IMG/VR virus record: IMGVR_UViG_3300020196_000026
Coordinates: 1 to 64,000 of that record
DNA from: a virus
Reading direction: 5' to 3' (one strand)
Length of the DNA stretch: 64,000 nucleotides
Under the pieces are notes generated by a model. It was not told where the DNA came from. It was given only the letters and a program-made list of their open reading frames with translations, and did no database searches. This document shows, piece after piece, positions 1 through 64,000 of this stretch (position 1 is its first letter; the number at the start of each line of letters is the position of its first letter). The translations under genes were made by a program, and so were the position numbers.

Positions 1-14
1 CAATAGGAGAACTC

Positions 15-695
15 ATGAGCAGAGTACTGGTGATAGGAGATACCCATGTTCCCGCCATGCACAAAAGTTATGTGCAGTTTCTGAAAAGTGTAGCCAAAAA
101 ATGGAAGACAGATAAAGTTATACATGTGGGTGACGTAGTGGACCACCACTGCATTAGCTTTCACGACAAGCATCCTGATAATCCCGGAGCAAAGGAAGAA
201 TACTCCCAGGCCTATAATCAAATACAAAAACTTTATAAGGAGTTTCCCAATGCCGTTATTACAATAGGCAACCACGATATACGCGTATTGCGTCTAAACG
301 CTAAAATGGGTATTCCTAAGATGTACCTTAAAGGATTCAACGATTTATACTCTACTAACGCCTGGAGATGGGTAGAGCACATTGAAATAGACGGCGTTTA
401 CTATTATCACGGAGAAGGCTGTGGGGGTCAACACCCAGCATTTAGCGCAGCCAAAATGCGATTGCAGCCTACTGTCATTGGTCACTACCATAGTGCCTGT
501 GGTATATGGTATCAGGCTGGGCCTACTGCAAAGATTTGGGGTATGAACGTTGGTTGCGGCGTTGATCGCAATCATTGGAGTATGCAATACGGTGCTGCGT
601 TTCTTAAAAAGCCAATTGTCTCCTGCGGCGTTGTAATTGATGGCGATCCGTTCGTTGAAACGATGAATTTAGGTGGAAATTCACGAGCTAAATAA
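15..695 (+). CDS. Calcineurin-like metallophosphoesterase
   Basis: A 226-residue protein with the ordered metal-binding motifs of the calcineurin-like phosphoesterase fold: GDTH (residues 8-11), GDVVD (39-43), GNHD (85-88) and GHYH (156-159). These coordinate two metal ions and catalyse phosphate ester hydrolysis. The start is preceded by AGGAGA at a suitable distance. Phages often encode such enzymes, acting on nucleic acids, cyclic nucleotides or phosphoproteins. Nothing here fixes the substrate. No signal peptide or membrane segment is visible, so it should be cytoplasmic. The family call is firm; the substrate is unknown. Confidence 0.9.
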   Translation: MSRVLVIGDTHVPAMHKSYVQFLKSVAKKWKTDKVIHVGDVVDHHCISFHDKHPDNPGAKEEYSQAYNQIQKLYKEFPNAVITIGNHDIRVLRLNAKMGIPKMYLKGFNDLYSTNAWRWVEHIEIDGVYYYHGEGCGGQHPAFSAAKMRLQPTVIGHYHSACGIWYQAGPTAKIWGMNVGCGVDRNHWSMQYGAAFLKKPIVSCGVVIDGDPFVETMNLGGNSRAK

Positions 696-761
696 AGACA
701 ATATGCAGGTTAATATGATTTATAAAGAGTTCATCAGAGCTTTTAATTTAGGTATGAACTA

Positions 762-965
762 ATGGGTAGACGAAAAAAAGAAAACTGCTTCCCGTATACT
801 GACATTGTCATATCTACTTATATTAAAAAGCAGGATTATCATCAGGCACAACTTCGGTATTCAAACAATATTGGAGTAAATCCTGCTATTAACTTTAATA
901 CAGATGAATCAGCAGAAGAAAATGTGGATTATTTTGATCAATTTGATGAGGATTATGGGGACTAA
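762..965 (+). CDS. Small protein with basic N-terminus and acidic tail
   Basis: A 67-residue product I do not recognise. It begins with the basic cluster MGRRKK and ends in a strongly acidic, aromatic tail (residues 48-67, rich in D, E, Y and F). This charge polarity is common in small phage proteins that bind or mimic nucleic acids, but that is only an analogy. It follows the phosphoesterase by 66 nt with no clear Shine-Dalgarno. It is the last gene before a long non-coding structured stretch. Confidence 0.5.
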   Translation: MGRRKKENCFPYTDIVISTYIKKQDYHQAQLRYSNNIGVNPAINFNTDESAEENVDYFDQFDEDYGD

Positions 966-1220
966 AATACCCCAATATACATGGTAATATGATATATCCC
1001 CCGCTAATAGCTCTTACCCGACCATAATAGGATGCCAGAGTCCGTACAACTCTGCATCCAAACGGCAGACGATTTTTCCAGTTATTGTCATCTGTAGCAA
1101 CTAGGTGGGCTAGCCTATCTAGTAACTGGTGGGAGGTGCGTACCAAAGATTCGCATCTGAGTTCTAGTAACCTGTAGCACGGTTGAGGTGAAAGAACGAG
1201 AAAAAGGTTAAATCGTGCGT

Positions 1221-1248
1221 CCCACATAGATCGGCAGGTCTGTGTGGG
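1221..1248 (+). repeat. CCCACA-hairpin copy 1
   Basis: CCCACATAGA pairs with TCTGTGTGGG around an 8-nt loop and is followed by CTTTTCTT. The stem has one T-G wobble. It is the first of three related hairpins in this non-coding stretch. It may be a weak terminator or a structural arm of a larger RNA. Confidence 0.7.
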
Positions 1249-1417
1249 CTTTTCTTCGACGATAGGGTGCAGAAAGATTTACTTGCCGAAAGGAAGAATA
1301 ATCTTCCCTGCACCTGAATGGTGGGCATCTTTCGTTGATTTTTGTTGCCCATGTATTGCAAATCAACGGCTTGTTGTGTGCCAAAACGCAATGCTGTGCG
1401 GGTATCAGCACAGTAAA

Positions 1418-1445
1418 CCCACATAGATCGACGGGTCTGTGTGGG
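1418..1445 (+). repeat. CCCACA-hairpin copy 2
   Basis: Same stem as copy 1, with loop bases differing at two positions. It is followed by TGTGGGTTTTT. The stem is kept while loop bases vary, which points to function as RNA. Confidence 0.7.
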
Positions 1446-1526
1446 TGTGGGTTTTTAATCCCACTTCAGCTGAAGACTTAACCCACTTCAACGGCTGTGA
1501 CAAAACCATGTGGGTTTAAACAGTAA

Positions 1527-1558
1527 CCCACACAGATCGACAGGTCTGTGTGGGTTTT
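1527..1558 (+). repeat. CCCACA-hairpin copy 3, terminator-like
   Basis: CCCACACAGA pairs perfectly with TCTGTGTGGG (10 bp), followed directly by TTTT. Compared with copies 1 and 2, the T-G wobble has become a C-G pair, a compensatory-type change that supports a conserved RNA helix. Confidence 0.7.
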
Positions 1559-1818
1559 CAAACTTTCTCAAGAGGAGAACTGCTGCAGCAGGAAGAACCT
1601 CTACTCGACTATGCGAGTATAAATAGGTATTAGGCATAGTGCGTTTATGTAAATCTACGAATTTACATTAAGGTTACTCTAGTCACAGCTTGAGGGCTAC
1701 GAAGAAGTGAAACAACTTCGGTGTGCCCTAGTTTCACAAGACTCATGACTAACTGACAGATGTAGCTCAGGGTCCCTACCTTTGTTAGAATTGAGGAACA
1801 ATATGAGACCTTACATGG

Positions 1819-1855
1819 GCACACTGTGGGGAAACCCACAGTGTGCTTTTTCTTT
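1819..1855 (+). terminator. Intrinsic terminator with GAAA tetraloop
   Basis: A perfect 12-bp stem (GCACACTGTGGG with CCCACAGTGTGC) closed by GAAA and followed by TTTTTCTTT. It ends the structured non-coding region and separates it from the next small gene. Confidence 0.9.
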
Positions 1856-1922
1856 GGTGTGGTGATCTTATGTACCGTGTAATACGGATTGTTTGGTGTG
1901 TCGTCTTTTCAGGAGAATCAAC

Positions 1923-2222
1923 ATGAGTGAAAAGCTTCTCAAAAATACCTATCAGTCATACAATATTCTCTGTGCAGAGATTGACTATATGGAAATGGTT
2001 ATCAGGGGCAACGAGTGTCGAGAGAATCCCTCCACTGATAATCTTCTTGAGCTCAAGAATCTACGCATGATATTGGAGGACCTTCAACAGAGTCGTATAT
2101 CGGCTCTTAAGTTGCATAAGTTAAATGTCTCAATCTCCAATCGACTGAAAAAAATGAATAGATGGCATATGTTTAATCAATGGACATCACAGAAACAACA
2201 AAACAGCACGACTTATTGGTGA
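1923..2222 (+). CDS. Small helical, probably coiled-coil protein
   Basis: A 99-residue protein, starting at the ATG preceded by CAGGAGAATCAAC. An in-frame start 30 nt upstream has no ribosome binding site and is disfavoured. The sequence is largely helical with heptad-like leucine and isoleucine spacing (about residues 5-80) and a basic C-terminal part. There is no signal peptide or known domain. It lies between the structured RNA's terminator and a tRNA gene. Function unknown. Confidence 0.65.
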   Translation: MSEKLLKNTYQSYNILCAEIDYMEMVIRGNECRENPSTDNLLELKNLRMILEDLQQSRISALKLHKLNVSISNRLKKMNRWHMFNQWTSQKQQNSTTYW

Positions 2223-2277
2223 TAAAGACAGTTTCGATTGTCCTCTTTTGAGGCGGGCTACTGAGCGAGCAAATATG

Positions 2278-2351
2278 GGGCCGGTAGCTCAGCGGTCTAG
2301 AGCCATCGACTCATAATCGATCCGGCGTGGGTTCGAATCCCACCCGGCCCA
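2278..2351 (+). tRNA. tRNA with CAT anticodon (elongator Met or Ile2)
   Basis: A full cloverleaf: acceptor stem GGGCCGG/CCGGCCC, D arm with AGCTCAGC, anticodon stem ATCGA/TCGAT with loop CTCATAA (anticodon CAT at 2312-2314), T arm with GTTCGAATC, and discriminator A. CCA is not encoded. The G1-C72 pair argues against an initiator tRNA. It is elongator tRNA-Met or a lysidine-modified tRNA-Ile; the sequence alone does not decide. Confidence 0.95.
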
Positions 2352-2540
2352 TTTTGTAGAATACCTCGAATACCCTCACCTGTTGATTTCACAATCTGAG
2401 CGAGGGTTTAGAGCAAAACTCGGCCAGGTAGGGCTTGCGGCCTGATCCTGCCAGCGCTGTTCTCTGTCGCTCAGAGACTCCACAGACCCCGCTGCTGGGG
2501 CCCCATCCGCAAGAGGGGGCGGCGCTTCTATAGTCCCCCG

Positions 2541-2580
2541 GAATGCCCTTGCCCGTTGATTTCACGATCCGGGCAAGGGT
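2541..2580 (+). repeat. Stem-loop with GTTGATTTCAC loop, second of two copies
   Basis: CCCTTGCCCG pairs perfectly with CGGGCAAGGG around a loop containing TTGATTTCACGAT. The related copy at 2370-2409 keeps the loop bases and the outer ACCCTC/GAGGGT pairs but has mismatches in the upper stem. The conserved loop suggests a recognition element. Confidence 0.6.
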
Positions 2581-2610
2581 TCCTTTGCTAAAGTCATTCT
2601 CTCTTGTTCG

Positions 2611-2644
2611 CCTAAAATCCAATAAGTTCGGATTTTAGGTTTTT
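2611..2644 (+). terminator. Intrinsic terminator
   Basis: A perfect 10-bp stem, CCTAAAATCC with GGATTTTAGG, around a 9-nt loop and followed by five T. It ends the tRNA and structured-RNA unit ahead of the lysozyme-like gene. Confidence 0.9.
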
Positions 2645-2697
2645 GCCTGTGGGGCGTTCCCTCAGGTATTTTTCTCAACACACAGGAAACAAATGCA

Positions 2698-3117
2698 ATG
2701 AAACCTGTAGGTAAACTTATCGTAGCGATGCTGCTGTATGTCGCTGTCCCCGCCCAGGCTCAGACCTGGGACACCTTTCTGGATGCAATCCAAAAGGTGG
2801 AGACCGGTGCAGAAAAGAATCCCAACACCGCTGTTGGCGATAATGGCAAGGCCCTTGGTGCGTATCAAATTTGGTACGATTATTGGGCGGATGCCGTTGA
2901 GCGCTCACCTGAGCTAAAAGCTCAGGGCTATGAGGCGGTTAAAGACCCCATCTATGCTAGGAAAATAATCCGAGCATACATGGACAGATACGCTCCTAAG
3001 AATGCCACGTGGGAGGAGCGAGCGCGAATTCACAATGGTGGTCCCAAAGGCCATCGTAAGTCTGCCACTAAAGCTTACTGGACCAAGGTGCAAAAGCACC
3101 TTAAGGAGGCAAAGTAA
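2698..3117 (+). CDS. Secreted lysozyme-like peptidoglycan hydrolase (endolysin)
   Basis: A 139-residue protein with a Sec signal peptide: basic start, hydrophobic core at residues 6-17, and a probable cleavage after AQA (21). The mature part resembles lysozyme/lytic-transglycosylase folds: a short helix with KVETG carrying the likely catalytic E35, then GALGAYQIWYDYW, and a later NGGP turn. It would cleave cell-wall glycan from the periplasmic side, as signal-bearing phage endolysins do. The next gene overlaps by TAATG. Membership of the lysozyme superfamily is likely; the exact family is not settled. Confidence 0.75.
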   Translation: MKPVGKLIVAMLLYVAVPAQAQTWDTFLDAIQKVETGAEKNPNTAVGDNGKALGAYQIWYDYWADAVERSPELKAQGYEAVKDPIYARKIIRAYMDRYAPKNATWEERARIHNGGPKGHRKSATKAYWTKVQKHLKEAK

Positions 3118-3452
3118 TGTTTATTTGTCTCACACTTAACCACGGAGAAGGTTCGAGAGGCTGGCATTTGATTAATCATCAGTTTATTGATCAGGCTCTA
3201 GCAACGCCTGGATTGAGGGTATTGGTGAGTAAGAACCTGGACATCAGTTCGATGATATTAGAGGAAGATGGGTTAAAAGCAGTGCCTACTCCTCTTGCTT
3301 TAAATCGAATGCGTTTAATTATTAAATGCTATCGACCGATGTTAGAGTCAGATATTTCTACTCTTTTGGGCCTTTCTGCGCCAAACGCCCACAACACACC
3401 AACTACACCCATACATGCTAGTAAGCATATGATGGGAGAAGGCCCTCTGTAG
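3117..3452 (+). CDS. Unknown protein coupled to the endolysin gene
   Basis: A 111-residue protein I do not recognise. Its ATG overlaps the endolysin stop (TAATG), implying translational coupling. The AAGGAGG upstream inside the endolysin gene is a strong ribosome binding site. No signal peptide or clear membrane helix is visible. The coupling makes a lysis-linked role possible, but that is inference only. Confidence 0.6.
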   Translation: MFICLTLNHGEGSRGWHLINHQFIDQALATPGLRVLVSKNLDISSMILEEDGLKAVPTPLALNRMRLIIKCYRPMLESDISTLLGLSAPNAHNTPTTPIHASKHMMGEGPL

Positions 3453-3482
3453 GGTCACTTACGGTGCATTTGTTTCCACTTG

Positions 3483-3518
3483 GGGGTGGCAGACTTCTTA
3501 GTCTGCCACCCCTCTTTT
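3483..3518 (+). terminator. Strong intrinsic terminator
   Basis: A perfect 12-bp stem, GGGGTGGCAGAC with GTCTGCCACCCC, with a 6-nt loop and followed by TCTTTTT. It ends the endolysin operon. Confidence 0.93.
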
Positions 3519-3568
3519 TGTACGACTACTCCGGTAGTAATTTCTAATGGTTCTATCTTGTAGTAAAA

Positions 3569-3608
3569 AGCGGGGGGCCTGGGCCAAGCCCCCTGCTTTT
3601 TTTTTAGA
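3569..3608 (+). terminator. Second intrinsic terminator
   Basis: A 10-bp stem, AGCGGGGGGC with GCCCCCTGCT (one G-T wobble), followed by a long T run. It lies only 60 nt after the previous terminator, giving tandem termination. Confidence 0.88.
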
Positions 3609-3758
3609 TATTAATATTTATTCTCTGAAGACAATGTCTAATCAATATCAACTGTATTTATTACAATGGATGGACTTGCACCTAACTGTCATAAAAGTTA
3701 GGATGCGTCATGCATATAGTTTGTAGAGGTGCCTCGTTGGCATCTCATTATATCCTTG

Positions 3759-3794
3759 CAATTCCTGAGCTAATCCTCAGGAATTGTTTTATTT
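3759..3794 (+). terminator. Third intrinsic terminator, perhaps ending a small RNA
   Basis: A perfect 11-bp stem, CAATTCCTGAG with CTCAGGAATTG, followed by TTTTATTTT. No gene lies between it and the previous terminator. A further imperfect stem, GAGGTGCC/GGCATCTC, lies just upstream (about 3726-3747). It therefore probably ends a short non-coding transcript of about 100-180 nt. Confidence 0.8.
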
Positions 3795-3906
3795 TAATGT
3801 TTAAAGCGTTGTATGCTTCTTTGCAACACCATACAGGGCATTGCTAAGTAACTGTACCTAAACATACAGAAATAATGTATATTTTAAATACCGTAAATCT
3901 CTTCTT

Positions 3907-4024
3907 AAAAAACCAGTAGTGACGTTTGCTATGTAATATCGTGCTCTATTTATAATACTTATCTAATAGTGTATACTCTGTTCAAGTAATACTCTAACAT
4001 AGCAAACGTCACTACTGGTTTTTT
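3907..4024 (+). repeat. 28-bp perfect inverted repeat with 62-nt spacer
   Basis: Bases 3907-3934 and 3997-4024 are exact reverse complements; the arms begin with six A and end with six T. The stem would work as a terminator on both strands, and the spacer is AT-rich. No gene and no target-site duplication is seen at its edges. It sits just upstream of the first promoter and gene of the leader-protein array. Confidence 0.9.
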
Positions 4025-4045
4025 TTGGAACTAAATATTGTCATT

Positions 4046-4054
4046 TGCTATAAT
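4046..4054 (+). promoter_or_regulatory. Extended -10 promoter TGCTATAAT
   Basis: A TGC plus TATAAT extended -10 box ends 7 nt before the ATG at 4062. There is no good -35. If used, the transcript would start at or next to the ATG, giving a leaderless mRNA. The same box occurs at 58044-58052. Confidence 0.6.
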
Positions 4055-4061
4055 TACTATT

Positions 4062-4514
4062 ATGCAACCTTACCAACAATACAAGCAAGCAGCCTTATTT
4101 GAAGGCGCTAACTCTGACGGACTCCAAGGCCTTAGGGCGTTGGTTGGTGCCGGAGCTGGTGGTTTACTTGGCGCTGGGTTAGGTGCTGGCGGTGGACTGC
4201 TGAGAGAGGCCTTCTTTGCCAAACCAGAAGAGGCTCAATATTTACGTAGAGCTTTACAGGGCATGAGCCTGGGTGGACTTGCAGGTGCTGGTCTTGGCGC
4301 AGGTATAGGCGCCACCAATATAGGTAAAGGCATACAGACGGCTCTAGAAGAGTCTACAGCAAAAGCTAATGTCAAAATGTTGCAGGCTATTGCTAATTCC
4401 CTCAACTCTATTCAGGTAACAAACTTGCCTCTCTTTGTAGCGCAGCCAAAATTTCAAGTTCATCCAGATGTCATAAACCAATTAGAACAAACTCAAACTA
4501 AGAGTACAAAATGA
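4062..4514 (+). CDS. Glycine-zipper protein with MxPYxxY leader
   Basis: A 150-residue product beginning MQPYQQYKQAA. I prefer this ATG to one 24 nt upstream because it matches the MxPYxxY leader found in at least five other genes. Two glycine/alanine-rich hydrophobic stretches follow (about residues 24-43 and 68-87), of the glycine-zipper type that packs tightly in membranes. A hydrophilic helical tail completes it. Probably a virion or membrane-active protein by analogy with its array neighbours. It overlaps the next gene by ATGA. Function unknown. Confidence 0.7.
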   Translation: MQPYQQYKQAALFEGANSDGLQGLRALVGAGAGGLLGAGLGAGGGLLREAFFAKPEEAQYLRRALQGMSLGGLAGAGLGAGIGATNIGKGIQTALEESTAKANVKMLQAIANSLNSIQVTNLPLFVAQPKFQVHPDVINQLEQTQTKSTK

Positions 4515-4900
4515 ACAAACAAGCTCAATACTCTTTATTACGTCACTACCTCATGCAAAAGATTGCAGAGGAGTGCGCTGCTTGCAGTATGGACGAAGCA
4601 GACTACGATTGCGAAGAGTGCAAAACTGCCTCTGAGGCATGGACTCGCTCTGAGGGTAAGAACCCAGAGGGTGGCCTTAACGCCAAAGGCCGAGCTAGCT
4701 ACAACAAAGCTACTGGGGGCAACCTAAAGGCTCCAGTGAGCTCTGCGGCGGCTGACAAGAGCCCTGCCAAGGCCAAGCGTCGTAGCAGCTTCTGCTCACG
4801 CATGTGTGGCATGAAGGCTAAGCGAACTGGTTCTGAGACCTCACGAGATCCCGACTCTCGTATCAACAAGGCGTTGCGTAAGTGGGATTGTAACTGTTAA
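4511..4900 (+). CDS. Basic Cys-containing protein, DUF6321-like
   Basis: A 129-residue protein. It opens with an amphipathic leader, MNKQAQYSLLRHYLMQKIA, shared with the gene at 22445. An acidic CxxC-type segment follows (CAACSMDEADYDCEEC). The basic part matches a widespread family from memory: WTRSEGKNPEGGLNAKGRAS, then RRSSFCSRMCGMK and SRDPDSRINKALRKW. This resembles DUF6321 proteins of phages and bacteria, whose role is unknown. Its basic and cysteine content suggests nucleic-acid binding. The leader fusion to a conserved domain is notable. Confidence 0.75.
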   Translation: MNKQAQYSLLRHYLMQKIAEECAACSMDEADYDCEECKTASEAWTRSEGKNPEGGLNAKGRASYNKATGGNLKAPVSSAAADKSPAKAKRRSSFCSRMCGMKAKRTGSETSRDPDSRINKALRKWDCNC

Positions 4901-4926
4901 ATATTAATTATTAAGATAGATACACA

Positions 4927-5928
4927 ATGATTAAAGTAGCAAACAATATTCAAAATATGCTTACCAAGCAAGCCGCCGCGAATTCACAAATGAGGTACAG
5001 TCCTCTTCGACGTATGCTTGCCCAGCAACCTCAAATAATGCATAGTCCTGGGTTAGGCGGATTTCACACTCCCGGAACTTATCCTCAAAGTATGAGTCCA
5101 GAGCGGTATCAACAGATTCAAGCTCTTAATTACATAAATCCTGGTGTATTTTCACAACCAAGTAGTTTTAATAGTCCTGAAGATTTTGCTATGGCTTTAA
5201 ATACTTCTGGGGTTGGAAATTACATGAATCCAAAACAAATACAAACACAATTGGCTAGTGCCAGTAGAAATGTCATACCCTTTGGACAAATGACTCCAGA
5301 GGAGCGTTATAGTGCAATAGACAGTTGGCGCCGACTTTCTCCTTTTCCCATCGGATCGGCTAGCGGTCCAAAGGCGCAGCCAGCTATTCAACCCAGGGGC
5401 ATTTTGGACCAGATAAAAGCAAATCCGCAGAGCTACCCCCCACGATGGCAAAACAATGATCACAGGCCCAGTAATTTATACGAAGCTCCCTTCTACGGAT
5501 TTTACCATGACCAGAGGTATAATGACTACTTAAAGGCGCAAAACGCGATGTTGGCAGAAAGATCGGGTAACGATTGGCGGGATATTAAAGATTGGCAGGA
5601 AGCGGAACGACAGGGGGCATGGGAAGTAATGCCAGGCGGACTCACGAACCCTTTCTTACACGCAGCATACGATGTAAGAAACAATCCATTGGGGTCAGAG
5701 GAGGGCGGTCAGTATGTCGAAGGTTATAATCCTCTAGGCATTACTGCAAGGAATCCGACAAGCGATGCTCAAGTAGCAAATCTTGCAAGTCAAGAGCTTG
5801 AATCTGCTTATAAAATTTATATGGATAGGTTGCGTGAGCAGCAGCGCCAGGAGTCAGAGGATGCGAGAAGCAAAGAAAGAGCTCAGGCCGCAGGAAACAT
5901 AAGCCTAATGGGCGGCCAAAAACCGTAG
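4927..5928 (+). CDS. MIKVANN-leader protein, Pro/Gln/Tyr-rich
   Basis: A 333-residue protein that begins with the recurrent leader MIKVANNIQNMLTKQAA. The remainder is low in hydrophobic segments and rich in Pro, Gln, Asn, Tyr and Arg, with no domain I recognise. It resembles extended, partly disordered phage virion proteins. No good Shine-Dalgarno precedes it. It is the first of a run of seven genes sharing this leader (six between 4927 and 9269, plus 23107). That the leader targets the protein or is cleaved off is inference. Confidence 0.7.
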   Translation: MIKVANNIQNMLTKQAAANSQMRYSPLRRMLAQQPQIMHSPGLGGFHTPGTYPQSMSPERYQQIQALNYINPGVFSQPSSFNSPEDFAMALNTSGVGNYMNPKQIQTQLASASRNVIPFGQMTPEERYSAIDSWRRLSPFPIGSASGPKAQPAIQPRGILDQIKANPQSYPPRWQNNDHRPSNLYEAPFYGFYHDQRYNDYLKAQNAMLAERSGNDWRDIKDWQEAERQGAWEVMPGGLTNPFLHAAYDVRNNPLGSEEGGQYVEGYNPLGITARNPTSDAQVANLASQELESAYKIYMDRLREQQRQESEDARSKERAQAAGNISLMGGQKP

Positions 5929-5980
5929 ATCAATTAAGAAGAAAGTCTGAGTTAAAGTAATATTATGTTTTCAACTGAAA

Positions 5981-6685
5981 ATGATTAAAGTAGCAAACAA
6001 TCTTCAACGTTTAGTAAAGAGCGCTAACAATCCATCACAGGAAGCAGCAACACTAAGAACTGATCATCCTTTTAATCTTCATTACGCAGGAACTCCGCAT
6101 GCTTACTATTCTTACGGAAATTCTCCAGCAACGAGTATGGTACCAGAAGCTTTTTTTGCGGAATTGGTGGCGGACGGCGGGTACGGAGTCGCGCCGACCG
6201 ATACGGGTAATATGAGCCCTGAGGATTATGCTGCGTTTCAAAATACCTTACTTAGTTGGCACCGACAACATAATAACCCTTCTACGCCTTATAGCCCTTC
6301 TACACAACCCGCGCCTGCAAGAGGGCGTGGCGGAAGAGTAGTTCGCGAAACTCCTGCTATGCATGGGCTGAATAATCCACATACCAGAAATCAAGAAATG
6401 CTATTTAGAGCAATGTTCCCGATTGGAAACCTTATACCCGGCTTCTTCAGCGGCGGCGGCAAGGCCTTCGCCACCGCACGCGATGGAAGTTATACTCCTC
6501 ATTACAGCTATCAAGAATCCAAAGTCCCATGGCCATACACATACCAAGCTGTGACCAAAAAAGAACCGTTCATGCCGTCTTTCCCGTTTTATAAAGCAGA
6601 CGGACAAGGTTATGATCAAGTTTTATCCCCTAGATCTATATCAGAGCAATATTCTGATTATTTAAATAGAGGTATGTCAAGGTAA
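5981..6685 (+). CDS. MIKVANN-leader protein, Pro/Tyr-rich
   Basis: A 234-residue protein with leader MIKVANNLQRLVKSANN, then a Pro-, Tyr- and Asn-rich body with no recognised domain. A mini-frame, MFSTEND (5965-5988), precedes and overlaps its start; it copies the beginning of the holin-like gene at 6995. The DNA from about 5950 repeats the junction at about 6979, evidence of a duplication scar. Confidence 0.65.
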   Translation: MIKVANNLQRLVKSANNPSQEAATLRTDHPFNLHYAGTPHAYYSYGNSPATSMVPEAFFAELVADGGYGVAPTDTGNMSPEDYAAFQNTLLSWHRQHNNPSTPYSPSTQPAPARGRGGRVVRETPAMHGLNNPHTRNQEMLFRAMFPIGNLIPGFFSGGGKAFATARDGSYTPHYSYQESKVPWPYTYQAVTKKEPFMPSFPFYKADGQGYDQVLSPRSISEQYSDYLNRGMSR

Positions 6686-6705
6686 TATTATGTTTTCATC
6701 TGAAA

Positions 6706-6990
6706 ATGATTAAAGTAGCAAACAATATTCAACGTATGCTTGAGAAAAAATCTGAGCAGCCTTTAAAAGAAGTTTTACGTGATTTTATTGATGATCGGGA
6801 TCTTCCAATTTATATTGGAACCCCTCTTGGAGCTCTTTTAGGAGGAGTATTGGGTTATGGTGCGTATCGCTTAGGACTTAAGAATAAAGCAATAGAGAAA
6901 GACAGCCTTTTGATGGCTCTTGGTTTACCTTTGTTGGGAGCGGCATCTGGCGGACGGCTAGGTTATAGTATTGGTAAAGAGTTAAAGTAA
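6706..6990 (+). CDS. MIKVANN-leader glycine-zipper membrane protein
   Basis: A 94-residue protein with leader MIKVANNIQRMLEKKSE, then two hydrophobic Gly-rich segments (about residues 40-59 and 70-90, with GTPLGALLGGVLG and GAASGGRLGYSIG). It is probably a small two-helix membrane protein. A mini-frame MFSSEND (6690-6713) overlaps its start. It ends 4 nt before the holin-like gene. Confidence 0.65.
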   Translation: MIKVANNIQRMLEKKSEQPLKEVLRDFIDDRDLPIYIGTPLGALLGGVLGYGAYRLGLKNKAIEKDSLLMALGLPLLGAASGGRLGYSIGKELK

Positions 6991-6994
6991 TATT

Positions 6995-7435
6995 ATGTTT
7001 TCATCTGAACTTATAAGTCTCGTTAGCGGCGGCCTTGTAGGTTTTCTTTTTAGGTATATGGCACAAAAAAGTGCCGATCAGAAGGAGCTGTTTAATCAGC
7101 TTATTCAGGCCAACAAACAGACTACTGATAACCAGAATCAGGCTGTTAAAAGAGTTCCGATAGATACAGGTAGAATAGTAAGACAGATTATTGTTTTGAC
7201 TATATTGTTTGGAGCTTTTGCTGCTCCTTTCATTTTGCCTTTCTTTGGCGTGCCTACATTTGTAGAGGTTGACGTAAAGAATCCTGAAGCTATCTTTGGT
7301 TTAATTCCCGCCACCGTAAAGAAGGCATTTGTAGAAATTAATGGCTTTTTCTGGACTTCTGAAAATAGAGAAGTGCTATTAAGTATCGTAGGATTTTATT
7401 TTGGTACCGCTGCTGCAACCCCTAATAAATATTGA
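6995..7435 (+). CDS. Holin-like protein with three transmembrane segments
   Basis: A 146-residue protein with hydrophobic segments at about residues 7-23, 64-86 and 118-140. The short charged segment MAQKSADQKELFNQLIQANK follows the first. This matches the layout of 3-TM phage holins (GTA holin_3TM type), which permeabilise the inner membrane for endolysin release. It is followed directly by a lipoprotein gene, a common holin-spanin arrangement. Its first 42 residues recur in the shorter gene at 9303. Holin is the best guess, not proved. Confidence 0.6.
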   Translation: MFSSELISLVSGGLVGFLFRYMAQKSADQKELFNQLIQANKQTTDNQNQAVKRVPIDTGRIVRQIIVLTILFGAFAAPFILPFFGVPTFVEVDVKNPEAIFGLIPATVKKAFVEINGFFWTSENREVLLSIVGFYFGTAAATPNKY

Positions 7436-7446
7436 TAGATATCGCT

Positions 7447-7758
7447 ATGGCAATTTTAATTTTTATAATTTTGATGGCTTTGTCTTTTCTGACCGGTTGC
7501 TCCAGCAATCCAGTAATCATTCCTGATCCTACCTCTGATAATGGCGTGATGCTGGAGCTTAAGCACCGTATTGCGCAGTCAGAGATTTCAGGAGTTTATA
7601 GTTCTAGCTACGGTTGGCTATTTTGGTACATACCTTTAGCTGTATTGCTTATTTTTTGGGGTTACCGTAATTTAATTAAAAAGCCCCTTGATTGCATTGA
7701 AGAAGAGCCCGATTCCGTTAAACTGCAAGACAAGGTTGACGGGGATATTAAAACTTAA
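7447..7758 (+). CDS. Small lipoprotein with second membrane helix, spanin-like candidate
   Basis: About 103 residues from ATG 7447; a TTG at 7432 overlapping the holin-like stop is an alternative start. The N-terminus is a signal sequence ending in the lipobox LSFLTGC, with the lipidated Cys at residue 18. After a linker comes a second hydrophobic segment (YGWLFWYIPLAVLLIFWGY), then an acidic tail. Position next to the holin-like gene suggests a lysis or envelope role. A lipobox plus internal helix could make it a fused spanin-like protein, which is tentative. Confidence 0.6.
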   Translation: MAILIFIILMALSFLTGCSSNPVIIPDPTSDNGVMLELKHRIAQSEISGVYSSSYGWLFWYIPLAVLLIFWGYRNLIKKPLDCIEEEPDSVKLQDKVDGDIKT

Positions 7759-7781
7759 ATTAAAACTTAGGGGTATTAACA

Positions 7782-8351
7782 GTGATTAAAGTAGCAAATA
7801 ATATTAAATCCATGTTAGAAAAACAGGCTTTATTTACTGTAGGCAGTTTTAGCCCGTTTGAGAGTCAGCTCGCTAACTATGGCGTCTATGCTGGCGGCGG
7901 CGGACTTGCTGGTGCTAGTATTGGTGCTCTGGTAAATGCACTGCGTGGTGAGTCTAAGCTTAAGGGCGCACTCATCGGTGGCGGTGTTGGTGTCGGTGCT
8001 GGTGTTGGTCTAAAGGGATTGGCCGATGTATTAGCCGGAAATGCACAAGGTATACTTCGAGATTACGGAAGAAGTGGCTATCTAGTAGCTAAGGGCAAAA
8101 AAGAGGATGAAGCAGACTTAGCGGCCTATCGAGCTCGCAAGCAAGACACTTGGACTAATTACTTCAAAGATAAAGTTTTTGGTGAGCCTACAGTAGTAAA
8201 AGGCGATGAAAACCAAAAAGCCTACGAGAAAGTTATAGAGGAGCTTGCATCAATGAGTATTCTCGAAGCTATCAAAAATGATGAGCAGAATCGTCATTGG
8301 AGAACCGTCATTGATGCAGCACACGGTCTACACGATCTTATCAAAGGATAA
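7782..8351 (+). CDS. MIKVANN-leader glycine-zipper protein, paralogue of the 16042 gene
   Basis: A 189-residue protein, GTG start, leader MIKVANNIKSMLEKQA. Residues about 31-80 form a glycine-zipper membrane module (YAGGGGLAGASIGALVNALR, then KLKGALIGGGVGVGAGV). That module is nearly identical in protein and DNA to one in the gene at 16042, although the two genes have different leaders and tails. The C-terminal half is hydrophilic and helical. The modular swap of leader, membrane module and tail is the key observation. Confidence 0.7.
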   Translation: MIKVANNIKSMLEKQALFTVGSFSPFESQLANYGVYAGGGGLAGASIGALVNALRGESKLKGALIGGGVGVGAGVGLKGLADVLAGNAQGILRDYGRSGYLVAKGKKEDEADLAAYRARKQDTWTNYFKDKVFGEPTVVKGDENQKAYEKVIEELASMSILEAIKNDEQNRHWRTVIDAAHGLHDLIKG

Positions 8352-8372
8352 AACTGCGAAAGAACACCAACA

Positions 8373-8738
8373 GTGATTAAAGTATCAAGCAACCTTCAAC
8401 GTATGATCTTCGTCAAGTCTGCTGAGGACTATTGGTACGGAGCTGAAACAACAAACTATATTGATTTAAATGGAAAACCAACAAATCAATATGGCATTTA
8501 TCACGGTTTACCTATTAGAGAGTCTGATGAAGTTGGGTGGCTTCAAAATCCCAAAAAATCAATTCCACGTAGTCAGCTTGAAAGAATTATCAAAGAATTA
8601 GCTAAAATTAAGGGAATCGACGTAACCGGAGAAAACAAAGATACCGGTTATCTAGAGTTTGGATGGAGCACAAATAAAAATAGGGGTGTTGCCGACGAAG
8701 AAATGTCTAAGATGATAAATTCAATTTTGTATAAATAG
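8373..8738 (+). CDS. MIKVANN-type leader protein, small
   Basis: A 121-residue protein from a GTG start, leader MIKVSSNLQRMIFVKSAED. The rest is soluble-looking, with an alternating strand and helix pattern (IIKELAKIKGIDVTG and later YLEFGW). No membrane segment and no recognised domain. The upstream sequence ACCAACAGTG resembles that of the previous gene. Function unknown. Confidence 0.6.
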   Translation: MIKVSSNLQRMIFVKSAEDYWYGAETTNYIDLNGKPTNQYGIYHGLPIRESDEVGWLQNPKKSIPRSQLERIIKELAKIKGIDVTGENKDTGYLEFGWSTNKNRGVADEEMSKMINSILYK

Positions 8739-8753
8739 AGACGGAGTTAATAA

Positions 8754-9269
8754 ATGATTAAAATAGCTCATAATCTACAAAATCTTATTATAAATAAATT
8801 ATCAGAAGATCGTAGTCCAGGATACGTTGGAGTCCCAAAATCCACGGGGTGGGATGGGTATGGAGTTTACGAGCGGGAAGGTCAACCCCGTAGATACTTG
8901 CGTTTAACGCCTCCTGCAGCAGCTCCTATGCCTGTTATGCCAGGGCCTACATCTCCTCGAGTTCCTATGCCTGTTATGCCAGGGCCTACATCTCCTCGAG
9001 TTCCTATGCCTGTTATGCCAGGGCCTACATCTCCTCCAGTTCCTATGCCTGTTATGCCAGGGCCTACGCCTTCTCCAATTCCTATGCCTACTACGCCAAA
9101 GCCTCGTCCAAACGCAATGGATTACGCTAACGTATTACTAAGGCACCTTAATAGGCGGCGAGTTCGTACGCCTGCTACGCCAGCTCCTACGCCTTCTCCA
9201 GCTCCTACGCCTATTGAGGCTGAGTTTAGCGAGAAGATGCAGCGCCTTGATGACCCGAAGAGCGCATGA
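8754..9269 (+). CDS. MIKVANN-type leader protein with proline repeats
   Basis: A 171-residue protein with leader MIKIAHNLQNLIINKLSED and a Pro-rich central region made of tandem 13-residue units, PMPVMPGPTSPRV (residues about 58-115). A second Pro-Thr-rich stretch follows, then a short charged tail. The repeats should form an extended linker or stalk. The repeats are near-identical in DNA, so they are recent. GGAG precedes the start. Confidence 0.65.
   Translation: MIKIAHNLQNLIINKLSEDRSPGYVGVPKSTGWDGYGVYEREGQPRRYLRLTPPAAAPMPVMPGPTSPRVPMPVMPGPTSPRVPMPVMPGPTSPPVPMPVMPGPTPSPIPMPTTPKPRPNAMDYANVLLRHLNRRRVRTPATPAPTPSPAPTPIEAEFSEKMQRLDDPKSA
8925..9080 (+). repeat. 39-bp tandem repeat, four copies
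   Basis: Four units of 39 bp start at 8925, 8964, 9003 and 9042, with a partial fifth. The first two are identical and later ones diverge at the 3' half. They encode the proline-rich units of the surrounding gene and would vary in number by slippage or unequal recombination. Confidence 0.9.
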
Positions 9270-9302
9270 CGCGCTCAATATCTTCTAACAGAAAGTAAAG
9301 CC

Positions 9303-9512
9303 ATGTTTTCGCCAGAACTTATAAGTCTTGTTGGCGGGGGCCTTACAGGCTTCCTCTTTAAATATATGGCTCAGAAGAGTGCTGATCAAAAGGAGATGTT
9401 TAATCAGCTCATTCAGGCTAATAAGCATCCATACCTTTCGTTGCACGGGCGATCTGAGCGACCTCCCGTTGCCAGTGCTTCTCCAATTCCCCCTTATAAT
9501 AGAGTTTATTAA
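9303..9512 (+). CDS. Truncated duplicate of the holin-like gene
   Basis: A 69-residue protein. Residues 1-41 are nearly the same as those of the holin-like protein at 6995 (MFSPELISLVGGGLTGFLFK against MFSSELISLVSGGLVGFLFR, then the shared MAQKSADQKE segment). The following 28 residues are unrelated and hydrophilic, so only one membrane segment remains. It may be an antiholin-like regulator, as single-helix relatives of holins sometimes are, or a decaying duplicate. It is convergent with, and overlaps by 4 nt, the minus-strand protease gene. Confidence 0.55.
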   Translation: MFSPELISLVGGGLTGFLFKYMAQKSADQKEMFNQLIQANKHPYLSLHGRSERPPVASASPIPPYNRVY

Positions 9513-10246
9513 TTCGTTTCTTTAAGTACTAGAATTATCCAAGGGGCAATACGTTCTATTTTTGTAGCGGAGTTTTCATATAAGACTCCTCGCATAAAGC
9601 CTATTGAAGAAACAATTCCGACTATTTCATTATTTTGATTTAAAACGGGACCGCCAGAATCTCCGTACCAGATAGTTCCTTTGTAGCAAAGCATTTTGAT
9701 ATAAAAAGGGTCTTCTTTTAAAGTACCGTAGTAGCAAAAAGTGTTAAGGTCACTTTTCTTTCTGTATTTGCCTCCGTGACCCACGACTGTAAGAGACTCT
9801 CCTCGAACTAAATCTTTAGTGCAGATCTGCATAGGCTCCTCTAAACACGGTTCATATAGTTTAGCTATAGCAGCATCAAGAATATAAATAGAGCCTATTT
9901 TAAATAGAGGAGGAAGTGCAATGCTATCTATGCAGTACCGCATTCCATTAGTTTCAAACCAATGGAATTCTGAATCATCTACTACATGTCCTGCCGTAAG
10001 TATATGGTGTGAGTCTAAAAGAGTTGCGCTTCCAATTAACCTACCATCGTAATCAGTAATGCGACCCACAGCAGGCATTTCACTGTCTGTAATTAATGTA
10101 AACCCTTTTAAATACGAAGGTTTATATTCTTGAACTTTTACAGGGTTTATGGTTGTTTCGTAGGTGGCGCATCCAGTCCAAAGCAAAACAAAAGCAGTCA
10201 GTACGTATATGCTAAAACTAACTAAATTTTTATGCAAAGTTTTCAT
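9509..10246 (-). CDS. Trypsin-like serine protease lipoprotein
   Basis: A 245-residue protein, the only credible minus-strand gene here. The N-terminus is a signal sequence with lipobox LLWTGC (Cys 26). The mature part has the trypsin-fold catalytic triad in order: LTAGH (His 87), ILDAAIAKL (Asp 124) and GDSGGP (Ser 197). It should be a lipid-anchored, active serine protease in the envelope. Its orientation and its own upstream region (10247-10499) suggest independent expression, perhaps as a moron gene altering the host surface or blocking other phages. The protease call is firm; the role is inferred. Confidence 0.88.
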   Translation of the reverse strand: MKTLHKNLVSFSIYVLTAFVLLWTGCATYETTINPVKVQEYKPSYLKGFTLITDSEMPAVGRITDYDGRLIGSATLLDSHHILTAGHVVDDSEFHWFETNGMRYCIDSIALPPLFKIGSIYILDAAIAKLYEPCLEEPMQICTKDLVRGESLTVVGHGGKYRKKSDLNTFCYYGTLKEDPFYIKMLCYKGTIWYGDSGGPVLNQNNEIVGIVSSIGFMRGVLYENSATKIERIAPWIILVLKETN

Positions 10247-10469
10247 GATATAAACATCCGATATCTTTGACCTACATGCAAATTTAAGTTTAAAATATTT
10301 GAAAAGAAGCTATACAATGATACTGTCTTAAGAAAAATAAAGAATAAAAATAACGCCTAGGTTTTACTCAGAGTGCTATACCTTTGGCTCAAAATTTACA
10401 CTTAACAGTAGGAATGTCGTATATGCTTCTAGGGGTAGTTTTTACCGAGCTTCGTATTTTTATTTTAGC

Positions 10470-10475
10470 TATAAT
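10470..10475 (+). promoter_or_regulatory. -10 box in GCTATAAT context
   Basis: TATAAT preceded by AGC, 24 nt before the ATG at 10500, in the gap between divergent genes. No clear -35. It matches the GCTATAAT motif found in other gaps of this window. Confidence 0.5.
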
Positions 10476-10499
10476 TTTTATGCTATTAGAGCTTAAACT

Positions 10500-10952
10500 A
10501 TGAATCTATTTCGCTCTTATTTAATCAAATACGCATATGGTTGTGATGCTGTAGGGTTTTTGAATTCTTCTGAGCTGTTACAGAAAAAATTGGAAGCTAT
10601 TATGTCTGATATGGAAAAGCCTGAGCTAGAACATGCAGCCCCGGTTGACGACAAAGTTGTCGAGATTACAGTAGTGAAGACATCTACTAACGATAAATTA
10701 ATAAAAACCCTTCTTAGCTATGGTCTAAAGTTTGCTCCAAAGATGATGCCTCTGTACAACGAGCTTGATCCTAAGGATTTAGCAGACATAAAGATAGACG
10801 TAGGGTACTCCTTACCTCAAAATAAAGATACTAAAGTTGATGATGTAGAGCAGGATTCAACTCAACAGTTAAATGGAGATAAGACTCTGTATCCGACTAC
10901 ATCGGATCTTTTTAATTTTAACAATATTTCTAAAGACACCGCACTTGCATGA
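10500..10952 (+). CDS. Unknown protein opening a three-gene unit
   Basis: A 150-residue protein with an amphipathic start, MNLFRSYLIKYAYG, resembling the other leaders of this array. A charged helical segment (about residues 24-45), a mixed segment (50-100) and an acidic, Thr/Asn-rich tail follow. No domain recognised. It overlaps the next gene by ATGA, so the two are probably translated together. Confidence 0.65.
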   Translation: MNLFRSYLIKYAYGCDAVGFLNSSELLQKKLEAIMSDMEKPELEHAAPVDDKVVEITVVKTSTNDKLIKTLLSYGLKFAPKMMPLYNELDPKDLADIKIDVGYSLPQNKDTKVDDVEQDSTQQLNGDKTLYPTTSDLFNFNNISKDTALA

Positions 10953-12754
10953 TTCCTTATAGCGCCTACATGAAGCGAGCGGCAGCGCCTACAAGACCAA
11001 GCCCTAGCTATACGTCTGCTACTGAGACGGGCCTTACTTCTACAGGCACTCCAAAACCTTTTCAAGCGCCTAGATACTACGATCGCCCAGGTGTTAATCC
11101 TGAACTTGCAGCACAAGGCAAGCAATTAGAAGCAGACTACGCTCGTCAGTTTCCATATGGAGACTACACCTATAGCACCAAAGGTTGGGGTTATCGAGGC
11201 GGTCAGCGTGCTCAAATGGATCAGGAACAAATAGACCTAAGGAATAGGTTTAGACTCTACGAGGCTCAAGCTAGGGGAATCAGCCCAAGTAATCCACAAG
11301 CTGTTGCGCCAAGCCCCAGTGCTGCAAGTGCATTTGTTGGGGACTTGGCTAGATCTCCTATTATGCCCACTGCTCCCTTTATGTACGCCTACGATGTTGG
11401 CACTAAAGGTTTACAGCAAGCTACAGCCGATAAGATGCAATCCGATGCTGTCTACGGAAGCATGTTGGCAGATGCTGGAAAGCGCGTAGCCAATCGCTGG
11501 GGCGGCAACTTTGAGCTTCAGTACAACGATCCCTATTTAAACTATGCTAGTTACGCTTTGGAGGCTGCTCCAAGTCTACTTCTGGCAGCAGGTACCGGAG
11601 GCGGAAGTCTTGCAGCTCAAGGTGCCGCTCGTACTGGTGCCACAGTAGCCCCAAGTGCCTTTAGAACTCTAGGTCGTTTCGCCGCAACAGGTTTTCAACC
11701 CGCACTTCAAGGTTCAACTAATCCTGTAGTTAGATTTGCGGGACGCTCAATTCCTGCTTTCACTAACTACGCTATGTCCGGGCTTAATCCAGTACCGTTA
11801 ATCATGGGTACAATGCGAACAGCTGGGGTTGATAGAGTTCTTTCTCAATTAGGAGCACACCTTGCAACCCATGGTGCAGCTAACAACTATGCAAATGCCT
11901 ACAGGGATACAGCTGCGTTTAATGCAGCAAATCCAAATGTTGCCGGCACTCCAGAATCTCTTCAGCGTTTTGGTGAATCTCTATTGGCCGGAGGCATCCA
12001 CTTAGATCCAACTGCTTTAAACCCATGGGGTATTGGTGCAAGCAGTTTTTTACCTTCTATTGATGAGCAACGAGAATCAGCTATAGACAGAGCTACTGAG
12101 TTAAAAATATCTCAAATGTCACCAGAGAAGCAAGCCTTGGTGTTAAGTGATCCAGCACAGTATGCCGTAGTGAGAAAACAAATTATTGATGAGTTTTATC
12201 CGAATTCTTTTGTTCGCCATGCAACTGACGTAGTAACTCTTAATCCACTTAGAGCATTAGGTGCGACTAGTTATAGCGAAAATCTGGCTACAAATAAAGA
12301 TACTGCAACTAATGTTGCTACAAGCGCAATGGGGTTTAAAAACACGGCTTTGCTAGACCCTAAGTTCTTTAAGGATTTAAATGATTTATCTTTTGACTTC
12401 GCTCAAAATCCAGAGTCTATTAACTCCAGTGGGCTTGGTAAGCACCTAATGCAATCTCCTCTAGCAGCTCAAGTAGGGGGAAACCCTCGAAACGTTATTG
12501 CAGCTGCACAAATGATGGCTGGTCTTAACAGAACGCTAGCTAACATGTATTACGCCTATCAGCAAACTGGCCAAGTACCTCCAGGCTATACAGAACTTGC
12601 GCAACAGGCTGATAATATTGCCAAGGCTCAGCAGCTGCCAGTGGAAGTTCAGGAATCAGGTAATACCCCCTTAGTAGATGCCTTGCTGCAACTACGACCA
12701 GTAATGAATCAGATATATCCGGGGGCGCAGCAAACTCAAGGAGCGACGCAATGA
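10949..12754 (+). CDS. Large Ala/Gly-rich protein with MxPYxxY leader, probable virion protein
   Basis: A 601-residue protein starting MIPYSAYMKRAA, matching the MxPYxxY leader. A Pro/Tyr-rich segment follows (to about 130), then a long region rich in Ala, Gly, Ser, Asn and Pro with weakly hydrophobic segments (about 205-300). The end is a Gln-rich helical tail. No enzyme motif is seen. Size and composition resemble phage internal virion or ejection proteins, which is inference. It is coupled by ATGA overlaps to the genes on both sides. Confidence 0.7.
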   Translation: MIPYSAYMKRAAAPTRPSPSYTSATETGLTSTGTPKPFQAPRYYDRPGVNPELAAQGKQLEADYARQFPYGDYTYSTKGWGYRGGQRAQMDQEQIDLRNRFRLYEAQARGISPSNPQAVAPSPSAASAFVGDLARSPIMPTAPFMYAYDVGTKGLQQATADKMQSDAVYGSMLADAGKRVANRWGGNFELQYNDPYLNYASYALEAAPSLLLAAGTGGGSLAAQGAARTGATVAPSAFRTLGRFAATGFQPALQGSTNPVVRFAGRSIPAFTNYAMSGLNPVPLIMGTMRTAGVDRVLSQLGAHLATHGAANNYANAYRDTAAFNAANPNVAGTPESLQRFGESLLAGGIHLDPTALNPWGIGASSFLPSIDEQRESAIDRATELKISQMSPEKQALVLSDPAQYAVVRKQIIDEFYPNSFVRHATDVVTLNPLRALGATSYSENLATNKDTATNVATSAMGFKNTALLDPKFFKDLNDLSFDFAQNPESINSSGLGKHLMQSPLAAQVGGNPRNVIAAAQMMAGLNRTLANMYYAYQQTGQVPPGYTELAQQADNIAKAQQLPVEVQESGNTPLVDALLQLRPVMNQIYPGAQQTQGATQ

Positions 12755-13962
12755 GTACTCTAGGCGATCTTAAAAAGGCTAAGCAATACTCTGATGTCAA
12801 GCAGTACAGTCAGAAGCATCAACTTATTCATCAATTGGTAAGAGAGGCTCCTAAAGAGTTTTATGTAGACTCTGAGAAAGACGGCATTGTCGGTCTTACT
12901 CATAGCTCTACTAACTTTAAGATCCATGTTCCAAAGAACGTAATCTCCGGATTGCAACTAAGCGATGCTCCTGAAAAAGAATCCGCAGTAGCCGACATTA
13001 TGTCTGCTGGGTCGGGAATGCCTAATATCACTGGTGGTGGTCAGGGTAGCTATATAAAGCTGCCTTCGTTGTTCGGCAGCATGAAGTCAAAGTTAACTAA
13101 AGCAACTAAACAAGTAGGCGAAGATGCTAAAAAGCCTTCAACAGGGGCTGCATCGAAACTATATCCAGCCACTGTAGAGTATATGAATAAAAAGATGGCC
13201 CCTACTCCATTTCCCTATAAGCACGCAGCGTTTACTTCAGACCTATCGAAGTCTTTAGGTTATAGCCCGGGCTTATGGTACGGCGAAGATGCATTTAGTC
13301 CAGCTGCTCAGACTCGATTTGGAAACTTAGTCGCAGGTGTAGGGTTGACTGGTTTAGGTGTTGCCTCTGTTCCTATTTTAAAATATTTATTTCCTGAGCG
13401 CTTTGCCGGTAAAGAGAAGGCTTTGATGGCTCTTGCTGCTATTGGCGGTATGAGCGCTCCTTGGTTGATTAACGCCCCCTCAACAATGGCAGATATCTCG
13501 AGACTAACTCTGCCTAAAAACGAAGACTACACAGACGATGATTGGAAAAAGATGCAGAGGGCTTCTCGTATACGCTCAGGGATTATTCCAACTGGAAATA
13601 ATGCTCTTATTGCAAAAGGGCAGGATCCAACTAAGGTTGGTTCGTATATTCCTATGGATATGCAAATTGCTAGGACTCATTTAGCAGACGTAGTTAGTGA
13701 ACAGATGCGTTCTGGCTACGTAGACTATGGTCAAGCTGCAGGGCTTATGCTGCGAGCCAGTCAGGAGTCTAACAAGCCCTGGTTTACTGTCCGAGACATC
13801 GCTCATGCTGCTATTGGCGCTGGAGCAGGTGCAGTTGCCGGTACTGCTGCTGCTAAGGGAATCGGCATGTTTATGAACCTTAGCCCCAAGGAGCAGACTG
13901 TTATGCAAGGCACAGGCGCTGCTCTTGGCACTTTAATTAACTTGGGCAAACTATCATTTTGA
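12751..13962 (+). CDS. Membrane-associated protein with glycine-zipper end
   Basis: A 403-residue protein overlapping its upstream neighbour by ATGA. The first 90 residues look like a small globular domain (EFYVDSEKDGIVGLTH, FKIHVPKNVI). An inner segment, PTPFPYKHAAFTSDL, echoes the array's leader sequences. Hydrophobic segments lie at about 195-215 and 225-245, and a Gly/Ala-rich pair near 348-375 (AIGAGAGAVAGTAAAKGIG). Probably inserts in membranes. No family recognised. Confidence 0.7.
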   Translation: MSTLGDLKKAKQYSDVKQYSQKHQLIHQLVREAPKEFYVDSEKDGIVGLTHSSTNFKIHVPKNVISGLQLSDAPEKESAVADIMSAGSGMPNITGGGQGSYIKLPSLFGSMKSKLTKATKQVGEDAKKPSTGAASKLYPATVEYMNKKMAPTPFPYKHAAFTSDLSKSLGYSPGLWYGEDAFSPAAQTRFGNLVAGVGLTGLGVASVPILKYLFPERFAGKEKALMALAAIGGMSAPWLINAPSTMADISRLTLPKNEDYTDDDWKKMQRASRIRSGIIPTGNNALIAKGQDPTKVGSYIPMDMQIARTHLADVVSEQMRSGYVDYGQAAGLMLRASQESNKPWFTVRDIAHAAIGAGAGAVAGTAAAKGIGMFMNLSPKEQTVMQGTGAALGTLINLGKLSF

Positions 13963-13993
13963 GTAAGTTTCTTTTCTACGGTAGAATTACATT

Positions 13994-14362
13994 ATGACCA
14001 ATAAAGAATTACAAGCATTTCGTCAAGGCTTTTGTGAAAAGGCTGCAGAGTTAGGCATTCTGCCTTCTGAGCTTTTATCTTACAGTGGTTATAAGCAGTC
14101 GTTTTTAAACAATATTACAGGGGATGCTGCCAACGTTGCTAGCACTGCGACTCAAGCGGCGCTCTTACTGGCGATGGGTGGGCTTTCGCTGGGCGCAGCG
14201 GGCGGCGCACTAGGTAACTACTTGTACAACAAGGCAAAGTTTGAGCTGGATCCTGATGACTCTATTTTGCCAACTTACAATGCGTTAGACGAGGCAAAAA
14301 ATTTGCATATTCTTGCAAAATACCGTAATGCTAAAAAACTTGTAGAATCCGGGCTTTCATAA
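13994..14362 (+). CDS. Small glycine-zipper membrane protein
   Basis: A 122-residue protein beginning with a short helical motif, AFRQGFCEKAAELG, then a strongly hydrophobic Gly/Ala-rich stretch at about residues 55-78 (LLLAMGGLSLGAAGGALG) and a hydrophilic tail. One or two membrane helices. TAGAAT lies in the short gap before the start but no Shine-Dalgarno. Function unknown. Confidence 0.65.
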   Translation: MTNKELQAFRQGFCEKAAELGILPSELLSYSGYKQSFLNNITGDAANVASTATQAALLLAMGGLSLGAAGGALGNYLYNKAKFELDPDDSILPTYNALDEAKNLHILAKYRNAKKLVESGLS

Positions 14363-14363
14363 T

Positions 14364-14693
14364 ATGTATAAATACTCTAATTTAAATACAAATAGTTTAC
14401 TGTACTCTTTACTCGGCGCTGGACTCGCAGGCAGTGGAACTTATGGGTTATATAAACTATTGACCCCCAAGAAACATCAAACAACTGGATTGGGGCTAAG
14501 TGCTACCCTCTTGGGAGCTCTAGGTGGTGGAGCCCTTGGCTATATGAAGCATGAGGATATTCATAAAGCTATGTTGGCTGCAGCTGAAAAGCTACAAAAA
14601 AGCATAAAAGCAAAAGTAGAAAAGCAGATACAAGATTCTGCTCCGAACCGTCCCGTAACTATGGAGAATGGTATACTACATATCACCAACTGA
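14364..14693 (+). CDS. Small glycine-zipper membrane protein
   Basis: A 109-residue protein that starts 1 nt after the previous stop. Two hydrophobic segments (about 12-32, LLYSLLGAGLAGSGTYGLY, and 43-60, LSATLLGALGGGALGY) are followed by a basic helical tail (70-95). A two-helix hairpin with a cytoplasmic or virion-facing tail is likely. No known family. Confidence 0.65.
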   Translation: MYKYSNLNTNSLLYSLLGAGLAGSGTYGLYKLLTPKKHQTTGLGLSATLLGALGGGALGYMKHEDIHKAMLAAAEKLQKSIKAKVEKQIQDSAPNRPVTMENGILHITN

Positions 14694-14762
14694 TCATGAC
14701 GTGTATGTATCAAATTTTTACCAAGTAATACGAAACCTCGAGAACCCGTTTAATTAAATAAT

Positions 14763-15179
14763 ATGACTGTTGAGTCTCCAGCCGACGTACCTCTTTTTAG
14801 CTTTAAGCACCAGAACTTAAGCGACCCGCCATTCTTTGGCTCCGTGTCGCCTATAGTTAAAGAAAACGACGGTCAAGATAAGCGACCCCAAGAAACTCCA
14901 TTTTTTAATTCTAGGCAGTTCTGCCTTTGGAAAGAGGGGGAACTCTCTCAGTACAACCAATTAGTAGACGTTCTGGTAAAATGGAGAGATAGAGGTTGGT
15001 GCGAGTTCACGGAAGTTACAGAGTGGGTTGAGGCCAAAGAAAACTGGACCTCTTGGATTAAGTATTACGCCTTACTGCAAATTCCGGCAGAAGAAATGCA
15101 TCTTTATCTCTATGAAATGAATATTCTAAATATGCCGATGCAGATGAATGAAGACCAGTCAGACAAGGAGATATTGTAG
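14763..15179 (+). CDS. Unknown acidic, Trp-rich protein
   Basis: A 138-residue protein. Residues 1-55 are Pro- and Phe-rich and look disordered. Residues 58-130 are likely a compact helical domain with many Trp (WVEAKENWTSWIKYYALLQI). No membrane segment and no known domain. The next gene begins 1 nt after its stop, with AGGAG inside this gene's end. Confidence 0.6.
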   Translation: MTVESPADVPLFSFKHQNLSDPPFFGSVSPIVKENDGQDKRPQETPFFNSRQFCLWKEGELSQYNQLVDVLVKWRDRGWCEFTEVTEWVEAKENWTSWIKYYALLQIPAEEMHLYLYEMNILNMPMQMNEDQSDKEIL

Positions 15180-15180
15180 T

Positions 15181-15972
15181 ATGGTTCCTTACAAAAATTA
15201 TATTAAAAGTTTCAATGCGAAAACTATCAGAGATGTGGAGGCGGCAAAAGCGGTCAAGTATGGCGGCGTGCAGCTTTCTCCGAATGCGACCGCAGCTGGA
15301 TTGCCGTCCTTAGGAGATTTGAGTCAAAATCCTAATTTCTCCGAACTGAAACTTCCGCCCCGCCCAACCCTAGAGCAATTGCTAGGCCCTGGACGTGTGT
15401 GGGATGAAGAAAGGGGCGTAGTGATAAACCGTGCTCGGCAACTGCAAGAACTCCGTGACGCGATGCGCGCGAGTATGATTCCAACTTTTGACGAACAAGT
15501 AAGGGCGAGACAAGAACTTGAACAGCACCTTATTAACACTGAAAAAGACACCCAAACAGCTGCTATTAACGCTGTATCCGCCCTCGCCCCCGTCCCTCCT
15601 ATAGGCAGAGGCCCCCTTTTGCCAAATGCGGCTTCTGCTAGGCAGTACGGGCGAGAAAATTATGCAACTACCCCTGTTCCAACGCAATTAATCAATGTGA
15701 ATCCGCCTAAGCCTAAGTTTCCTGATAAAAGCCCGCTTCAATACCTTCTTAATCCAACTGATAATAATTATGCCAATTACGGTATTGCAGGCGGTATTGG
15801 AGCTCTTGCCCTTGGTGCTTTAGGTAGCCTTTTATCCGAACGCAAAAATAGAATGAGAAATACGCTACTGTATGCTTTGCTTGGTGGGGGTCTGGGTCTT
15901 GGAGCAAAGTATTTAGCGGATCGTTATGGAGTTGGCGGTGTAAATTCTGCTGACTCTAGTGTAAAAGCCTAA
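15181..15972 (+). CDS. MxPYxxY-leader protein with C-terminal glycine-zipper
   Basis: A 263-residue protein. The start at 15181 is chosen because it is preceded by AGGAG and gives the leader MVPYKNYIKSFN; an in-frame ATG 33 nt upstream lies within the previous gene. A Pro/Arg/Gln-rich central part is followed by two Gly-rich hydrophobic segments (about 199-218, IAGGIGALALGALGSLL, and 228-245). Probably membrane-interacting. Function unknown. Confidence 0.65.
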   Translation: MVPYKNYIKSFNAKTIRDVEAAKAVKYGGVQLSPNATAAGLPSLGDLSQNPNFSELKLPPRPTLEQLLGPGRVWDEERGVVINRARQLQELRDAMRASMIPTFDEQVRARQELEQHLINTEKDTQTAAINAVSALAPVPPIGRGPLLPNAASARQYGRENYATTPVPTQLINVNPPKPKFPDKSPLQYLLNPTDNNYANYGIAGGIGALALGALGSLLSERKNRMRNTLLYALLGGGLGLGAKYLADRYGVGGVNSADSSVKA

Positions 15973-15977
15973 TAGCC

Positions 15978-16019
15978 GTGCCTGCTAAAACTAAAAAGCA
16001 ACAAAGATTTTTTCAGTAA
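15978..16019 (+). pseudogene. Orphan copy of the start of the DUF3008-like gene
   Basis: From GTG 15978 the frame reads MPAKTKKQQRFFQ and stops. This matches the beginning of the protein at 16513 (MPAQSKKQQRFFG), so it is a truncated duplicate lying just before the next gene. Whether it is translated is unknown. It may be a recombination scar or an upstream leader peptide. Confidence 0.75.
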
Positions 16020-16041
16020 ATTATATAAAGGGATAATAATA

Positions 16042-16491
16042 ATGCCTTACTCTCACTATCGTCCAATTCTTAAACAATCCAATATCACTGTTGGGGATGC
16101 TCTTGCAGCGTTGAATCCAACTAGCCACCAGGTCTGGCCCCAGATGAGTCTAACTACTAATCCTCTAGCAGACTACGGCATTTATGCAGGCGGTGGCGGA
16201 CTTGCTGGCGCTAGTATTGGTGCTCTGGTAAATGCACTACGTGGTGAGTCTAAGCTTAAGGGTGCGCTGATTGGTGGCGGCATTGGCGCCGGCCTTGGCG
16301 CTGGCGCAAAAGCTCTTGGCGACTATATGCTTTCAGACGAAGTTGCTGAACTTGCAAAACTTGATAGGGAAAGCGAGACTGAATTCCGCTGGCCATGGAA
16401 GACCTTCCCGAGTGAGAAGGCTAAAGCAATCAAAGAAGAGTCGTTACTTAAAAACATTATGAGGAGTCTAGAGAACGCTTCAAGATCCTAG
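16042..16491 (+). CDS. MxPYxxY-leader glycine-zipper protein, paralogue of the 7782 gene
   Basis: A 149-residue protein with leader MPYSHYRPILKQS. Residues about 43-95 hold the same glycine-zipper module as the gene at 7782 (YAGGGGLAGASIGALVNALR, then KLKGALIGGGIGAGLGAG), with close DNA identity. The leaders and C-terminal tails of the two proteins differ completely. The shared module is probably membrane-embedded. Confidence 0.7.
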   Translation: MPYSHYRPILKQSNITVGDALAALNPTSHQVWPQMSLTTNPLADYGIYAGGGGLAGASIGALVNALRGESKLKGALIGGGIGAGLGAGAKALGDYMLSDEVAELAKLDRESETEFRWPWKTFPSEKAKAIKEESLLKNIMRSLENASRS

Positions 16492-16512
16492 CCTTCTTAA
16501 AGGAAGGAAAAT

Positions 16513-17514
16513 ATGCCTGCTCAGAGCAAGAAGCAACAACGCTTTTTTGGTTTAGTTAAGGCTATTCAAGAAGGCAAAGCTACTGGCTCTGGTAAGGCTG
16601 AGCAAGCTGCGGCAAGTATGTCTGAAGAGGATGTGCGTGACTTTGCCAAGACGGAGCATGAAGGTCTACCGGAAAGCAAAAAGGAATCCATGGATCCCAA
16701 CGTAAAACAACTACTTAACTATGCTGCCATCAGTGCAGGAGTAGGTCTTGGCGGCGTGGGGCTCTATGGCCTTGGTAAGTATCTGCATGATGAATCTATG
16801 TTTGGTTTACCTGGCCAAGAGAGTCGTTTAAAGAGTATGGAGAAGCGTATTGCTATTCCAAAGAGCCACAAGATAGAAAAGTATCTACCTAATGATATAG
16901 CTAGCCCTACTGATATGCTGCCAGAGAAAGCAGACGAAACCACTTCGGATCTTTCTCAGGAGACTATAGACGACATGGAGAATCCTAAGGAACTCAGTGA
17001 GAAGGCGTCTGGATGGGGTGAGTGGATCACAGAGCCGCTGGTGTATGGTATGGCTACCCCAACTGCAATGTTAGCTCCGGGTATTCTTACCTTCATGCTT
17101 GGCACTCGACTTATCGATAAAGCCCGTAAGGAAAAGATGGAATCTAAGATTGAAAAGGCTAAGAAAGAATTTGAAAAAGTTCTTTCAAAACAATCCTCTG
17201 AGCTTCAACTGCAGGTCGATGGTTTAGTAAAACAGGCTATTGATCCAATTCCCCCTGACAAGATTCAGAGAACGCCAGACCCCCATGGACCAGGATTGAA
17301 CATTCCGGGTGCCGCTTTTGCTTTAGGCCTTACCCCCGGCATAGGGATGCTGCTTGGCTGGTGGTATATGCAAAACAAAATGAAGAACGATGAGGACAGA
17401 GCTAAGCTCAAGAGCATGCAGAGTTTGCTTAAGCGCGATATTGCTTCCGGTGCTTTTGCATCGGGTGTTGATCTTGAAGAAACCACCGAAGGTAAACCAA
17501 AATTTAAACTTTAA
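16513..17514 (+). CDS. DUF3008-like N-terminal domain fused to membrane segments
   Basis: A 333-residue protein preceded by AGGAAGG. Residues 1-58 match a small family I know as DUF3008-like: MPAQSKKQQRFFGLVKAIQE, then EEDVRDFAKTEHEGLPE. Here it is fused to a long region with hydrophobic segments near 70-92 (GVGLGGVGLYGLGKYL), 178-198 and 265-288. Small stand-alone versions are usual, so the length and membrane segments are unusual. It lies 17 nt before the RNA polymerase gene and is likely co-expressed with it. Function unknown. Confidence 0.7.
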   Translation: MPAQSKKQQRFFGLVKAIQEGKATGSGKAEQAAASMSEEDVRDFAKTEHEGLPESKKESMDPNVKQLLNYAAISAGVGLGGVGLYGLGKYLHDESMFGLPGQESRLKSMEKRIAIPKSHKIEKYLPNDIASPTDMLPEKADETTSDLSQETIDDMENPKELSEKASGWGEWITEPLVYGMATPTAMLAPGILTFMLGTRLIDKARKEKMESKIEKAKKEFEKVLSKQSSELQLQVDGLVKQAIDPIPPDKIQRTPDPHGPGLNIPGAAFALGLTPGIGMLLGWWYMQNKMKNDEDRAKLKSMQSLLKRDIASGAFASGVDLEETTEGKPKFKL

Positions 17515-17531
17515 ATTAAAATAAAAGTTCC

Positions 17532-20500
17532 ATGCCTATGCCTGGTGCAGATGACTTAAATCAACTCGTAGCTCCCTCTGCTCCAGTACTGAGAGGCTTT
17601 AATGATTACCGCATTACTCGTAAGAACATTTTTGACGGTGTAAAGAATGCGGTATTGTCAAAGTTTCCTTTGCAGAACACTCGATACACTGTCGAGCTCT
17701 CGGGCCTAGACTACAGCCGTTCAGAACCCTACAGTATAAAGGAACAGCAAGAAGCTTTGATGCAGAATCAGAGTCTTTATATTCCATTGCGGGGTCGCCT
17801 GGTAATGAAGGATAACGTTACCGGTGAGATTCTGGATAGGACTGATAAATCTATTACTCTCGCCAGAGTACCTTATCTTACAGATCGTGGTACTTTTATT
17901 AAATCAGGTAGTGAATACACTGTAGCCAATCAGTCTCGGCTGCTTGCAGGACCATACGTTCGTAAGCGTAAGTCTGGTGAATTTGAGGCGCACTTTAACA
18001 CTATGCCTGGCAAGGGTCGTGGTTTTCGTATGGCATTCATGCCAGATACCGGAAAGTTTGTTGCTGAGATTGGGCAGTCCGTTGCTCCTGCTTACCCAAT
18101 GTTTAAGGCCTTAGGTATTGATGACTCTATTCTTGAGCGCACCTGGGGCAAAGAACTCCTGGAGTCAAACAAGATCGGCTCTACCTATGACGCAGCTCGT
18201 ATCTATGAACGACTAACCAATAGTCCTTCAAAGGGATTAGATGATGCCACAATCTATCAAGGCATCAAGGATGCTCTTTATAAGACTGAATTAGACCCCG
18301 AGGTTACTCGTCGTACTCTGAGCTACGCCGAAGCTATCAAAAAGCAGGCAGATGTACCTCTGCGCGGCACTCTTAAGATTGAAGACGAAGGTTATATTAC
18401 CGTACCTGCAGGATTCGTGGACAGTGTTTTCTATGCACTCCGAGATTCTGACAAGGCTCCTGCTATCTCTCCCGTTGCCAATAAGAATAAGCTTATTGTC
18501 ATTACAGCAGAGGAGCTTAAACAGTTAAAAAAAGTCTTCCGTAAGAATTTTGAGACTACTTGCGGTTCTGGCCGCAGATTTACCTACAATATTCGCAACG
18601 TACTGCCCCCCAGCAACGGCGAATATTGCATTGATATCGAGTGCCCAGAGCTAGAGCAACTGCGTAGAAGCCTCTTGCTCGATGCCAAGCCTCGTGGTGG
18701 GTTTAGACTAACTGTAGGTACAAAAGTTGCTGCTGATTTAAATGAATTGCTGACTGAGAAGGAAGCCGCTCCCCTGCCAACTATGCAAGACTTCGAGTAT
18801 GAGCAAATGCAGCTTAACGACGAAGACCTAAGCAGAATTACCGGTAATACCTTACTACGCGTTTCTCAGAAGATTCTCAATGCTCAGCGTGGCCTTGAGG
18901 ATCAGGATGACCGTGACTCTTTGGCTTATCAGAAGTTTCTAGGCCCAGAGGACTTCTTCTCTGAGAGAATTCAGAAGGATGCTGGTGCAGCTGTCAGAAC
19001 AGCTTTGTTTAAAGCTACCAATAAAGGTAATTTAAACTCTTTCCGCAATGGTGTATTCACACCAGTGCTTAACGGCGTACTTATAGGATCTGGTCTTGGC
19101 GCACCCATTGAGGAAGTGAACCCGATGGAGATTCTGGACCAGAATATGCGTGTAATTCGTACAGGTGAGGGAGGCATCGGTTCGGCTGCTCACGGCATCC
19201 CTGTTGACAGTCGTTCAGTGCAGCCTTCTCATCTCGGGTTTCTAGATCCAGTTCGTACTCCTGAGTCCGACAAAGTAGGTATTGATCTACGACTTACCGT
19301 AGGCTCCTACAAGGGCTCAGATGGCCAGATATACTCCAAGATGCGCAGAACTAAGACCGGTAAGCTAGAGCCTGTGGCGGCTCGTACGCTTATCGATTCT
19401 ATTGTTGCATTTCCTGGAGAACTTGCACGCTCGGCGAAGACAGGAGATCCAATCAGGGCGATGGTGCGTGGCCGCATTTCCTATGTCGATCCCACAGAGG
19501 TCGAATACGAAGTGCCTGCCCATAGCAACATGTTTAATATTAATTCCAACCTTGTACCTGGTATCTCAGGTGTCAAGGGTGGACGCCTGCTTATGGGCTC
19601 TAAATACTTCACTCAGGCGTTACCTGTCCAGGGTGCCGAAGCGCCCCTGGTACAGGGATTAGACCCTAATGACGCAGATGGTAGATCGTTTGAGGAACAG
19701 CTTGTGCCACACCTTGGTGCTGTTGCTGCTGAAACCGAACTTGGCAATGGTCTCGTTACTGCGATTACGCCAGAATACGTTGAGGTAAAGCACGGCAAAG
19801 AAAAACGTCGTTATGAGCTGTACAACAACTTTCCATTCAATCGCAAGACTTATATCCATAATACGCCAACGGTTAAGTTGGGAGATCAGATCAAACCGGG
19901 CCAGCTTCTGGCTAAGTCTAATTTTTCTGACGACCAAGGCAGACTTGCTATGGGTCGTAATCTAAAGGTAGCGTATACGGTTTGGGGTGACACTGAACTG
20001 GGCGGCTCTAACTTTGAAGACGGCGTAGTCATGTCTGAAACGGCCGCTAAAAAGATGTCCTCGGAGCATATGTACACTGTTGGCTATGACAGCAAAGATG
20101 ACTATGAAGCCAACTTTAACAAATTTATTTCTCTATTTCCAGGACAGTACAACAAAGAGCAGTTAGCCAACCTTGACTCTGCTACAGGTGTCGTTAGGCC
20201 AGGTACTGTTTTAAATCCTGGTGATCCTATTATTCTTGGTGTAGGTGAAAGGAGGTCTGATGTATTTGGCCTGATGAAGAAGGCCAGACCGAGCTATACG
20301 AATAGAGCTCAGACCTGGGATCATAGCCAGCCAGGTGTTGTGACCGATGTTACCAAGAATCGCAGCGGATATCAGGTTGCAATTAAGTCCTATAAGCCAA
20401 TGTCCATAGGCGATAAGCTAGTCGGTCGTTATGGCGATAAGGGTGTTATTTCCACTATTATTCCAGACGAGGATATGCCAAAGGATAAGGAAGGCAATTC

Positions 20501-22448
20501 ATATGAAGTTATTTATAATCCCCTCGCTCTTGTCACTCGTGTTAATCCTGTGCAGGCCGTGGAAGCTGCAATGGGAAAGATTGCAGCCAAGACCGGCGTA
20601 CCTATCAAGCTTCCAGCATTCTTGGATGAAAGTTTTATAGATTTTGCACAACGAGAGCTAAAGAAAAACAAGCTTACCGATACAGAGACCCTTTATGATC
20701 CAAGACTCAATCGCAATATAGATAACGTATTTACCGGAAATCGCTATTTCCTAAACTTACATCATCAGGCAGAGAAGAAGTTGAGCGCCCGTGATGTCGG
20801 TGGCTACAGCACTGAAGAGACTCCAGTCAAGGGTGGAACAGAGGGCGCTAAGCGTATTTCTATCTCTGATATGAATGCTCTCCTTGCCCACGGCGCTATC
20901 GAAGTGATTAAGGATGCCAGACTTATCCGTGGTCAGAAGAACGACGAATACTGGCGTGCAATCAAGATGGGTACTCCGGTGCCTTCCGTTAATGTCCCCT
21001 TCGTATGGGATAAGTTTGTAGCCCAGCTCAAGGGTGCCGGAGTAAATGTAGAGCGTCAAGGCGGCGCCATAAACATTTATGGTATGACCGGTGAGGATGT
21101 AAAGAATTTATCTGGCGGCGAGGTTAAGGACTTTCGGGATATCGACTTTAAGACCGGTAAAGCCTATGACGGCGGCTTCTTCGACGAAAAGATCTTTGGC
21201 GTCAACCAGTCATTTTTCGGTCATTTCCCGCTTGCTGCCAAGATAGTTAACCCCGTCATGGAAGATGTGGTGCGATCTCTTACAGGCCTTACCAAGAAGG
21301 ATTTTGAATCCTTAGTCTCAGGCGATACGATTAAGGGCATTCGTGGTATGGGGGGACTGGAGCAGAAGCTTATTGGAATGAATGTTCCTGCGGAGATCGA
21401 GGCTACTCGTAGAGAAATCACGGGGTCTAAAGGTCAGAAACGCAGTAATGCTATTTCTAAGTTGTCATACCTGGAAGGCATGGAGAAACGTAAGATTAAG
21501 CCAAAGGATTTCTTCTGGGAAGACATGCCAGTACTGCCGCCTCGCTTTAGACCGATTACCGATACCGGCAATATGCAGATGATCTCAGATATGAACTATC
21601 TATACAAAGAGCTGTTTAGCATGAACAGCAATCTCAAAGATCTGCAGAGTGAGCTCGGCAATGAAGCTACAGGCAAGGAGCAGCTTGCACTTTATAAGAT
21701 GATTAAGGCTACAGTTGGACTTGCAGATCCTGCTAGTGCAAAGCTTAAGCAAAAAAATGTCAATGGCATTATTAGACACATTCTAGGTAATAACCCGAAA
21801 TTCTCAATGTTCCAACGCAAAGTCTTGTCTTCTACAGTAGAAGGCGTAGGTAATGCTGTTATTACTCCAGACCCCTCGCTAGATATGGACCACGTCGGTG
21901 TACCTGAGGATATGGCATTCTCTGTATTCCGCCCATACGTAGTTCGATCCCTCGTTGCCTCAGGGGCAAATCCTCTGGAAGCGATGAAGCAGGTTGAGAG
22001 TAGAACACCAACTGCCAAGCGAGCTCTACTCGCTGAAATGGAGAAGCGCCCGGTTATGATTACTCGAGCGCCCGTACTGCATAAGTACAACTTCATGGCA
22101 GCCAAGCCAAGATTGACCACGGGTAGCACTCTTAAACTATCGCCATCTGTTGTTGTTGGATTTAATGCAGACTTTGATGGTGATCAGATGCGGTTACACG
22201 TTCCTTCTTCTCAGAAGGCTATAGCGGAAGCCTATGATCGTATGTTGCCTAGTCGTAATCTATTGTCTGCCGCAACATTCCAGGCTCAGCCGTTTATTAA
22301 AAACGAGTTTTTATACGGTCTTTATTTAGCCAGCAAGAACTCACCAGATAAGAAAAACGTCAAGGTATTCCGCTCCAAGAATGACGTAATTCAGGCGTTT
22401 AATCGAGGCGAGCTTAGCGCTACTGACACCGTAAAGATAGTAAGATGA
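17532..22448 (+). CDS. RNA polymerase beta subunit fused to the N-terminal part of beta'
   Basis: A 1638-residue multisubunit-type RNAP polypeptide. The beta part shows VQPSHLGFLDPVRTPESDK (about 562-581, equivalent to the bacterial HYGRICPIETPEGPN region), GGSNFEDGVVMSE (about 825) and GDKLVGRYGDKGVIS (about 960). Its C-terminal clamp region is near 1111 (SDMNALLAHGA). Beta' homology starts near 1165: GGFFDEKIFG (about 1213), VLPPRFRPI (1335), ITRAPVLHKYNFMA (1510), then NADFDGDQM at 1545-1553 with catalytic Asp 1547, 1549 and 1551. The bacterial beta' zinc-finger segment between the IFG and GHF positions is missing. The chain ends about 85 residues after the active site; the rest of beta' is at 56177. 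ATG 17538 is an alternative start. It overlaps the next gene by ATGA. No alpha, omega or sigma gene is seen in the window. Confidence 0.95.
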   Translation: MPMPGADDLNQLVAPSAPVLRGFNDYRITRKNIFDGVKNAVLSKFPLQNTRYTVELSGLDYSRSEPYSIKEQQEALMQNQSLYIPLRGRLVMKDNVTGEILDRTDKSITLARVPYLTDRGTFIKSGSEYTVANQSRLLAGPYVRKRKSGEFEAHFNTMPGKGRGFRMAFMPDTGKFVAEIGQSVAPAYPMFKALGIDDSILERTWGKELLESNKIGSTYDAARIYERLTNSPSKGLDDATIYQGIKDALYKTELDPEVTRRTLSYAEAIKKQADVPLRGTLKIEDEGYITVPAGFVDSVFYALRDSDKAPAISPVANKNKLIVITAEELKQLKKVFRKNFETTCGSGRRFTYNIRNVLPPSNGEYCIDIECPELEQLRRSLLLDAKPRGGFRLTVGTKVAADLNELLTEKEAAPLPTMQDFEYEQMQLNDEDLSRITGNTLLRVSQKILNAQRGLEDQDDRDSLAYQKFLGPEDFFSERIQKDAGAAVRTALFKATNKGNLNSFRNGVFTPVLNGVLIGSGLGAPIEEVNPMEILDQNMRVIRTGEGGIGSAAHGIPVDSRSVQPSHLGFLDPVRTPESDKVGIDLRLTVGSYKGSDGQIYSKMRRTKTGKLEPVAARTLIDSIVAFPGELARSAKTGDPIRAMVRGRISYVDPTEVEYEVPAHSNMFNINSNLVPGISGVKGGRLLMGSKYFTQALPVQGAEAPLVQGLDPNDADGRSFEEQLVPHLGAVAAETELGNGLVTAITPEYVEVKHGKEKRRYELYNNFPFNRKTYIHNTPTVKLGDQIKPGQLLAKSNFSDDQGRLAMGRNLKVAYTVWGDTELGGSNFEDGVVMSETAAKKMSSEHMYTVGYDSKDDYEANFNKFISLFPGQYNKEQLANLDSATGVVRPGTVLNPGDPIILGVGERRSDVFGLMKKARPSYTNRAQTWDHSQPGVVTDVTKNRSGYQVAIKSYKPMSIGDKLVGRYGDKGVISTIIPDEDMPKDKEGNSYEVIYNPLALVTRVNPVQAVEAAMGKIAAKTGVPIKLPAFLDESFIDFAQRELKKNKLTDTETLYDPRLNRNIDNVFTGNRYFLNLHHQAEKKLSARDVGGYSTEETPVKGGTEGAKRISISDMNALLAHGAIEVIKDARLIRGQKNDEYWRAIKMGTPVPSVNVPFVWDKFVAQLKGAGVNVERQGGAINIYGMTGEDVKNLSGGEVKDFRDIDFKTGKAYDGGFFDEKIFGVNQSFFGHFPLAAKIVNPVMEDVVRSLTGLTKKDFESLVSGDTIKGIRGMGGLEQKLIGMNVPAEIEATRREITGSKGQKRSNAISKLSYLEGMEKRKIKPKDFFWEDMPVLPPRFRPITDTGNMQMISDMNYLYKELFSMNSNLKDLQSELGNEATGKEQLALYKMIKATVGLADPASAKLKQKNVNGIIRHILGNNPKFSMFQRKVLSSTVEGVGNAVITPDPSLDMDHVGVPEDMAFSVFRPYVVRSLVASGANPLEAMKQVESRTPTAKRALLAEMEKRPVMITRAPVLHKYNFMAAKPRLTTGSTLKLSPSVVVGFNADFDGDQMRLHVPSSQKAIAEAYDRMLPSRNLLSAATFQAQPFIKNEFLYGLYLASKNSPDKKNVKVFRSKNDVIQAFNRGELSATDTVKIVR

Positions 22449-23065
22449 CTCAGCCATATTCCCAACTCGTAAAGATTCACGGTAAACAGTCAATGGCTAA
22501 ACAAATGAACAAGCAATCCAAATATCATATGTTACGTCAATACCTCATGCAGAAGATTGCATACGATTCGAAGCAAGAGGAGGAGGCAATCCAGCGCCTT
22601 AAAGCGCAGGAGGCAATCATACAGAGACTAGGCCTTACAGGCCAAGTTAATTTTGTAGGTGCCTTCGGTAATAAACCTGGAATCGCCGTTCGTCCAGACG
22701 GTAAAACAGCAATAGATCCCCTAGAACAAGTTGCCTTAAATAACTTTTTGGCTAGCACTGCCCCGCTCCGTACGACCGGACAACCAGGTTATCAAGGCGG
22801 CCAGGGGGTTACTGGAACGCCGCCAGCTATGCCGCCACCAGCAAAACCTCCAGTTTCTGCAACTCCTACGGCATCAGCAAAACCTCCAGTTTCTGCAACT
22901 CCTACGGCATCAGCAAAACCTGCAATTCCAGCGTCTTCTACGCCACCACCAAAACCTCCAGTTTCTGCAACTCCTACGGCATCAGCAAAACCTCCTAAAC
23001 CCGTAGTTACTAAACCTAAAGGTATTCCTAGTGGGACGGGCGGTGCAGGTATAGATGATCCATAA
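22445..23065 (+). CDS. Double-leader protein with Pro/Ala/Thr repeats
   Basis: A 206-residue protein overlapping the RNAP stop by ATGA. It begins MTQPYSQLVKIHGKQS and then carries a second leader (about residues 21-38, MNKQSKYHMLRQYLMQKIA) like that of the gene at 4511. A charged helix (40-60) and a small mixed domain (60-105) lead into a Pro/Ala/Thr tail with repeats of PPVSATPTASAK. The tail should be extended and flexible. An internal ATG (22493 or 22505) could be used instead. Confidence 0.65.
   Translation: MTQPYSQLVKIHGKQSMAKQMNKQSKYHMLRQYLMQKIAYDSKQEEEAIQRLKAQEAIIQRLGLTGQVNFVGAFGNKPGIAVRPDGKTAIDPLEQVALNNFLASTAPLRTTGQPGYQGGQGVTGTPPAMPPPAKPPVSATPTASAKPPVSATPTASAKPAIPASSTPPPKPPVSATPTASAKPPKPVVTKPKGIPSGTGGAGIDDP
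22465..22505 (+). repeat. 41-bp direct repeat, copy 1
   Basis: This stretch recurs at 24213-24253 with a single difference. Here it lies inside the gene; there it spans the upstream region and first codons of the gene at 24241. It is a junction duplicated by recombination. Confidence 0.85.
22847..22990 (+). repeat. 36-bp repeats, three copies
   Basis: Identical 36-bp units at 22847, 22883 and 22955 (the last separated by a diverged unit) encode PPVSATPTASAK. This is recent tandem expansion of a linker. Confidence 0.85.
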
Positions 23066-23106
23066 ATAAGTATTACTTAGTCCTAAAATCAAACTAAGAG
23101 TATAAA

Positions 23107-24201
23107 ATGATTAAAGTATCAAACAGCCTTCAACGTATGCTTGAGAAGCGTGCTAATACTGGATTTCTAGGGGCTCCAACTGGGTCGCCTATTTCGGATC
23201 CGGATGATCTTAAGTTGAGGTTAGGGGTACGCCCAGAACACGATTGGGCGACAAGTAAAGCCCCTGATCCAGAATCCCGTGGTGAATACTACGGTACGAG
23301 GCCTACTCTACCGCCTGATAATAATACACCTGCCTCTAGGATGTATCCGAATTACTATACATTGCATCCTACCACCCCTAGAGCAGATTTTGAGCGGAAC
23401 TACGGCGATGAATTGACTGAGCGGCTAAGGCAAAACGCTAGGGCATACCAGGAAGCACACCCCCAGGCAATGGCTAGGTATGGGGCAACTAGCTATATGC
23501 CAAATTACTCTCTAGTAAACTTTGATGCGCCCCATTGGGTTAGGCAGTTAAGGGAAGTAGACGGGGAAGCATCAATGGAGGCTTATACTTATAACAGGGC
23601 CTTTCCACACCACCAGGCGATAGTCCATATGGCTCTGAATCCTTCTGATCCTGACTATGGTACCTTTGATAATCCGACAGATTATTACAACTCAATCTTA
23701 CAGCACGAGTCTACCCATAGATTGCAGCCTGCTGAGTATCTCGACAGCAGAGGGCGTCCAGTAAGGAAGCAAAGAGTACTGCCTGGAGAAGATCCGGCAC
23801 AAGTTTATAATTACGGGCAGACGACTCCTCCGGCTCCAGTCGTCCCGCGGACTCTAGTCGGCCTCCTAAGCTCAGCTTTTGACCTAAGCCCAAGGGAGCC
23901 CTACAGGCATAGCCGCTTCCCTCAGGAGCTAGCACCCATGGTGTCTCAGGCTAAGTTACAGTACTATAACGATCTGAGAAGGACTTCATCGCTCAGCAAT
24001 GTTGAGGAACTTATGAACTTTAACGACCCCAATAACTATGAACGGTTCTTAAGTTGGATGAAGTCCCAAAATGGCACGGCTGGCCAAGAAAACTATGCAA
24101 GAGACATCAATTGGATTCTCAAGCTTCCACCTGAAGAACGAGATCTTTACTTTAAAGGAATTGTTTCTCGTCAACCCATCTCTACTGAGTATAGGGTATG
24201 A
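23107..24201 (+). CDS. MIKV-leader protein with HExxH motif, putative zinc metalloprotease
   Basis: A 364-residue protein with leader MIKVSNSLQRMLEKRAN. A Pro/Tyr/Arg-rich region precedes a central segment containing DYYNSILQHESTHRLQP; HESTH at residues 200-204 fits the zinc-binding HExxH helix of zincin proteases. The third ligand cannot be assigned. The rest has no recognised domain. If active, a leader-bearing protease could be carried in the virion or could process other leader proteins. The motif is seen; protease activity is inference. Confidence 0.65.
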   Translation: MIKVSNSLQRMLEKRANTGFLGAPTGSPISDPDDLKLRLGVRPEHDWATSKAPDPESRGEYYGTRPTLPPDNNTPASRMYPNYYTLHPTTPRADFERNYGDELTERLRQNARAYQEAHPQAMARYGATSYMPNYSLVNFDAPHWVRQLREVDGEASMEAYTYNRAFPHHQAIVHMALNPSDPDYGTFDNPTDYYNSILQHESTHRLQPAEYLDSRGRPVRKQRVLPGEDPAQVYNYGQTTPPAPVVPRTLVGLLSSAFDLSPREPYRHSRFPQELAPMVSQAKLQYYNDLRRTSSLSNVEELMNFNDPNNYERFLSWMKSQNGTAGQENYARDINWILKLPPEERDLYFKGIVSRQPISTEYRV

Positions 24202-24212
24202 TTCTAATCTTT

Positions 24213-24253
24213 ACTCGTAAAGATTCATGGTAAACAGTCAATGGCTAAACAAA
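24213..24253 (+). repeat. 41-bp direct repeat, copy 2
   Basis: Copy of 22465-22505 with one C/T change. It supplies the upstream sequence and the first four codons (MAKQ) of the next gene. Confidence 0.85.
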
Positions 24254-24885
24254 AGAACAATATTAGCAAAGCCATTGAGCAGGCAGTCAATATATCCAAA
24301 CTGCCAGGGGGTGTGCTTGAGAAAGCTACAGTTACGGATGGCGGCTTAGATCAAACTCCACTTAGAAGCGCAGAAGATTTAAAGCAGCAATTCTTCGGTC
24401 CTACGTTATGGAACAAACAGCGCTTTTGGGAGCTGGGAGACTCTGCTCTATATCAGAGTGCCTATGGGCTACCTGCAGCTGGTCTTGGTGCTCTTGCTGC
24501 TGGCCCTGCGGGTATGCTTGCTGGCTTAGGTACAGGCAAACTGTTGGGACAGCTGCATTTACTTTCTAAGGAAGAAGATCGTATAGCTGTTGCTCTCAAT
24601 AACTTCAATAAAAAAGAAAAGGAGTTGCTGGAAGACATTACTAGCTCTGGTAGAAAATGGGGCATTACTGCCGCTATTCTTTCCGGACTTGGAGCTAGTG
24701 GTATAAGTTATTTATCTGGTCATGACCGTTTTGGTAAGATTATTACTCCAATACTACATGGCGGAGTTGCAGCAACTTTAGCTGGAGTTAGTGGAATGCT
24801 ATTAGGCCAACATCTGGCTAAGCAACGAGCTTTGAAGAATAAAAGGTTTAGAGATATAATTAAACATTACGATAAGTTTGAATAA
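24241..24885 (+). CDS. Multi-helix membrane protein, Gly/Ala-rich
   Basis: A 214-residue protein beginning MAKQKNNISKAIEQAVN. Hydrophobic Gly/Ala-rich segments lie at about 79-105 (GLPAAGLGALAAGPAGMLAG), 140-158 (GITAAILSGLGASGISYL) and 172-192 (LHGGVAATLAGVSGMLLG). A charged helix separates the first two and a basic tail ends it. Likely three membrane helices. Its start region is a duplicate of sequence from the 22445 gene. Function unknown. Confidence 0.7.
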   Translation: MAKQKNNISKAIEQAVNISKLPGGVLEKATVTDGGLDQTPLRSAEDLKQQFFGPTLWNKQRFWELGDSALYQSAYGLPAAGLGALAAGPAGMLAGLGTGKLLGQLHLLSKEEDRIAVALNNFNKKEKELLEDITSSGRKWGITAAILSGLGASGISYLSGHDRFGKIITPILHGGVAATLAGVSGMLLGQHLAKQRALKNKRFRDIIKHYDKFE

Positions 24886-24907
24886 AGTAAATTATTAAAG
24901 AACAATT

Positions 24908-24958
24908 ATGCAACCATATTCTCATCATTCCCCTTACTACAAGCAGCCGGTTGCATAA
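24908..24958 (+). pseudogene. Orphan MxPYxxY leader peptide
   Basis: The frame reads MQPYSHHSPYYKQPVA and stops. It matches the beginning of the next gene (MTPYTHHSPEYRQ). Its stop overlaps a second mini-frame (TAATG, MTRAPKL, 24958-24981), whose stop in turn overlaps the ATG at 24978. It is a truncated duplicate that could also couple translation to the full gene. Confidence 0.75.
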
Positions 24959-24977
24959 TGACTAGAGCGCCAAAGTT

Positions 24978-25664
24978 ATGACCCCGTACACCCATCACTC
25001 TCCTGAATACAGGCAGGTATCCGCTAGATCCAAGCAAGCCTTCATTGGTACAGGGCTCAGTGCTTTAATTCACGGTGCTGCTGCAGATGATAAAGAATCG
25101 CTCATGCGAGAAATCCTTCGCGGCGCAGCCAAGGGTTTAGGTGCAGACCTAGGCATACTACTCGGAGGCTTTGCAGGAGGGAGTTTAGGGGCGTATGGTG
25201 CGAACGCCGTATACGGTCCGGTAACTGAAGATGAGGATATTAAAAAACGTGTTAATGACGTTGCAATGTATGGTGCAGCCGGAATGGGTGCAGGCGGATT
25301 AGGTGGCGGCATCGCTGGATATCTTCTCGCGAATAAGCTGATCAATCAGATTGGCAAGAAGCCAGAAAAGACCTCTGCAGTAAAGACAGCGGGGATTTTA
25401 GATTTTATAGAAGGGCTAGTTCGTAGCTATAGTGGCAGTTTGCCATATGCTTACGGGGCAGGCGGATTACTAACTGGGGGGTTGGTAGGAGCTGGGGTAG
25501 GCCCTTTGGTAGAGTACTTCCGGGACAAGAAGGAAAAAGACTATAAAAGAGCTTTGCTAATTGGGTTGGGGCTAGGTGCCGGTACTGGTGGCTTACTTGG
25601 TGCAGGTACTGGCATTATTGCAAAAGAGGGAATAAACTCTGCCCTAGACTCAATTAAACGTTAA
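24978..25664 (+). CDS. MxPY-leader glycine-zipper membrane protein
   Basis: A 228-residue protein with leader MTPYTHHSPEYRQVSARSKQ. It has two pairs of Gly-rich hydrophobic segments: about 53-75 and 92-115, then 155-178 and 192-214 (LLIGLGLGAGTGGLLGAGTG). The two halves look alike, suggesting internal duplication. The middle contains KTSAVKTAGILDFIEGLVR, resembling a leader. Probably four membrane helices. Sequence from its middle (about 25348) partly recurs after its stop (about 25680). Confidence 0.7.
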   Translation: MTPYTHHSPEYRQVSARSKQAFIGTGLSALIHGAAADDKESLMREILRGAAKGLGADLGILLGGFAGGSLGAYGANAVYGPVTEDEDIKKRVNDVAMYGAAGMGAGGLGGGIAGYLLANKLINQIGKKPEKTSAVKTAGILDFIEGLVRSYSGSLPYAYGAGGLLTGGLVGAGVGPLVEYFRDKKEKDYKRALLIGLGLGAGTGGLLGAGTGIIAKEGINSALDSIKR

Positions 25665-25762
25665 TATTTACTATAAAAATCGGATTGGCAAGAAGCCAGA
25701 AAAACTTCTTTGGAATTGCTTTAAACAGTAGCAATTAAACACATTTTATAGATAATTTTTAG

Positions 25763-25792
25763 TCCACCAACTAATCATTGGTGGATTTTTTT
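25763..25792 (+). terminator. Intrinsic terminator
   Basis: A perfect 8-bp stem, TCCACCAA with TTGGTGGA, around a 7-nt loop and followed by seven T. It ends the leader-protein array that contains the RNAP gene. Confidence 0.88.
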
Positions 25793-25860
25793 ATAGCTAA
25801 ATAAAGGTCACTATATAGTTAAAATAACTAGTCGCATTCATTCGCCATTAGGATACTCTC

Positions 25861-26271
25861 ATGAAGATGAAAAACACCGTTAAAACTTTGGTTCTTAGCA
25901 GTCATTTATTTCCTCAAGGAATCAAAGCGTGCATAGTTTTGAATACTTGGGGATCTGTCGGCACGCGCTATTTCGGCCAGCACTATTGTGGATATTTGGA
26001 GCTTCCTAAAACTTATGGAACATTGGTTTTGGTTCCTCAAAGCAATATAGGCGTTCATGGTGGCGTGACATATGATAAGCTGTCGGAAGACGGCAAAAGA
26101 ATTATAGGCTTTGACTGCGGTCATAGCTGTGATTACACTTCGCATAAAGCAAACTGGCACGCTCCTATGAGCGCCATGAATTTTAGAACTCAAACTTACG
26201 TGATTAATGAGTTGCGTCACCTCGTGTCTTTGCTGGAAACTGACCGTCTTTTTGTTAACAAATCTTTATAA
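25861..26271 (+). CDS. Conserved phage hypothetical protein (VHGGVTY family)
   Basis: A 136-residue soluble protein. The pattern YCGYLELP, NIGVHGGVTY and IIGFDCGHSCD belongs to a small protein family I have met in many phages; its function is not known to me. The conserved His, Asp and Cys positions suggest a metal site or enzyme, but no reaction can be assigned. It begins the accessory region after a terminator. Confidence 0.7.
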   Translation: MKMKNTVKTLVLSSHLFPQGIKACIVLNTWGSVGTRYFGQHYCGYLELPKTYGTLVLVPQSNIGVHGGVTYDKLSEDGKRIIGFDCGHSCDYTSHKANWHAPMSAMNFRTQTYVINELRHLVSLLETDRLFVNKSL

Positions 26272-26304
26272 AATATACCGGTCCGGGAATAATTCCTCTT
26301 TTAT

Positions 26305-26351
26305 GGGGGGGCTGACTTTTCTTGTAGGAAAGAACCAGCCTCCCCTTTTTT
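26305..26351 (+). terminator. Intrinsic terminator
   Basis: GGGGGGGCTG pairs with CAGCCTCCCC (one G-T wobble) and is followed by TTTTTT. It is placed directly after the previous gene. Confidence 0.85.
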
Positions 26352-26482
26352 CTTCAAATGCTAAAAAAAATAGAAGCAGTAATGGAGTGGTGGTTAAAGC
26401 ATACTCCACGTTGGATGCAGCCCAAGCTGTTCTGGGTTGTATATTACAAGGCTCTCAACATTCTTTTCATAGGACAGCACAG

Positions 26483-26854
26483 ATGAAACTGGAAGCGGTT
26501 ATATTGTACCCTGGTGGTAATACTGGAATCGTTCGTAAGGAGCTAAATTCCGTGGCCATTCACGGTTTCCCTGGCACCGGCCAAGGCCCCGTGACGGTGA
26601 CGGAGGATGCTGCAGTTAGTGAGGGTGATCAGACAGTGCGAGCAGAGAACCGTCACCGTCAACAGTCAAACATGGGTAGGTCTGCTCCGCCAACCCCTGT
26701 CTTTGCTCGAGATGTGGACTACGCGGTGTATGGCAAGGCCATTTTCTTGTCTGCGCAGAATGGCAAGGAGCAAAGTGTTCCTAAGTGGGTAGACTACACG
26801 TTTAGTCAGGCCCTAAATGAGCTCACCCTACGAAACTACGCAAAGAGATTTTGA
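26483..26854 (+). CDS. Unknown protein
   Basis: A 123-residue protein. I start it at ATG 26483, preceded by AGGA. The frame is open back to 26207, but that would run through the upstream terminator and the previous gene's end. It has a short strand-rich N-terminus (MKLEAVILYPGG), a charged middle and a helical end. No family recognised. The gene precedes the tRNA pair. Confidence 0.6.
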   Translation: MKLEAVILYPGGNTGIVRKELNSVAIHGFPGTGQGPVTVTEDAAVSEGDQTVRAENRHRQQSNMGRSAPPTPVFARDVDYAVYGKAIFLSAQNGKEQSVPKWVDYTFSQALNELTLRNYAKRF

Positions 26855-26867
26855 AGACTCAATAAAT

Positions 26868-26896
26868 TTCAAGATTTTATGATCTTGAATTATTTT
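26868..26896 (+). terminator. Weak terminator-like hairpin
   Basis: An 8-bp stem, TTCAAGAT with ATCTTGAA, followed by TTATTTT. It is AT-rich and thus weak; it may end the preceding gene's transcript before the tRNAs. Confidence 0.5.
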
Positions 26897-26958
26897 ATCC
26901 TGAGGTATGTCAGGCTCATGATAATTGTTCATTGAGAGCGAGGTCTAAACTTTTCGTT

Positions 26959-27031
26959 GCGCTTGTAGCTCAGCTGGTAGAGCAAGTGACTTTTAATCAC
27001 TGGGTCCTGGGTTCGAATCCCAGCGAGCGCA
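26959..27031 (+). tRNA. tRNA-Lys (TTT)
   Basis: Cloverleaf with acceptor GCGCTTG/CGAGCGC, D arm AGCTCAGCTGG, anticodon stem AGTGA/TCACT with loop CTTTTAA (anticodon TTT), T arm with GTTCGAATC, and discriminator A. CCA is not encoded. It lies 2 nt before tRNA-Leu, so the two are transcribed together. Confidence 0.96.
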
Positions 27032-27033
27032 TT

Positions 27034-27116
27034 GCCCTGATGGCGGAATGGCATACGCAGCAGACTTAAAATCTGCAACCGTAAAAGGTATGTGGGTTCA
27101 AGTCCCACTCAGGGCA
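27034..27116 (+). tRNA. tRNA-Leu (TAA)
   Basis: Acceptor GCCCTGA/TCAGGGC, anticodon stem GCAGA/TCTGC with loop CTTAAAA (anticodon TAA), the long variable arm of a class II tRNA, T arm with GTTCAAGTC, and discriminator A. CCA is not encoded. TTA codons are common in these genes, so the tRNA fits phage codon need. Confidence 0.95.
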
Positions 27117-27140
27117 CATCTTTTAAACATAGGAGGCACT

Positions 27141-27410
27141 ATGAGTAAAAAAGATTTTATTTTGAAGGTGAGGATAGCTAAATCTGAGGCTACAAATTTG
27201 AGTCGTTTACCCACTTTTCTTGATATCTTAGAGGAGTCTGATACAGCGCCCCCCGCTGAAGTAACAGTTGTATTTGGAACCAAAAGTTCGTACAAATTTT
27301 TAATACGTTTGGCGAATGGAATAAAAGCAGGAGATTACAATACTGCGCTTCCGACGTCTATGACCATAGAGTATCACGGGTCGTATGCAAATAATTCATA
27401 TTATAGATAG
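27141..27410 (+). CDS. Small unknown protein after the tRNAs
   Basis: An 89-residue protein. The start at 27141 follows AGGAGGC; an in-frame start at 27048 would lie inside tRNA-Leu and is rejected. It begins MSKKDFILKVRIAKSE and looks like a small mixed helix and strand protein. No domain recognised. A membrane protein gene follows 6 nt later. Confidence 0.65.
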   Translation: MSKKDFILKVRIAKSEATNLSRLPTFLDILEESDTAPPAEVTVVFGTKSSYKFLIRLANGIKAGDYNTALPTSMTIEYHGSYANNSYYR

Positions 27411-27416
27411 GCAACA

Positions 27417-27659
27417 ATGTTAAAAAGTAAATCCAGAAAATCAATAATAACTAATACGGACTACGAAACTCGTAGAAGTCGAGCATTGTTTTTTGTACGG
27501 ATAGTGGGGCTAATTTGTCTCGTAGCGGTTTTGGTGATCATTGGAGTGGCGCTGCCTATATATCTGATATGGCAAGGCGAATGGGTTGGGATATTGGGAT
27601 TGTTACTTTACAGCATTCTTTTGTTATTTGGAAAGGTCATTAATAATTGCATTCAATGA
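27417..27659 (+). CDS. Small two-helix membrane protein
   Basis: An 80-residue protein with a basic N-terminus (residues 1-22) and two hydrophobic helices (about 25-52 and 57-73), with a short loop containing WQGEW. Inner-membrane localisation is likely. Function unknown. Confidence 0.6.
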   Translation: MLKSKSRKSIITNTDYETRRSRALFFVRIVGLICLVAVLVIIGVALPIYLIWQGEWVGILGLLLYSILLLFGKVINNCIQ

Positions 27660-27686
27660 GTTAATATAATTTATTAGGAATTACTT

Positions 27687-28064
27687 ATGTATCCTAACTA
27701 TACTTTTGTGAATGTAAAAAGAGTGAAGCTTCCAAAAGGCTGGGTAATGTTAGGGGTCGATCTTCTTCATGAATTTCATGACCTCAAGCAAAAACAGATT
27801 CTAGATGATTCATTTTTGGTGTGTGGAATGCAAGAAAGATTTGGAAAACTGGATGTGCAGTGCTGCAACGCTCCTTTAGTGGTAGAGCGTTTGATATCTG
27901 AATTCTCTATTCAAGCTGAGAGTACGTGCCAAGACTGCGGTTATTTCTTAGCAGTATTACACAAGAGAAACAATTGGGTGAGAGTTTTGTGCGCAGATTG
28001 CGCTCTTAAATCAAACTATAGGCTTATGACTTCGAATTCTAATCTTACTCATCGACCCCGTTGA
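27687..28064 (+). CDS. Zinc-ribbon phage protein
   Basis: A 125-residue protein preceded by AGGA. The C-terminal half carries a two-CxxC zinc-ribbon pattern (CQDCGYFLAV, then VLCADCA, about residues 89-112), and further Cys pairs lie earlier. The N-terminal part has HEFHD. A nucleic-acid or protein-binding role is possible. Its exact family is not recognised. Confidence 0.65.
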   Translation: MYPNYTFVNVKRVKLPKGWVMLGVDLLHEFHDLKQKQILDDSFLVCGMQERFGKLDVQCCNAPLVVERLISEFSIQAESTCQDCGYFLAVLHKRNNWVRVLCADCALKSNYRLMTSNSNLTHRPR

Positions 28065-28084
28065 GTGCGAACGGGCGTATTACC

Positions 28085-28133
28085 CAGGCCTGGGGCAGGA
28101 AGCGTCTCTTCTTCCCCAGGTCTGTGGTTTTTT
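28085..28133 (+). terminator. Intrinsic terminator
   Basis: CAGGCCTGGGG pairs with CCCCAGGTCTG (one wobble) around an 18-nt loop, with TTTTTT shortly after. It ends the post-tRNA gene group. Confidence 0.85.
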
Positions 28134-28177
28134 AATGTTAGTCAAGACAAATATCTAAACAATTAAAAAGGACCTAA

Positions 28178-28426
28178 ATGAACAGATACAGTATTTTAGA
28201 ATATACATTTGCATGCTTTTACGTATTTGCTCTTTCTGCAATTTCATTTGCAGTTGGCGCAGGAATAATGTGGCTTTTCAGCGACATCTTAAAAGCTTCG
28301 CCTTATTGGGTTGCTGGTACGATGGGGGTTATATATGGCTTTAGTTATGCCCTTTGGTTCTTTGATAAATTAGAATCTAAATCATATAACGCCAGAAAGG
28401 CAGGCAAGTATGACGCAAGCAGATAA
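28178..28426 (+). CDS. Small two-helix membrane protein
   Basis: An 82-residue protein preceded by AAAAGGA. Hydrophobic helices lie at about 9-35 and 42-62, with a charged tail. It overlaps the next gene by 17 nt, whose ribosome binding site lies within this gene. Function unknown. Confidence 0.6.
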   Translation: MNRYSILEYTFACFYVFALSAISFAVGAGIMWLFSDILKASPYWVAGTMGVIYGFSYALWFFDKLESKSYNARKAGKYDASR

Positions 28427-28631
28427 CACTAGCAAGGTTCGCTATCCGAACATCAGTGTTAAACTGGTAGGACAGGACGGCAATGCGTTCGCAATCCTCG
28501 GTCGTGTTGGGGAGGCATTGAAGCGCGGCGGAGTATCGAAGGAGGAGCGCGACTTATTCTTCAAGCAAGCGACGGTGGGCGATTACAACCATCTGCTGGT
28601 AACTTGCATGGAGTGGGTGAGTGATAACTAA
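28410..28631 (+). CDS. Conserved small phage protein (YPNISVKLVGQDGNAF family)
   Basis: A 73-residue protein. The core YPNISVKLVGQDGNAFAILG and a later GDYNHLLVTCMEWV belong to a small family I know from many phages, without assigned function. Compact mixed fold, no membrane segment. Its stop overlaps the next ATG (TAATG). Confidence 0.75.
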   Translation: MTQADNTSKVRYPNISVKLVGQDGNAFAILGRVGEALKRGGVSKEERDLFFKQATVGDYNHLLVTCMEWVSDN

Positions 28632-28801
28632 TGAAAACAAAACAATACCAACCACACCAACCCAAGACAGGACAACCGTGTCAGTGCAAACGCGGACAAC
28701 AACGTGATAACTGCCCACGATGTGAGGGCACTGGATGGGTGATTGACTTCCAAGCCATTCGAGTTGGCCACCAATCTAAACTCGTAGTTCAAGTCAAATA
28801 A
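28631..28801 (+). CDS. Small DnaJ-type zinc-finger protein
   Basis: A 56-residue protein coupled to the previous gene by TAATG. Residues about 17-39 hold CQCKRG, then CPRCEGTGWVIDF: four Cys with the CxxCxGTG pattern typical of DnaJ-like zinc fingers. Similar short proteins occur next to the preceding family in other phages, by recollection. Zinc binding is likely; role unknown. Confidence 0.75.
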   Translation: MKTKQYQPHQPKTGQPCQCKRGQQRDNCPRCEGTGWVIDFQAIRVGHQSKLVVQVK

Positions 28802-29317
28802 ATGTCTTCTATGAGTAAACGCAATCTCTTAATTGACCGCGATTGGGAACTACGTTTAGTGGATAAAGTATGCGACGACATACGCTCTACTTTCAATGTT
28901 GAGCACTGTGCCGTTCTGCAACTTAGTTACGAATACTCGGGTCTGCTAGCGCAACTCATGGCTCATAAACTAAGTTATGCAGATGGGCCACTTGATATAG
29001 AGCCAGTAAATATCCCGTATGCGAATGAGTTCTCTGTTCACATTCATCCTGATCAACTTGATCCGTATGAGAGGTTCATTGTGGTGGACTCAGGATGCCT
29101 CAGTGGTAAAAACTTTACCAACGTGGAACGCATATTGCTTGACTACGGGTTTGCTCGTAGCCATTTGTGTTTTTGTTGTTTGGCTACCGATTTGAACTCA
29201 CGCTTTAAGCCAGATGTTTGCCCCCTGTGGTTTAACGGAGATACTGATATGGTTCACTTTTGGTGGGAAACTAAAACTTCCCATTTCAATACTAAATATA
29301 GTGGAGACCGGCTATGA
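28802..29317 (+). CDS. Phosphoribosyltransferase-like protein
   Basis: A 171-residue protein that starts right after the previous stop; ATG 28811 is an alternative. The segment FIVVDSGCLSGKNFTNVERI (residues about 92-111) resembles the PRPP-binding loop of type I phosphoribosyltransferases: hydrophobic strand, acidic turn, SGK/TG loop, helix. The usual DD is VDS here, so activity may be altered. Members act in nucleotide salvage or tRNA modification. Fold assignment is probable; substrate unknown. Confidence 0.6.
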   Translation: MSSMSKRNLLIDRDWELRLVDKVCDDIRSTFNVEHCAVLQLSYEYSGLLAQLMAHKLSYADGPLDIEPVNIPYANEFSVHIHPDQLDPYERFIVVDSGCLSGKNFTNVERILLDYGFARSHLCFCCLATDLNSRFKPDVCPLWFNGDTDMVHFWWETKTSHFNTKYSGDRL

Positions 29318-29547
29318 GATGTGTTATTTGCGCAGAGCCAATGCCTAGACTGTATTACGATTCTGGGCAGAGTGTATGTGAAGCGTGCTCTCCTAGAGAT
29401 AATACTCCGCAAACAATGGAGCGATTATGGGGGCCTAAATGTTCATCAAATTTTGATCAGGATTGCGTTATTTGCCATGCATGGAGATTCTTCGAGGCAA
29501 AGGGTTTAGTGCCAACTGTAGAGGACGTTTTTTTTGACTTTGACTAG
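29314..29547 (+). CDS. Small zinc-ribbon protein
   Basis: A 77-residue protein overlapping the previous gene by ATGA. It has CxxC at residues 3-6, CEAC near 26-29 and CVIC near 52-55, enough for one or two zinc sites. It ends in an acidic, Phe-rich tail. It lies just before the tmRNA. Role unknown. Confidence 0.65.
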   Translation: MRCVICAEPMPRLYYDSGQSVCEACSPRDNTPQTMERLWGPKCSSNFDQDCVICHAWRFFEAKGLVPTVEDVFFDFD

Positions 29548-29571
29548 AGGCTGAGATATGCTTCTAAACAT

Positions 29572-29932
29572 GGGCCTGAACAGGTATCGACTGGTGAGTA
29601 GTTTCATGAAGAGCAAGCCGGAGTTGGTCGAAAGGCTCCGCAAAAAGTCGACTAAATTAAGACTGCCAATGAATGGTATGTCCCCTCTGAGTCCCCTGCT
29701 CTCGTAGCAGCCTGACTTGGAACCCTGGGCAGGACGCCTGCTAGACGTCCAGGGCTAATCAGCAGGATACGATGGTGGAGGCTTCGAACCAACCCCATTG
29801 AGAATTGATCTCGAATATGTTCTGAGCACCCTGTCCATGGGGGGCAAAGGAATGAAATTAAATCATGGAATAAGCTTGTAGCGCTTCATGTGATTTTCAT
29901 ACAGCACGGGGGTTCGATTCCCCCCGGGTCCA
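29572..29932 (+). ncRNA. ssrA: tmRNA with tag ANEWYVPSESPALVAA
   Basis: A 361-nt tmRNA. The 5' end GGGCCTG pairs over 7 bp with CGGGTCC (29925-29931), with wobbles, and is followed by the discriminator A. A 5-bp T arm (GGGGG, TTCGATT, CCCCC) precedes it. Near the 5' end are GACTGGTGAG-type sequence and a pseudoknot-like stretch ending CCGCAAAAAGTCGAC. The resume codon is GCC at 29665; the frame reads 16 residues and stops at TGA 29713-29715. The LVAA ending fits tmRNA degradation tags. It should rescue stalled ribosomes. The tail is CTA, so CCA must be made enzymatically. Confidence 0.95.
29665..29715 (+). other. tmRNA tag-peptide reading frame
   Basis: Frame GCC to TGA encodes ANEWYVPSESPALVAA, read after trans-translation switches to the tmRNA. 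The hydrophobic C-terminal LVAA resembles the ALAA and VAA endings recognised by ClpXP-type proteases. The tag is longer than the usual 10-11 residues of proteobacterial tags. Confidence 0.93.
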
Positions 29933-30051
29933 CTAAGTCCATGTGTCGGAGCATGGCGGGAGGGCGCTGCGCATTCCTAAATAACGCAGCAATATTTTTA
30001 TCAAAAGAATCTAACGTAGATCTATGTTCGCATCTAACTAAGGATAGTTAA

Positions 30052-30282
30052 ATGTTAAAAGCTAAGGAAAATGTTAAAATTGGAAATTTGGCACTCACCA
30101 TCCGCTCTAATGAGATCTGCGTATTTACAGATTCAAGTGGAGCTGTTTTGGCTAAGATTTCTATTGGGCATAATTGTCGTATATCCAAAGCCCCAATTTT
30201 CATTCAGGCTCCCGTGAATATTCGAGTGTCCCGAAAACCGGCACCAAGGGTGTCTAATGTGGCGGGAACACATGTTGTTTGA
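30052..30282 (+). CDS. Small beta-rich protein
   Basis: A 76-residue protein preceded by AAGGA. It appears all-strand (KIGNLALTIRSNEICVFT, then IFIQAPVNIRVSRKP). The ending has a faint likeness to the RNA-binding regulator CsrA (APKEVxVxR), but length and spacing do not fit well, so I do not assign it. It begins a run of small genes after the tmRNA. Confidence 0.6.
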   Translation: MLKAKENVKIGNLALTIRSNEICVFTDSSGAVLAKISIGHNCRISKAPIFIQAPVNIRVSRKPAPRVSNVAGTHVV

Positions 30283-30315
30283 AAGTCAATAGAAAAATCT
30301 TTCAAAGGACAAAGA

Positions 30316-31002
30316 ATGAACATATTTGCAGTACATAACGATCCAATAGTATCAGCTTGCACTCTGTGCGATAAACATATATTAAAGATGATTGTGGAGA
30401 CCGCCCAGCTGTTGTCCACAGCAAAACGGCTATTGGATGGAACTCTAGTTATAGGTAAGAGCGCAACCGGCAGAAACGTCAAGCGTTGGAAGCTGGCTGA
30501 TGTAGACTTAGAGGCAGTAATCTACCAGGCTGGCTATGTAGACCACCCATCTGCAATCTGGTGTCGTAGCACAGACTCCAATTACTGGTGGCTACAAGCG
30601 CACGGTTGGGCCATGTGTCAAGAGTACACTCGTAGGTATGGTAAGACGCACAAAACTCAAGCAGTGATGGAGGTCCTTAGCCGTAAACCGGATAATATCC
30701 GTATAGGTACTTTGGAATCGTTTGCCCTAGCTATGCCAGATGAATTTAAATTGCCTGATTCGGTAGATGCCTATCGAAATTATTACATCAAGGCAAAGTC
30801 TCGATTTGCTTACTGGAAAGACCAATACACGGTTCCATATTGGTTCTGGGAAGGCTGTAAGAAAGAAGGAGTAGTCTTTAAGAATGACTCTCCGGATCTG
30901 GATTATCTGATGAGCATTACTCAAAATACGCAACACGAGCAAACAACTACTCAAAACCACAATCACTATTTGTCTAGGCTTAAACTATTAATTAATACTT
31001 AA
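30316..31002 (+). CDS. Conserved phage protein (CDKHxxKM / ALAMPDE family)
   Basis: A 228-residue protein preceded by AAAGGA. It belongs to a family I know from large phages: CDKHILKMIVETAQLLSTA near residues 18-36, HPSAIWCRSTDSNYWWL near 77-93, YGKTHKTQ, FALAMPDEF and YRNYY. The conserved His, Lys, Glu and Trp positions suggest a nucleic-acid or nucleotide enzyme. It is sometimes grouped loosely with DNA glycosylases, which I cannot confirm. No membrane segment. Confidence 0.75.
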   Translation: MNIFAVHNDPIVSACTLCDKHILKMIVETAQLLSTAKRLLDGTLVIGKSATGRNVKRWKLADVDLEAVIYQAGYVDHPSAIWCRSTDSNYWWLQAHGWAMCQEYTRRYGKTHKTQAVMEVLSRKPDNIRIGTLESFALAMPDEFKLPDSVDAYRNYYIKAKSRFAYWKDQYTVPYWFWEGCKKEGVVFKNDSPDLDYLMSITQNTQHEQTTTQNHNHYLSRLKLLINT

Positions 31003-31042
31003 AGACAACGCTAATATTGTTAAAATAATTTACGGACTATTT

Positions 31043-31294
31043 ATGTCAGAACTAACCCTAAAGCCGGATGGATTCGAAGACGCTTTTATTGGAACAATGA
31101 ATCGCTGCGGTCAGCCGACTGTACTGATTTACGACTACGACAAAGCTGTAGAGCTGCTCATAACTCGAGATAAGATGTCCTACGAAGAAGCCGAAGAGTA
31201 CATGGAGTTTAATGTTATTGGAGCCTGGGTAGGAGCTGGCACTCCCGGCTTTCTGCGAAGATGCACTTTAGAAGAGGCGGAAGATAAAGAATGA
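31043..31294 (+). CDS. Conserved small phage protein (DGFEDAFIG family)
   Basis: An 83-residue protein. The pattern DGFEDAFIG, VLIYDYDKAVELL, MSYEEAEEYMEFNVIGAWVG is widely conserved in phages as I recall, with no known role. Small soluble alpha/beta fold. It overlaps the next gene by ATGA. Confidence 0.75.
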   Translation: MSELTLKPDGFEDAFIGTMNRCGQPTVLIYDYDKAVELLITRDKMSYEEAEEYMEFNVIGAWVGAGTPGFLRRCTLEEAEDKE

Positions 31295-31488
31295 ATGACC
31301 CAATTGTGGTAATTATTGTCTGTATTATTGGAGTTATAACACTAGGGGTTTCAGTGTGGCGTATCAATCAAAAGATTAAACAGCTAGAGTCTAGTATTTG
31401 TCGCATAAATAAAAATACTCAGAACATCTGGACCATATTACCCCATGTCAAGGATTTTAATGATAAAACATCAAAGGAGAAAGTGTGA
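31291..31488 (+). CDS. Small single-helix membrane protein with coiled coil
   Basis: A 65-residue protein with one N-terminal membrane helix (about 4-24, IVVIIVCIIGVITLGVSVW) followed by a coiled-coil-like segment (27-45). It resembles i-spanin or membrane-anchored accessory proteins in layout only. Overlaps the next gene. Confidence 0.55.
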   Translation: MNDPIVVIIVCIIGVITLGVSVWRINQKIKQLESSICRINKNTQNIWTILPHVKDFNDKTSKEKV

Positions 31489-31739
31489 ATAATGATACAA
31501 CGTGCAAGGACGAGTCGTTTTTGGAGCTGCAAAATGAATGCACCAAACTGGCGCAGCGAAATACGATATTAGTGTGTGAGATTGAAACGTTGAGAGATGA
31601 AGTCAAAAAGATTATCACCGAGCGTAACGAGGCGCGGCGGAAAGTGTGCAAGCTTCTTGCAAGTGACGTACCTCCGCCCTCTGTTCATGAACGAGATCCA
31701 ATCGTACACGCCGCTGCTTTTGGGTGGGACTGTTTTTAA
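31485..31739 (+). CDS. Small coiled-coil protein
   Basis: An 84-residue protein from GTG 31485, preceded by AAAGGAG. A coiled coil spans about residues 7-54. The end (HERDPIVHAAAFGWDCF) looks like a short conserved tail. Unknown role. Confidence 0.55.
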   Translation: MNNDTTCKDESFLELQNECTKLAQRNTILVCEIETLRDEVKKIITERNEARRKVCKLLASDVPPPSVHERDPIVHAAAFGWDCF

Positions 31740-31759
31740 TAAAATAGAAGGAAACAATA

Positions 31760-31963
31760 ATGCATCATTTATCTACAACAGAGATAGTCCAAAAGTTACA
31801 AGAGTCTTGTGAAACTCATTCAGACTTAAAAGACTTACTGAAACTTGCAGCAGATAGATTGATTTGGCAAGAGGATCGCTACAGGTCGTTGTCTACTTTG
31901 GTGTGGGGTTCTTCAACATCCAAACCAATCTTCACTTTAAGGTCAGTGCATGCAAAAAGTTAA
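31760..31963 (+). CDS. Small helical protein
   Basis: A 67-residue protein preceded by AAGGAAA. Two helices are likely (residues 5-34 and 38-50). No family recognised. Overlaps the next gene by 14 nt. Confidence 0.5.
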   Translation: MHHLSTTEIVQKLQESCETHSDLKDLLKLAADRLIWQEDRYRSLSTLVWGSSTSKPIFTLRSVHAKS

Positions 31964-32420
31964 AATTCTGGCTCGTAATGTCAAGCCTTATTTTTATGCA
32001 CTTAAGTGCTATATAAATGAAGATCAGGACAAACCCATCTATAATCAAATAGTTGGAATAAAGTGGTGCCGCCTTGGAGACAATATATTGTGGTTTATGT
32101 TGCAAACCCATAACTTTTTTTCTGCTGCACCCGATGATGAGCTGGAGCTGGTGGAGGTTGATCCAGGAGAGGACCATTGCAATAAACCCCCTTTTGAATT
32201 ACCGCCACGACCAGAGTTGTCAGAGTCTATCTTTGAGAGAGCTATAGTTGCTAAAAAAGGTAACGATATAGAGCTCCTAAAAAAGACAATACAAGAGTTT
32301 GAGGAGCTGGTGATCAAAGAGCGACATGAGCTTGCACGAACAAATAAAAAACTTGTTGAGATGGGCATTCTATTGACGCAAATTTTGCATGGAAAGACAG
32401 ATGTCAAAATATCAACTTAA
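31950..32420 (+). CDS. Unknown protein with C-terminal coiled coil
   Basis: A 156-residue protein. The N-terminal half is a mixed fold (VKPYFYALKCYI, IVGIKWCRLGDNILWF). Residues 72-90 are acidic and Pro-rich, and the rest is a coiled coil (about 100-145). The weak start context sits inside the previous gene. Function unknown. Confidence 0.55.
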   Translation: MQKVKILARNVKPYFYALKCYINEDQDKPIYNQIVGIKWCRLGDNILWFMLQTHNFFSAAPDDELELVEVDPGEDHCNKPPFELPPRPELSESIFERAIVAKKGNDIELLKKTIQEFEELVIKERHELARTNKKLVEMGILLTQILHGKTDVKIST

Positions 32421-32443
32421 CAGTTGGACTTATTGGATAATCT

Positions 32444-32764
32444 ATGAAAAGCCTCAAGGCAAAGGCTGAGTGCAAGATGGATAATCCCATGGAAGTAGAT
32501 CCTATTGCTAAGGTTCTAAAGCGCCTAGCAGACATGGAGGATAAGATTCACGGTGCGCCTTGGAAATCCAATATTTTTCGCAGAGCCTATGAGCACATAA
32601 TTGCACAAGAGAAACAATTGATTACTTTAAAGCTAAAAATAGAGGACCTAGAAGGGGAGAAGCAGGGGTTAAAGCGTTGTACCCTCTGTGGTCTTATACG
32701 TACTCCGGTAAATTGCCACAATGACTGCTACGGTTGTTCAAAAGCGCAATATGGAGATTTATAA
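32444..32764 (+). CDS. Coiled-coil protein with C-terminal zinc ribbon
   Basis: A 106-residue protein. Residues 10-78 are helical; the end has CTLCG, then CHNDCYGC (about residues 83-101), a CxxC pair pattern consistent with zinc binding. Probably a small nucleic-acid or protein-binding factor. Confidence 0.6.
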   Translation: MKSLKAKAECKMDNPMEVDPIAKVLKRLADMEDKIHGAPWKSNIFRRAYEHIIAQEKQLITLKLKIEDLEGEKQGLKRCTLCGLIRTPVNCHNDCYGCSKAQYGDL

Positions 32765-32830
32765 AATGCCGTTGTATAAATAAGTAGTTAGAATCAAAAC
32801 TAAAGAACTCTGTAAAAAGTTAGGCAGCCA

Positions 32831-33136
32831 ATGAAACCATTCTCTTCATTTTGGACATATCTAGGCGGTATACGCTGGAGATTTCGATTTGTTAGATCGA
32901 ATGAAATTCCCAACGATCGGTGGGCAGACTGCAGCGATCCATCCGATCCTAAAAGGCAAATTAGGATCCGGCAAGTGCTTAGGGGCAAAGCTAAGCTCGA
33001 GACAATACTACACGAGGCTTTGCATGCTCAGTGGCCAGAAGATTCAGAAGAACGAATTACGCGCCACGGCAAAGAGTTATCGCAGATTCTGTGGCGCTGT
33101 GGCTACAGACAGATAGAAGATCACGACGGACACTAA
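32831..33136 (+). CDS. HExxH zincin-type phage protein
   Basis: A 101-residue protein. The segment LETILHEALHAQWPED contains HEALH at residues 61-65, the zinc-binding helix of zincin metallopeptidases; a further His (RHGKEL, about residue 79) is a candidate third ligand. The strand IRIRQVLRGKAKLETILHE fits the SprT-like or small phage zincin pattern. Short stand-alone versions are common in phages and often have no known target. Confidence 0.7.
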   Translation: MKPFSSFWTYLGGIRWRFRFVRSNEIPNDRWADCSDPSDPKRQIRIRQVLRGKAKLETILHEALHAQWPEDSEERITRHGKELSQILWRCGYRQIEDHDGH

Positions 33137-33158
33137 ATCAACAATCACAATCACAATT

Positions 33159-33473
33159 ATGGAAAAACCTTCAAAAACTCAAACTCTCAAAGATTGCTCT
33201 GGAAGTTTAACAGAATATAACTCGTTGCTGGAAGCTATGGCTAAATTGGAGGAAGACACACGTGTTATTGTTTACGAACGAGATATGCTTACAAAGGTAG
33301 TCGATGTTTTGCAAGAAGAGCTCAAAATTTGCCGTGATGAAAAGTTAAGTGTTAAAAACAGTTTGAGTGATTTAGAGCAAAAATTTGAAAAAATGTGTCA
33401 AATTATTGAAGATCTTTTTGCTGCTCAGCTTAAATTGAGCACTCAGCTTGACAGTAACCCAAATCCAGACTAA
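33159..33473 (+). CDS. Coiled-coil protein
   Basis: A 104-residue protein that is almost entirely helical with heptad leucines (about 18-96). No signal peptide or membrane segment. Possible structural or scaffold-like role, unproved. Confidence 0.55.
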   Translation: MEKPSKTQTLKDCSGSLTEYNSLLEAMAKLEEDTRVIVYERDMLTKVVDVLQEELKICRDEKLSVKNSLSDLEQKFEKMCQIIEDLFAAQLKLSTQLDSNPNPD

Positions 33474-33483
33474 TGTTCAATCT

Positions 33484-33846
33484 ATGCAAGCAAATAACTT
33501 TGATTCAAAAGCTGTTTACGATCCCAGAGATCCACATATTTATCGGACGTTTTATGCCCAGATGCTTACACAAACTATTGCCGCTAAGCTACATGAGCAG
33601 TGGTGCGAGTGGGCAGCAAGTATGATTGACCAGGGCTATATCGTTTCGACAGAGGTAGAGAACTTGATGAAGCTGTTTGTGCCGTTTAATCAGCTTAATC
33701 CGGAAGATCAGTACAACCATATGGTGCGGGCTGACAAGATCGTATCTGAGTTCCTAAACTGGAAGCTCGTAGATCAGGCCCTCAAGCGAGGCGGTCCTAA
33801 GAAGGGAGATAACAAAGGTGGCGAAATCAAAAAGCAGCGCAGTTAA
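33484..33846 (+). CDS. Unknown helical protein
   Basis: A 120-residue protein; ATG 33484 is preferred to a TTG 36 nt upstream that lies in the previous gene. Helical body with Trp/Glu clusters (LHEQWCEWAASMIDQ) and a basic Gly/Lys-rich tail (RGGPKKGDNKGG). It overlaps the next gene by 29 nt. The basic tail may bind nucleic acid. Confidence 0.6.
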   Translation: MQANNFDSKAVYDPRDPHIYRTFYAQMLTQTIAAKLHEQWCEWAASMIDQGYIVSTEVENLMKLFVPFNQLNPEDQYNHMVRADKIVSEFLNWKLVDQALKRGGPKKGDNKGGEIKKQRS

Positions 33847-34165
33847 TTTCGATACGCCTTTAAAGCCATTTGGTGCTCAGCTTTATTTCTTTGAGGAGGA
33901 TACAAACCTCACTCCTTACTTAAAGCTTGCTGAAGCCCCAGTATGCAAGGACGAAATCTACGGCCAAACAATGGAACAATTATTAGCCCAGTTGGCAGTC
34001 ATGAACCAGCTGCTAGGATCTATTGAACTATTGCGTACTACCGTATTTGATAAGAATGATAAGCCCATCTCCCCTAAGGACAAGCTTACTCTACAGAACG
34101 TCATTGAAACAGTAGGCATCCTAAAGGATGTTATTGTTGAAAAATTTGGATCGAGGGTCCGATGA
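33818..34165 (+). CDS. Unknown helical protein
   Basis: A 115-residue protein from GTG 33818, preceded by AAAGGTGG inside the previous gene. A helical region spans about 45-110 (MEQLLAQLAVMNQLLGSIEL). It overlaps the deaminase-like gene by ATGA, so all three are likely co-translated. Confidence 0.6.
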   Translation: MAKSKSSAVNFDTPLKPFGAQLYFFEEDTNLTPYLKLAEAPVCKDEIYGQTMEQLLAQLAVMNQLLGSIELLRTTVFDKNDKPISPKDKLTLQNVIETVGILKDVIVEKFGSRVR

Positions 34166-34632
34166 CTGCGCTCTTTCGAGATATGGAATTAGACCCTATC
34201 TGTCGGGATCTTAAGATTCGTCGTTTTGTTGAACAAGCTTTACCGGCTTGCTTAGAAATACCTCGTACCAAAAAGCACGTTAGTCTGATTGTGCGTAAGG
34301 GCAGAGTTCTGGCTGTAGGCACAAATGCTTTTAAAGGGCATCCTATAGCTAGCAGAATAGGTTATCGTTTTGGAGAGCAGCATAGTGAATTAAACGCTTT
34401 TCTTAAATGCGCAAAAAAGAATAAACTTACTTTAATTAATGTGCGATTTAATAAAAATCAGCAAATGCGCATGGCTAGACCGTGTGCATTATGTTTACCT
34501 TGGTGCTCGGGTATTTTTGAGGAAATCTATTACACTTGTCCAGATAGCACTATACGCAAACTTGACAATAAAGTAATAGTTGGGCATAATCTTGGCATTG
34601 GTATTGAAATGCCAGTTAGTGTAGGCTCTTAG
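34162..34632 (+). CDS. Cytidine/dCMP deaminase-like protein
   Basis: A 156-residue protein with the zinc deaminase signature: HSE at residues 74-76 (zinc ligand His, catalytic Glu) and PCALC at 107-111 (two Cys ligands). A central strand (VSLIVRKGRVLAVGTNAF) fits the fold. It would deaminate a cytosine nucleotide or a related base; dCMP deaminases supply dUMP for phage DNA synthesis. Substrate not certain. A terminator overlaps its stop codon. Confidence 0.75.
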   Translation: MTALFRDMELDPICRDLKIRRFVEQALPACLEIPRTKKHVSLIVRKGRVLAVGTNAFKGHPIASRIGYRFGEQHSELNAFLKCAKKNKLTLINVRFNKNQQMRMARPCALCLPWCSGIFEEIYYTCPDSTIRKLDNKVIVGHNLGIGIEMPVSVGS

Positions 34633-34647
34633 TTGGAGCCTTTTTTT
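34623..34647 (+). terminator. Terminator overlapping a stop codon
   Basis: A 7-bp stem, AGGCTCT with GGAGCCT (one wobble), has the TAG stop in its loop and seven T after it. It ends the accessory gene region. Confidence 0.85.
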
Positions 34648-34656
34648 AGATATCAG

Positions 34657-34685
34657 TTGTTGTCGTTCACACATTTTGGTATAAT
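34657..34685 (+). promoter_or_regulatory. Sigma70-type promoter
   Basis: TTGTTG (34657-34662), a 17-nt spacer and TATAAT (34680-34685), directly after a terminator and 36 nt before the next ATG. This is the clearest host-type promoter in the window. Confidence 0.8.
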
Positions 34686-34720
34686 CCGCCTTTCAAGATA
34701 ACTTTTAGGAGACTTAAATA

Positions 34721-35446
34721 ATGGGTTCATTTACCTCAGCCACAGCAACATTAATTATGAAGGCCTTGTTCCCTGGTGATGCTAGTATTCCAACCAACGG
34801 AAGCCTCGTCCCGATTACCGCAAGTTCTACACAAAACACCGCCTACAAAATTTACAATAGCAACGGCAGCGCAGGCCAAATTGGTATTTTTTGTAGCTCT
34901 AGTGCTAATGTATATCACGCTTGCCATCTCATCAAAGGCTCTAATGATGCATCTAGCAATCCGACTCCGAACGGCATGACCGATTCGAACTTTACAACGA
35001 ATACGGCGTTAGGCGGCATCAGTGGTAGCGCCGGCAACGCGGGCAACCTGAGTTGGCCGCAGGATCTCGCAAGCAACTATAAAGATTATAAGGGTAGGTC
35101 GATGGTCGCAAGTTCGCCAACGCCCTCCGGAAATCACACTTGGATTGGCTGGGCGCTGAGCGAGACCGGAAATAAGGGGCAAGCGATATCTACAGGTCAA
35201 ATCGGTTTCCCTACGCTCGCCACGACCGCCGGCCCCACGGATATTTGGGGATTTTGCATTACCGCTCAGGGTACATCTGCTGGCGCTGACGTAGCTGCTC
35301 CCGTCAGTGGTAGTAATCTTGTTAGTGCAAACTCCTCTGGCGCGCCAATAATTGTTGCTTACGGCGATCTCTCCTCTGCTCGTCGGCTGACGGCTGGCGA
35401 TACCCCAGTATTTGCCACCGGTGCAATCACTATTACCCTTGAATAA
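34721..35446 (+). CDS. Probable virion surface protein
   Basis: A 241-residue Ser/Thr/Ala/Gly-rich protein with no charged clusters, typical of beta-rich phage coat, tail or decoration proteins. The end VAYGDLSSARRLTAGDTPVF then GAITITLE recalls phage tail or fibre-linked proteins. It has its own strong promoter and the AGGAG site, so high expression is expected. The segment 34960-35260 is richer in G, C and CpG than its surroundings, suggesting an exchanged module. Confidence 0.65.
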   Translation: MGSFTSATATLIMKALFPGDASIPTNGSLVPITASSTQNTAYKIYNSNGSAGQIGIFCSSSANVYHACHLIKGSNDASSNPTPNGMTDSNFTTNTALGGISGSAGNAGNLSWPQDLASNYKDYKGRSMVASSPTPSGNHTWIGWALSETGNKGQAISTGQIGFPTLATTAGPTDIWGFCITAQGTSAGADVAAPVSGSNLVSANSSGAPIIVAYGDLSSARRLTAGDTPVFATGAITITLE

Positions 35447-35452
35447 AGCCTA

Positions 35453-35860
35453 ATGCCAATAGATCCCGCTAAGCTTCTTGAGTTGCTTACAGCACTTGCT
35501 GCGGGAGGAATTGTAACAGTAATAGTCAAAGCTTTAGTGAATAGAAATAAGAATAAAGCTGAGGCTAAAAGGATTTCTGTGGAAGGCGAAGTGGCTATAG
35601 TTGAAGTTGCTATGAAGATGGCGGATAAGTTACAAAACTCTCTTAGGAATCTTGAAGAAAAAACTGAAGATCTTGCTCGTAAAAATTTAAAACTAGAACA
35701 AGAACTATCTGAACTTCGTATTTCAAACATTAATTTATTACGTGAAGTTGAGGCCCTTAAAAGACAGAATGATGATCTCGAGCGAACGTGTAGTGTGTTA
35801 ATTAAAGAAAATACTAACTTAAAGATTGAATTAGAAAACTGCATTAAAAAGGAAATATAA
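35453..35860 (+). CDS. Membrane-anchored coiled-coil protein
   Basis: A 135-residue protein with one N-terminal hydrophobic helix (about 9-27) followed by a basic segment and a long coiled coil (about 50-130). It starts 6 nt after the previous stop. The layout resembles i-spanin-like or tethering proteins; not assigned. Confidence 0.6.
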   Translation: MPIDPAKLLELLTALAAGGIVTVIVKALVNRNKNKAEAKRISVEGEVAIVEVAMKMADKLQNSLRNLEEKTEDLARKNLKLEQELSELRISNINLLREVEALKRQNDDLERTCSVLIKENTNLKIELENCIKKEI

Positions 35861-35862
35861 AT

Positions 35863-35991
35863 ATGGAAGTAATCTTTTCATCAGCACTTGGTACGGTTTT
35901 TTACACTGTCGCTGTTTTTGTAGCCGGTGCCCTTATTGGCAAGCCGCTTTGGGACTGGATTTCAGCTAAGTTGCCCTGGAATAAGAAGTAA
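35863..35991 (+). CDS. 42-residue single-helix membrane protein
   Basis: Starts 2 nt after the previous stop and is preceded by AAAAGGAAA. One hydrophobic helix (about 8-26) and the motif GKPLWDWISAKLPWNKK at the end. Similar tiny proteins recur in phage structural regions, as I recall. Role unknown. Confidence 0.65.
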   Translation: MEVIFSSALGTVFYTVAVFVAGALIGKPLWDWISAKLPWNKK

Positions 35992-36013
35992 CTAGAGAGT
36001 TCAGTAAATTCTA

Positions 36014-36021
36014 GCTATAAT
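36014..36021 (+). promoter_or_regulatory. GCTATAAT -10 box overlapping a hairpin
   Basis: TATAAT at 36016-36021, preceded by AGC. A GGGCCGTC/GACGGCCC hairpin begins 2 nt after it, so the expected start site falls inside the hairpin. No clear -35. Confidence 0.55.
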
Positions 36022-36022
36022 A

Positions 36023-36054
36023 GGGCCGTCTATTGGACGGCCCTATACTTTTTA
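36023..36054 (+). terminator. Terminator hairpin
   Basis: GGGCCGTC pairs with GACGGCCC, followed by TATACTTTTT. It ends the upstream operon and sits over the putative start site of the next. Confidence 0.75.
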
Positions 36055-36066
36055 GAAGATCCACAT

Positions 36067-36267
36067 ATGGCAAAGAAAAAGAGAAACAATATGTCAGAAA
36101 ACGAAATACCCGAAGAGCAAGTTGATACTGCTACACCGGAGGCTTCTGCAGTAGTAGAACCTGAGCCCACGCCAGAGCCAGAAGTTCAATCTGAACCTGC
36201 TGTTACAGAGCCTGCGCCTGTAGTCGTTAATAAGAACGCTGGTAAAATTATTCCAACTGTTTTTTAA
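36067..36267 (+). CDS. Small disordered acidic protein
   Basis: A 66-residue protein: a basic start (MAKKKRNN), then a Glu/Pro/Val-rich low-complexity stretch and a short hydrophobic end (KIIPTVF). Probably disordered. It lies 11 nt before the first giant protein, so it may be a small partner of it. Confidence 0.55.
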   Translation: MAKKKRNNMSENEIPEEQVDTATPEASAVVEPEPTPEPEVQSEPAVTEPAPVVVNKNAGKIIPTVF

Positions 36268-36278
36268 GGTAGGTTTAA

Positions 36279-39200
36279 ATGCCTACGATTTATCTAGGCG
36301 TTAACCAAAGCTTTTCAGCCTCTGGTATAACAGCCCAAGGCTCTATTGATTCTACCTCAGGGTCGACGCTAGGCACTATTTTGCCATGCCCCGGGGTGTT
36401 TCCTTGTACTATACGTGCAAAGTCAACAGTAAAAGGATCTAGCACAGCTGTGGTCGAAGCTGTTTATTCTGGGCCAAATCATATAGTATTAAAAGAAACA
36501 TTACATGATTATATACCTGCATCTGGAGCTAGAATTCGAATTGAGAACAAGGGTATAGGTGTTAAGGTAGTCGGAGGGACCTATATAGAGAGTTTAAACT
36601 TCACTCTTACTCCTGTATTAAAACCTTACACTTATGAACCATATCGAAGCATTTCCCTCAACGGCTTGCCTGCGGAATTATTTGCTGGCACTCCTCCAAC
36701 CGGGGCAGTTACCCTTAACGGAAACCCAAATAATCCAGATGATCCGCTTAACGTTTTTTCTAACTTTAATGGCTTTCAATATACTTTTGCTGAGGGTCAA
36801 TTAAGCGAAGCTTGCAATATTCTTTGGACCGGAGGAACTACAGGGAATCCACCATTAGCTATAAACGTTTCTGGACTTTGGACAAACGACCGCGCTCAAT
36901 ATGTACTGGATTCAGGTGATACCCTATTACCTTATTACACTCCAGTAAATATTAAATATCCTCTCTTTACTGCAGGGGAAAGTCCAGAACTTTGGATTAT
37001 AGACTACGATCCTGGAGGTGAGTCGTATTATGATCCTGAGGCAAATAATAGATCCGCCTCTAATCTTATTGCTGTTAATAATGCTCCAGATTTTAACTGT
37101 TTTGATTCTACTACTAAACGTTTAAAAGCATCTACTTTTGGTACTCAAAGTCATCCTAACTTTATTAAATCTCTGTGTGCTTTACGAACGGAAGAGTCTT
37201 CTTATGCAGGATTTTCATATTTAGGAATCAAATCAAATTTAAGTTTGTTTTTAGGGGCTTTTGCAAATATCGGAGTTCCTATAGATTCGGATTGGCCTAT
37301 AAAGTTTTTTCAATTTTATGACTACGCTGCGGGTGGTACATCCCCAAAAAATATAGCTCCAACAAAGCCATCAATAGGCATTAATACAAATATAGTTAGT
37401 GTATACGCTAACATTGGAATCCCACAAACACTTAATGCCTTATGGGAAAAATCTAGTCCTACTGGTTTAAGACATAGTCGTTACAGCGACATTAAAGCTA
37501 CGCAATACGGCTATGTATTGCTTAACGAAGACACTAAACATTTAGAGTTTATGTTTACCGCACATGTAGATCCTTGGATGGAATCTGCTGAAGCACAAGT
37601 AATAAATAAACTTATGCGTGCACCTCCAAGAAGTGCGGATCACCTTCCTGCTCTTAATATGATGCTAGGCTGTGATCCTCGTACTGGAACAGCGGGCGAA
37701 TCTTTATATAAGGTTAATGATGTAACTATACGTGGGTGGCTTGATACAGATCAGATTATACACGGCGGTGGAGGGCACGTCATTGCTCTTGGTACATACA
37801 ATGGCGCCATAGTCAACAACGGCAAAGTTACAGTTTGGGGCAGCAATAGATGGGGCCAACTAGTTCTTCCAGAGCCGATGCGGAGTACTTCATTTACAAT
37901 TACAGACGTAGCAGTATCCAATGCTCCTCCGGTTTTAACAAATTCAAATGACTCTAATTTTTATTACACTGTTTATTCAGAAGAAGCTGCAGAAAAAGCT
38001 GCTAGAAGTTTTATCTACGGCCTATCTGGCAACGAAAATAATGTTTTTAAATTTAGTTATCCTGAGAGCTTTGATTATAGATACGGAGGGCACATCAACT
38101 ACGAGAATCTTCCAGGGCACGTTGTAGTTGTTACTTCGACTGGCCGTGTTTATGCTTGGGGAAACAACAAGTATTATCAGTGCGAAGTTCCAGATGATAT
38201 TAGCCTTGTTGACTCAGCTGGGAATATTAATACTACACAACTATTAGATCCCATTATAGAGGTATCTGCAGGCGCTTATCACACGGTAGCTCGCTCAAAG
38301 ACCGGCGTTATTTATGTGTGGGGGGCAGGAGGTCCTTGGGCGTCGCAGAATGATACGGCTATTATCGATGGCCGAGTTAGTATATCTAATCATAATGTAC
38401 GTCCAAATACTGGAACTCTAGCTTTTAATGCAACAAATACGACAGTACACTTTGGCCAAAGTATGTTGAAATTGGGCAGCGCTAGCGAAACTACACAGGG
38501 ATATGTAGGTTTAGCTACTCCAAGTGCAGCACCCATAGGACTCAGTAGCTACGCGAGTGACACTCATGCCACTTCATTGACTCCAAATTATACCGCTGTT
38601 TTTACAATAACAAAAAGTATAAAAGGAACACCCGTCGATATCGGGCAAAAAACTAATGCTGGATTTGCCCCTGTAGTCACGGATGACGCTGGTGGGGAAA
38701 ATTCGTCAAGAAGAATGAAGGGTATGATTGCAGCGGGGGCCTTTCATACTGCAATAATAGACAACCAGCTTAAGATACAGTGTGTAGGGGCGGGGCGCGG
38801 CCCCACCACCCAGCAAATGGCCCACCCCAATTCTAGTTATAGTTTCAATAATTCTACAATACCGCAGTGGGGTAGTAGCTACACTGATGGCGATGGCGGT
38901 GAATCAAGATTCTCCACTTATCCACACTATTGCCAAAGTCTTAGTCAATATAGAATTCCCGCCCCTAACGCCGACAACACCACTACAAGTGCTGGTTTAT
39001 TCAGGTATTCTGCCTTTGGCCAGAACAATCAGATACAAAGTAAATCCAAATACTTTCAAGATCTTCTATTTAAAAAAGTTATTTGTGGTCCATTTAGTAC
39101 ACATGGAATAATTTACTCTGCTTCTAAAATACCTCCCAGCGGCGGCACTGAAGTTTTTACAGCTAAGGACAAGGTTTGGCTTCACGGCCGTGTTGTATCC

Positions 39201-42200
39201 TGGGGTTGTGCATTTAGCTTTAGATCGTTCCAAACGAATGGAACTAGTTCTACTGGAATTCTAGGTCCTAGGTACACCGCTAACGATAACACTGATCCCG
39301 CCACTTATAACGCCCAGCCCTCTAATAATCCTGCAGGTACTTTATCTGGGCTGGGATCCGTTCTTAGAATAGGAAACTCCGCGGGTAATGACGTAGACAG
39401 AATGTTCGAAATTATAAATCGAGTACCTAACAGCACCGGCCAACCTGGAATATATCCGCTGGCCCCAGGCGCCGGCAACAACCATTTAGTTTTAGTTGGA
39501 GTGCCTTCTCCCAATTCAGAGGCAGTCTCTAATCCATCTGTTGGCGTTGTAAGCAATAATGCTAATGAAAGCCAACCTGCATACAATACTGACTGCCCAG
39601 TAACTATCAGTCGATTTAAAGTTAAGGATGTGGCAGTCTGCGGTGAATTTGCGACATACATTGGCTTTTATGATAAATTTACAAGAAGCTCGCTAAAGCT
39701 AGGTGCATCTGATAATGATTTAGTGTCAAGTGGTGCCACCTTTGATTATCAGGCATCAGTATTTTTTACTGGCAATGATCCGTATAGAGATTCAAACATC
39801 TTTTCTATTGCTGAGTCTGCCTATAGAGGTAGATTTAATGCTATAAACCCCTATGTAGGAAATAATGTTGCTAGAAGAAATAGAAAGAGAAATGAGACAG
39901 GTATATATTATTGGTTAGGAGATACCGGTCTTCCAATGAAGACCAGATCTTTTCACTTTGGGCCAGTTAAATATACAGATACAGGAACTGGAACTCCTCT
40001 TGGTGTAACTAATAGTATTAGTTTAAAGTATGTGCTTCCAACAACGGCTCTTGCTAGTGCTAATCTAGCGGTAGTCATAGTAAATATGGATAATAGGCCG
40101 GTTTCTTGGTTGGGATATATTTATTCGCCGACTTACCGAGCGCCGTTAGATTTATCCTTATTGCCCAGCATTCCAATACAGAGTTTTAAGACCGGTAAAG
40201 CGCATATATTGGCAGTATCCGCAGGCGATTGGCCTGTGGCTACATCTCTCAGGGAGCGTAAGGCAGTTCCAAAGCTAGCAAGCGAACTAAGTACCAGATT
40301 ATTTCAGTCAGTGACAGGTAATGGAATTGCTACAAAGCTTATTGCCGATGAGTCAAATTTTCGTTATTATCGTCCTGTATTACTTGCATGGGGTGCAGGT
40401 GATGGCCGTGAATTTGGTTCAACTTTACTATCTTTGGCATCTCCATCCAACGCCTCTGCAAGTGGTATATTTGGTCCAGGATCAGGAGTTGATAGCGTAT
40501 TTGGTTTAGGGTTCCTAGATACTCATGCTGTATCACGCTATGACGCAACATATACTACTGGTACAGTTCAAGGCCTTGCTGTCAATGCTGATGCTTGGGA
40601 AAACTATTACGGACATTATCGTTGGAATGTAAACAGTAGATCCGACGGGTTATATGACCGTCCGGAGCTTCCTGGTATTTCTTTAGGAAGCGCTTCTGGT
40701 AGTGCTTATTCCGCTATGTTTGGTCCTCCAGGACATCATGCAGTAGAAGCGTTACAGTCACTACTCGGATTCCAACACCATCTATACCCAAGTACCTTTA
40801 CCAATCCGGCGCTTGGTGCAAGAGGATTGCTTAACGGAGCTAATAAGTCTGCTATTCCTGCAGCAGCCTTTATGCCGTTTATCACATCTTCTAGTCAAAC
40901 AGGCAACAAAGCAAGATGCTGTATTACAGCTGCGGAAGAGTCTCCTAGCTTTGAGTCCTTAAACTCTTTGCAAGAGTATCATTCTCCTCTTGGCTATACG
41001 CAGCAGACATATACGGACTTTGTCGTTGATTACGCAGCAGGATCTATGCACAGTGCTGTGCTCTTCCGATCAAGCTGCGCTAGTTGGACTCAAATCAACT
41101 CAAATGCCCACCTAGCCAACATGAATGCGTTTTCAACGCACTTCATGACAGACGTCAACGGATCTATATCGTTTGGCCAAAGAAAAGTTTGTAAACTTGG
41201 AATCGTAGGCTATGGCTGCGAAGGGCAGACCGCAGGCTCTGCAAGAATACTGCAGGATGGTTCTGTAGCTCCCCTGGTGCCTAGATTGTTTGGCACTGAC
41301 GCTAAAGTCTACTGCGGTGATTCCTACACTCTGGTCACTAACCCAATTAGAATCGTAGAGGCGTCAAGTGGAAGCGTAGCTCTTACAGGCTTTAACTCTG
41401 GCTCAGGATTTACCTCAAAGACTATTCCTATTTCTATCCCTAGCTCTGCCTATTCTAAGAGAATTCGAGGTCTAGATGTAAAGATACAGGTAGTGGCTTC
41501 TACCGGCACAGTGAATTTACCTATGTCCTCTTGGGACATAACGATTCCCTATAAGCAAAATGAGTGGGTGGTCTTTAAGCGTCTAAAAGCAAATCTTGAT
41601 ACTACTCCAGCGGACGCCTTTATTCAGGCCTCAACAATTGCAGCCACTTTTAGGATTTCCGATAGATTCTCTGCGGCTTCTGCCTATGCCTATAACGGAA
41701 CGTACGAAGCCTACACTGAGCGGGGCCTCGATCCAAACAATAGCTCATCCTATACAGGTACATCTCCTTATTTTTTAAAGCCCATAAGCACAAGTGCAGC
41801 TGTACCTGCTCTAGATAAGTCTGGATGCTACTATCCTGTAGCCGTAGACCCCTCAACATTCGCAGTAACAAATCAGACTTGGAGTGTCAACGGTACTACT
41901 CCGGCCGCCACGGTTCTTCCGTTTAATGAGCCGACAATCAATGTTATTATCAAGGATTACACCTCAACGTTAAATTATGCCGACTGCTCTATAAACATTA
42001 CCTTAGAGATTGAGGTAGATGCAGAGGAGTTGCCTTATATTTTATATGGTCCAGACAAAGCTGGAGTATGGAACGAACTGCCCGGAGTAAGCCCGTCTTT
42101 TGGTGCAGATATAAGTTCATTTAATCCAAACGACGATGTGAGCTCAGGTTCCTCAACTAAAAGTCGATGGATTAGAAACTGTCCTTGCGAAATAGACAAT

Positions 42201-42737
42201 CAACTTTACCGAAGGAAATACCCGGTTGGTTATCCTGCAGATGCTCGTTTTATATGTGGTACTAAAAAATATGGCCCATCGGGAAATAGAGAAACCGCAG
42301 CTGCAGATGCTCTAAATAGTACCTTTAATTACTCGAATTTTTCTGAAGAGGCGCAACAATTAAAACATAAAATAACTGCAAATTTCTTTAGTGTTTTTGA
42401 CACTATTCCACACAGGCCCTTTTTAGACATTAATAATCAAATAGCTGCACTGAATCCCTCTTTACAGGTTTTACCTCGAACGGCCTTTATAAACCAGGAA
42501 ATTAATTTAGGTACGCCGCCTAATATTAATACAAGGAGCAGCATTATCGGAGTAAATATTTCTATAAATAGAGTCCTTCGAACACCTTCACATAGTATCG
42601 TTCTTAATGTAGTTTCAGCCGCTCTTACAAAACCCACACTACAAACGTCTGTGGTTATATGTTCTGCAAATGTACGTATGACTATTAACTCTAACTTAGG
42701 TAGAATCAGCGGCTTAAACTCAACAAACTGCCAGTAA
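36279..42737 (+). CDS. Giant RCC1-repeat surface protein (2152 residues)
   Basis: A 2152-residue Ser/Thr/Asn/Gly-rich protein. RCC1-type beta-propeller repeats are seen near 510-530 (GKVTVWGSNRWGQL), 612-630 (GRVYAWGNNKYYQ), 665-685 (AYHTVARSKTGVIYVWG), 820, 1306-1370 and 1590; the H-V-A..G-W-G spacing is typical. The rest looks like stacked beta-sandwich modules. Such proteins form host-binding or surface structures on phages, though RCC1 repeats are better known from eukaryotes. GGTAGG precedes the start. The next giant gene starts 1 nt after its stop. Confidence 0.75.
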   Translation: MPTIYLGVNQSFSASGITAQGSIDSTSGSTLGTILPCPGVFPCTIRAKSTVKGSSTAVVEAVYSGPNHIVLKETLHDYIPASGARIRIENKGIGVKVVGGTYIESLNFTLTPVLKPYTYEPYRSISLNGLPAELFAGTPPTGAVTLNGNPNNPDDPLNVFSNFNGFQYTFAEGQLSEACNILWTGGTTGNPPLAINVSGLWTNDRAQYVLDSGDTLLPYYTPVNIKYPLFTAGESPELWIIDYDPGGESYYDPEANNRSASNLIAVNNAPDFNCFDSTTKRLKASTFGTQSHPNFIKSLCALRTEESSYAGFSYLGIKSNLSLFLGAFANIGVPIDSDWPIKFFQFYDYAAGGTSPKNIAPTKPSIGINTNIVSVYANIGIPQTLNALWEKSSPTGLRHSRYSDIKATQYGYVLLNEDTKHLEFMFTAHVDPWMESAEAQVINKLMRAPPRSADHLPALNMMLGCDPRTGTAGESLYKVNDVTIRGWLDTDQIIHGGGGHVIALGTYNGAIVNNGKVTVWGSNRWGQLVLPEPMRSTSFTITDVAVSNAPPVLTNSNDSNFYYTVYSEEAAEKAARSFIYGLSGNENNVFKFSYPESFDYRYGGHINYENLPGHVVVVTSTGRVYAWGNNKYYQCEVPDDISLVDSAGNINTTQLLDPIIEVSAGAYHTVARSKTGVIYVWGAGGPWASQNDTAIIDGRVSISNHNVRPNTGTLAFNATNTTVHFGQSMLKLGSASETTQGYVGLATPSAAPIGLSSYASDTHATSLTPNYTAVFTITKSIKGTPVDIGQKTNAGFAPVVTDDAGGENSSRRMKGMIAAGAFHTAIIDNQLKIQCVGAGRGPTTQQMAHPNSSYSFNNSTIPQWGSSYTDGDGGESRFSTYPHYCQSLSQYRIPAPNADNTTTSAGLFRYSAFGQNNQIQSKSKYFQDLLFKKVICGPFSTHGIIYSASKIPPSGGTEVFTAKDKVWLHGRVVSWGCAFSFRSFQTNGTSSTGILGPRYTANDNTDPATYNAQPSNNPAGTLSGLGSVLRIGNSAGNDVDRMFEIINRVPNSTGQPGIYPLAPGAGNNHLVLVGVPSPNSEAVSNPSVGVVSNNANESQPAYNTDCPVTISRFKVKDVAVCGEFATYIGFYDKFTRSSLKLGASDNDLVSSGATFDYQASVFFTGNDPYRDSNIFSIAESAYRGRFNAINPYVGNNVARRNRKRNETGIYYWLGDTGLPMKTRSFHFGPVKYTDTGTGTPLGVTNSISLKYVLPTTALASANLAVVIVNMDNRPVSWLGYIYSPTYRAPLDLSLLPSIPIQSFKTGKAHILAVSAGDWPVATSLRERKAVPKLASELSTRLFQSVTGNGIATKLIADESNFRYYRPVLLAWGAGDGREFGSTLLSLASPSNASASGIFGPGSGVDSVFGLGFLDTHAVSRYDATYTTGTVQGLAVNADAWENYYGHYRWNVNSRSDGLYDRPELPGISLGSASGSAYSAMFGPPGHHAVEALQSLLGFQHHLYPSTFTNPALGARGLLNGANKSAIPAAAFMPFITSSSQTGNKARCCITAAEESPSFESLNSLQEYHSPLGYTQQTYTDFVVDYAAGSMHSAVLFRSSCASWTQINSNAHLANMNAFSTHFMTDVNGSISFGQRKVCKLGIVGYGCEGQTAGSARILQDGSVAPLVPRLFGTDAKVYCGDSYTLVTNPIRIVEASSGSVALTGFNSGSGFTSKTIPISIPSSAYSKRIRGLDVKIQVVASTGTVNLPMSSWDITIPYKQNEWVVFKRLKANLDTTPADAFIQASTIAATFRISDRFSAASAYAYNGTYEAYTERGLDPNNSSSYTGTSPYFLKPISTSAAVPALDKSGCYYPVAVDPSTFAVTNQTWSVNGTTPAATVLPFNEPTINVIIKDYTSTLNYADCSINITLEIEVDAEELPYILYGPDKAGVWNELPGVSPSFGADISSFNPNDDVSSGSSTKSRWIRNCPCEIDNQLYRRKYPVGYPADARFICGTKKYGPSGNRETAAADALNSTFNYSNFSEEAQQLKHKITANFFSVFDTIPHRPFLDINNQIAALNPSLQVLPRTAFINQEINLGTPPNINTRSSIIGVNISINRVLRTPSHSIVLNVVSAALTKPTLQTSVVICSANVRMTINSNLGRISGLNSTNCQ

Positions 42738-42738
42738 A

Positions 42739-45700
42739 ATGCCTATTTGTAATCTTATTACCTCTTCCGTAGCTCCGAGCACTATTGGAAAACCCCCGCT
42801 ACAAAATGCTGCTATAGTGGGGGGGTTAAATTGCTCCGGTAGTTTAAAGGCAATATTAAAACTTTCATTTGCATCAGAGACTAACTCATACGCCTCTGTT
42901 GTAGCTCGTATTCCTGAAGAGAGTTTCATTGTTATACCCCCAGATATAACAATAACCGGGAGAGCTGTTAGGTGTAAATCTGATGTGGGTCGTTACGAAG
43001 ACCCCCTAATAATACCCCTCCCAAAAAACTTACTTCCTGCTTATCTTAATACAATCAGGGCACTCTCCGGCGTTCGTAACCGATCAATATCATCCGTCCG
43101 AAAGCCACAAATATTTGTATATCCTTCAACTTTTTTATCTACCTATAATGTAAGTACTGAGAGCCGTGTTGTTATAGGTACGGGGGGTTTTTCTGTATTT
43201 GTAGGCGCTAATAGTAGTAACTTACAAATTACGTGTAATGTAGCTAAATCAACAATAAATACGGGATTAGTTTTACGGCCTATTTCAAGTACTTTAAATA
43301 CTACAACAGGTTCTAATAAATTTGTACTTATAGGCGCACTAAATGGGTCTACTATTTCTTGTTCTTGTGGGTTAATTTCGCCGTCTCTGATCCGTACAGT
43401 TACAGTTAGCTCAACCCCACAAATAACTTCAACACTTATCAGTATTGCTACTAGCACGGATAGGCAAGTTAGTCTCACTAGTCCGGCTAGTTGTATTCCA
43501 ACTAGCAGTACTACTGCTAGGCTGGGTATGCAACATCCTCTCACTAGTCCGGCTAGTTGTATTCCAACTAGCAGTACTACTGCTAGGCTGGGTATGCAAC
43601 ATCCTCTCACTAGTCCGGCTAGTTGTATTCCAGCACTTTCTTTAAGTGCGGAGCTGAGTGAAATTAGTGGACCAATCCAAATAAATTCAACTCCACCAAT
43701 AACCCCAACACTTAGCAGTATTACTGTGGGGCTGCGTGTGGAATTTAGTCTTACTAGTTTAACTGGGTGTACTCCAAGAGCACTTTCTTTAAGTGCGAAC
43801 CTACAAAGAATAAGTCCACCCCCTATAGTTTCACTATTATCAAACCCCGTACTATGCAGCTCTCTCTTACCTACAGGGGGCTATGCTGCACCTCTGTTTG
43901 TTCCTGGAAGTAATTCAAATTACTTTAATCAAGTTCAAGAGTATGTACGTTATCCTTTGCCTACCGCCACATCTGTAGCTGATGCATTAGACGAGAATGT
44001 ACTGCCAGTACAGTATTCTCACTCTGTATTTGGCTCTATGTTGCTCAGACTTACTCCTGGTTATGCTTCTAGCGCGGGTGTATCTTTTAGCTTATTTGCT
44101 ACTCAACTGGGTTCATCAGCCGCACAGTATGCGGTTACGCCCAATTACGACGCTAAAATAATTCTGCTGCGTACTTCTACACTGGATTCGCAGAGCGTAC
44201 AGCAAACAGTATTTGGTAGTCTTGCAGTAGGTCCAGATGTAAATCGAGTTGCCCCTTACTCCTCATTTCCTCGATCTTACAATAGTTCTGTTGCATCTAT
44301 GGGGTCTGGTGGATCGGCCTCTCTTGTCTCTGTGTCAGCAGACGTCACAGGTACATATTCTGCTCCAACTGTTCCTATGCTGTTTATGGGTTCCACGTTG
44401 GTTAGACACAACTACAATCAAGCACAAAGCACTCTAAAACCATCTGCCGTCGCTACAGACTACTACTATCCTGAAACCTCAGCTATAAAGATAACTAAGG
44501 CCAGAGTGGAGACAACCACAGGTATTTATAACGAAGGCCTATCTCCCATATACAGTTCTCCGGCATTTAGACTTTTAAGCCCAACAGAGTACTTAAATTA
44601 CTCTGCCAGCGGTGCTAATTTTAGTATTAATGCCGCGGTGATGGCCCAGGATGGCACAACCAATTCCCCAGCGCACATTCATGCATCAGATGCAATGATG
44701 ACATTCCTGCCTATTAAGACTGGTGCTCGCTATGCATATTCTCGCTATAGACCGTCTGCACTTAGTCTTTTTGCGACTGTAGCTGATGCAGGATTTGAAG
44801 GCGAAATTGGAGATATTTCGTTTAGCGCAAGTTTTATTGATATAGATGGAGGGGCCGTAGACCCTAATGAGCTATATTCCGGAGACGCTGATTGTATTTT
44901 ACGGGTATCTATTATTCCGTATGTACATTCCGAATTAGACTCTTTTATTTATATAGATATTCCTGTGTTAGGGATATCCACTATTAATCCAGATAGGGTG
45001 ATTATTGACTCATCTTATAGGTGGTTTATTGAGCAGTGTTTAATTGGCGGATCCTTTGTCAACACGCACGGTGTCAGATCGCTTAAAGATTTTTACAATG
45101 CCCCCAATAATGCTCCAACTCTTGTAACAAAAGCTGTGCTTGCAGTAACTCGTCCGATAGTTAATATTGCTACAGATCAAGGAGAATCGGAGCAACAAAA
45201 GCTATCCAACAGCGGTGACAGAAATTTGCTTATGGGCGAGTTCTCTGTAGATATTTCAAGGCAAGATTTGTCTTTTGATACAGCGCTAAAGGTGAATGTT
45301 GACACTGCAAGTGGCTCTGCAATCAGTATATACACCTCAGACTCTAATCCTGCGGTACAGGCGTCTTCGTTTGATCCTAACAGTTTGCATTTGTTTGTTA
45401 AATTTGATGGCACTTTGGGCTGCAGAAGAGTTGTGTCGGGCTATGCCGGTCCTCAAGTCCTTGATAATTTAGATCCAATTTTGCCAAAGAAAGTAAGAGA
45501 ATTTATAGATACTGGCGGCTTGTTCTCAGAAGTTAAGGTTGGAGAAAGTATCATCGCTTTGCTGTCTCAGGGTGTCACTGGTAAAAAGCTATTCTTATGG
45601 GGTTACAACACTTATGGACATTTAGATGTTCCTGCGGCTGTTGATGCGAATTTCTTAACCCAGGGATATATCGAAAATGTAAAACAGTTTGACTTTAATG

Positions 45701-48700
45701 CAGGTCATATTGCAGTCATTTTGGATAATGGAAAGTTATACAGTTGGGGTAATAAGAAATCCTCGGTTTGGGCCGATCCAAATATATCTCCAGTAAGTAA
45801 TTTAGATATCGGAGGAGATTTTTCTGTAGCTATTGTTAAGCGTTTTAATTCTGCTAATAATGGTGTAATCAATGTCATTGAACAATACGGAGATTGCCCC
45901 CCTTCGGTTAGCGTTCCTACTGCAGGAATAACTGTAGCAACTCGACAAGAGGTTTGGCCTTGCGATCCTAATGGGTCATGCGAGGCGGGAGAAGTCGTAT
46001 ATGCCGGAAAAGTATTAGCGTGCGGCAAAGGTCATGTAGTGCTGTTAAAGAGCGATAACACCGTAGTTTGCTGGGGAGACAACGACTACGGTCAATCCAC
46101 CGTGCCGTCTGGTTTGTCGAATGTAATTGCCGTCGACGCGGGCGACTATCACACTATCGCTCTTAAGAACGATAAAACTGTAGTTTGCTGGGGTCGCAAT
46201 AACCACGGCCAAACTGATGTACCAGGGGATCTTCGAGCTAAGAGCATTTCTGCCGGCGGTGATTTTTGCGTAGCTTTGCGCACAGCTCAGTCTACAGATG
46301 TGAGCTCATCTGTTGGTTCCATAAATGATGAGGAGATTGAAGATACTGCAGCCTGCTGGGGCAGAAACAACAGAGGTCAGTGCGACGTACCTACTTGCGA
46401 GGGTATTTCCTACGATCCAACTTTTCATAAATACAGAATGAGGTTTTGGGCTGTTTACTGCGGCTGGGATCACACCGTCGGCATACGACGAGACGACGTT
46501 CAGAGCAAATGGGTTACTCAGCACCCAGAGTTTAATAGATTTTTATTTTATAACTTAATTAAAATACCCCTTAAAACTTCGAGTGGGCAGACAATTTTTG
46601 ATTGCTTGAGAAGACTTATTGAGACCTATGAGCCAGGGTCAAATCCCCCAGTGTTTGATGGCATAGTAAGCTCTACGGGGGCTGAATATTCTTTTACACC
46701 TATCTCCGGAACAAACCAGTATAGAACAGCAGAAGTCTCGGGCGGTTCAAGAGACTACAGACTTCTCTATACAGCCAGTCTGCCTCCGACGCTTGTTGTG
46801 CAATTTCGTAATACAGGTAGTACTGATTGGCAAGACCTTACATTTAGTAGAGATGTTTATAACTACGAACAAAACCTTATATCTACAGATAATTTTACAG
46901 ATATTTTAGTAGGTTTAGAATCTGGTTTCGATGTAGGATGGAATGGTATTCCAGTAATGCCTACATGGTGTGTTACAGTTGGTTGCCATTCGACGGGTGG
47001 AGGGGAAGGGGACGATGGCTGTTTTTTGGGGATGAGGATTGCAAAAAATGGGGCTAATAACGAAAATATAACAGTTAACTACATTACTTCGGATTCTTCA
47101 TCCCCTAATTTAGATCAAAGTTGGGTTGCTTGGGGTAACCCTATGGCTTGGGATGCCTCCGTAGATAAAACTAAATATTCCCCATACTATCCCCAGAGCT
47201 CCGCTTTAGACATAAGTGTTAGTGGAGATATAGTTCCAGCTAATATAAGGCGTAGTTCTAGTATTATCCTTAAAAATATTTTTAGTTATGTGGGCTGCGG
47301 TAAACAACTTGGTATTGGGACGAGTAGTTTTAATACACAGTATCCTGTCTTGAATTCATTAGAGGCCAATAGTGGCCCTTTACATACCACTATGTACCTA
47401 GGTCCTAGATCTTTAGAGATAATTGATACTGCTAATAATTTTCTTTCTATAACCTCTTCAGCATCAGGACAGTCACTAGATAGATATGAGTTAGGATCTT
47501 TTGCTATATTTATATCTGATCTGGGTCTTACTAGATTTTTTAATATACCTACTCCTGTAAATGCAGAGGCTATAAATCTATACGCTACTCCTGAAAAAAA
47601 CGAAGATTCAATAACCCCACCTAAGTATTTAAATAGGGATACCCTTGCTATTGGATTTAATAATAAATCTGTTTATGTAGAACGGTTTAAGGGCATTCTG
47701 CCGTCTGGTTATTCTATAGTAAGTAACGGTTCATCTTCTTTACCCTCCGGCACTCCAAACTCAGCAAGTGGTTATCACCTTCTATTTTCTGGTACGGTCG
47801 GTGGCTCTAGTATAAATTTAGTAATGACCGGCGCTTATAGTAGTAAATATGGCGCTGCAAATAGTATTTCAATTCCATTTGATCCTAACTATTCATCGTC
47901 GTCCTTAAATTCAGCCTGGCTTCCCGATCTAGGAATAACAATTAAGAGGGTTCGAATAATACGGCATCAGCTTGATGCACAAGCCGGAAATAACGGACGT
48001 AAGACTTACATTCCTAGTAAACATGTAACTGTGTTTAGAGATCAAAATTCTTTGAAAGCTTATGGTCTAGTTATCTCAAACTCTAGTGAGCAGCGTGTTG
48101 ATAACATTAAATCGCTTTATAGTATGAATTTATTTAGTACTCCTAATGCAGCTGTATATGTGAGTAAAGGTAATCGATCTGTAATAGCAGTTAAAAATCA
48201 TAATATTCATATTGAGAATAGCTATCCTTATTTCACTGAATGGGCAGGGAATAATACTAAAGGACAGCTTGATTTAAATTTATTTGGACCTTTTGCAATT
48301 AATCCAAACCAAATGTTGCCTGGTGAGTATAACAGTTACTGGTTAATGAATTATAATCAAACTAATATAGGCCATACTCAACTTCCTGGTTTAGGTTATG
48401 GTTTTAAAAAAGTAGTTTGTGGTTCGTTTCATACTTTAGCTATCGACGAGGATGGCTTTGTGCATGCTTGGGGATTAAATACTGCAATTAATCCTCCTGT
48501 ATCAAGTATCATGCCATGGGATCCAATTTTGTTTTCAAAGACCGGTTGTGGTGATTATGTTCCAGCTAATCTTACAGGATACTTTATAAAAGATTCTAGT
48601 CTCCCGTTGTGTGAGGGTGAATCAATAGGGTTTGTATGTAACAGAGCTCCTTGTTCTTGGCCTGCAGGCTCTTCAAATCAAGACAGAAACTTACAGAATG

Positions 48701-51700
48701 GGTTGTTTAAATATCCGAAACGTCCAGTTGACGAGAGCGGATGCATGGGGAATTACCTTACTAACAGGGCCTTTTTCGTTAGTGCTGCTGGATTAGAAAA
48801 TACAAGCGTCCATCTTTTAAGCCAGGCTATCTTCGGCATTACTACAACTACTCTTGCAGGTGGGTTTAGATTTTTTATAGGATTAGAACACGATGATACA
48901 AACGGAGCTAGGATCTATGTAGATTGTTACTCTAGTGGACGAATATACTCTCAGCCGCTTGAAGTTAACCCTAAAATTATATATTTAGGTTTTTCAGCGG
49001 GTGCGGGCTATGGAGGGTTTACGACTATACGAGCAAAAATAAATACAAAGGATATAGTCTGGGATCAAGGCGGTAGCACTACTTTGGGAATAAACTGTAT
49101 TCCTTATGATAAATTTTTAAATGTGTTTGGCGATTCTGACGCTTTGATTCCAACTTATAATAGAAGTGTTAAGCGATCCACGCAGCCAGTGAACCCCTTA
49201 ACCGGAGATGCTGTTAAAGCAAGTGAAATAATTGCGGGAGATAGTTTCTTTTTAGCATTATATAATAGCCAGACATCAGGTAAAATGAGAGGCAGTCTTG
49301 TAGTAGACCATTATAATGACGAAATTTCTATTGGTTTTGAAAATGCAATAGCAGCAGGTTCAATAGTTCCATTTTTAGCTTTATCAGGACCAAAAAACTA
49401 TTTTATAGCGCTAGTTGATAGAACATATATACAAGCTAATGTTACGGTTCCTGCTGATTCTATTTATAACGGAGCTCAAGTTGCAAGTATTAATTACAAC
49501 TTTAACTCCGCAAGTCCTAATTTTAAAATATATTTAGGGCAAGAAGAAGTCTCCCCATATACTGATCCACTTGATTATTCAGACGAGACGGTAGATTCAA
49601 ATCCTCCATTTGGCCGTTGGCCTAAAGTAGTATTTCCCGGTGATCCAGAGTTTGATGTAGCAAGCCCGCCTGATGAAGTTTGGGGATACAGACAGATCGG
49701 TATAACTTACAGCGCTAATCAATTTCAATTTAGTTTGGGAGTCGGCGCGCCGACGGTCCCCTCTGCGGCGCACGTATACCCAGCTTATCCGGTAGCAAAA
49801 GATACTGCTAATCCGTTTTTGAAAATGGTTACTTACGATACAGTTTCACGTAGGCTGTTGCCTCAATCTTATGAACCTGAAACCATACCGACTTCTCCTA
49901 GTTCTATTGCATTAGGCCATTCAGCTGCATTTGCTATAAAAAGCGATGCAACAATATTTAGTTGGGGCCTTAATATTTTTGACCAGAGATCCGATATAGA
50001 CAATGACAACATTAGTTCTGCTATTATGATTGCCGCTAATTACAACGGGGCCTTAGTATTAGATAATTTACATAAGGTAAGAGTAATTGGAGCGCCGGGC
50101 GTTCCCATTTGTCTTGAGTCTGATGCGCAGCCTCCTTCTAATTTAGGAAATTGTATTTATGTTGCAGTTACTAATAATGGTGTTTTTGCTGCAATAAAAC
50201 AAGGTGGGCAGGTTGTTTGCTGGGGTTGTGCTACAGGTCCATATGGTTCATCTTTAATAAACCCTCCAACTAACTTAGGGAATTGCACTCAGATATCAGG
50301 CGGTGTACAGCATTTTGCCGCATTGCAAACAGACGGTAAAGTCGTATGCTGGGGAGACAACACCAACGGCCAAACTGCTGTACCATCAGCAGCTTTGTCG
50401 GGAGTTGTTAAAGTTGTTTGTGGCGGATACCACACAGTAGCACTTAAGAGCAACGGTCAAGTCATATGCTGGGGTGCTAATGGTTATAGTCAATCTACCG
50501 TTCCTGGTAGTTTAGGCATAGGATGTCTGGATATAGCTGCAGGACTTACGCACACTGTAGCTATTAAATCTACCGGATCACTATCAGCTTGGGGCAATAT
50601 CGCCGGTACTCCTACTACTGGATCTTATGTAAAGTTAGGTACAGGGTTATATTCAGAGTACGCCGTTGCTGTTCGTAGCCCTGAAACCGGAGGTGAGATG
50701 GTTGCTTGGGGAAATTTTGGCAACTTTAACGAGACAGCTATTCCAACAACTTCTAGCAGAAGAACACTTTCTTTTAATCCTAGCACATCTACCAATGTAG
50801 GCCCTTACAAACACGTCGCCATATCTGCTCCAACGCAGGAAGAATTTAATCATGCTTATGCAAATATACCTCTAAGTATTCGTGCCAGGAATCCAAATAT
50901 AATTTATACATCCGCAGAGCTTGCTGGTTTAGAGCATGCAATTGCTGTAGCATCTGGCAGTAATGCATATTATGCTATAAAGGCAAGCACTTATGGTGCT
51001 ACGCAGGGTTCTCTAGTTGCATGGGGTTTTGCAGGATCGGATAATGCCTTGCAGGTTCCTACTGGATCTAACTTTGTTTCTGTCCACTCCAGAAACCGCC
51101 ATGCTGCTGCTCGTAAAGTAGACAATACTGTAGTTTGTTGGGGTAGTAACTTAAACGGCCAAGCTGTAAGTCCCACTGGTACTTATTCCCGGGTAGCTTG
51201 CGGTGATGATTTTACTGTTGCCATCAATGCCTCCACTAACAAGTTAGCAATATGGGGTTCTATATCCTCCGTACCTGCGCCCTATTCAAACATTGCATTT
51301 TCTACTGTTAGTGCCGGTAAAGCTCACGTTGTCGGCAGCGCGCTGGGGGATTATTCTGAGAATACGTCATCTGGCGTATTTAAAGTATTTAATGGGGATG
51401 CATTGGCGTTTGGTAATAATAATGCGGGTCAGTGCAACGTACCGGGCTTTAGCTATTCTGGTTCTAATATGGGCTTCGGGGTCTCGGTTGTAGCTGGCGG
51501 CGACTTCACTGTTTATGAACTTAAAACTGATGGCTTTCAGGTTTTTACGGAAGTTGATTCTATTGCTCTGTTGGATGATGACAGAGATATATCGTTATTC
51601 GAAGGATACTTTACTCACAAATACGACATGCTTTGCCCCGCTGTACTTCCTTCCGAGCATCCATGGAGTGTCAATCCGCCTGTATCGAGCCGAACGCCGC

Positions 51701-54465
51701 AAGGGGAAAGTATCCTTTCACTTGCTCAACCGAGTACTGGATTTACACAGCGATTAAACACAATAACAAATGCAACAAACGTGCCTGTAGCGTTACGTCG
51801 CGGAGGAACAAAACGAACAAAGTTGATTTCAGCAAGTAGATATGCCTATCACACGCAAGATTTGGGCAGACACCTATATGGTGCGGGCTATAGTGTGATT
51901 GTTACAGATAATCCGGTTGTACCTGAAATTATTATGTTTGGTGGCGACCTAAGGTCGAGTGGTTGTGCACAAGATACTTATACGCCTCCTGCGGAAGCTC
52001 TTGCTATTCGTAACACACCATCCCTAACGCCTGAAGACGACATTGTTCAAATTAATACTCATAGAGCACAGATTTATGCACTTAAGAGTACCGGAGATAT
52101 TATTAATTGGGGCTACGAGGATGTGTCAAATTTTTACCAAGTAGACTCCAATAAAAAACAGTATTTTTCTTTGCCAGATAATTCCTTACGGGACATACTG
52201 CCCCGACTCACTGATTACGAAGACTCTAATCTTGCAATGTCGTATATATCGGGCATTCCTGGGGTTACTGATTCCTGGTCCGTAGATGTTTCTCTCGATC
52301 GTTATTTTAATGGTCAGAAGACAAATATCAAAAGATTCTCTGCTGTAGGTAAGTCTTCAGTTTATTCAATAGCTAATCCAGTGCATTTTGCTGAAACTTT
52401 TCTAGCTATAGATACTTGGCCAGGAGAGGCGGAGTTTCTAGACTCACAATATATTCTAAGAATTATTCCTCGAGGCGTAGCTTGTAAAGTGAATTCGGCA
52501 TCAATGTTTGCGTTGAATTTAGACTCTAAGCTAGGCATACAAAGAGTATTTATAGATGGGGCCAATGCGGGCGCCGACATGACTCAGCCTGCAGACTTCT
52601 TAATTGCCTCAAAGCAGGGCACAAACTTTGGTTCTTCTACACTTACATCCTATCCACCCGTTCGGATTAATACAGTCGTTGATAGTTCCCAAGCAATTAG
52701 TTTAACCGCCTCCGCCTCCTCAACATTTACTTCACCAAGCTTTATAAAAAACTCTTATGGAAGTAGTGCTAAGCTTGAGTTTGTCGATACTGACGGCAGT
52801 ATTGCTCGTACTGGTGGGCGAGTGGCTGACGTGAATCCGATTGACCCTTCAGATATTGCTCAAACAAAAGCATGGTATAAATATGAAAACTTGCCTACTA
52901 CTACTGGTAATTCTATAGCGAGTTGGACTAACAGTATTGCAGCTGAGACGCTTTCTCTAGCAGAAAGTAACCCTAACCTCCAGCCCAATGTAGTTGTATT
53001 TAACACGTCTTTCCGTGGCGCTCAATTTGATCGCGACACATCGCAGATCGATCGACTAGCGGTGGCAGCATCTGTAAGCGAATCTAGCTTTACCTACTTC
53101 TTGGTATATAAAAAGGCCTTTACCACTCAGCAGACTCACTGTGTATTTGGTAAGTATGCTTTACCCTCGGCAACAAGTCCAAGAGTACAAGGTATAGGGT
53201 TTAGTCAAGGTAAACCGGTTCTATTTATAGGTCAAAACCACGACATTGTAAACACTAGCGTTGGGACTACTTCTCCTGGAATTATTTGTGGCTATTTTGG
53301 GGGTGGCACAGATAGGGGCATTAGAGTTAATGGCAGCACAACTATTAATGAATCTATTAATAATTCTACTAGTGTACCTCTGAATATAACTGTTGGTTAT
53401 CATTTAGGTGGTGCAATAATTGGCGCAACTGGTAGTGCCATTTTTCACGATACCAACGATATTTATGCTGAAGTTGTTGTCGTTGAAAGTCGATTGAGCA
53501 ATAATGATATAGAGGTTATTGAGGGTTATCTTGCACATAAATTTAATCTGCAGGGCAATTTGCCTCCAAGCCACCCTTATAAAACTGCCCCTGCTGCATG
53601 GGATTCTGTTAACTCTGTTTACCCCGCAGCATTTCTTGAAGATCCACTTATGTTACTTGAATCTAATCGGCTTGTTGGTAGTAGTGGTCAAAACCAGACT
53701 TGGCTTGGTATGTTTGAATTAAACATTAACCACAAATCTAAACGTACTTCATCTGACGGTACAACAGTGCTAGATCATCATGCACCCCTATTAGCAGAAT
53801 TTGGGGTTACTGTAGGCATTACTAAAAGTTTTATTGTAATGCCTATCGTAGCTATAGCACATGCTGCAGCTGGCTTGACAGTAGATTCTGTTACAAATTA
53901 TTTGGTGGGTACGGCTGCTTGCAGCCTTAATGTTGTACCTGCAGTTAGTTTAAAACATAGAATACTATCTACAGCTTTAGTTAATAATAATAAATCTAAA
54001 GTCTTTGCTATTACTATGAATCCAAGAGTTGGTCTAAGGGGTTCTATTTTTAGCACTCTGGGTGTTTTTGGTTGCGGAGATTACGATTTTATTTATGGCT
54101 GTCTGGGTACCTCCAATTTGCCGCCAGATCTCCTTGTGTTGTCTCCAGGTATTCTGTCTAGACAAATTAATGCTATATTGGTTACATCTGCATCTATTGG
54201 TAGAATTATACCTTTAAAATTTGGCTTAATTAAATGCCAATTACAATTAGCAACAAATACCAGCAATTGCATTTGTAGTCTTAAGTCAGCTATACAGGGT
54301 TCTTGCCACGGTATAAGTGTTGTAAAGGGCGCAACGTTAAGTAATACAACGACGAGTCTAAATACTATTGCTATACTAAGTGCTTCTAATATCAAAGTCT
54401 GTGCACCAGATTTCTTTGTAAAATCACCCTCAGCACCAAAAATTAATAAAACAGGTAATTTATGA
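42739..54465 (+). CDS. Giant RCC1-repeat surface protein (3908 residues)
   Basis: A 3908-residue protein, among the largest expected from a phage. It contains many RCC1-type repeats in groups near 950-1210 (NTVVCWGDNDYGQS, TVVCWGRNNHGQT), 1895, 2390, 2490-2650 and 2750-2920. Lectin/LamG-like endings occur near 2955 (EGYFTHKYDML, LPSEHPW) and 3595 (IEGYLAHKFNLQ, LPPSHPY). Both ends carry Cys-containing beta-type repeats. No ribosome binding site precedes it; the ATG lies 1 nt after the upstream stop, so reinitiation is likely. Probably a fibre or surface adhesin. It overlaps the next gene by ATGA. Confidence 0.75.
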   Translation: MPICNLITSSVAPSTIGKPPLQNAAIVGGLNCSGSLKAILKLSFASETNSYASVVARIPEESFIVIPPDITITGRAVRCKSDVGRYEDPLIIPLPKNLLPAYLNTIRALSGVRNRSISSVRKPQIFVYPSTFLSTYNVSTESRVVIGTGGFSVFVGANSSNLQITCNVAKSTINTGLVLRPISSTLNTTTGSNKFVLIGALNGSTISCSCGLISPSLIRTVTVSSTPQITSTLISIATSTDRQVSLTSPASCIPTSSTTARLGMQHPLTSPASCIPTSSTTARLGMQHPLTSPASCIPALSLSAELSEISGPIQINSTPPITPTLSSITVGLRVEFSLTSLTGCTPRALSLSANLQRISPPPIVSLLSNPVLCSSLLPTGGYAAPLFVPGSNSNYFNQVQEYVRYPLPTATSVADALDENVLPVQYSHSVFGSMLLRLTPGYASSAGVSFSLFATQLGSSAAQYAVTPNYDAKIILLRTSTLDSQSVQQTVFGSLAVGPDVNRVAPYSSFPRSYNSSVASMGSGGSASLVSVSADVTGTYSAPTVPMLFMGSTLVRHNYNQAQSTLKPSAVATDYYYPETSAIKITKARVETTTGIYNEGLSPIYSSPAFRLLSPTEYLNYSASGANFSINAAVMAQDGTTNSPAHIHASDAMMTFLPIKTGARYAYSRYRPSALSLFATVADAGFEGEIGDISFSASFIDIDGGAVDPNELYSGDADCILRVSIIPYVHSELDSFIYIDIPVLGISTINPDRVIIDSSYRWFIEQCLIGGSFVNTHGVRSLKDFYNAPNNAPTLVTKAVLAVTRPIVNIATDQGESEQQKLSNSGDRNLLMGEFSVDISRQDLSFDTALKVNVDTASGSAISIYTSDSNPAVQASSFDPNSLHLFVKFDGTLGCRRVVSGYAGPQVLDNLDPILPKKVREFIDTGGLFSEVKVGESIIALLSQGVTGKKLFLWGYNTYGHLDVPAAVDANFLTQGYIENVKQFDFNAGHIAVILDNGKLYSWGNKKSSVWADPNISPVSNLDIGGDFSVAIVKRFNSANNGVINVIEQYGDCPPSVSVPTAGITVATRQEVWPCDPNGSCEAGEVVYAGKVLACGKGHVVLLKSDNTVVCWGDNDYGQSTVPSGLSNVIAVDAGDYHTIALKNDKTVVCWGRNNHGQTDVPGDLRAKSISAGGDFCVALRTAQSTDVSSSVGSINDEEIEDTAACWGRNNRGQCDVPTCEGISYDPTFHKYRMRFWAVYCGWDHTVGIRRDDVQSKWVTQHPEFNRFLFYNLIKIPLKTSSGQTIFDCLRRLIETYEPGSNPPVFDGIVSSTGAEYSFTPISGTNQYRTAEVSGGSRDYRLLYTASLPPTLVVQFRNTGSTDWQDLTFSRDVYNYEQNLISTDNFTDILVGLESGFDVGWNGIPVMPTWCVTVGCHSTGGGEGDDGCFLGMRIAKNGANNENITVNYITSDSSSPNLDQSWVAWGNPMAWDASVDKTKYSPYYPQSSALDISVSGDIVPANIRRSSSIILKNIFSYVGCGKQLGIGTSSFNTQYPVLNSLEANSGPLHTTMYLGPRSLEIIDTANNFLSITSSASGQSLDRYELGSFAIFISDLGLTRFFNIPTPVNAEAINLYATPEKNEDSITPPKYLNRDTLAIGFNNKSVYVERFKGILPSGYSIVSNGSSSLPSGTPNSASGYHLLFSGTVGGSSINLVMTGAYSSKYGAANSISIPFDPNYSSSSLNSAWLPDLGITIKRVRIIRHQLDAQAGNNGRKTYIPSKHVTVFRDQNSLKAYGLVISNSSEQRVDNIKSLYSMNLFSTPNAAVYVSKGNRSVIAVKNHNIHIENSYPYFTEWAGNNTKGQLDLNLFGPFAINPNQMLPGEYNSYWLMNYNQTNIGHTQLPGLGYGFKKVVCGSFHTLAIDEDGFVHAWGLNTAINPPVSSIMPWDPILFSKTGCGDYVPANLTGYFIKDSSLPLCEGESIGFVCNRAPCSWPAGSSNQDRNLQNGLFKYPKRPVDESGCMGNYLTNRAFFVSAAGLENTSVHLLSQAIFGITTTTLAGGFRFFIGLEHDDTNGARIYVDCYSSGRIYSQPLEVNPKIIYLGFSAGAGYGGFTTIRAKINTKDIVWDQGGSTTLGINCIPYDKFLNVFGDSDALIPTYNRSVKRSTQPVNPLTGDAVKASEIIAGDSFFLALYNSQTSGKMRGSLVVDHYNDEISIGFENAIAAGSIVPFLALSGPKNYFIALVDRTYIQANVTVPADSIYNGAQVASINYNFNSASPNFKIYLGQEEVSPYTDPLDYSDETVDSNPPFGRWPKVVFPGDPEFDVASPPDEVWGYRQIGITYSANQFQFSLGVGAPTVPSAAHVYPAYPVAKDTANPFLKMVTYDTVSRRLLPQSYEPETIPTSPSSIALGHSAAFAIKSDATIFSWGLNIFDQRSDIDNDNISSAIMIAANYNGALVLDNLHKVRVIGAPGVPICLESDAQPPSNLGNCIYVAVTNNGVFAAIKQGGQVVCWGCATGPYGSSLINPPTNLGNCTQISGGVQHFAALQTDGKVVCWGDNTNGQTAVPSAALSGVVKVVCGGYHTVALKSNGQVICWGANGYSQSTVPGSLGIGCLDIAAGLTHTVAIKSTGSLSAWGNIAGTPTTGSYVKLGTGLYSEYAVAVRSPETGGEMVAWGNFGNFNETAIPTTSSRRTLSFNPSTSTNVGPYKHVAISAPTQEEFNHAYANIPLSIRARNPNIIYTSAELAGLEHAIAVASGSNAYYAIKASTYGATQGSLVAWGFAGSDNALQVPTGSNFVSVHSRNRHAAARKVDNTVVCWGSNLNGQAVSPTGTYSRVACGDDFTVAINASTNKLAIWGSISSVPAPYSNIAFSTVSAGKAHVVGSALGDYSENTSSGVFKVFNGDALAFGNNNAGQCNVPGFSYSGSNMGFGVSVVAGGDFTVYELKTDGFQVFTEVDSIALLDDDRDISLFEGYFTHKYDMLCPAVLPSEHPWSVNPPVSSRTPQGESILSLAQPSTGFTQRLNTITNATNVPVALRRGGTKRTKLISASRYAYHTQDLGRHLYGAGYSVIVTDNPVVPEIIMFGGDLRSSGCAQDTYTPPAEALAIRNTPSLTPEDDIVQINTHRAQIYALKSTGDIINWGYEDVSNFYQVDSNKKQYFSLPDNSLRDILPRLTDYEDSNLAMSYISGIPGVTDSWSVDVSLDRYFNGQKTNIKRFSAVGKSSVYSIANPVHFAETFLAIDTWPGEAEFLDSQYILRIIPRGVACKVNSASMFALNLDSKLGIQRVFIDGANAGADMTQPADFLIASKQGTNFGSSTLTSYPPVRINTVVDSSQAISLTASASSTFTSPSFIKNSYGSSAKLEFVDTDGSIARTGGRVADVNPIDPSDIAQTKAWYKYENLPTTTGNSIASWTNSIAAETLSLAESNPNLQPNVVVFNTSFRGAQFDRDTSQIDRLAVAASVSESSFTYFLVYKKAFTTQQTHCVFGKYALPSATSPRVQGIGFSQGKPVLFIGQNHDIVNTSVGTTSPGIICGYFGGGTDRGIRVNGSTTINESINNSTSVPLNITVGYHLGGAIIGATGSAIFHDTNDIYAEVVVVESRLSNNDIEVIEGYLAHKFNLQGNLPPSHPYKTAPAAWDSVNSVYPAAFLEDPLMLLESNRLVGSSGQNQTWLGMFELNINHKSKRTSSDGTTVLDHHAPLLAEFGVTVGITKSFIVMPIVAIAHAAAGLTVDSVTNYLVGTAACSLNVVPAVSLKHRILSTALVNNNKSKVFAITMNPRVGLRGSIFSTLGVFGCGDYDFIYGCLGTSNLPPDLLVLSPGILSRQINAILVTSASIGRIIPLKFGLIKCQLQLATNTSNCICSLKSAIQGSCHGISVVKGATLSNTTTSLNTIAILSASNIKVCAPDFFVKSPSAPKINKTGNL
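43474..43637 (+). repeat. 66-bp tandem repeat, two full copies plus a partial third
   Basis: Units start at 43474, 43540 and 43606; the first two are identical. They encode LTSPASCIPTSSTTARLGMQ-type units. Identity in DNA means recent duplication. The repeat lies among more diverged CIP/LSA units of the same kind. Confidence 0.9.
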
Positions 54466-55118
54466 TAGATCCTTATTTTGAACTCTTTTCTAAAACTGCT
54501 TTTAAGCAAGCCGTAGTCGCCGCTCCTGGTGGGGCTCTATTACCACCTCCCCCTCCCCCCGGTGCCCCACCCATGAACCCAGCTATGATGGGGGGTATGC
54601 CCCCCATGCCCCCTGGTGCCCTACCCATGGATCCCGCTATGATGGGGGGTATGCCCCCCGGTGCTCCACCCATGGATCCCGCTATGATGGGGGGTATGCC
54701 CCCTATGCCCCCTATGCCGCCTATGCCCCCCGGTGCTCCACCCATGGATCCCGCTATGATGGGGGGTATGCCCCCCGGTGCTCCACCCATGGATCCCGCT
54801 ATGATGGGGGGTATGCCCCCCGGTGCTCCACCCATGGATCCCGCTATGATGGGGGCTGATCCTCCAATGGATATTCCTACGGAGATTGCCAATATTAAGG
54901 CTATGCTGCAGCAGCTCATGGATGCGCAGGTAGCAATGATGCAAGCGCTTGCTCCTGCTGGCGCCATGCCTCCACCCATGCCAACAGGTGCTCCTCCTAT
55001 GGACCCAGCTATGATGGGACTTCCTCCAGCGCTTCCACCGGGTATGGTCGCTCAGGCTTCTGATGAATCCGAGGATTTTACAAACTTTATTCGTTCAGTA
55101 ACGGAGTTGCTGCGGTGA
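54462..55118 (+). CDS. Pro/Met-rich low-complexity protein
   Basis: A 218-residue protein. A leader-like start (MIDPYFELFSKTAFKQA) leads into tandem units of MPPGAPPMDPAMMGG (about residues 30-130), a short helical segment (IANIKAMLQQLMDAQVAMMQ) and a second low-complexity stretch with a helical end. It overlaps the giant gene by ATGA and the next by GTGA. Proteins of this type are often virion-associated; not proved here. Confidence 0.7.
   Translation: MIDPYFELFSKTAFKQAVVAAPGGALLPPPPPPGAPPMNPAMMGGMPPMPPGALPMDPAMMGGMPPGAPPMDPAMMGGMPPMPPMPPMPPGAPPMDPAMMGGMPPGAPPMDPAMMGGMPPGAPPMDPAMMGADPPMDIPTEIANIKAMLQQLMDAQVAMMQALAPAGAMPPPMPTGAPPMDPAMMGLPPALPPGMVAQASDESEDFTNFIRSVTELLR
54560..54850 (+). repeat. 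45-bp repeats encoding MPPGAPPMDPAMMGG
   Basis: Tandem units of 45 bp with insertions of ATGCCCCCT-type triplets. Many copies are exact in DNA, so unequal recombination or slippage is active here. Confidence 0.85.
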
Positions 55119-55363
55119 GAGTCAGAACGCAAAAAAGAAATATCCTGATTCCGGCTAAGTATGAAAAAGAATTATCTTCGGTTTTAATTTACGACGATCA
55201 AGACAGAGTAATTTTTGCCGTTACTGAAACCCCTGCCGGTACCTATAAGTTTACGCATCTAGGATTACCGGAGTTTGCTGAGGAGGTCCAGCAGATCACA
55301 GGAATGAGTCCTGAAGAAGCAAAACTTCATATAATGGACTTAAAACATGGACCCGTTAGTTAG
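55115..55363 (+). CDS. Small unknown protein
   Basis: An 82-residue protein from a GTG that overlaps the previous stop. Basic N-terminus, a strand pair (SVLIYDDQDRVIFAVTETP) and a helical end (GMSPEEAKLHIMDLK). It overlaps the next gene by 17 nt. No family recognised. Confidence 0.6.
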   Translation: MRVRTQKRNILIPAKYEKELSSVLIYDDQDRVIFAVTETPAGTYKFTHLGLPEFAEEVQQITGMSPEEAKLHIMDLKHGPVS

Positions 55364-56192
55364 ACAATTTTTGACAAAAATGGCGAACACGGATTTCCAG
55401 GGTGACCTGGTGTATCCGGATATGAATTTTCAAGATCCTCAGTCTTGGGGTTCTCGCTGGGCTCAGGATGTTCAAGCCTACGGGCATTTACGACCAGGTA
55501 GCGCCGAGTACAACGCAGCAATGCAAGCACAAGGCTATAGCCCAGCCTATATGCAAGGCCTTACCTCTTTAGGTCAAAGAGCCTTAGCTCAAGCACAGGA
55601 TCCTGATGCGGTAAGGGCACTAGCCTCAGGGCAGGCTCCTAATTTTGGACAACTTATTACAGGTATAAATCCTATCCAAGCTTTAGGTGGCTACAGAAAC
55701 ACAGCGACTGCTATTATGCCTTCTGTGCAGAAAGGACTCACAGCAGGGGCAAAACAGCTTAATGCAAATTCTTTTAATCTTTTTAATGCTGCGGCTTTTG
55801 GTGGAGGAGCAGTTGAAGCAGACCTTTCCAATACGGTTTCGCAGATCATGCAGCGTGCGAAGGGGCAACTTGATCGCAACTCTCCACTAATGCGGCAGTT
55901 CATGTCCAATGCTGCTACTACCTATGCTGCAAATAAGATAGACGATTGGACATCGGGTATGGGATCCTTCGGCCGAGGCTTACGAGGTCTAGGTCACTTC
56001 TTGCTTGGAATGGGGTCTAGACTTCCAGGTTACGAAACATTTAGCAATAAGTTGGTAGACTGGTTTGGCCCCGATATGTCTAATTATTTTACCAAACGTT
56101 CTTCAATGGCTCTGCCAGCACCATATTCTCACTATGCTTCAGTTCGTATACCTTGTGGCACTGAGGTACTAACACCATGGATCCGTCGCTAA
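55347..56192 (+). CDS. Gln/Ala/Gly-rich protein, probable virion protein
   Basis: A 281-residue protein with leader-like start MDPLVRQFLTKMAN. The body is rich in Gln, Ala, Gly and Asn. Hydrophobic Gly-rich patches are seen near 140-150 and 205-225. Near its C-terminus is PAPYSHYASVRIP, echoing the MxPYxxY leaders. It overlaps the RNAP C-terminal gene by 16 nt and is likely co-expressed with it. Confidence 0.65.
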   Translation: MDPLVRQFLTKMANTDFQGDLVYPDMNFQDPQSWGSRWAQDVQAYGHLRPGSAEYNAAMQAQGYSPAYMQGLTSLGQRALAQAQDPDAVRALASGQAPNFGQLITGINPIQALGGYRNTATAIMPSVQKGLTAGAKQLNANSFNLFNAAAFGGGAVEADLSNTVSQIMQRAKGQLDRNSPLMRQFMSNAATTYAANKIDDWTSGMGSFGRGLRGLGHFLLGMGSRLPGYETFSNKLVDWFGPDMSNYFTKRSSMALPAPYSHYASVRIPCGTEVLTPWIRR

Positions 56193-58036
56193 CGACTGTA
56201 GGTCAAATACTTATCAACGAATCCTTACCCCAAGAGTACAGAGATCACACTCGTGTATGGGAAAAGTCTTCTATGCGTAAATTTCTTACGCAAATGGCTA
56301 CAACTATGAAGCCCGATGACTATAAGGATATGGTTCAAAAGCTAACGCTTATTGGTCTTAAGAGTGCTAGACAATCTCCGCTATCTAGTTTTACTTTAGA
56401 GAGTCTTAAGCCAACAAAAGCTAAAAGTAAGATTACAGATGCACTTAAAAAAGATGTTCGCAATATTCTGCGTACCACTAAAGATCCAGAACAGAGAGAT
56501 GCTGCAATTATAGAAAATACACTTAAGTATCAGGGTGATCTTGTGGACTCAGTATATGACGAAGCACTTAAGTCCGAAAATCCATTTGCTATGCAGGTGT
56601 ACGCAGGTGCTCGTGGCAATAAGAATCAGCTGTCGTCGATGATCGGTACTGACCTTATGTACAGCGATAACAAGGGTCGCCCTGTACCGATTCCAGTAGT
56701 TAACTCTTACTCCGAAGGCGTAGATCCTGTTGAGTATTGGGCAGGCTCTTATGGCGCCCGCTCAGGCGCTATTGATGTAAAGCTTGCTGTAGGTGACGCA
56801 GGATACTTCGCTAAACGTCTTACTGGTGCTGCCCATAGACTTGTTGTTACTGATGAAGATATTGAAGACGGTCAAGGTATGATGGTCGATACTGATGACC
56901 CGGATAATATGGGCGCTATTCTTGCAAGAGACGAAGGAGACTTCAAGAAGGGCACCTATATTGATGCTACCGTACTTAAGTCTCTATCCCAGGCCGGTAA
57001 AAAGCGCTTAATGGTTTACTCTCCTATTTCTGCAATAAGCTTAATGAATGGCTTACCTCGTTGGGCCGCTGGAGTTCGTGAGCATGGCAAGCTTGCTGAA
57101 GTGGGTATGAACGTAGGCATCGCGGCTGCGCAAGCAATTGCAGAACCTGTCAGCCAAGGCATGCTTAACTCTAAACACGGTGGCGGTGTTGCTAAAGGTA
57201 AAACAAAACGTACCGTAACCGGGTTTAATTACTTAAATCAATTAGTAGAAGTTCCAAAAACTTTTACAGACGGTGCTCCTGTATCCACTACGGACGGTAT
57301 TGTCGGTAAAGTTGAATCTGCCCCCCAGGGTGGTAATTATGTGCACATAAACGACACTAAATACTACGTACCTACGGATCAAGCCGTAATCGTAAAGCCC
57401 GGCCAGTCGTTAGAGGCAGGAGATTCTTTATCTGATGGTATCGTAAATCCTAAAGACATTGCAGAACTTAAAGGTATTGGTGAAGCAAGACGTCGCTTCG
57501 TACAGCAGTTCAAGTCCGCTCTTCAGGAAAACGGCCTACCTGCTCATAGACGTAATGTTGAGGTTGTGGCCAGAGGTTTGATTAATCAGGTTGAAATTAC
57601 TGAGCCTGACGTCATTCCTGGAACCTATCCGGAAGATTTGGTTAGCTACGATTATTTGGCTTCTCAATATGAACCTCGTCAAGGGTTTGTATCCGGAGCT
57701 GCAAGTAAATATTTAAATTACTATTTAGAGAAACCGATTTTGCATTATTCGATCGGAACTCGTATAACTCCTAGCGTTGCTAAGGATCTAAAAGAAAACG
57801 GATTTGGAGACGTTGTTGCGCATAAGAATCCACCCCCATTTAAGCCAACTATGACAAGAGCTATGATGTCATTGATTGGCGATAGAGATTGGATGGTCCA
57901 ATTAGGTGGATTTAATCTTAAAAAAACATTTTTAGATAATGTTCAGCGAGGAGCAACGTCTCAAATTCACGGAACGTCTTGGATACCCGCTCTTGCAACA
58001 GGAGAAATATCTAAGGGCCCTAAAGGCACTTATTAA
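56177..58036 (+). CDS. RNA polymerase beta' C-terminal part (bridge helix and trigger loop)
   Basis: A 619-residue protein completing the beta' begun at 17532. It starts where bacterial beta' has TTVGR (here TTVGQILINESLP, residues 5-17). It continues through GARGNKNQLSSMIG (about 143-156) and the bridge-helix segment YGARSGAIDVKLAVGDAGYF (about 191-210). The trigger-loop region follows (SQGMLNSKHGGGVAKGK, about 325-341), then the C-terminal jaw and clamp sequences near 440-480 (VEVVARGLINQVEIT). It has no DFDGD, so it needs the fused beta-beta' chain. The two genes are 34 kb apart. It overlaps the previous gene by 16 nt. Confidence 0.93.
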   Translation: MDPSLTTVGQILINESLPQEYRDHTRVWEKSSMRKFLTQMATTMKPDDYKDMVQKLTLIGLKSARQSPLSSFTLESLKPTKAKSKITDALKKDVRNILRTTKDPEQRDAAIIENTLKYQGDLVDSVYDEALKSENPFAMQVYAGARGNKNQLSSMIGTDLMYSDNKGRPVPIPVVNSYSEGVDPVEYWAGSYGARSGAIDVKLAVGDAGYFAKRLTGAAHRLVVTDEDIEDGQGMMVDTDDPDNMGAILARDEGDFKKGTYIDATVLKSLSQAGKKRLMVYSPISAISLMNGLPRWAAGVREHGKLAEVGMNVGIAAAQAIAEPVSQGMLNSKHGGGVAKGKTKRTVTGFNYLNQLVEVPKTFTDGAPVSTTDGIVGKVESAPQGGNYVHINDTKYYVPTDQAVIVKPGQSLEAGDSLSDGIVNPKDIAELKGIGEARRRFVQQFKSALQENGLPAHRRNVEVVARGLINQVEITEPDVIPGTYPEDLVSYDYLASQYEPRQGFVSGAASKYLNYYLEKPILHYSIGTRITPSVAKDLKENGFGDVVAHKNPPPFKPTMTRAMMSLIGDRDWMVQLGGFNLKKTFLDNVQRGATSQIHGTSWIPALATGEISKGPKGTY

Positions 58037-58043
58037 TTTTTTG

Positions 58044-58052
58044 TGCTATAAT
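58044..58052 (+). promoter_or_regulatory. Extended -10 promoter TGCTATAAT
   Basis: TGC plus TATAAT, 24 nt before the ATG at 58076, identical to 4046-4054 and also followed by TAC. No good -35, as is usual for extended -10 promoters. Confidence 0.65.
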
Positions 58053-58075
58053 TACTTAAACCAAAAGGAGACTTT

Positions 58076-58558
58076 ATGATTAAACAAGCATTTCAATCGG
58101 CAGAAGTAAAGAAACCTCTCATCGCTGCAGCTCTTATTCGGTATAAGCAGGCAGAGGAAGAGAAGGGTACAATGGGCAAGGCACTTGATTCTGCAAAGGC
58201 ATTCGGAAACGATGCTCTTGAAGCAGGTAAGCGTTACGGCCCTGGCGTAGGTATTGGCGCTGGCGTTGGCGTTCTTGCCGGTCTGCCTATTTCCGTACTC
58301 GCTAACGCTGTCTTCGGCAAGGACAAGAGCCTTCGTGGTTATCTTCGTTCTGCACTCATGGGCAGCCTCATCGGTGGCGGTCTTGGTGCTCTCGGCGGTG
58401 GCGGTCTTCGCTACTACGGCGAATCCAGCCCAGAGCGTGGCGCTAAGGTTGATGCAGTCATTGATGCTCTCGGCGGCTACGCTAATCAGGGTGCCGCTGC
58501 TGTCGGCCTAGACGTGAATGCTGATGCTGTGGCCAAGTACCTCAAGGATACTTATTAA
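58076..58558 (+). CDS. Glycine-zipper membrane protein
   Basis: A 160-residue protein preceded by AAAAGGAG. Leader-like start MIKQAFQSAEVKK; RYKQAEEEK follows. Hydrophobic Gly-rich segments lie at about 58-80 (GPGVGIGAGVGVLAGLPI) and 96-118 (ALMGSLIGGGLGALGGGG). Its C-terminal helix is soluble. It resembles the 4062-25664 array proteins but lies among structural genes, suggesting that it is a virion component. Function unknown. Confidence 0.7.
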   Translation: MIKQAFQSAEVKKPLIAAALIRYKQAEEEKGTMGKALDSAKAFGNDALEAGKRYGPGVGIGAGVGVLAGLPISVLANAVFGKDKSLRGYLRSALMGSLIGGGLGALGGGGLRYYGESSPERGAKVDAVIDALGGYANQGAAAVGLDVNADAVAKYLKDTY

Positions 58559-58625
58559 ACAACACTAGTAGTAGATTGGGACTAGTCTAAAAAAGGCCCT
58601 TTCAATTTACAAAAGGAATTAAAAC

Positions 58626-59192
58626 ATGGCAAATGGTAACGAATTAACAGACTCGGCAACATATCGCAACGCTCTCATGACCACAGATGTGTTTAAAAAC
58701 ACTTCTGGGGCTCTCAGATTCTTCGCTTACGTAGGTCCAAATGGCAAGGAACTTGCCAGTGGAGCAGTAGAGCTGGTTCAGGGCAGCTTTGTTCATCCAA
58801 TGGGCATTCTTGAGAAGCAAGCCATCCTCAGAGATCTTTCTGCAGGAAACATCAAGTATGGCAAGAGTGGTGTAAGATTTTACACCATTGCTAACTTGAC
58901 CGGCAATACCGCAGGTACAGCAATTGTGCAATCTGCAGGTAGAGTTGTAGGCGCATGGTTTGTTCCAGTATCCGGCGCTGCCGGCACCGGAACTATCACT
59001 GTAGTTACAACTGCTGGCTCACTTGTTGCCAATACTGCAGGAACTCAAATTGGCGACACTAGCAATAAAGTCAAGGAGCTCACGATTGCAGCTGCTGGAC
59101 AAGATGTAGCTGCCGGTGATGTAATTACTGCTACTCCTGCAATTGGTGGAAACGTAGCAAGAGTTGTCATTGCAGTTGCAGAGCACGGTTGA
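58626..59192 (+). CDS. Probable virion structural protein
   Basis: A 188-residue protein preceded by AAAAGGAA. It is Ala/Gly/Val/Thr-rich; the C-terminal half has repeated short strands (GTGTITVVTTAGSLVANTAG). This composition and a strong, isolated gene context fit a small capsid decoration or tail protein. The stable hairpin at 59209 follows its stop and may protect its mRNA. No family recognised. Confidence 0.6.
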   Translation: MANGNELTDSATYRNALMTTDVFKNTSGALRFFAYVGPNGKELASGAVELVQGSFVHPMGILEKQAILRDLSAGNIKYGKSGVRFYTIANLTGNTAGTAIVQSAGRVVGAWFVPVSGAAGTGTITVVTTAGSLVANTAGTQIGDTSNKVKELTIAAAGQDVAAGDVITATPAIGGNVARVVIAVAEHG

Positions 59193-59208
59193 TTTAATCA
59201 TACTTATC

Positions 59209-59230
59209 TGGCGGGGGAAACCCCGCCAGG
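59209..59230 (+). other. GNRA-capped hairpin after a structural gene
   Basis: A perfect 9-bp stem (CTGGCGGGG with CCCCGCCAG) with GAAA loop. It is followed by GTAAATT, not a T run, so it is unlikely to be an efficient terminator. Possible mRNA stabiliser or processing site. Confidence 0.7.
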
Positions 59231-59252
59231 TAAATTCCCTTAAGAGATAACT

Positions 59253-61385
59253 ATGGCCAGAAAGAACATCATTAAGCTTGCAGATGATGCATCCTTTGAG
59301 CAGAATTTCTTTCAATTGGCTTTTGCCTATATTCGAGACAAGATCCCAAATCTGCTCGACTACATGCTTGGTTTTGAGGTAGTTAACAAGAATGACGATG
59401 GCACTCAAGCCATTGGTCTTTTTAAATTTGATATAAGCGGACGACAGCTCTTTGTTCCTGTGTTCTATAAGAACGGCGAGCTCAAAGGCGCTGAACTCCT
59501 TTATAATCAAAATCAGGACAAGTTTGTACCCAATAAGGAAAACTGGGTCGACTCTATACTTAACTCTCGTCCAGAAGAACTCGGCTCTCCATCAGAAATG
59601 TCGAAAAGCGACATCATGAACGGCATGCAGTCTGGTCTAGACCTGAGCAAGATCTACAACCCTACGATGAACACTAAGCTCAGCATGGACCGCATGCAGA
59701 GTCTTACTTCTTCCTTTGATTGGACACTGCCTAACTTCCTTAAGCAAGCAGACTGCAAGTTGTCTGAGATCTACACCCGTACTTTAATGCAGAATCCCGA
59801 ACTGCACAAGTTAGCTACTGAGGCTTACGGCGAGGAACTTTACAAAGCTCTCGAGTCTTGTAAGAAGTCTGAGGCTGTTATCCAGCTAGACAACGACAAA
59901 GTTCCAGAAGTCCAAGTGATCGACGCTAATAGTCCTCAGCCGGTATTTGACTCGATGAGTGATGCCGAGAAGAAGGAGTTGCTTGAGGAAGGCGTTGTCC
60001 TGCGCGACAATAGATCCGAGGGCAAAATTCCTTATAAAATTCAACGTCCAATGAAGCTAAATGCTGCAGAGGGCGCATGCGCATGCGACTTACTGATGAA
60101 GGGCGGCTCTTTTCAGCGCGGTGCAATTCTACCCGAACTAGGCGTAGATAACTTTAATAAACATGTTTTTATTCCTATGGGGAATAAAAATATCACGCCT
60201 TGCTGCATTGAGTCTTCAAAAGCTTTCGTATCTTCTTTTGATAATGCTCACGAGGAGTTTAAAAAGTTTATTGAAGCCCTACCGGATGCCAGCTCAGCCA
60301 AGGTTCAAGCTGGAGATTCCATCAATGTTTACAACACGGAAGTCCCATATACTATCTTTGTTGAAGCAGATGGCTCTCAGGGTTCAAGTGCAGTTTGCTT
60401 AAAGAATAAAGTCGAGTTTGATTCAACCGCTACTTATGAAGTAATGTGCGGTAACTACTCAATCGACAAGGTTGTAGTATCTCCTGCTTATAAGCGCATG
60501 AGGCTTATTGATAAAACTCTTTATGTTCCCGTGAAGGCTAAAGTACACTCCTTCAAAGCTAAAGCATACTCTTGCCCTAGGCTAGATATTGGTGACGCTA
60601 GAGATATCGATGCCAAGATCAAGGGCCTGTTTGATGAAGTAAAGGTTGCCAAGGATCGCAACGGATTTACTGTATCTTGCAATGGCAAAGTCTTGTTTAA
60701 GCAAGCAAGTCGTCGAGACACCTATATAAGTCTAGTTGCTGGTGTGGGCTTGGATATTGCTAGTGCTAAAGGCGCCATTAAACAAGCAGCTACCTTAGAG
60801 CCTGTAGTGTACATGTTGCAAAAGAGCGCTCAGGGGCCGTTCTTCGACCCGGGCCAGGTCTTTGCCCCGAATATTCCCTCAGTCCCAATGGGCATGAATC
60901 CCACCTTGGGTGTTCCAGAGCAGTATCCCCAGGCCGAGACAATGAACGCCATGACTGGCGCTCCCGGTAATGTCTTAAACCAGCGCATCATGGATGGCAT
61001 CGGTGGCATGAATCAGGCTCAACCTGCTCTTAGCCAGCAGGCAGTCGATGAAATTATGCAGGCTGCTCAAGCCGGGGAGAAGGATGTTTTCGACGTCGCT
61101 AATATTTCTCAGCTTATCAATCGTGCAGATATTGATACGCCCTTGGATCAATACCTTGTGGACCTTAACCAGGCTCTGGATCGTCTTGGTAGAATCTATT
61201 TCCTCATGCTTTTCCACGGCGATAAGTTTGCCGAGCGCTTTAGCCAAGAAGATATTCCCAGCATGGAAGAGTCTGTTCGTAATACCTTTACCCATCTCGG
61301 CGAACTAATTCTTAAACTGAAAGAGCGCAAGATTCAGTCTGACTCAGGATCTGCGGTAGAAACCGATCTTAACCAGCTTGTGTAA
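59253..61385 (+). CDS. Large conserved phage protein, probably virion-associated
   Basis: A 710-residue protein. The N-terminal segment (FEQNFFQLAFAYIRDKIPNL, then LFVPVFYKNGELKGAELLY) resembles a family I have seen in large phages without an assigned role. A middle region has Cys and Asp-rich motifs. The segment about 525-620 is Pro/Gln-rich, and the C-terminal quarter is helical. A leader-like SFDWTLPNFLKQADCK lies near 155-170. No enzyme motif. It overlaps the next gene by 1 nt (TAATG). Confidence 0.65.
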   Translation: MARKNIIKLADDASFEQNFFQLAFAYIRDKIPNLLDYMLGFEVVNKNDDGTQAIGLFKFDISGRQLFVPVFYKNGELKGAELLYNQNQDKFVPNKENWVDSILNSRPEELGSPSEMSKSDIMNGMQSGLDLSKIYNPTMNTKLSMDRMQSLTSSFDWTLPNFLKQADCKLSEIYTRTLMQNPELHKLATEAYGEELYKALESCKKSEAVIQLDNDKVPEVQVIDANSPQPVFDSMSDAEKKELLEEGVVLRDNRSEGKIPYKIQRPMKLNAAEGACACDLLMKGGSFQRGAILPELGVDNFNKHVFIPMGNKNITPCCIESSKAFVSSFDNAHEEFKKFIEALPDASSAKVQAGDSINVYNTEVPYTIFVEADGSQGSSAVCLKNKVEFDSTATYEVMCGNYSIDKVVVSPAYKRMRLIDKTLYVPVKAKVHSFKAKAYSCPRLDIGDARDIDAKIKGLFDEVKVAKDRNGFTVSCNGKVLFKQASRRDTYISLVAGVGLDIASAKGAIKQAATLEPVVYMLQKSAQGPFFDPGQVFAPNIPSVPMGMNPTLGVPEQYPQAETMNAMTGAPGNVLNQRIMDGIGGMNQAQPALSQQAVDEIMQAAQAGEKDVFDVANISQLINRADIDTPLDQYLVDLNQALDRLGRIYFLMLFHGDKFAERFSQEDIPSMEESVRNTFTHLGELILKLKERKIQSDSGSAVETDLNQLV

Positions 61386-62284
61386 TGCGTAAAGCAAACG
61401 TCTCGTTATCCGGCAATCGCCAACCCGCTCCTCGACGGCTGAAGAGCCCCGACTGGAGATATAACTATGTCGTCAGCCTTATCGACGAATGGCGAGAGCC
61501 CCGCAAAGATGACGATAAATACGTGTGTGAGCTGTACGCTTTACTAAAGGCTATTAGGCAAGAGCCGGTAGATGTCGTAGAGAGTTATAAGGATTCTAAT
61601 CCAAATATTGCGGATGCCTTGATGCTCTACGAGAATGGTCCGTCCTATCGAGTAGACGTAGATACACGCATCCTAGTAAATTATTCTTTTGAAGAAATTG
61701 CTCGAGTAGTCGGGCATAATCCAATAGTTATTGAATATTACGTAAAGTGTTTTTTTGATGTAATTGATAACCTTAATAATTACGGATACTTAAATCGCTG
61801 GGTTGTAGAGCCGATTATGCGCTCAGCTCCATTTAGTAATGAGGCTTTTTGGAAGCGTCTTGCTGTGTTTGGCGGACGGGAAATGTTGGAGTCTGTGGAG
61901 AAGTGCTCGCAACATCAAATGCAAAAGCTTTATGAAACTTTGTTTGACAACTTGGTTCTTTCCAAGGGTATCCAGGCTGCCAACGGTATTGTGCCTAATG
62001 CTAGAAATGCAACTGAACTTATCGGCCTAGCCAAAGACAATATAAATGAGCGTAAAAAGATTGAGGCAATCTTTGGTGGAGTAAAGGAAGATGATGCCTT
62101 TACCTCTCAGATCGTTAGTGTAATGCTGAAATCTTTTACATTTGGTCTAATGAATAACAACGCACTGCCCGCAGATCCATTACGATCTGGTCAGTATTCT
62201 AATGAAGATCTAGCCTCGCTACATCTCAATAATCCACCTCGTTTTGTTGAAAATCAAAATCAAGGTAAACTAGAGGAACAATGA
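61385..62284 (+). CDS. Unknown protein with possible helix-turn-helix
   Basis: A 299-residue protein whose ATG overlaps the upstream stop. Residues about 99-125 (YSFEEIARVVGHNPIVIEYY) have a helix-turn-helix-like spacing, as in small DNA-binding phage proteins. The rest is helical. A DNA-binding role (packaging or regulation) is possible but weakly supported. It overlaps the next gene by ATGA. Confidence 0.6.
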   Translation: MRKANVSLSGNRQPAPRRLKSPDWRYNYVVSLIDEWREPRKDDDKYVCELYALLKAIRQEPVDVVESYKDSNPNIADALMLYENGPSYRVDVDTRILVNYSFEEIARVVGHNPIVIEYYVKCFFDVIDNLNNYGYLNRWVVEPIMRSAPFSNEAFWKRLAVFGGREMLESVEKCSQHQMQKLYETLFDNLVLSKGIQAANGIVPNARNATELIGLAKDNINERKKIEAIFGGVKEDDAFTSQIVSVMLKSFTFGLMNNNALPADPLRSGQYSNEDLASLHLNNPPRFVENQNQGKLEEQ

Positions 62285-63591
62285 GTGAATTAAAGCATAT
62301 TTCTTTAGAAAATAAAGAGCGGTTGGTGGAACTGGTTAACAAGACTGCCAGTTACGTCAACGACGGTATGGAGCCCACTGATGCTTTAGTAAAAGCTGCT
62401 AGTGATAGTGAGTATCCCAATGATTACGTTCTGCGTGCTGCAGAGGCTTATAATGGCGCTGCTCATCTTGCTTATTTTAAATCTGCGAGTCTTGATGAGC
62501 GGGGTAATTCTTTTGCTCTCGCTGATGGCCTAAGTGCAGTTGCCCGTATTTTAAATGCTACGAAGGTTGATACAAAGAAAGCTGAAAAGGTTTCTTTTTC
62601 TTATCTATCAGAGACAAGTGGCTATTTTGATACGGCAGAGGACGACAGCTTTCTTTTTGTAGAGAAGCAAGCAACTGCCCCCTCCTTTGATTCAATTAAT
62701 AGGGCTGCAGCTGCTTTAGACAAGCAAGAAAAGCTAGCTATTGAAACAAATAGAAACTGTTACAATCAAGCCTGTGAAAGTTTGGCTAAAAGCATTATGT
62801 GTTTTAAGGAAAAGACTGCAACGGCGACCACTTATCGTAAAATGCACTGGGCTAGAGAAATGCTCGAGCGTCATGGTAAAGAAGCGCTTGACGTTATTAG
62901 TATTGCTACTGGTGTGACTGGCGCAGAGTGTACCAAGTTAGCTGCTGATAAAGTCGGTTATTTTTCTTTAGGCAATGACGAACTTAATTCCTTGGATTCC
63001 ATCATTCAAAGATTCAACCAAGTGCGTTTACTAAATACTAAGCTTGCTCAGGTTGAGCATGACGCTTATGTCAATCGTTTAGAGCGCAACAACCTACTTA
63101 ATGATGCTTGTGGGGTTAAACCTTTTTATAAAAAAAAAGCTGGTAGAATAGCGGATTTTAACGATACTCTTGAAACCGTTATAAATAGAATGAATCCTAA
63201 CATGGGTGCTTCTAGCGAATCAATTCAAAGAGGTATTTTAGAAGGTATGGCTGATCCTGACTTTATTGATAAGTCTTCTAAAATTGATAAAGCTCTAATT
63301 CTACATAAGCTTATAAAGTCAGATCCAATTATTGGTTCTCGTGCGCCCCACGAGATTGAGCAAGCATTATCTGAGATTAGTTCCATTGCTCCAACTGCAA
63401 CTCGCAGCGAACCCTTGCTTCGATCCATGCTTCGTCGTAGACTAGAAGCAGGAGAACAGATTGATGACTTCTCTCTCAATCAAATGCTTGCAATGGAAGA
63501 TCGAATGAGAGATCAGTATAGAGAGTATTCTGTTGTACCCAAGCTGACGGGTCTCAGCGAATCCGACCGAGGAGCAGGAAAAGGCAAATAA
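62281..63591 (+). CDS. Unknown helical protein
   Basis: A 436-residue protein coupled to the previous one by ATGA. It looks mostly helical with Lys/Glu/Ala-rich segments; short leader-like pieces recur (KTASYVND, LVKAASDSE, FVEKQATA). No domain recognised. Its stop overlaps the next ATG. Probably part of a structural operon with its neighbours. Confidence 0.6.
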   Translation: MSELKHISLENKERLVELVNKTASYVNDGMEPTDALVKAASDSEYPNDYVLRAAEAYNGAAHLAYFKSASLDERGNSFALADGLSAVARILNATKVDTKKAEKVSFSYLSETSGYFDTAEDDSFLFVEKQATAPSFDSINRAAAALDKQEKLAIETNRNCYNQACESLAKSIMCFKEKTATATTYRKMHWAREMLERHGKEALDVISIATGVTGAECTKLAADKVGYFSLGNDELNSLDSIIQRFNQVRLLNTKLAQVEHDAYVNRLERNNLLNDACGVKPFYKKKAGRIADFNDTLETVINRMNPNMGASSESIQRGILEGMADPDFIDKSSKIDKALILHKLIKSDPIIGSRAPHEIEQALSEISSIAPTATRSEPLLRSMLRRRLEAGEQIDDFSLNQMLAMEDRMRDQYREYSVVPKLTGLSESDRGAGKGK

Positions 63592-64000
63592 TGAATATTG
63601 ATCAACTTACAGCAAAGTTTGCCCAAGCTTATGTTAAGCGCTCCGAGGAGATGTACAATGGGCAGCCTATTGCCAAACTCTCTCCAGCAGAAGTAACAAG
63701 GGCCGTTGCGGGCGCTCAAAATGCAGCAGATTATCTTGCTGGATTGAACCCTAGCACTGCTGCAACAGCAGGCCAGATATATCAAACCCAGAGTGGTCCA
63801 ACTGGAGTTATGAGTGGAGCTCCACACCTGATTGCTAGACCTGTTGAAAGTCACCAAGATTACAACTCTGGTGCTCTCTACAACCCAGGCAATGCAGGTT
63901 TTTGGTCTCCACTTTTAGATGTTCCTTTTGTTGGAGAGGATCAAACTGGTTTTGGCACAGGCGGTGCCGCCCTCTCCTCCGCCGCCGCCTATCTAGGAGT
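63591..64000 (+). CDS. Partial gene at the window edge
   Basis: The frame opens at an ATG overlapping the upstream stop (TAATG) and is still open at the last base; 136 residues are visible. It starts MNIDQLTAKFAQAYVKRSEE, leader-like, and continues Ala/Gly/Asn/Pro-rich, ending in an Ala/Gly segment. Probable virion or membrane-active protein. The 3' end is missing. Confidence 0.7.
   Translation, partial: MNIDQLTAKFAQAYVKRSEEMYNGQPIAKLSPAEVTRAVAGAQNAADYLAGLNPSTAATAGQIYQTQSGPTGVMSGAPHLIARPVESHQDYNSGALYNPGNAGFWSPLLDVPFVGEDQTGFGTGGAALSSAAAYLG

What the first reader, a model, noticed from the sequence alone, without database searches (positions are those of the whole stretch)
56177..58036. The catalytic beta' subunit is split and its halves lie 34 kb apart
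The DFDGD aspartates are on the 17532 chain; the bridge helix and trigger-loop regions are here, starting exactly where bacterial beta' has TTVGR. The active centre must be built from two polypeptides. The two genes sit in different operons, both among probable virion genes, so they may be made late and packaged as a virion RNAP.
Basis: partly seen in the sequence, partly recalled or inferred. Interest (0 to 1): 0.9.

Follow-up and report, generated by a model that had tools for sequence, protein, structure and literature searches.

The report
Phage RNA polymerase split in two
This uncultured phage carries its own bacterial-type RNA polymerase with the active centre divided between two proteins made from genes 34 kb apart, and the matching proteins of a cultured relative were found inside its virus particles together with a dedicated sigma factor, so the enzyme is probably injected to start transcription.

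Summary
Window 17532-22448 encodes a 1638-residue beta-beta'N fusion that ends 86 residues after NADFDGD. Window 56177-58036 encodes the remaining beta' (619 residues, bridge helix and trigger loop), starting at TTVG. Nothing is lost between the halves, both are under purifying selection, and no other beta' is found here or in longer relatives. The closest cultured phages, Salmonella phage Arash and Vibrio phage D69, have the same two chains. Published mass spectrometry of Arash particles found both chains, plus a phage sigma factor, among the best-detected proteins; a homologue of that sigma occurs in 22 of 24 related records examined. (1) The first chain is fused beta-beta'N. (2) In a family of about 40 phages the break arose once: a sister group carries all of beta-beta' as one chain of about 2020-2200 residues, most have two chains, and one clade has three. 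(3) The 34-kb gap is peculiar to this clade; elsewhere the halves mostly lie 0.6-11 kb apart (median 3.1 kb). Split beta' is already known from phiKZ-like phages and cyanobacteria, so this is a new variant. Packaging in this particular virus, and activity, are inferred, not shown.

The parts
17532..22448 (+). Chain A: fused RNA polymerase beta-beta'N, 1638 aa (181 kDa)
   Evidence: Pfam Rpb2_3, Rpb2_6 (E 2.1e-43), Rpb1_1, Rpb1_2 (E 1.6e-24); PHROG RNAP families; 31% identity to Arash gp206; dN/dS 0.03-0.04 against relatives
17532..21068 (+). beta part of chain A (residues 1-1179)
   Evidence: profile boundaries
21069..22445 (+). beta'N part of chain A (residues 1180-1638); ends TDTVKIVR-stop at the break
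   Evidence: best PDB sequence matches are cyanobacterial gamma (E 4.9e-49) and bacterial beta'
22164..22184 (+). NADFDGD catalytic Mg motif on chain A
56177..58036 (+). Chain B: beta'C, 619 aa (67 kDa), starts at TTVG
   Evidence: Pfam Rpb1_5; fold match Z about 30 over the whole C-half of beta'; own start codon with GAGGT about 10 nt upstream, kept in relatives
56702..56860 (+). bridge-helix region NSYSEGVDPVEYWAGSYGARSGAIDVKLAVGDAGYFAKRL... (B residues 176-228)
   Evidence: aligned to Thermus bridge helix; coordinates
57104..57190 (+). trigger-loop region GMNVGIAAAQAIAEPVSQGMLNSKHGGGV (B residues 310-338), His334 invariant
59253..61385 (+). gene whose G002 orthologue matches Arash gp218, a protein detected in virions (36 unique peptides)
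62281..63591 (+). gene whose G002 orthologue weakly matches (E 5e-4) Arash gp220 (detected in virions); the major capsid gene starts at 68791 of the record, outside the window

Best explanation
The two genes encode one alpha-less, bacterial-type RNA polymerase core made of two polypeptides. Chain A (beta-beta'N) carries the beta half and the Mg-binding NADFDGD loop. Chain B (beta'C) carries the bridge helix, the trigger loop and the rest of beta'. They associate in trans at the loop just before TTVGR to form one active centre. A phage sigma factor (Arash gp10 family) probably directs the core to phage promoters. The holoenzyme is probably packaged in the virion and delivered at infection to transcribe the first phage genes. 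The split arose once, by breaking an ancestral single-chain beta-beta' polymerase, and both halves first stayed close together near the head genes; in this clade the two genes later came to lie about 34-37 kb apart. Shown by sequence and structure: composition, junction, single copy, family history. Shown for the orthologue in Arash only: presence of both chains and sigma in particles. Inferred: assembly, activity, packaging in this virus, early transcription.
For: Domains and motifs split cleanly between the ORFs. The junction alignment shows A ending and B starting at the same point in the split genomes compared, with bacteria and G034/G036/G037 continuous there. B fold matches the whole beta' C-half. 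dN/dS 0.03-0.04 for A; for B dN 0.06 with dS saturated. Conserved GAGGT before the B start codon. One beta'N and one beta'C per genome in long relatives. Arash virion mass spectrometry (PMC10585845): gp206 128 unique peptides and 3516 spectra, gp216 40 and 1210, sigma gp10 24 and 467. Normalised to length they rank 3, 9 and 1 of 81 proteins by unique peptides; MCP is 2, portal 13, co-purifying enzymes 54-81; spectra per residue are nearly equal for A, B and sigma (2.3, 2.0, 2.0). The gp10 family is in 22 of 24 records, missing only in two fragments of 64-69 kb. Gene order from B to the capsid gene is kept with Arash. The tree puts one-chain enzymes as sister to all split ones (99-100% support; AU rejects three alternative nestings).
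Against: No experiment on this virus. The Arash authors note that abundant intracellular proteins could co-purify with particles. The window record is a 69-kb fragment, so a further subunit or sigma in its missing part cannot be excluded. Sequence identity to Arash is only 31% (A) and 25% (B). A two-chain complex could not be predicted with the tool at hand. The sigma gene is not in the 69-kb record, only in its 175-183-kb relatives.
Confidence: 0.8

Rival explanations
1. Non-virion polymerase: the two-chain enzyme is made after infection to transcribe middle or late genes, and its presence in Arash particles is carry-over of an abundant protein.
For: Arash authors raise this possibility; phiKZ-like phages have a non-virion enzyme of similar parts (PMC7598289); no phage transcription data exist here.
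Against: Length-normalised peptide counts of A, B and sigma sit with MCP and portal, far above RNR, pyrophosphatase and the helicases gp193 and gp197. Near-equal counts of A, B and one specific sigma, with the second sigma (gp196) not reported in the published list, argue for a specific packaged complex. B is embedded in the head-gene cluster.
Confidence: 0.17
2. The halves are joined after expression: a split intein or trans-spliced intron restores one beta' chain.
For: Intein-like inserts interrupt chain A in G002 and lengthen B frames in other relatives; a group I intron interrupts chain A in Vibrio phage D181, so mobile elements are common in these genes.
Against: A ends and B begins within a few residues of the homologous junction, leaving no room for intein halves; no intron RNA was found near either end in the window; B has its own conserved ribosome-binding-like GAGGT and start codon.
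Confidence: 0.02
3. A or B is a decaying or unrelated remnant, so no split enzyme exists.
For: Beta' fragments are scattered in some phage genomes.
Against: Full complement of catalytic motifs, purifying selection, both genes present together in more than 30 relatives.
Confidence: 0.01

Closest known systems
Salmonella phage Arash gp206 + gp216 (OQ632216) and Vibrio phages D69, D148, D181
   Same: Same two-chain division (beta-beta'N; beta'C), same order and strand, same head-gene context; Arash has both chains and sigma gp10 in particles
   Different: Halves 4.8 kb (Arash) or 0.6 kb (D69) apart instead of 34 kb; 25-31% identity; Arash annotators named the chains 'beta' and 'beta prime' and I found no mention of the fusion or the break in the passages read
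phiKZ/AR9-type jumbo-phage virion and non-virion RNA polymerases
   Same: beta' broken after the DPBB domain, halves as separate genes, no alpha; beta'C of Bacillus phage BpSp is 632 aa and aligns to B
   Different: There beta is also split, beta'N is not fused to beta, two polymerase sets per genome, and no recognisable initiation factor (PMC7598289); here one set and a recognisable phage sigma
mReC phages of Weinheimer and Aylward 2020
   Same: Caudovirales encoding a cell-like multi-subunit RNAP with NADxDGD, found in IMG/VR and other metagenome contigs, branching apart from cells
Cyanobacterial/plastid RpoC1 + RpoC2
   Same: beta' divided between DPBB and bridge helix
   Different: Cyanobacterial beta' chains (PDB 8gzg, 8gzh, 8syi, 9dvs) start matching at residue 20-21 of B, so the break is about 20 residues away; no beta fusion
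Acinetobacter phage Ab1-TPeters
   Same: beta'N (438 aa) and beta'C (507 aa) genes about 39 kb apart in a 110-kb genome
   Different: No beta fusion to that beta'N; only weak similarity to both window chains

Membership tests
Multi-subunit (two-barrel) RNA polymerase | NADFDGD in the beta' barrel | tested here: met
   A residues 1545-1551; Rpb1_2
Multi-subunit (two-barrel) RNA polymerase | bridge helix and trigger loop | tested here: met
   B, Rpb1_5 and Thermus alignment, fold Z about 30
Multi-subunit (two-barrel) RNA polymerase | beta-subunit barrel | tested here: met
   Rpb2_6 on chain A, E 2.1e-43
Cellular-type RNA polymerase core | alpha assembly subunits | tested here: not met
   PF01000 absent from 11 records, present in 13 of 14 controls; alpha is also absent from phage multi-subunit enzymes (PMC7598289)
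phiKZ-like virion/non-virion RNAP | beta' split after the DPBB domain | tested here: met
   described in PMC7598289
phiKZ-like virion/non-virion RNAP | beta split into separate polypeptides, beta'N separate | tested here: not met
   beta is whole and fused to beta'N
phiKZ-like virion/non-virion RNAP | two polymerase sets per genome | tested here: not met
   one beta'N and one beta'C in 175-187-kb relatives; the window record itself is a fragment
phiKZ-like virion/non-virion RNAP | no recognisable initiation factor | tested here: not met
   sigma gp10 family in 22 of 24 records, Sigma70_r3 match
Virion RNA polymerase | enzyme present inside particles | not testable with these tools
   shown only for the Arash orthologues (PMC10585845)
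mReC lineage | RNAP falls inside the mReC clade | not tested
Cyanobacterial-type split beta' | break at the cyanobacterial position | tested here: not met
   about 20 residues away
Split-intein fractured gene | intein halves at the break | tested here: not met
   chains end and start at the junction

The most novel reading that the evidence does not exclude
A phage family distinct from phiKZ-like phages packages a sigma-dependent two-chain RNA polymerase holoenzyme in its virions. Its polymerase went from one fused beta-beta' chain to two and then three chains within one traceable lineage, and the breaks may help pass the enzyme through the tail, with the active centre assembling only in the host cell.
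Probability: 0.4. Interest if true: 0.8.

Novelty: new variant of a known kind. Interest (0 to 1): 0.62.

Why it matters
Cellular polymerases keep beta and beta' whole with few exceptions. Here one phage family offers a graded series (one chain, two chains, three chains, some with inteins or introns) of the same enzyme, with a cultured representative on a laboratory Salmonella host and published virion proteomics. That makes it possible to test how a polymerase active centre can be assembled from pieces without alpha, how a large enzyme enters a cell with phage DNA, and whether a phage sigma travels with it.

Tried and rejected
PHROG searches of ten window proteins near the two genes gave no hits, so virion identity had to come from Arash orthology. 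Pfam Sigma70_r2 missed the sigma in the window clade; a two-sequence gp10 profile found it in 22 of 24 records. The SNF2 helicase gp217, abundant in Arash particles and next to B there, is not found in the window clade, so it is not part of the core claim. The genome-contig scan gave only one Methylococcales MAG contig. Split-intein and trans-splicing joining were considered and rejected. Nesting of the one-chain enzymes inside the split groups (re-fusion) was tested and rejected in three placements (p 0.002, 7e-5, 0.019); long branches keep some doubt. Structure prediction of the A+B complex is not possible with the single-chain tool. dS was saturated for B, so no ratio is given. Searches for relatives in the phage collection also returned records that look like contaminating bacterial DNA (e.g. 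OR844998, OR846602); these were used only as bacterial outgroups.

Full report
WHAT IS THERE. The ORF named in the finding (56177-58036, +, 619 aa) exists and matches the beta' domain that holds the bridge helix and trigger loop (RNA_pol_Rpb1_5, E about 1e-21). Its partner, 17532-22448, is 1638 aa and carries beta domains (Rpb2_3, Rpb2_6) followed by beta'N domains (Rpb1_1, Rpb1_2) with NADFDGD at 22164-22184. So the first chain is a beta-beta'N fusion, and beta' is cut between the catalytic barrel and the bridge helix.

THE JUNCTION. Chain A ends TDTVKIVR-stop and chain B begins MDPSL-TTVGQILIN. In an alignment with bacterial beta' and with phage relatives that have one continuous chain, these are adjacent positions, so nothing is missing or duplicated. 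The AlphaFold model of B (mean pLDDT 79, pTM 0.64) matches the whole C-terminal half of cellular beta' (S. aureus 556-1185, Z 30.7; E. coli 568-1367, Z 28.5). Cyanobacterial beta' chains begin to match only at B residue 20-21, so the break lies about 20 residues before the cyanobacterial one. B has its own start codon with GAGGT about 10 nt upstream, kept in its close relatives. A shows dN/dS 0.03-0.04; for B dN is 0.06 with dS saturated.

NO OTHER BETA'. The window lies in a 69.1-kb IMG/VR fragment. That record holds one Rpb1_5 match. Long relatives (174.6, 183.5, 180.8, 186.7 kb) each hold a single beta'N region and a single beta'C region. RNAP alpha (PF01000) was found in none of 11 records tested, but in 13 of 14 control genomes.

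RELATIVES AND HISTORY. A scan of viral contigs with an alignment of B gave 48 loci. ORF structure around the polymerase genes shows three arrangements: one chain of about 2020-2200 aa with beta, beta'N and beta'C (G034, G036, G037); two chains, beta-beta'N plus beta'C (the window clade, Arash, D69 and most others); and three chains, with beta'N cut again after its first ~115 residues (nine genomes). A few genomes (G011, G012, G014, G038) also have beta broken, with inserted segments. In trees of concatenated beta, beta'N and beta'C with bacterial outgroups, the one-chain phages are sister to all the split ones (SH-aLRT 99; 100/99 under a mixture model). Split versus continuous changes once on the tree. 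Three alternatives that nest the one-chain enzymes inside split groups are rejected (p 0.002, 7e-5, 0.019). The simplest reading is that beta and beta' were fused first and beta' was broken later. This explains why a broken beta' has its N half fused to beta. Long branches and only three one-chain genomes leave some doubt.

THE 34-KB GAP. In 34 split genomes with both genes in the fetched stretch, B lies downstream of A on the same strand at 0.6-11.3 kb, median 3.1 kb; this sample is biased to short gaps because flanks were limited. Arash has 4.8 kb and D69 0.6 kb. The gap is 33.7 kb in the window and 36.5 kb in G002. By coordinates it is about 13 kb in G009 and about 82 kb in G022. The wide spacing is therefore most likely a late feature of this clade, not part of how the enzyme works. 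In a different phage, Acinetobacter Ab1-TPeters, beta'N and beta'C are about 39 kb apart.

IS IT A VIRION POLYMERASE? Salmonella phage Arash has orthologues of both chains: gp206 (31% identity) and gp216 (25%). Its particles were analysed by mass spectrometry (PMC10585845). gp206 was the most-detected protein (128 unique peptides, 3516 spectra); gp216 had 40 and 1210; a sigma factor, gp10, had 24 and 467. I normalised 81 of the 116 proteins, those with known lengths here. By unique peptides per residue, sigma ranks 1, MCP 2, chain A 3, chain B 9 and portal 13; soluble enzymes such as RNR rank 54-81. Spectra per residue of A, B and sigma are nearly equal (2.3, 2.0, 2.0). Such counts are crude, and the authors note that abundant proteins could be carried over. 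The second Arash sigma (gp196) is not in the published list. A gp10-family sigma is encoded in 22 of 24 related records, including a one-chain phage; the two lacking it are short fragments, one of them the window record. In the window clade it keeps a Sigma70_r3 match. B is followed by orthologues of Arash particle proteins (gp218, gp222, MCP; gp220 only weakly) in the same order. For A the immediate neighbours are uninformative here, although the portal gene lies two genes upstream in Arash.

MECHANISM. Shown: two complementary chains, exact junction, one copy, selection, single origin of the break on the tree. Shown in Arash only: both chains and one sigma in particles. Inferred: the chains assemble in trans into one alpha-less core, sigma gp10 directs it, and the holoenzyme enters with the DNA to start transcription. 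The trigger loop keeps the catalytic-position histidine (B His334, invariant in 23 sequences), which fits an active enzyme.

WHAT IS NEW. Split phage beta' is known from phiKZ-like phages, where beta is also split and no initiation factor is recognised (PMC7598289), and phages with cell-like RNAP were described as mReC (PMC7481178). I found no report, among the papers searched, of the beta-beta'N plus beta'C arrangement, of the one-two-three chain series, or of the link between the Arash particle proteome and this family. The library holds only part of the literature. I therefore class it as a new variant of a known kind.

Noticed in passing
window 29572-29935 (+): tmRNA gene encoded by the phage (Rfam RF00023, 114.5 bits); ARAGORN did not report it.
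   Followed up: no
window 1603-1678 (+): Pistol self-cleaving ribozyme (RF02679, 53.6 bits).
   Followed up: no
window 36279-42737 and 42739-54465 (+): Two adjacent giant ORFs (2152 and 3908 aa) with RCC1-like repeats, the second with a tail-protein match; no counterpart was seen in the corresponding gap of relative G002.
   Followed up: partly
L017 (G002) and L016 (G003), chain A gene: 407-408-residue intein-like insertion at one shared site, after window residue 772 (begins with Cys, ends HN before Thr); other relatives have inserts in chain B, and the G002 terminase has a LAGLIDADG insert.
   Followed up: partly
L149:3604-3884 (Vibrio phage D181): Group I intron interrupting the chain A gene, followed by an annotated homing endonuclease; absent from D69.
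   Followed up: partly
G020, G026, G028, G032, G033, G039, G041, G045, G046: Three-chain version: beta' is broken a second time, separating its first ~115 residues (fused to beta) from a ~385-residue chain with the catalytic loop.
   Followed up: partly
window 9509-10246 (-): Trypsin-like protease gene on the minus strand among plus-strand genes.
   Followed up: no
L144 (QVQF01000100.1): Chain B relative in a contig binned to a Methylococcales MAG, a possible host hint.
   Followed up: no
L019:31262-32677 (Arash gp217): SNF2-type helicase next to the RNAP gene and abundant in Arash particles; homologues in 10 of 22 records, not in the window clade.
   Followed up: partly
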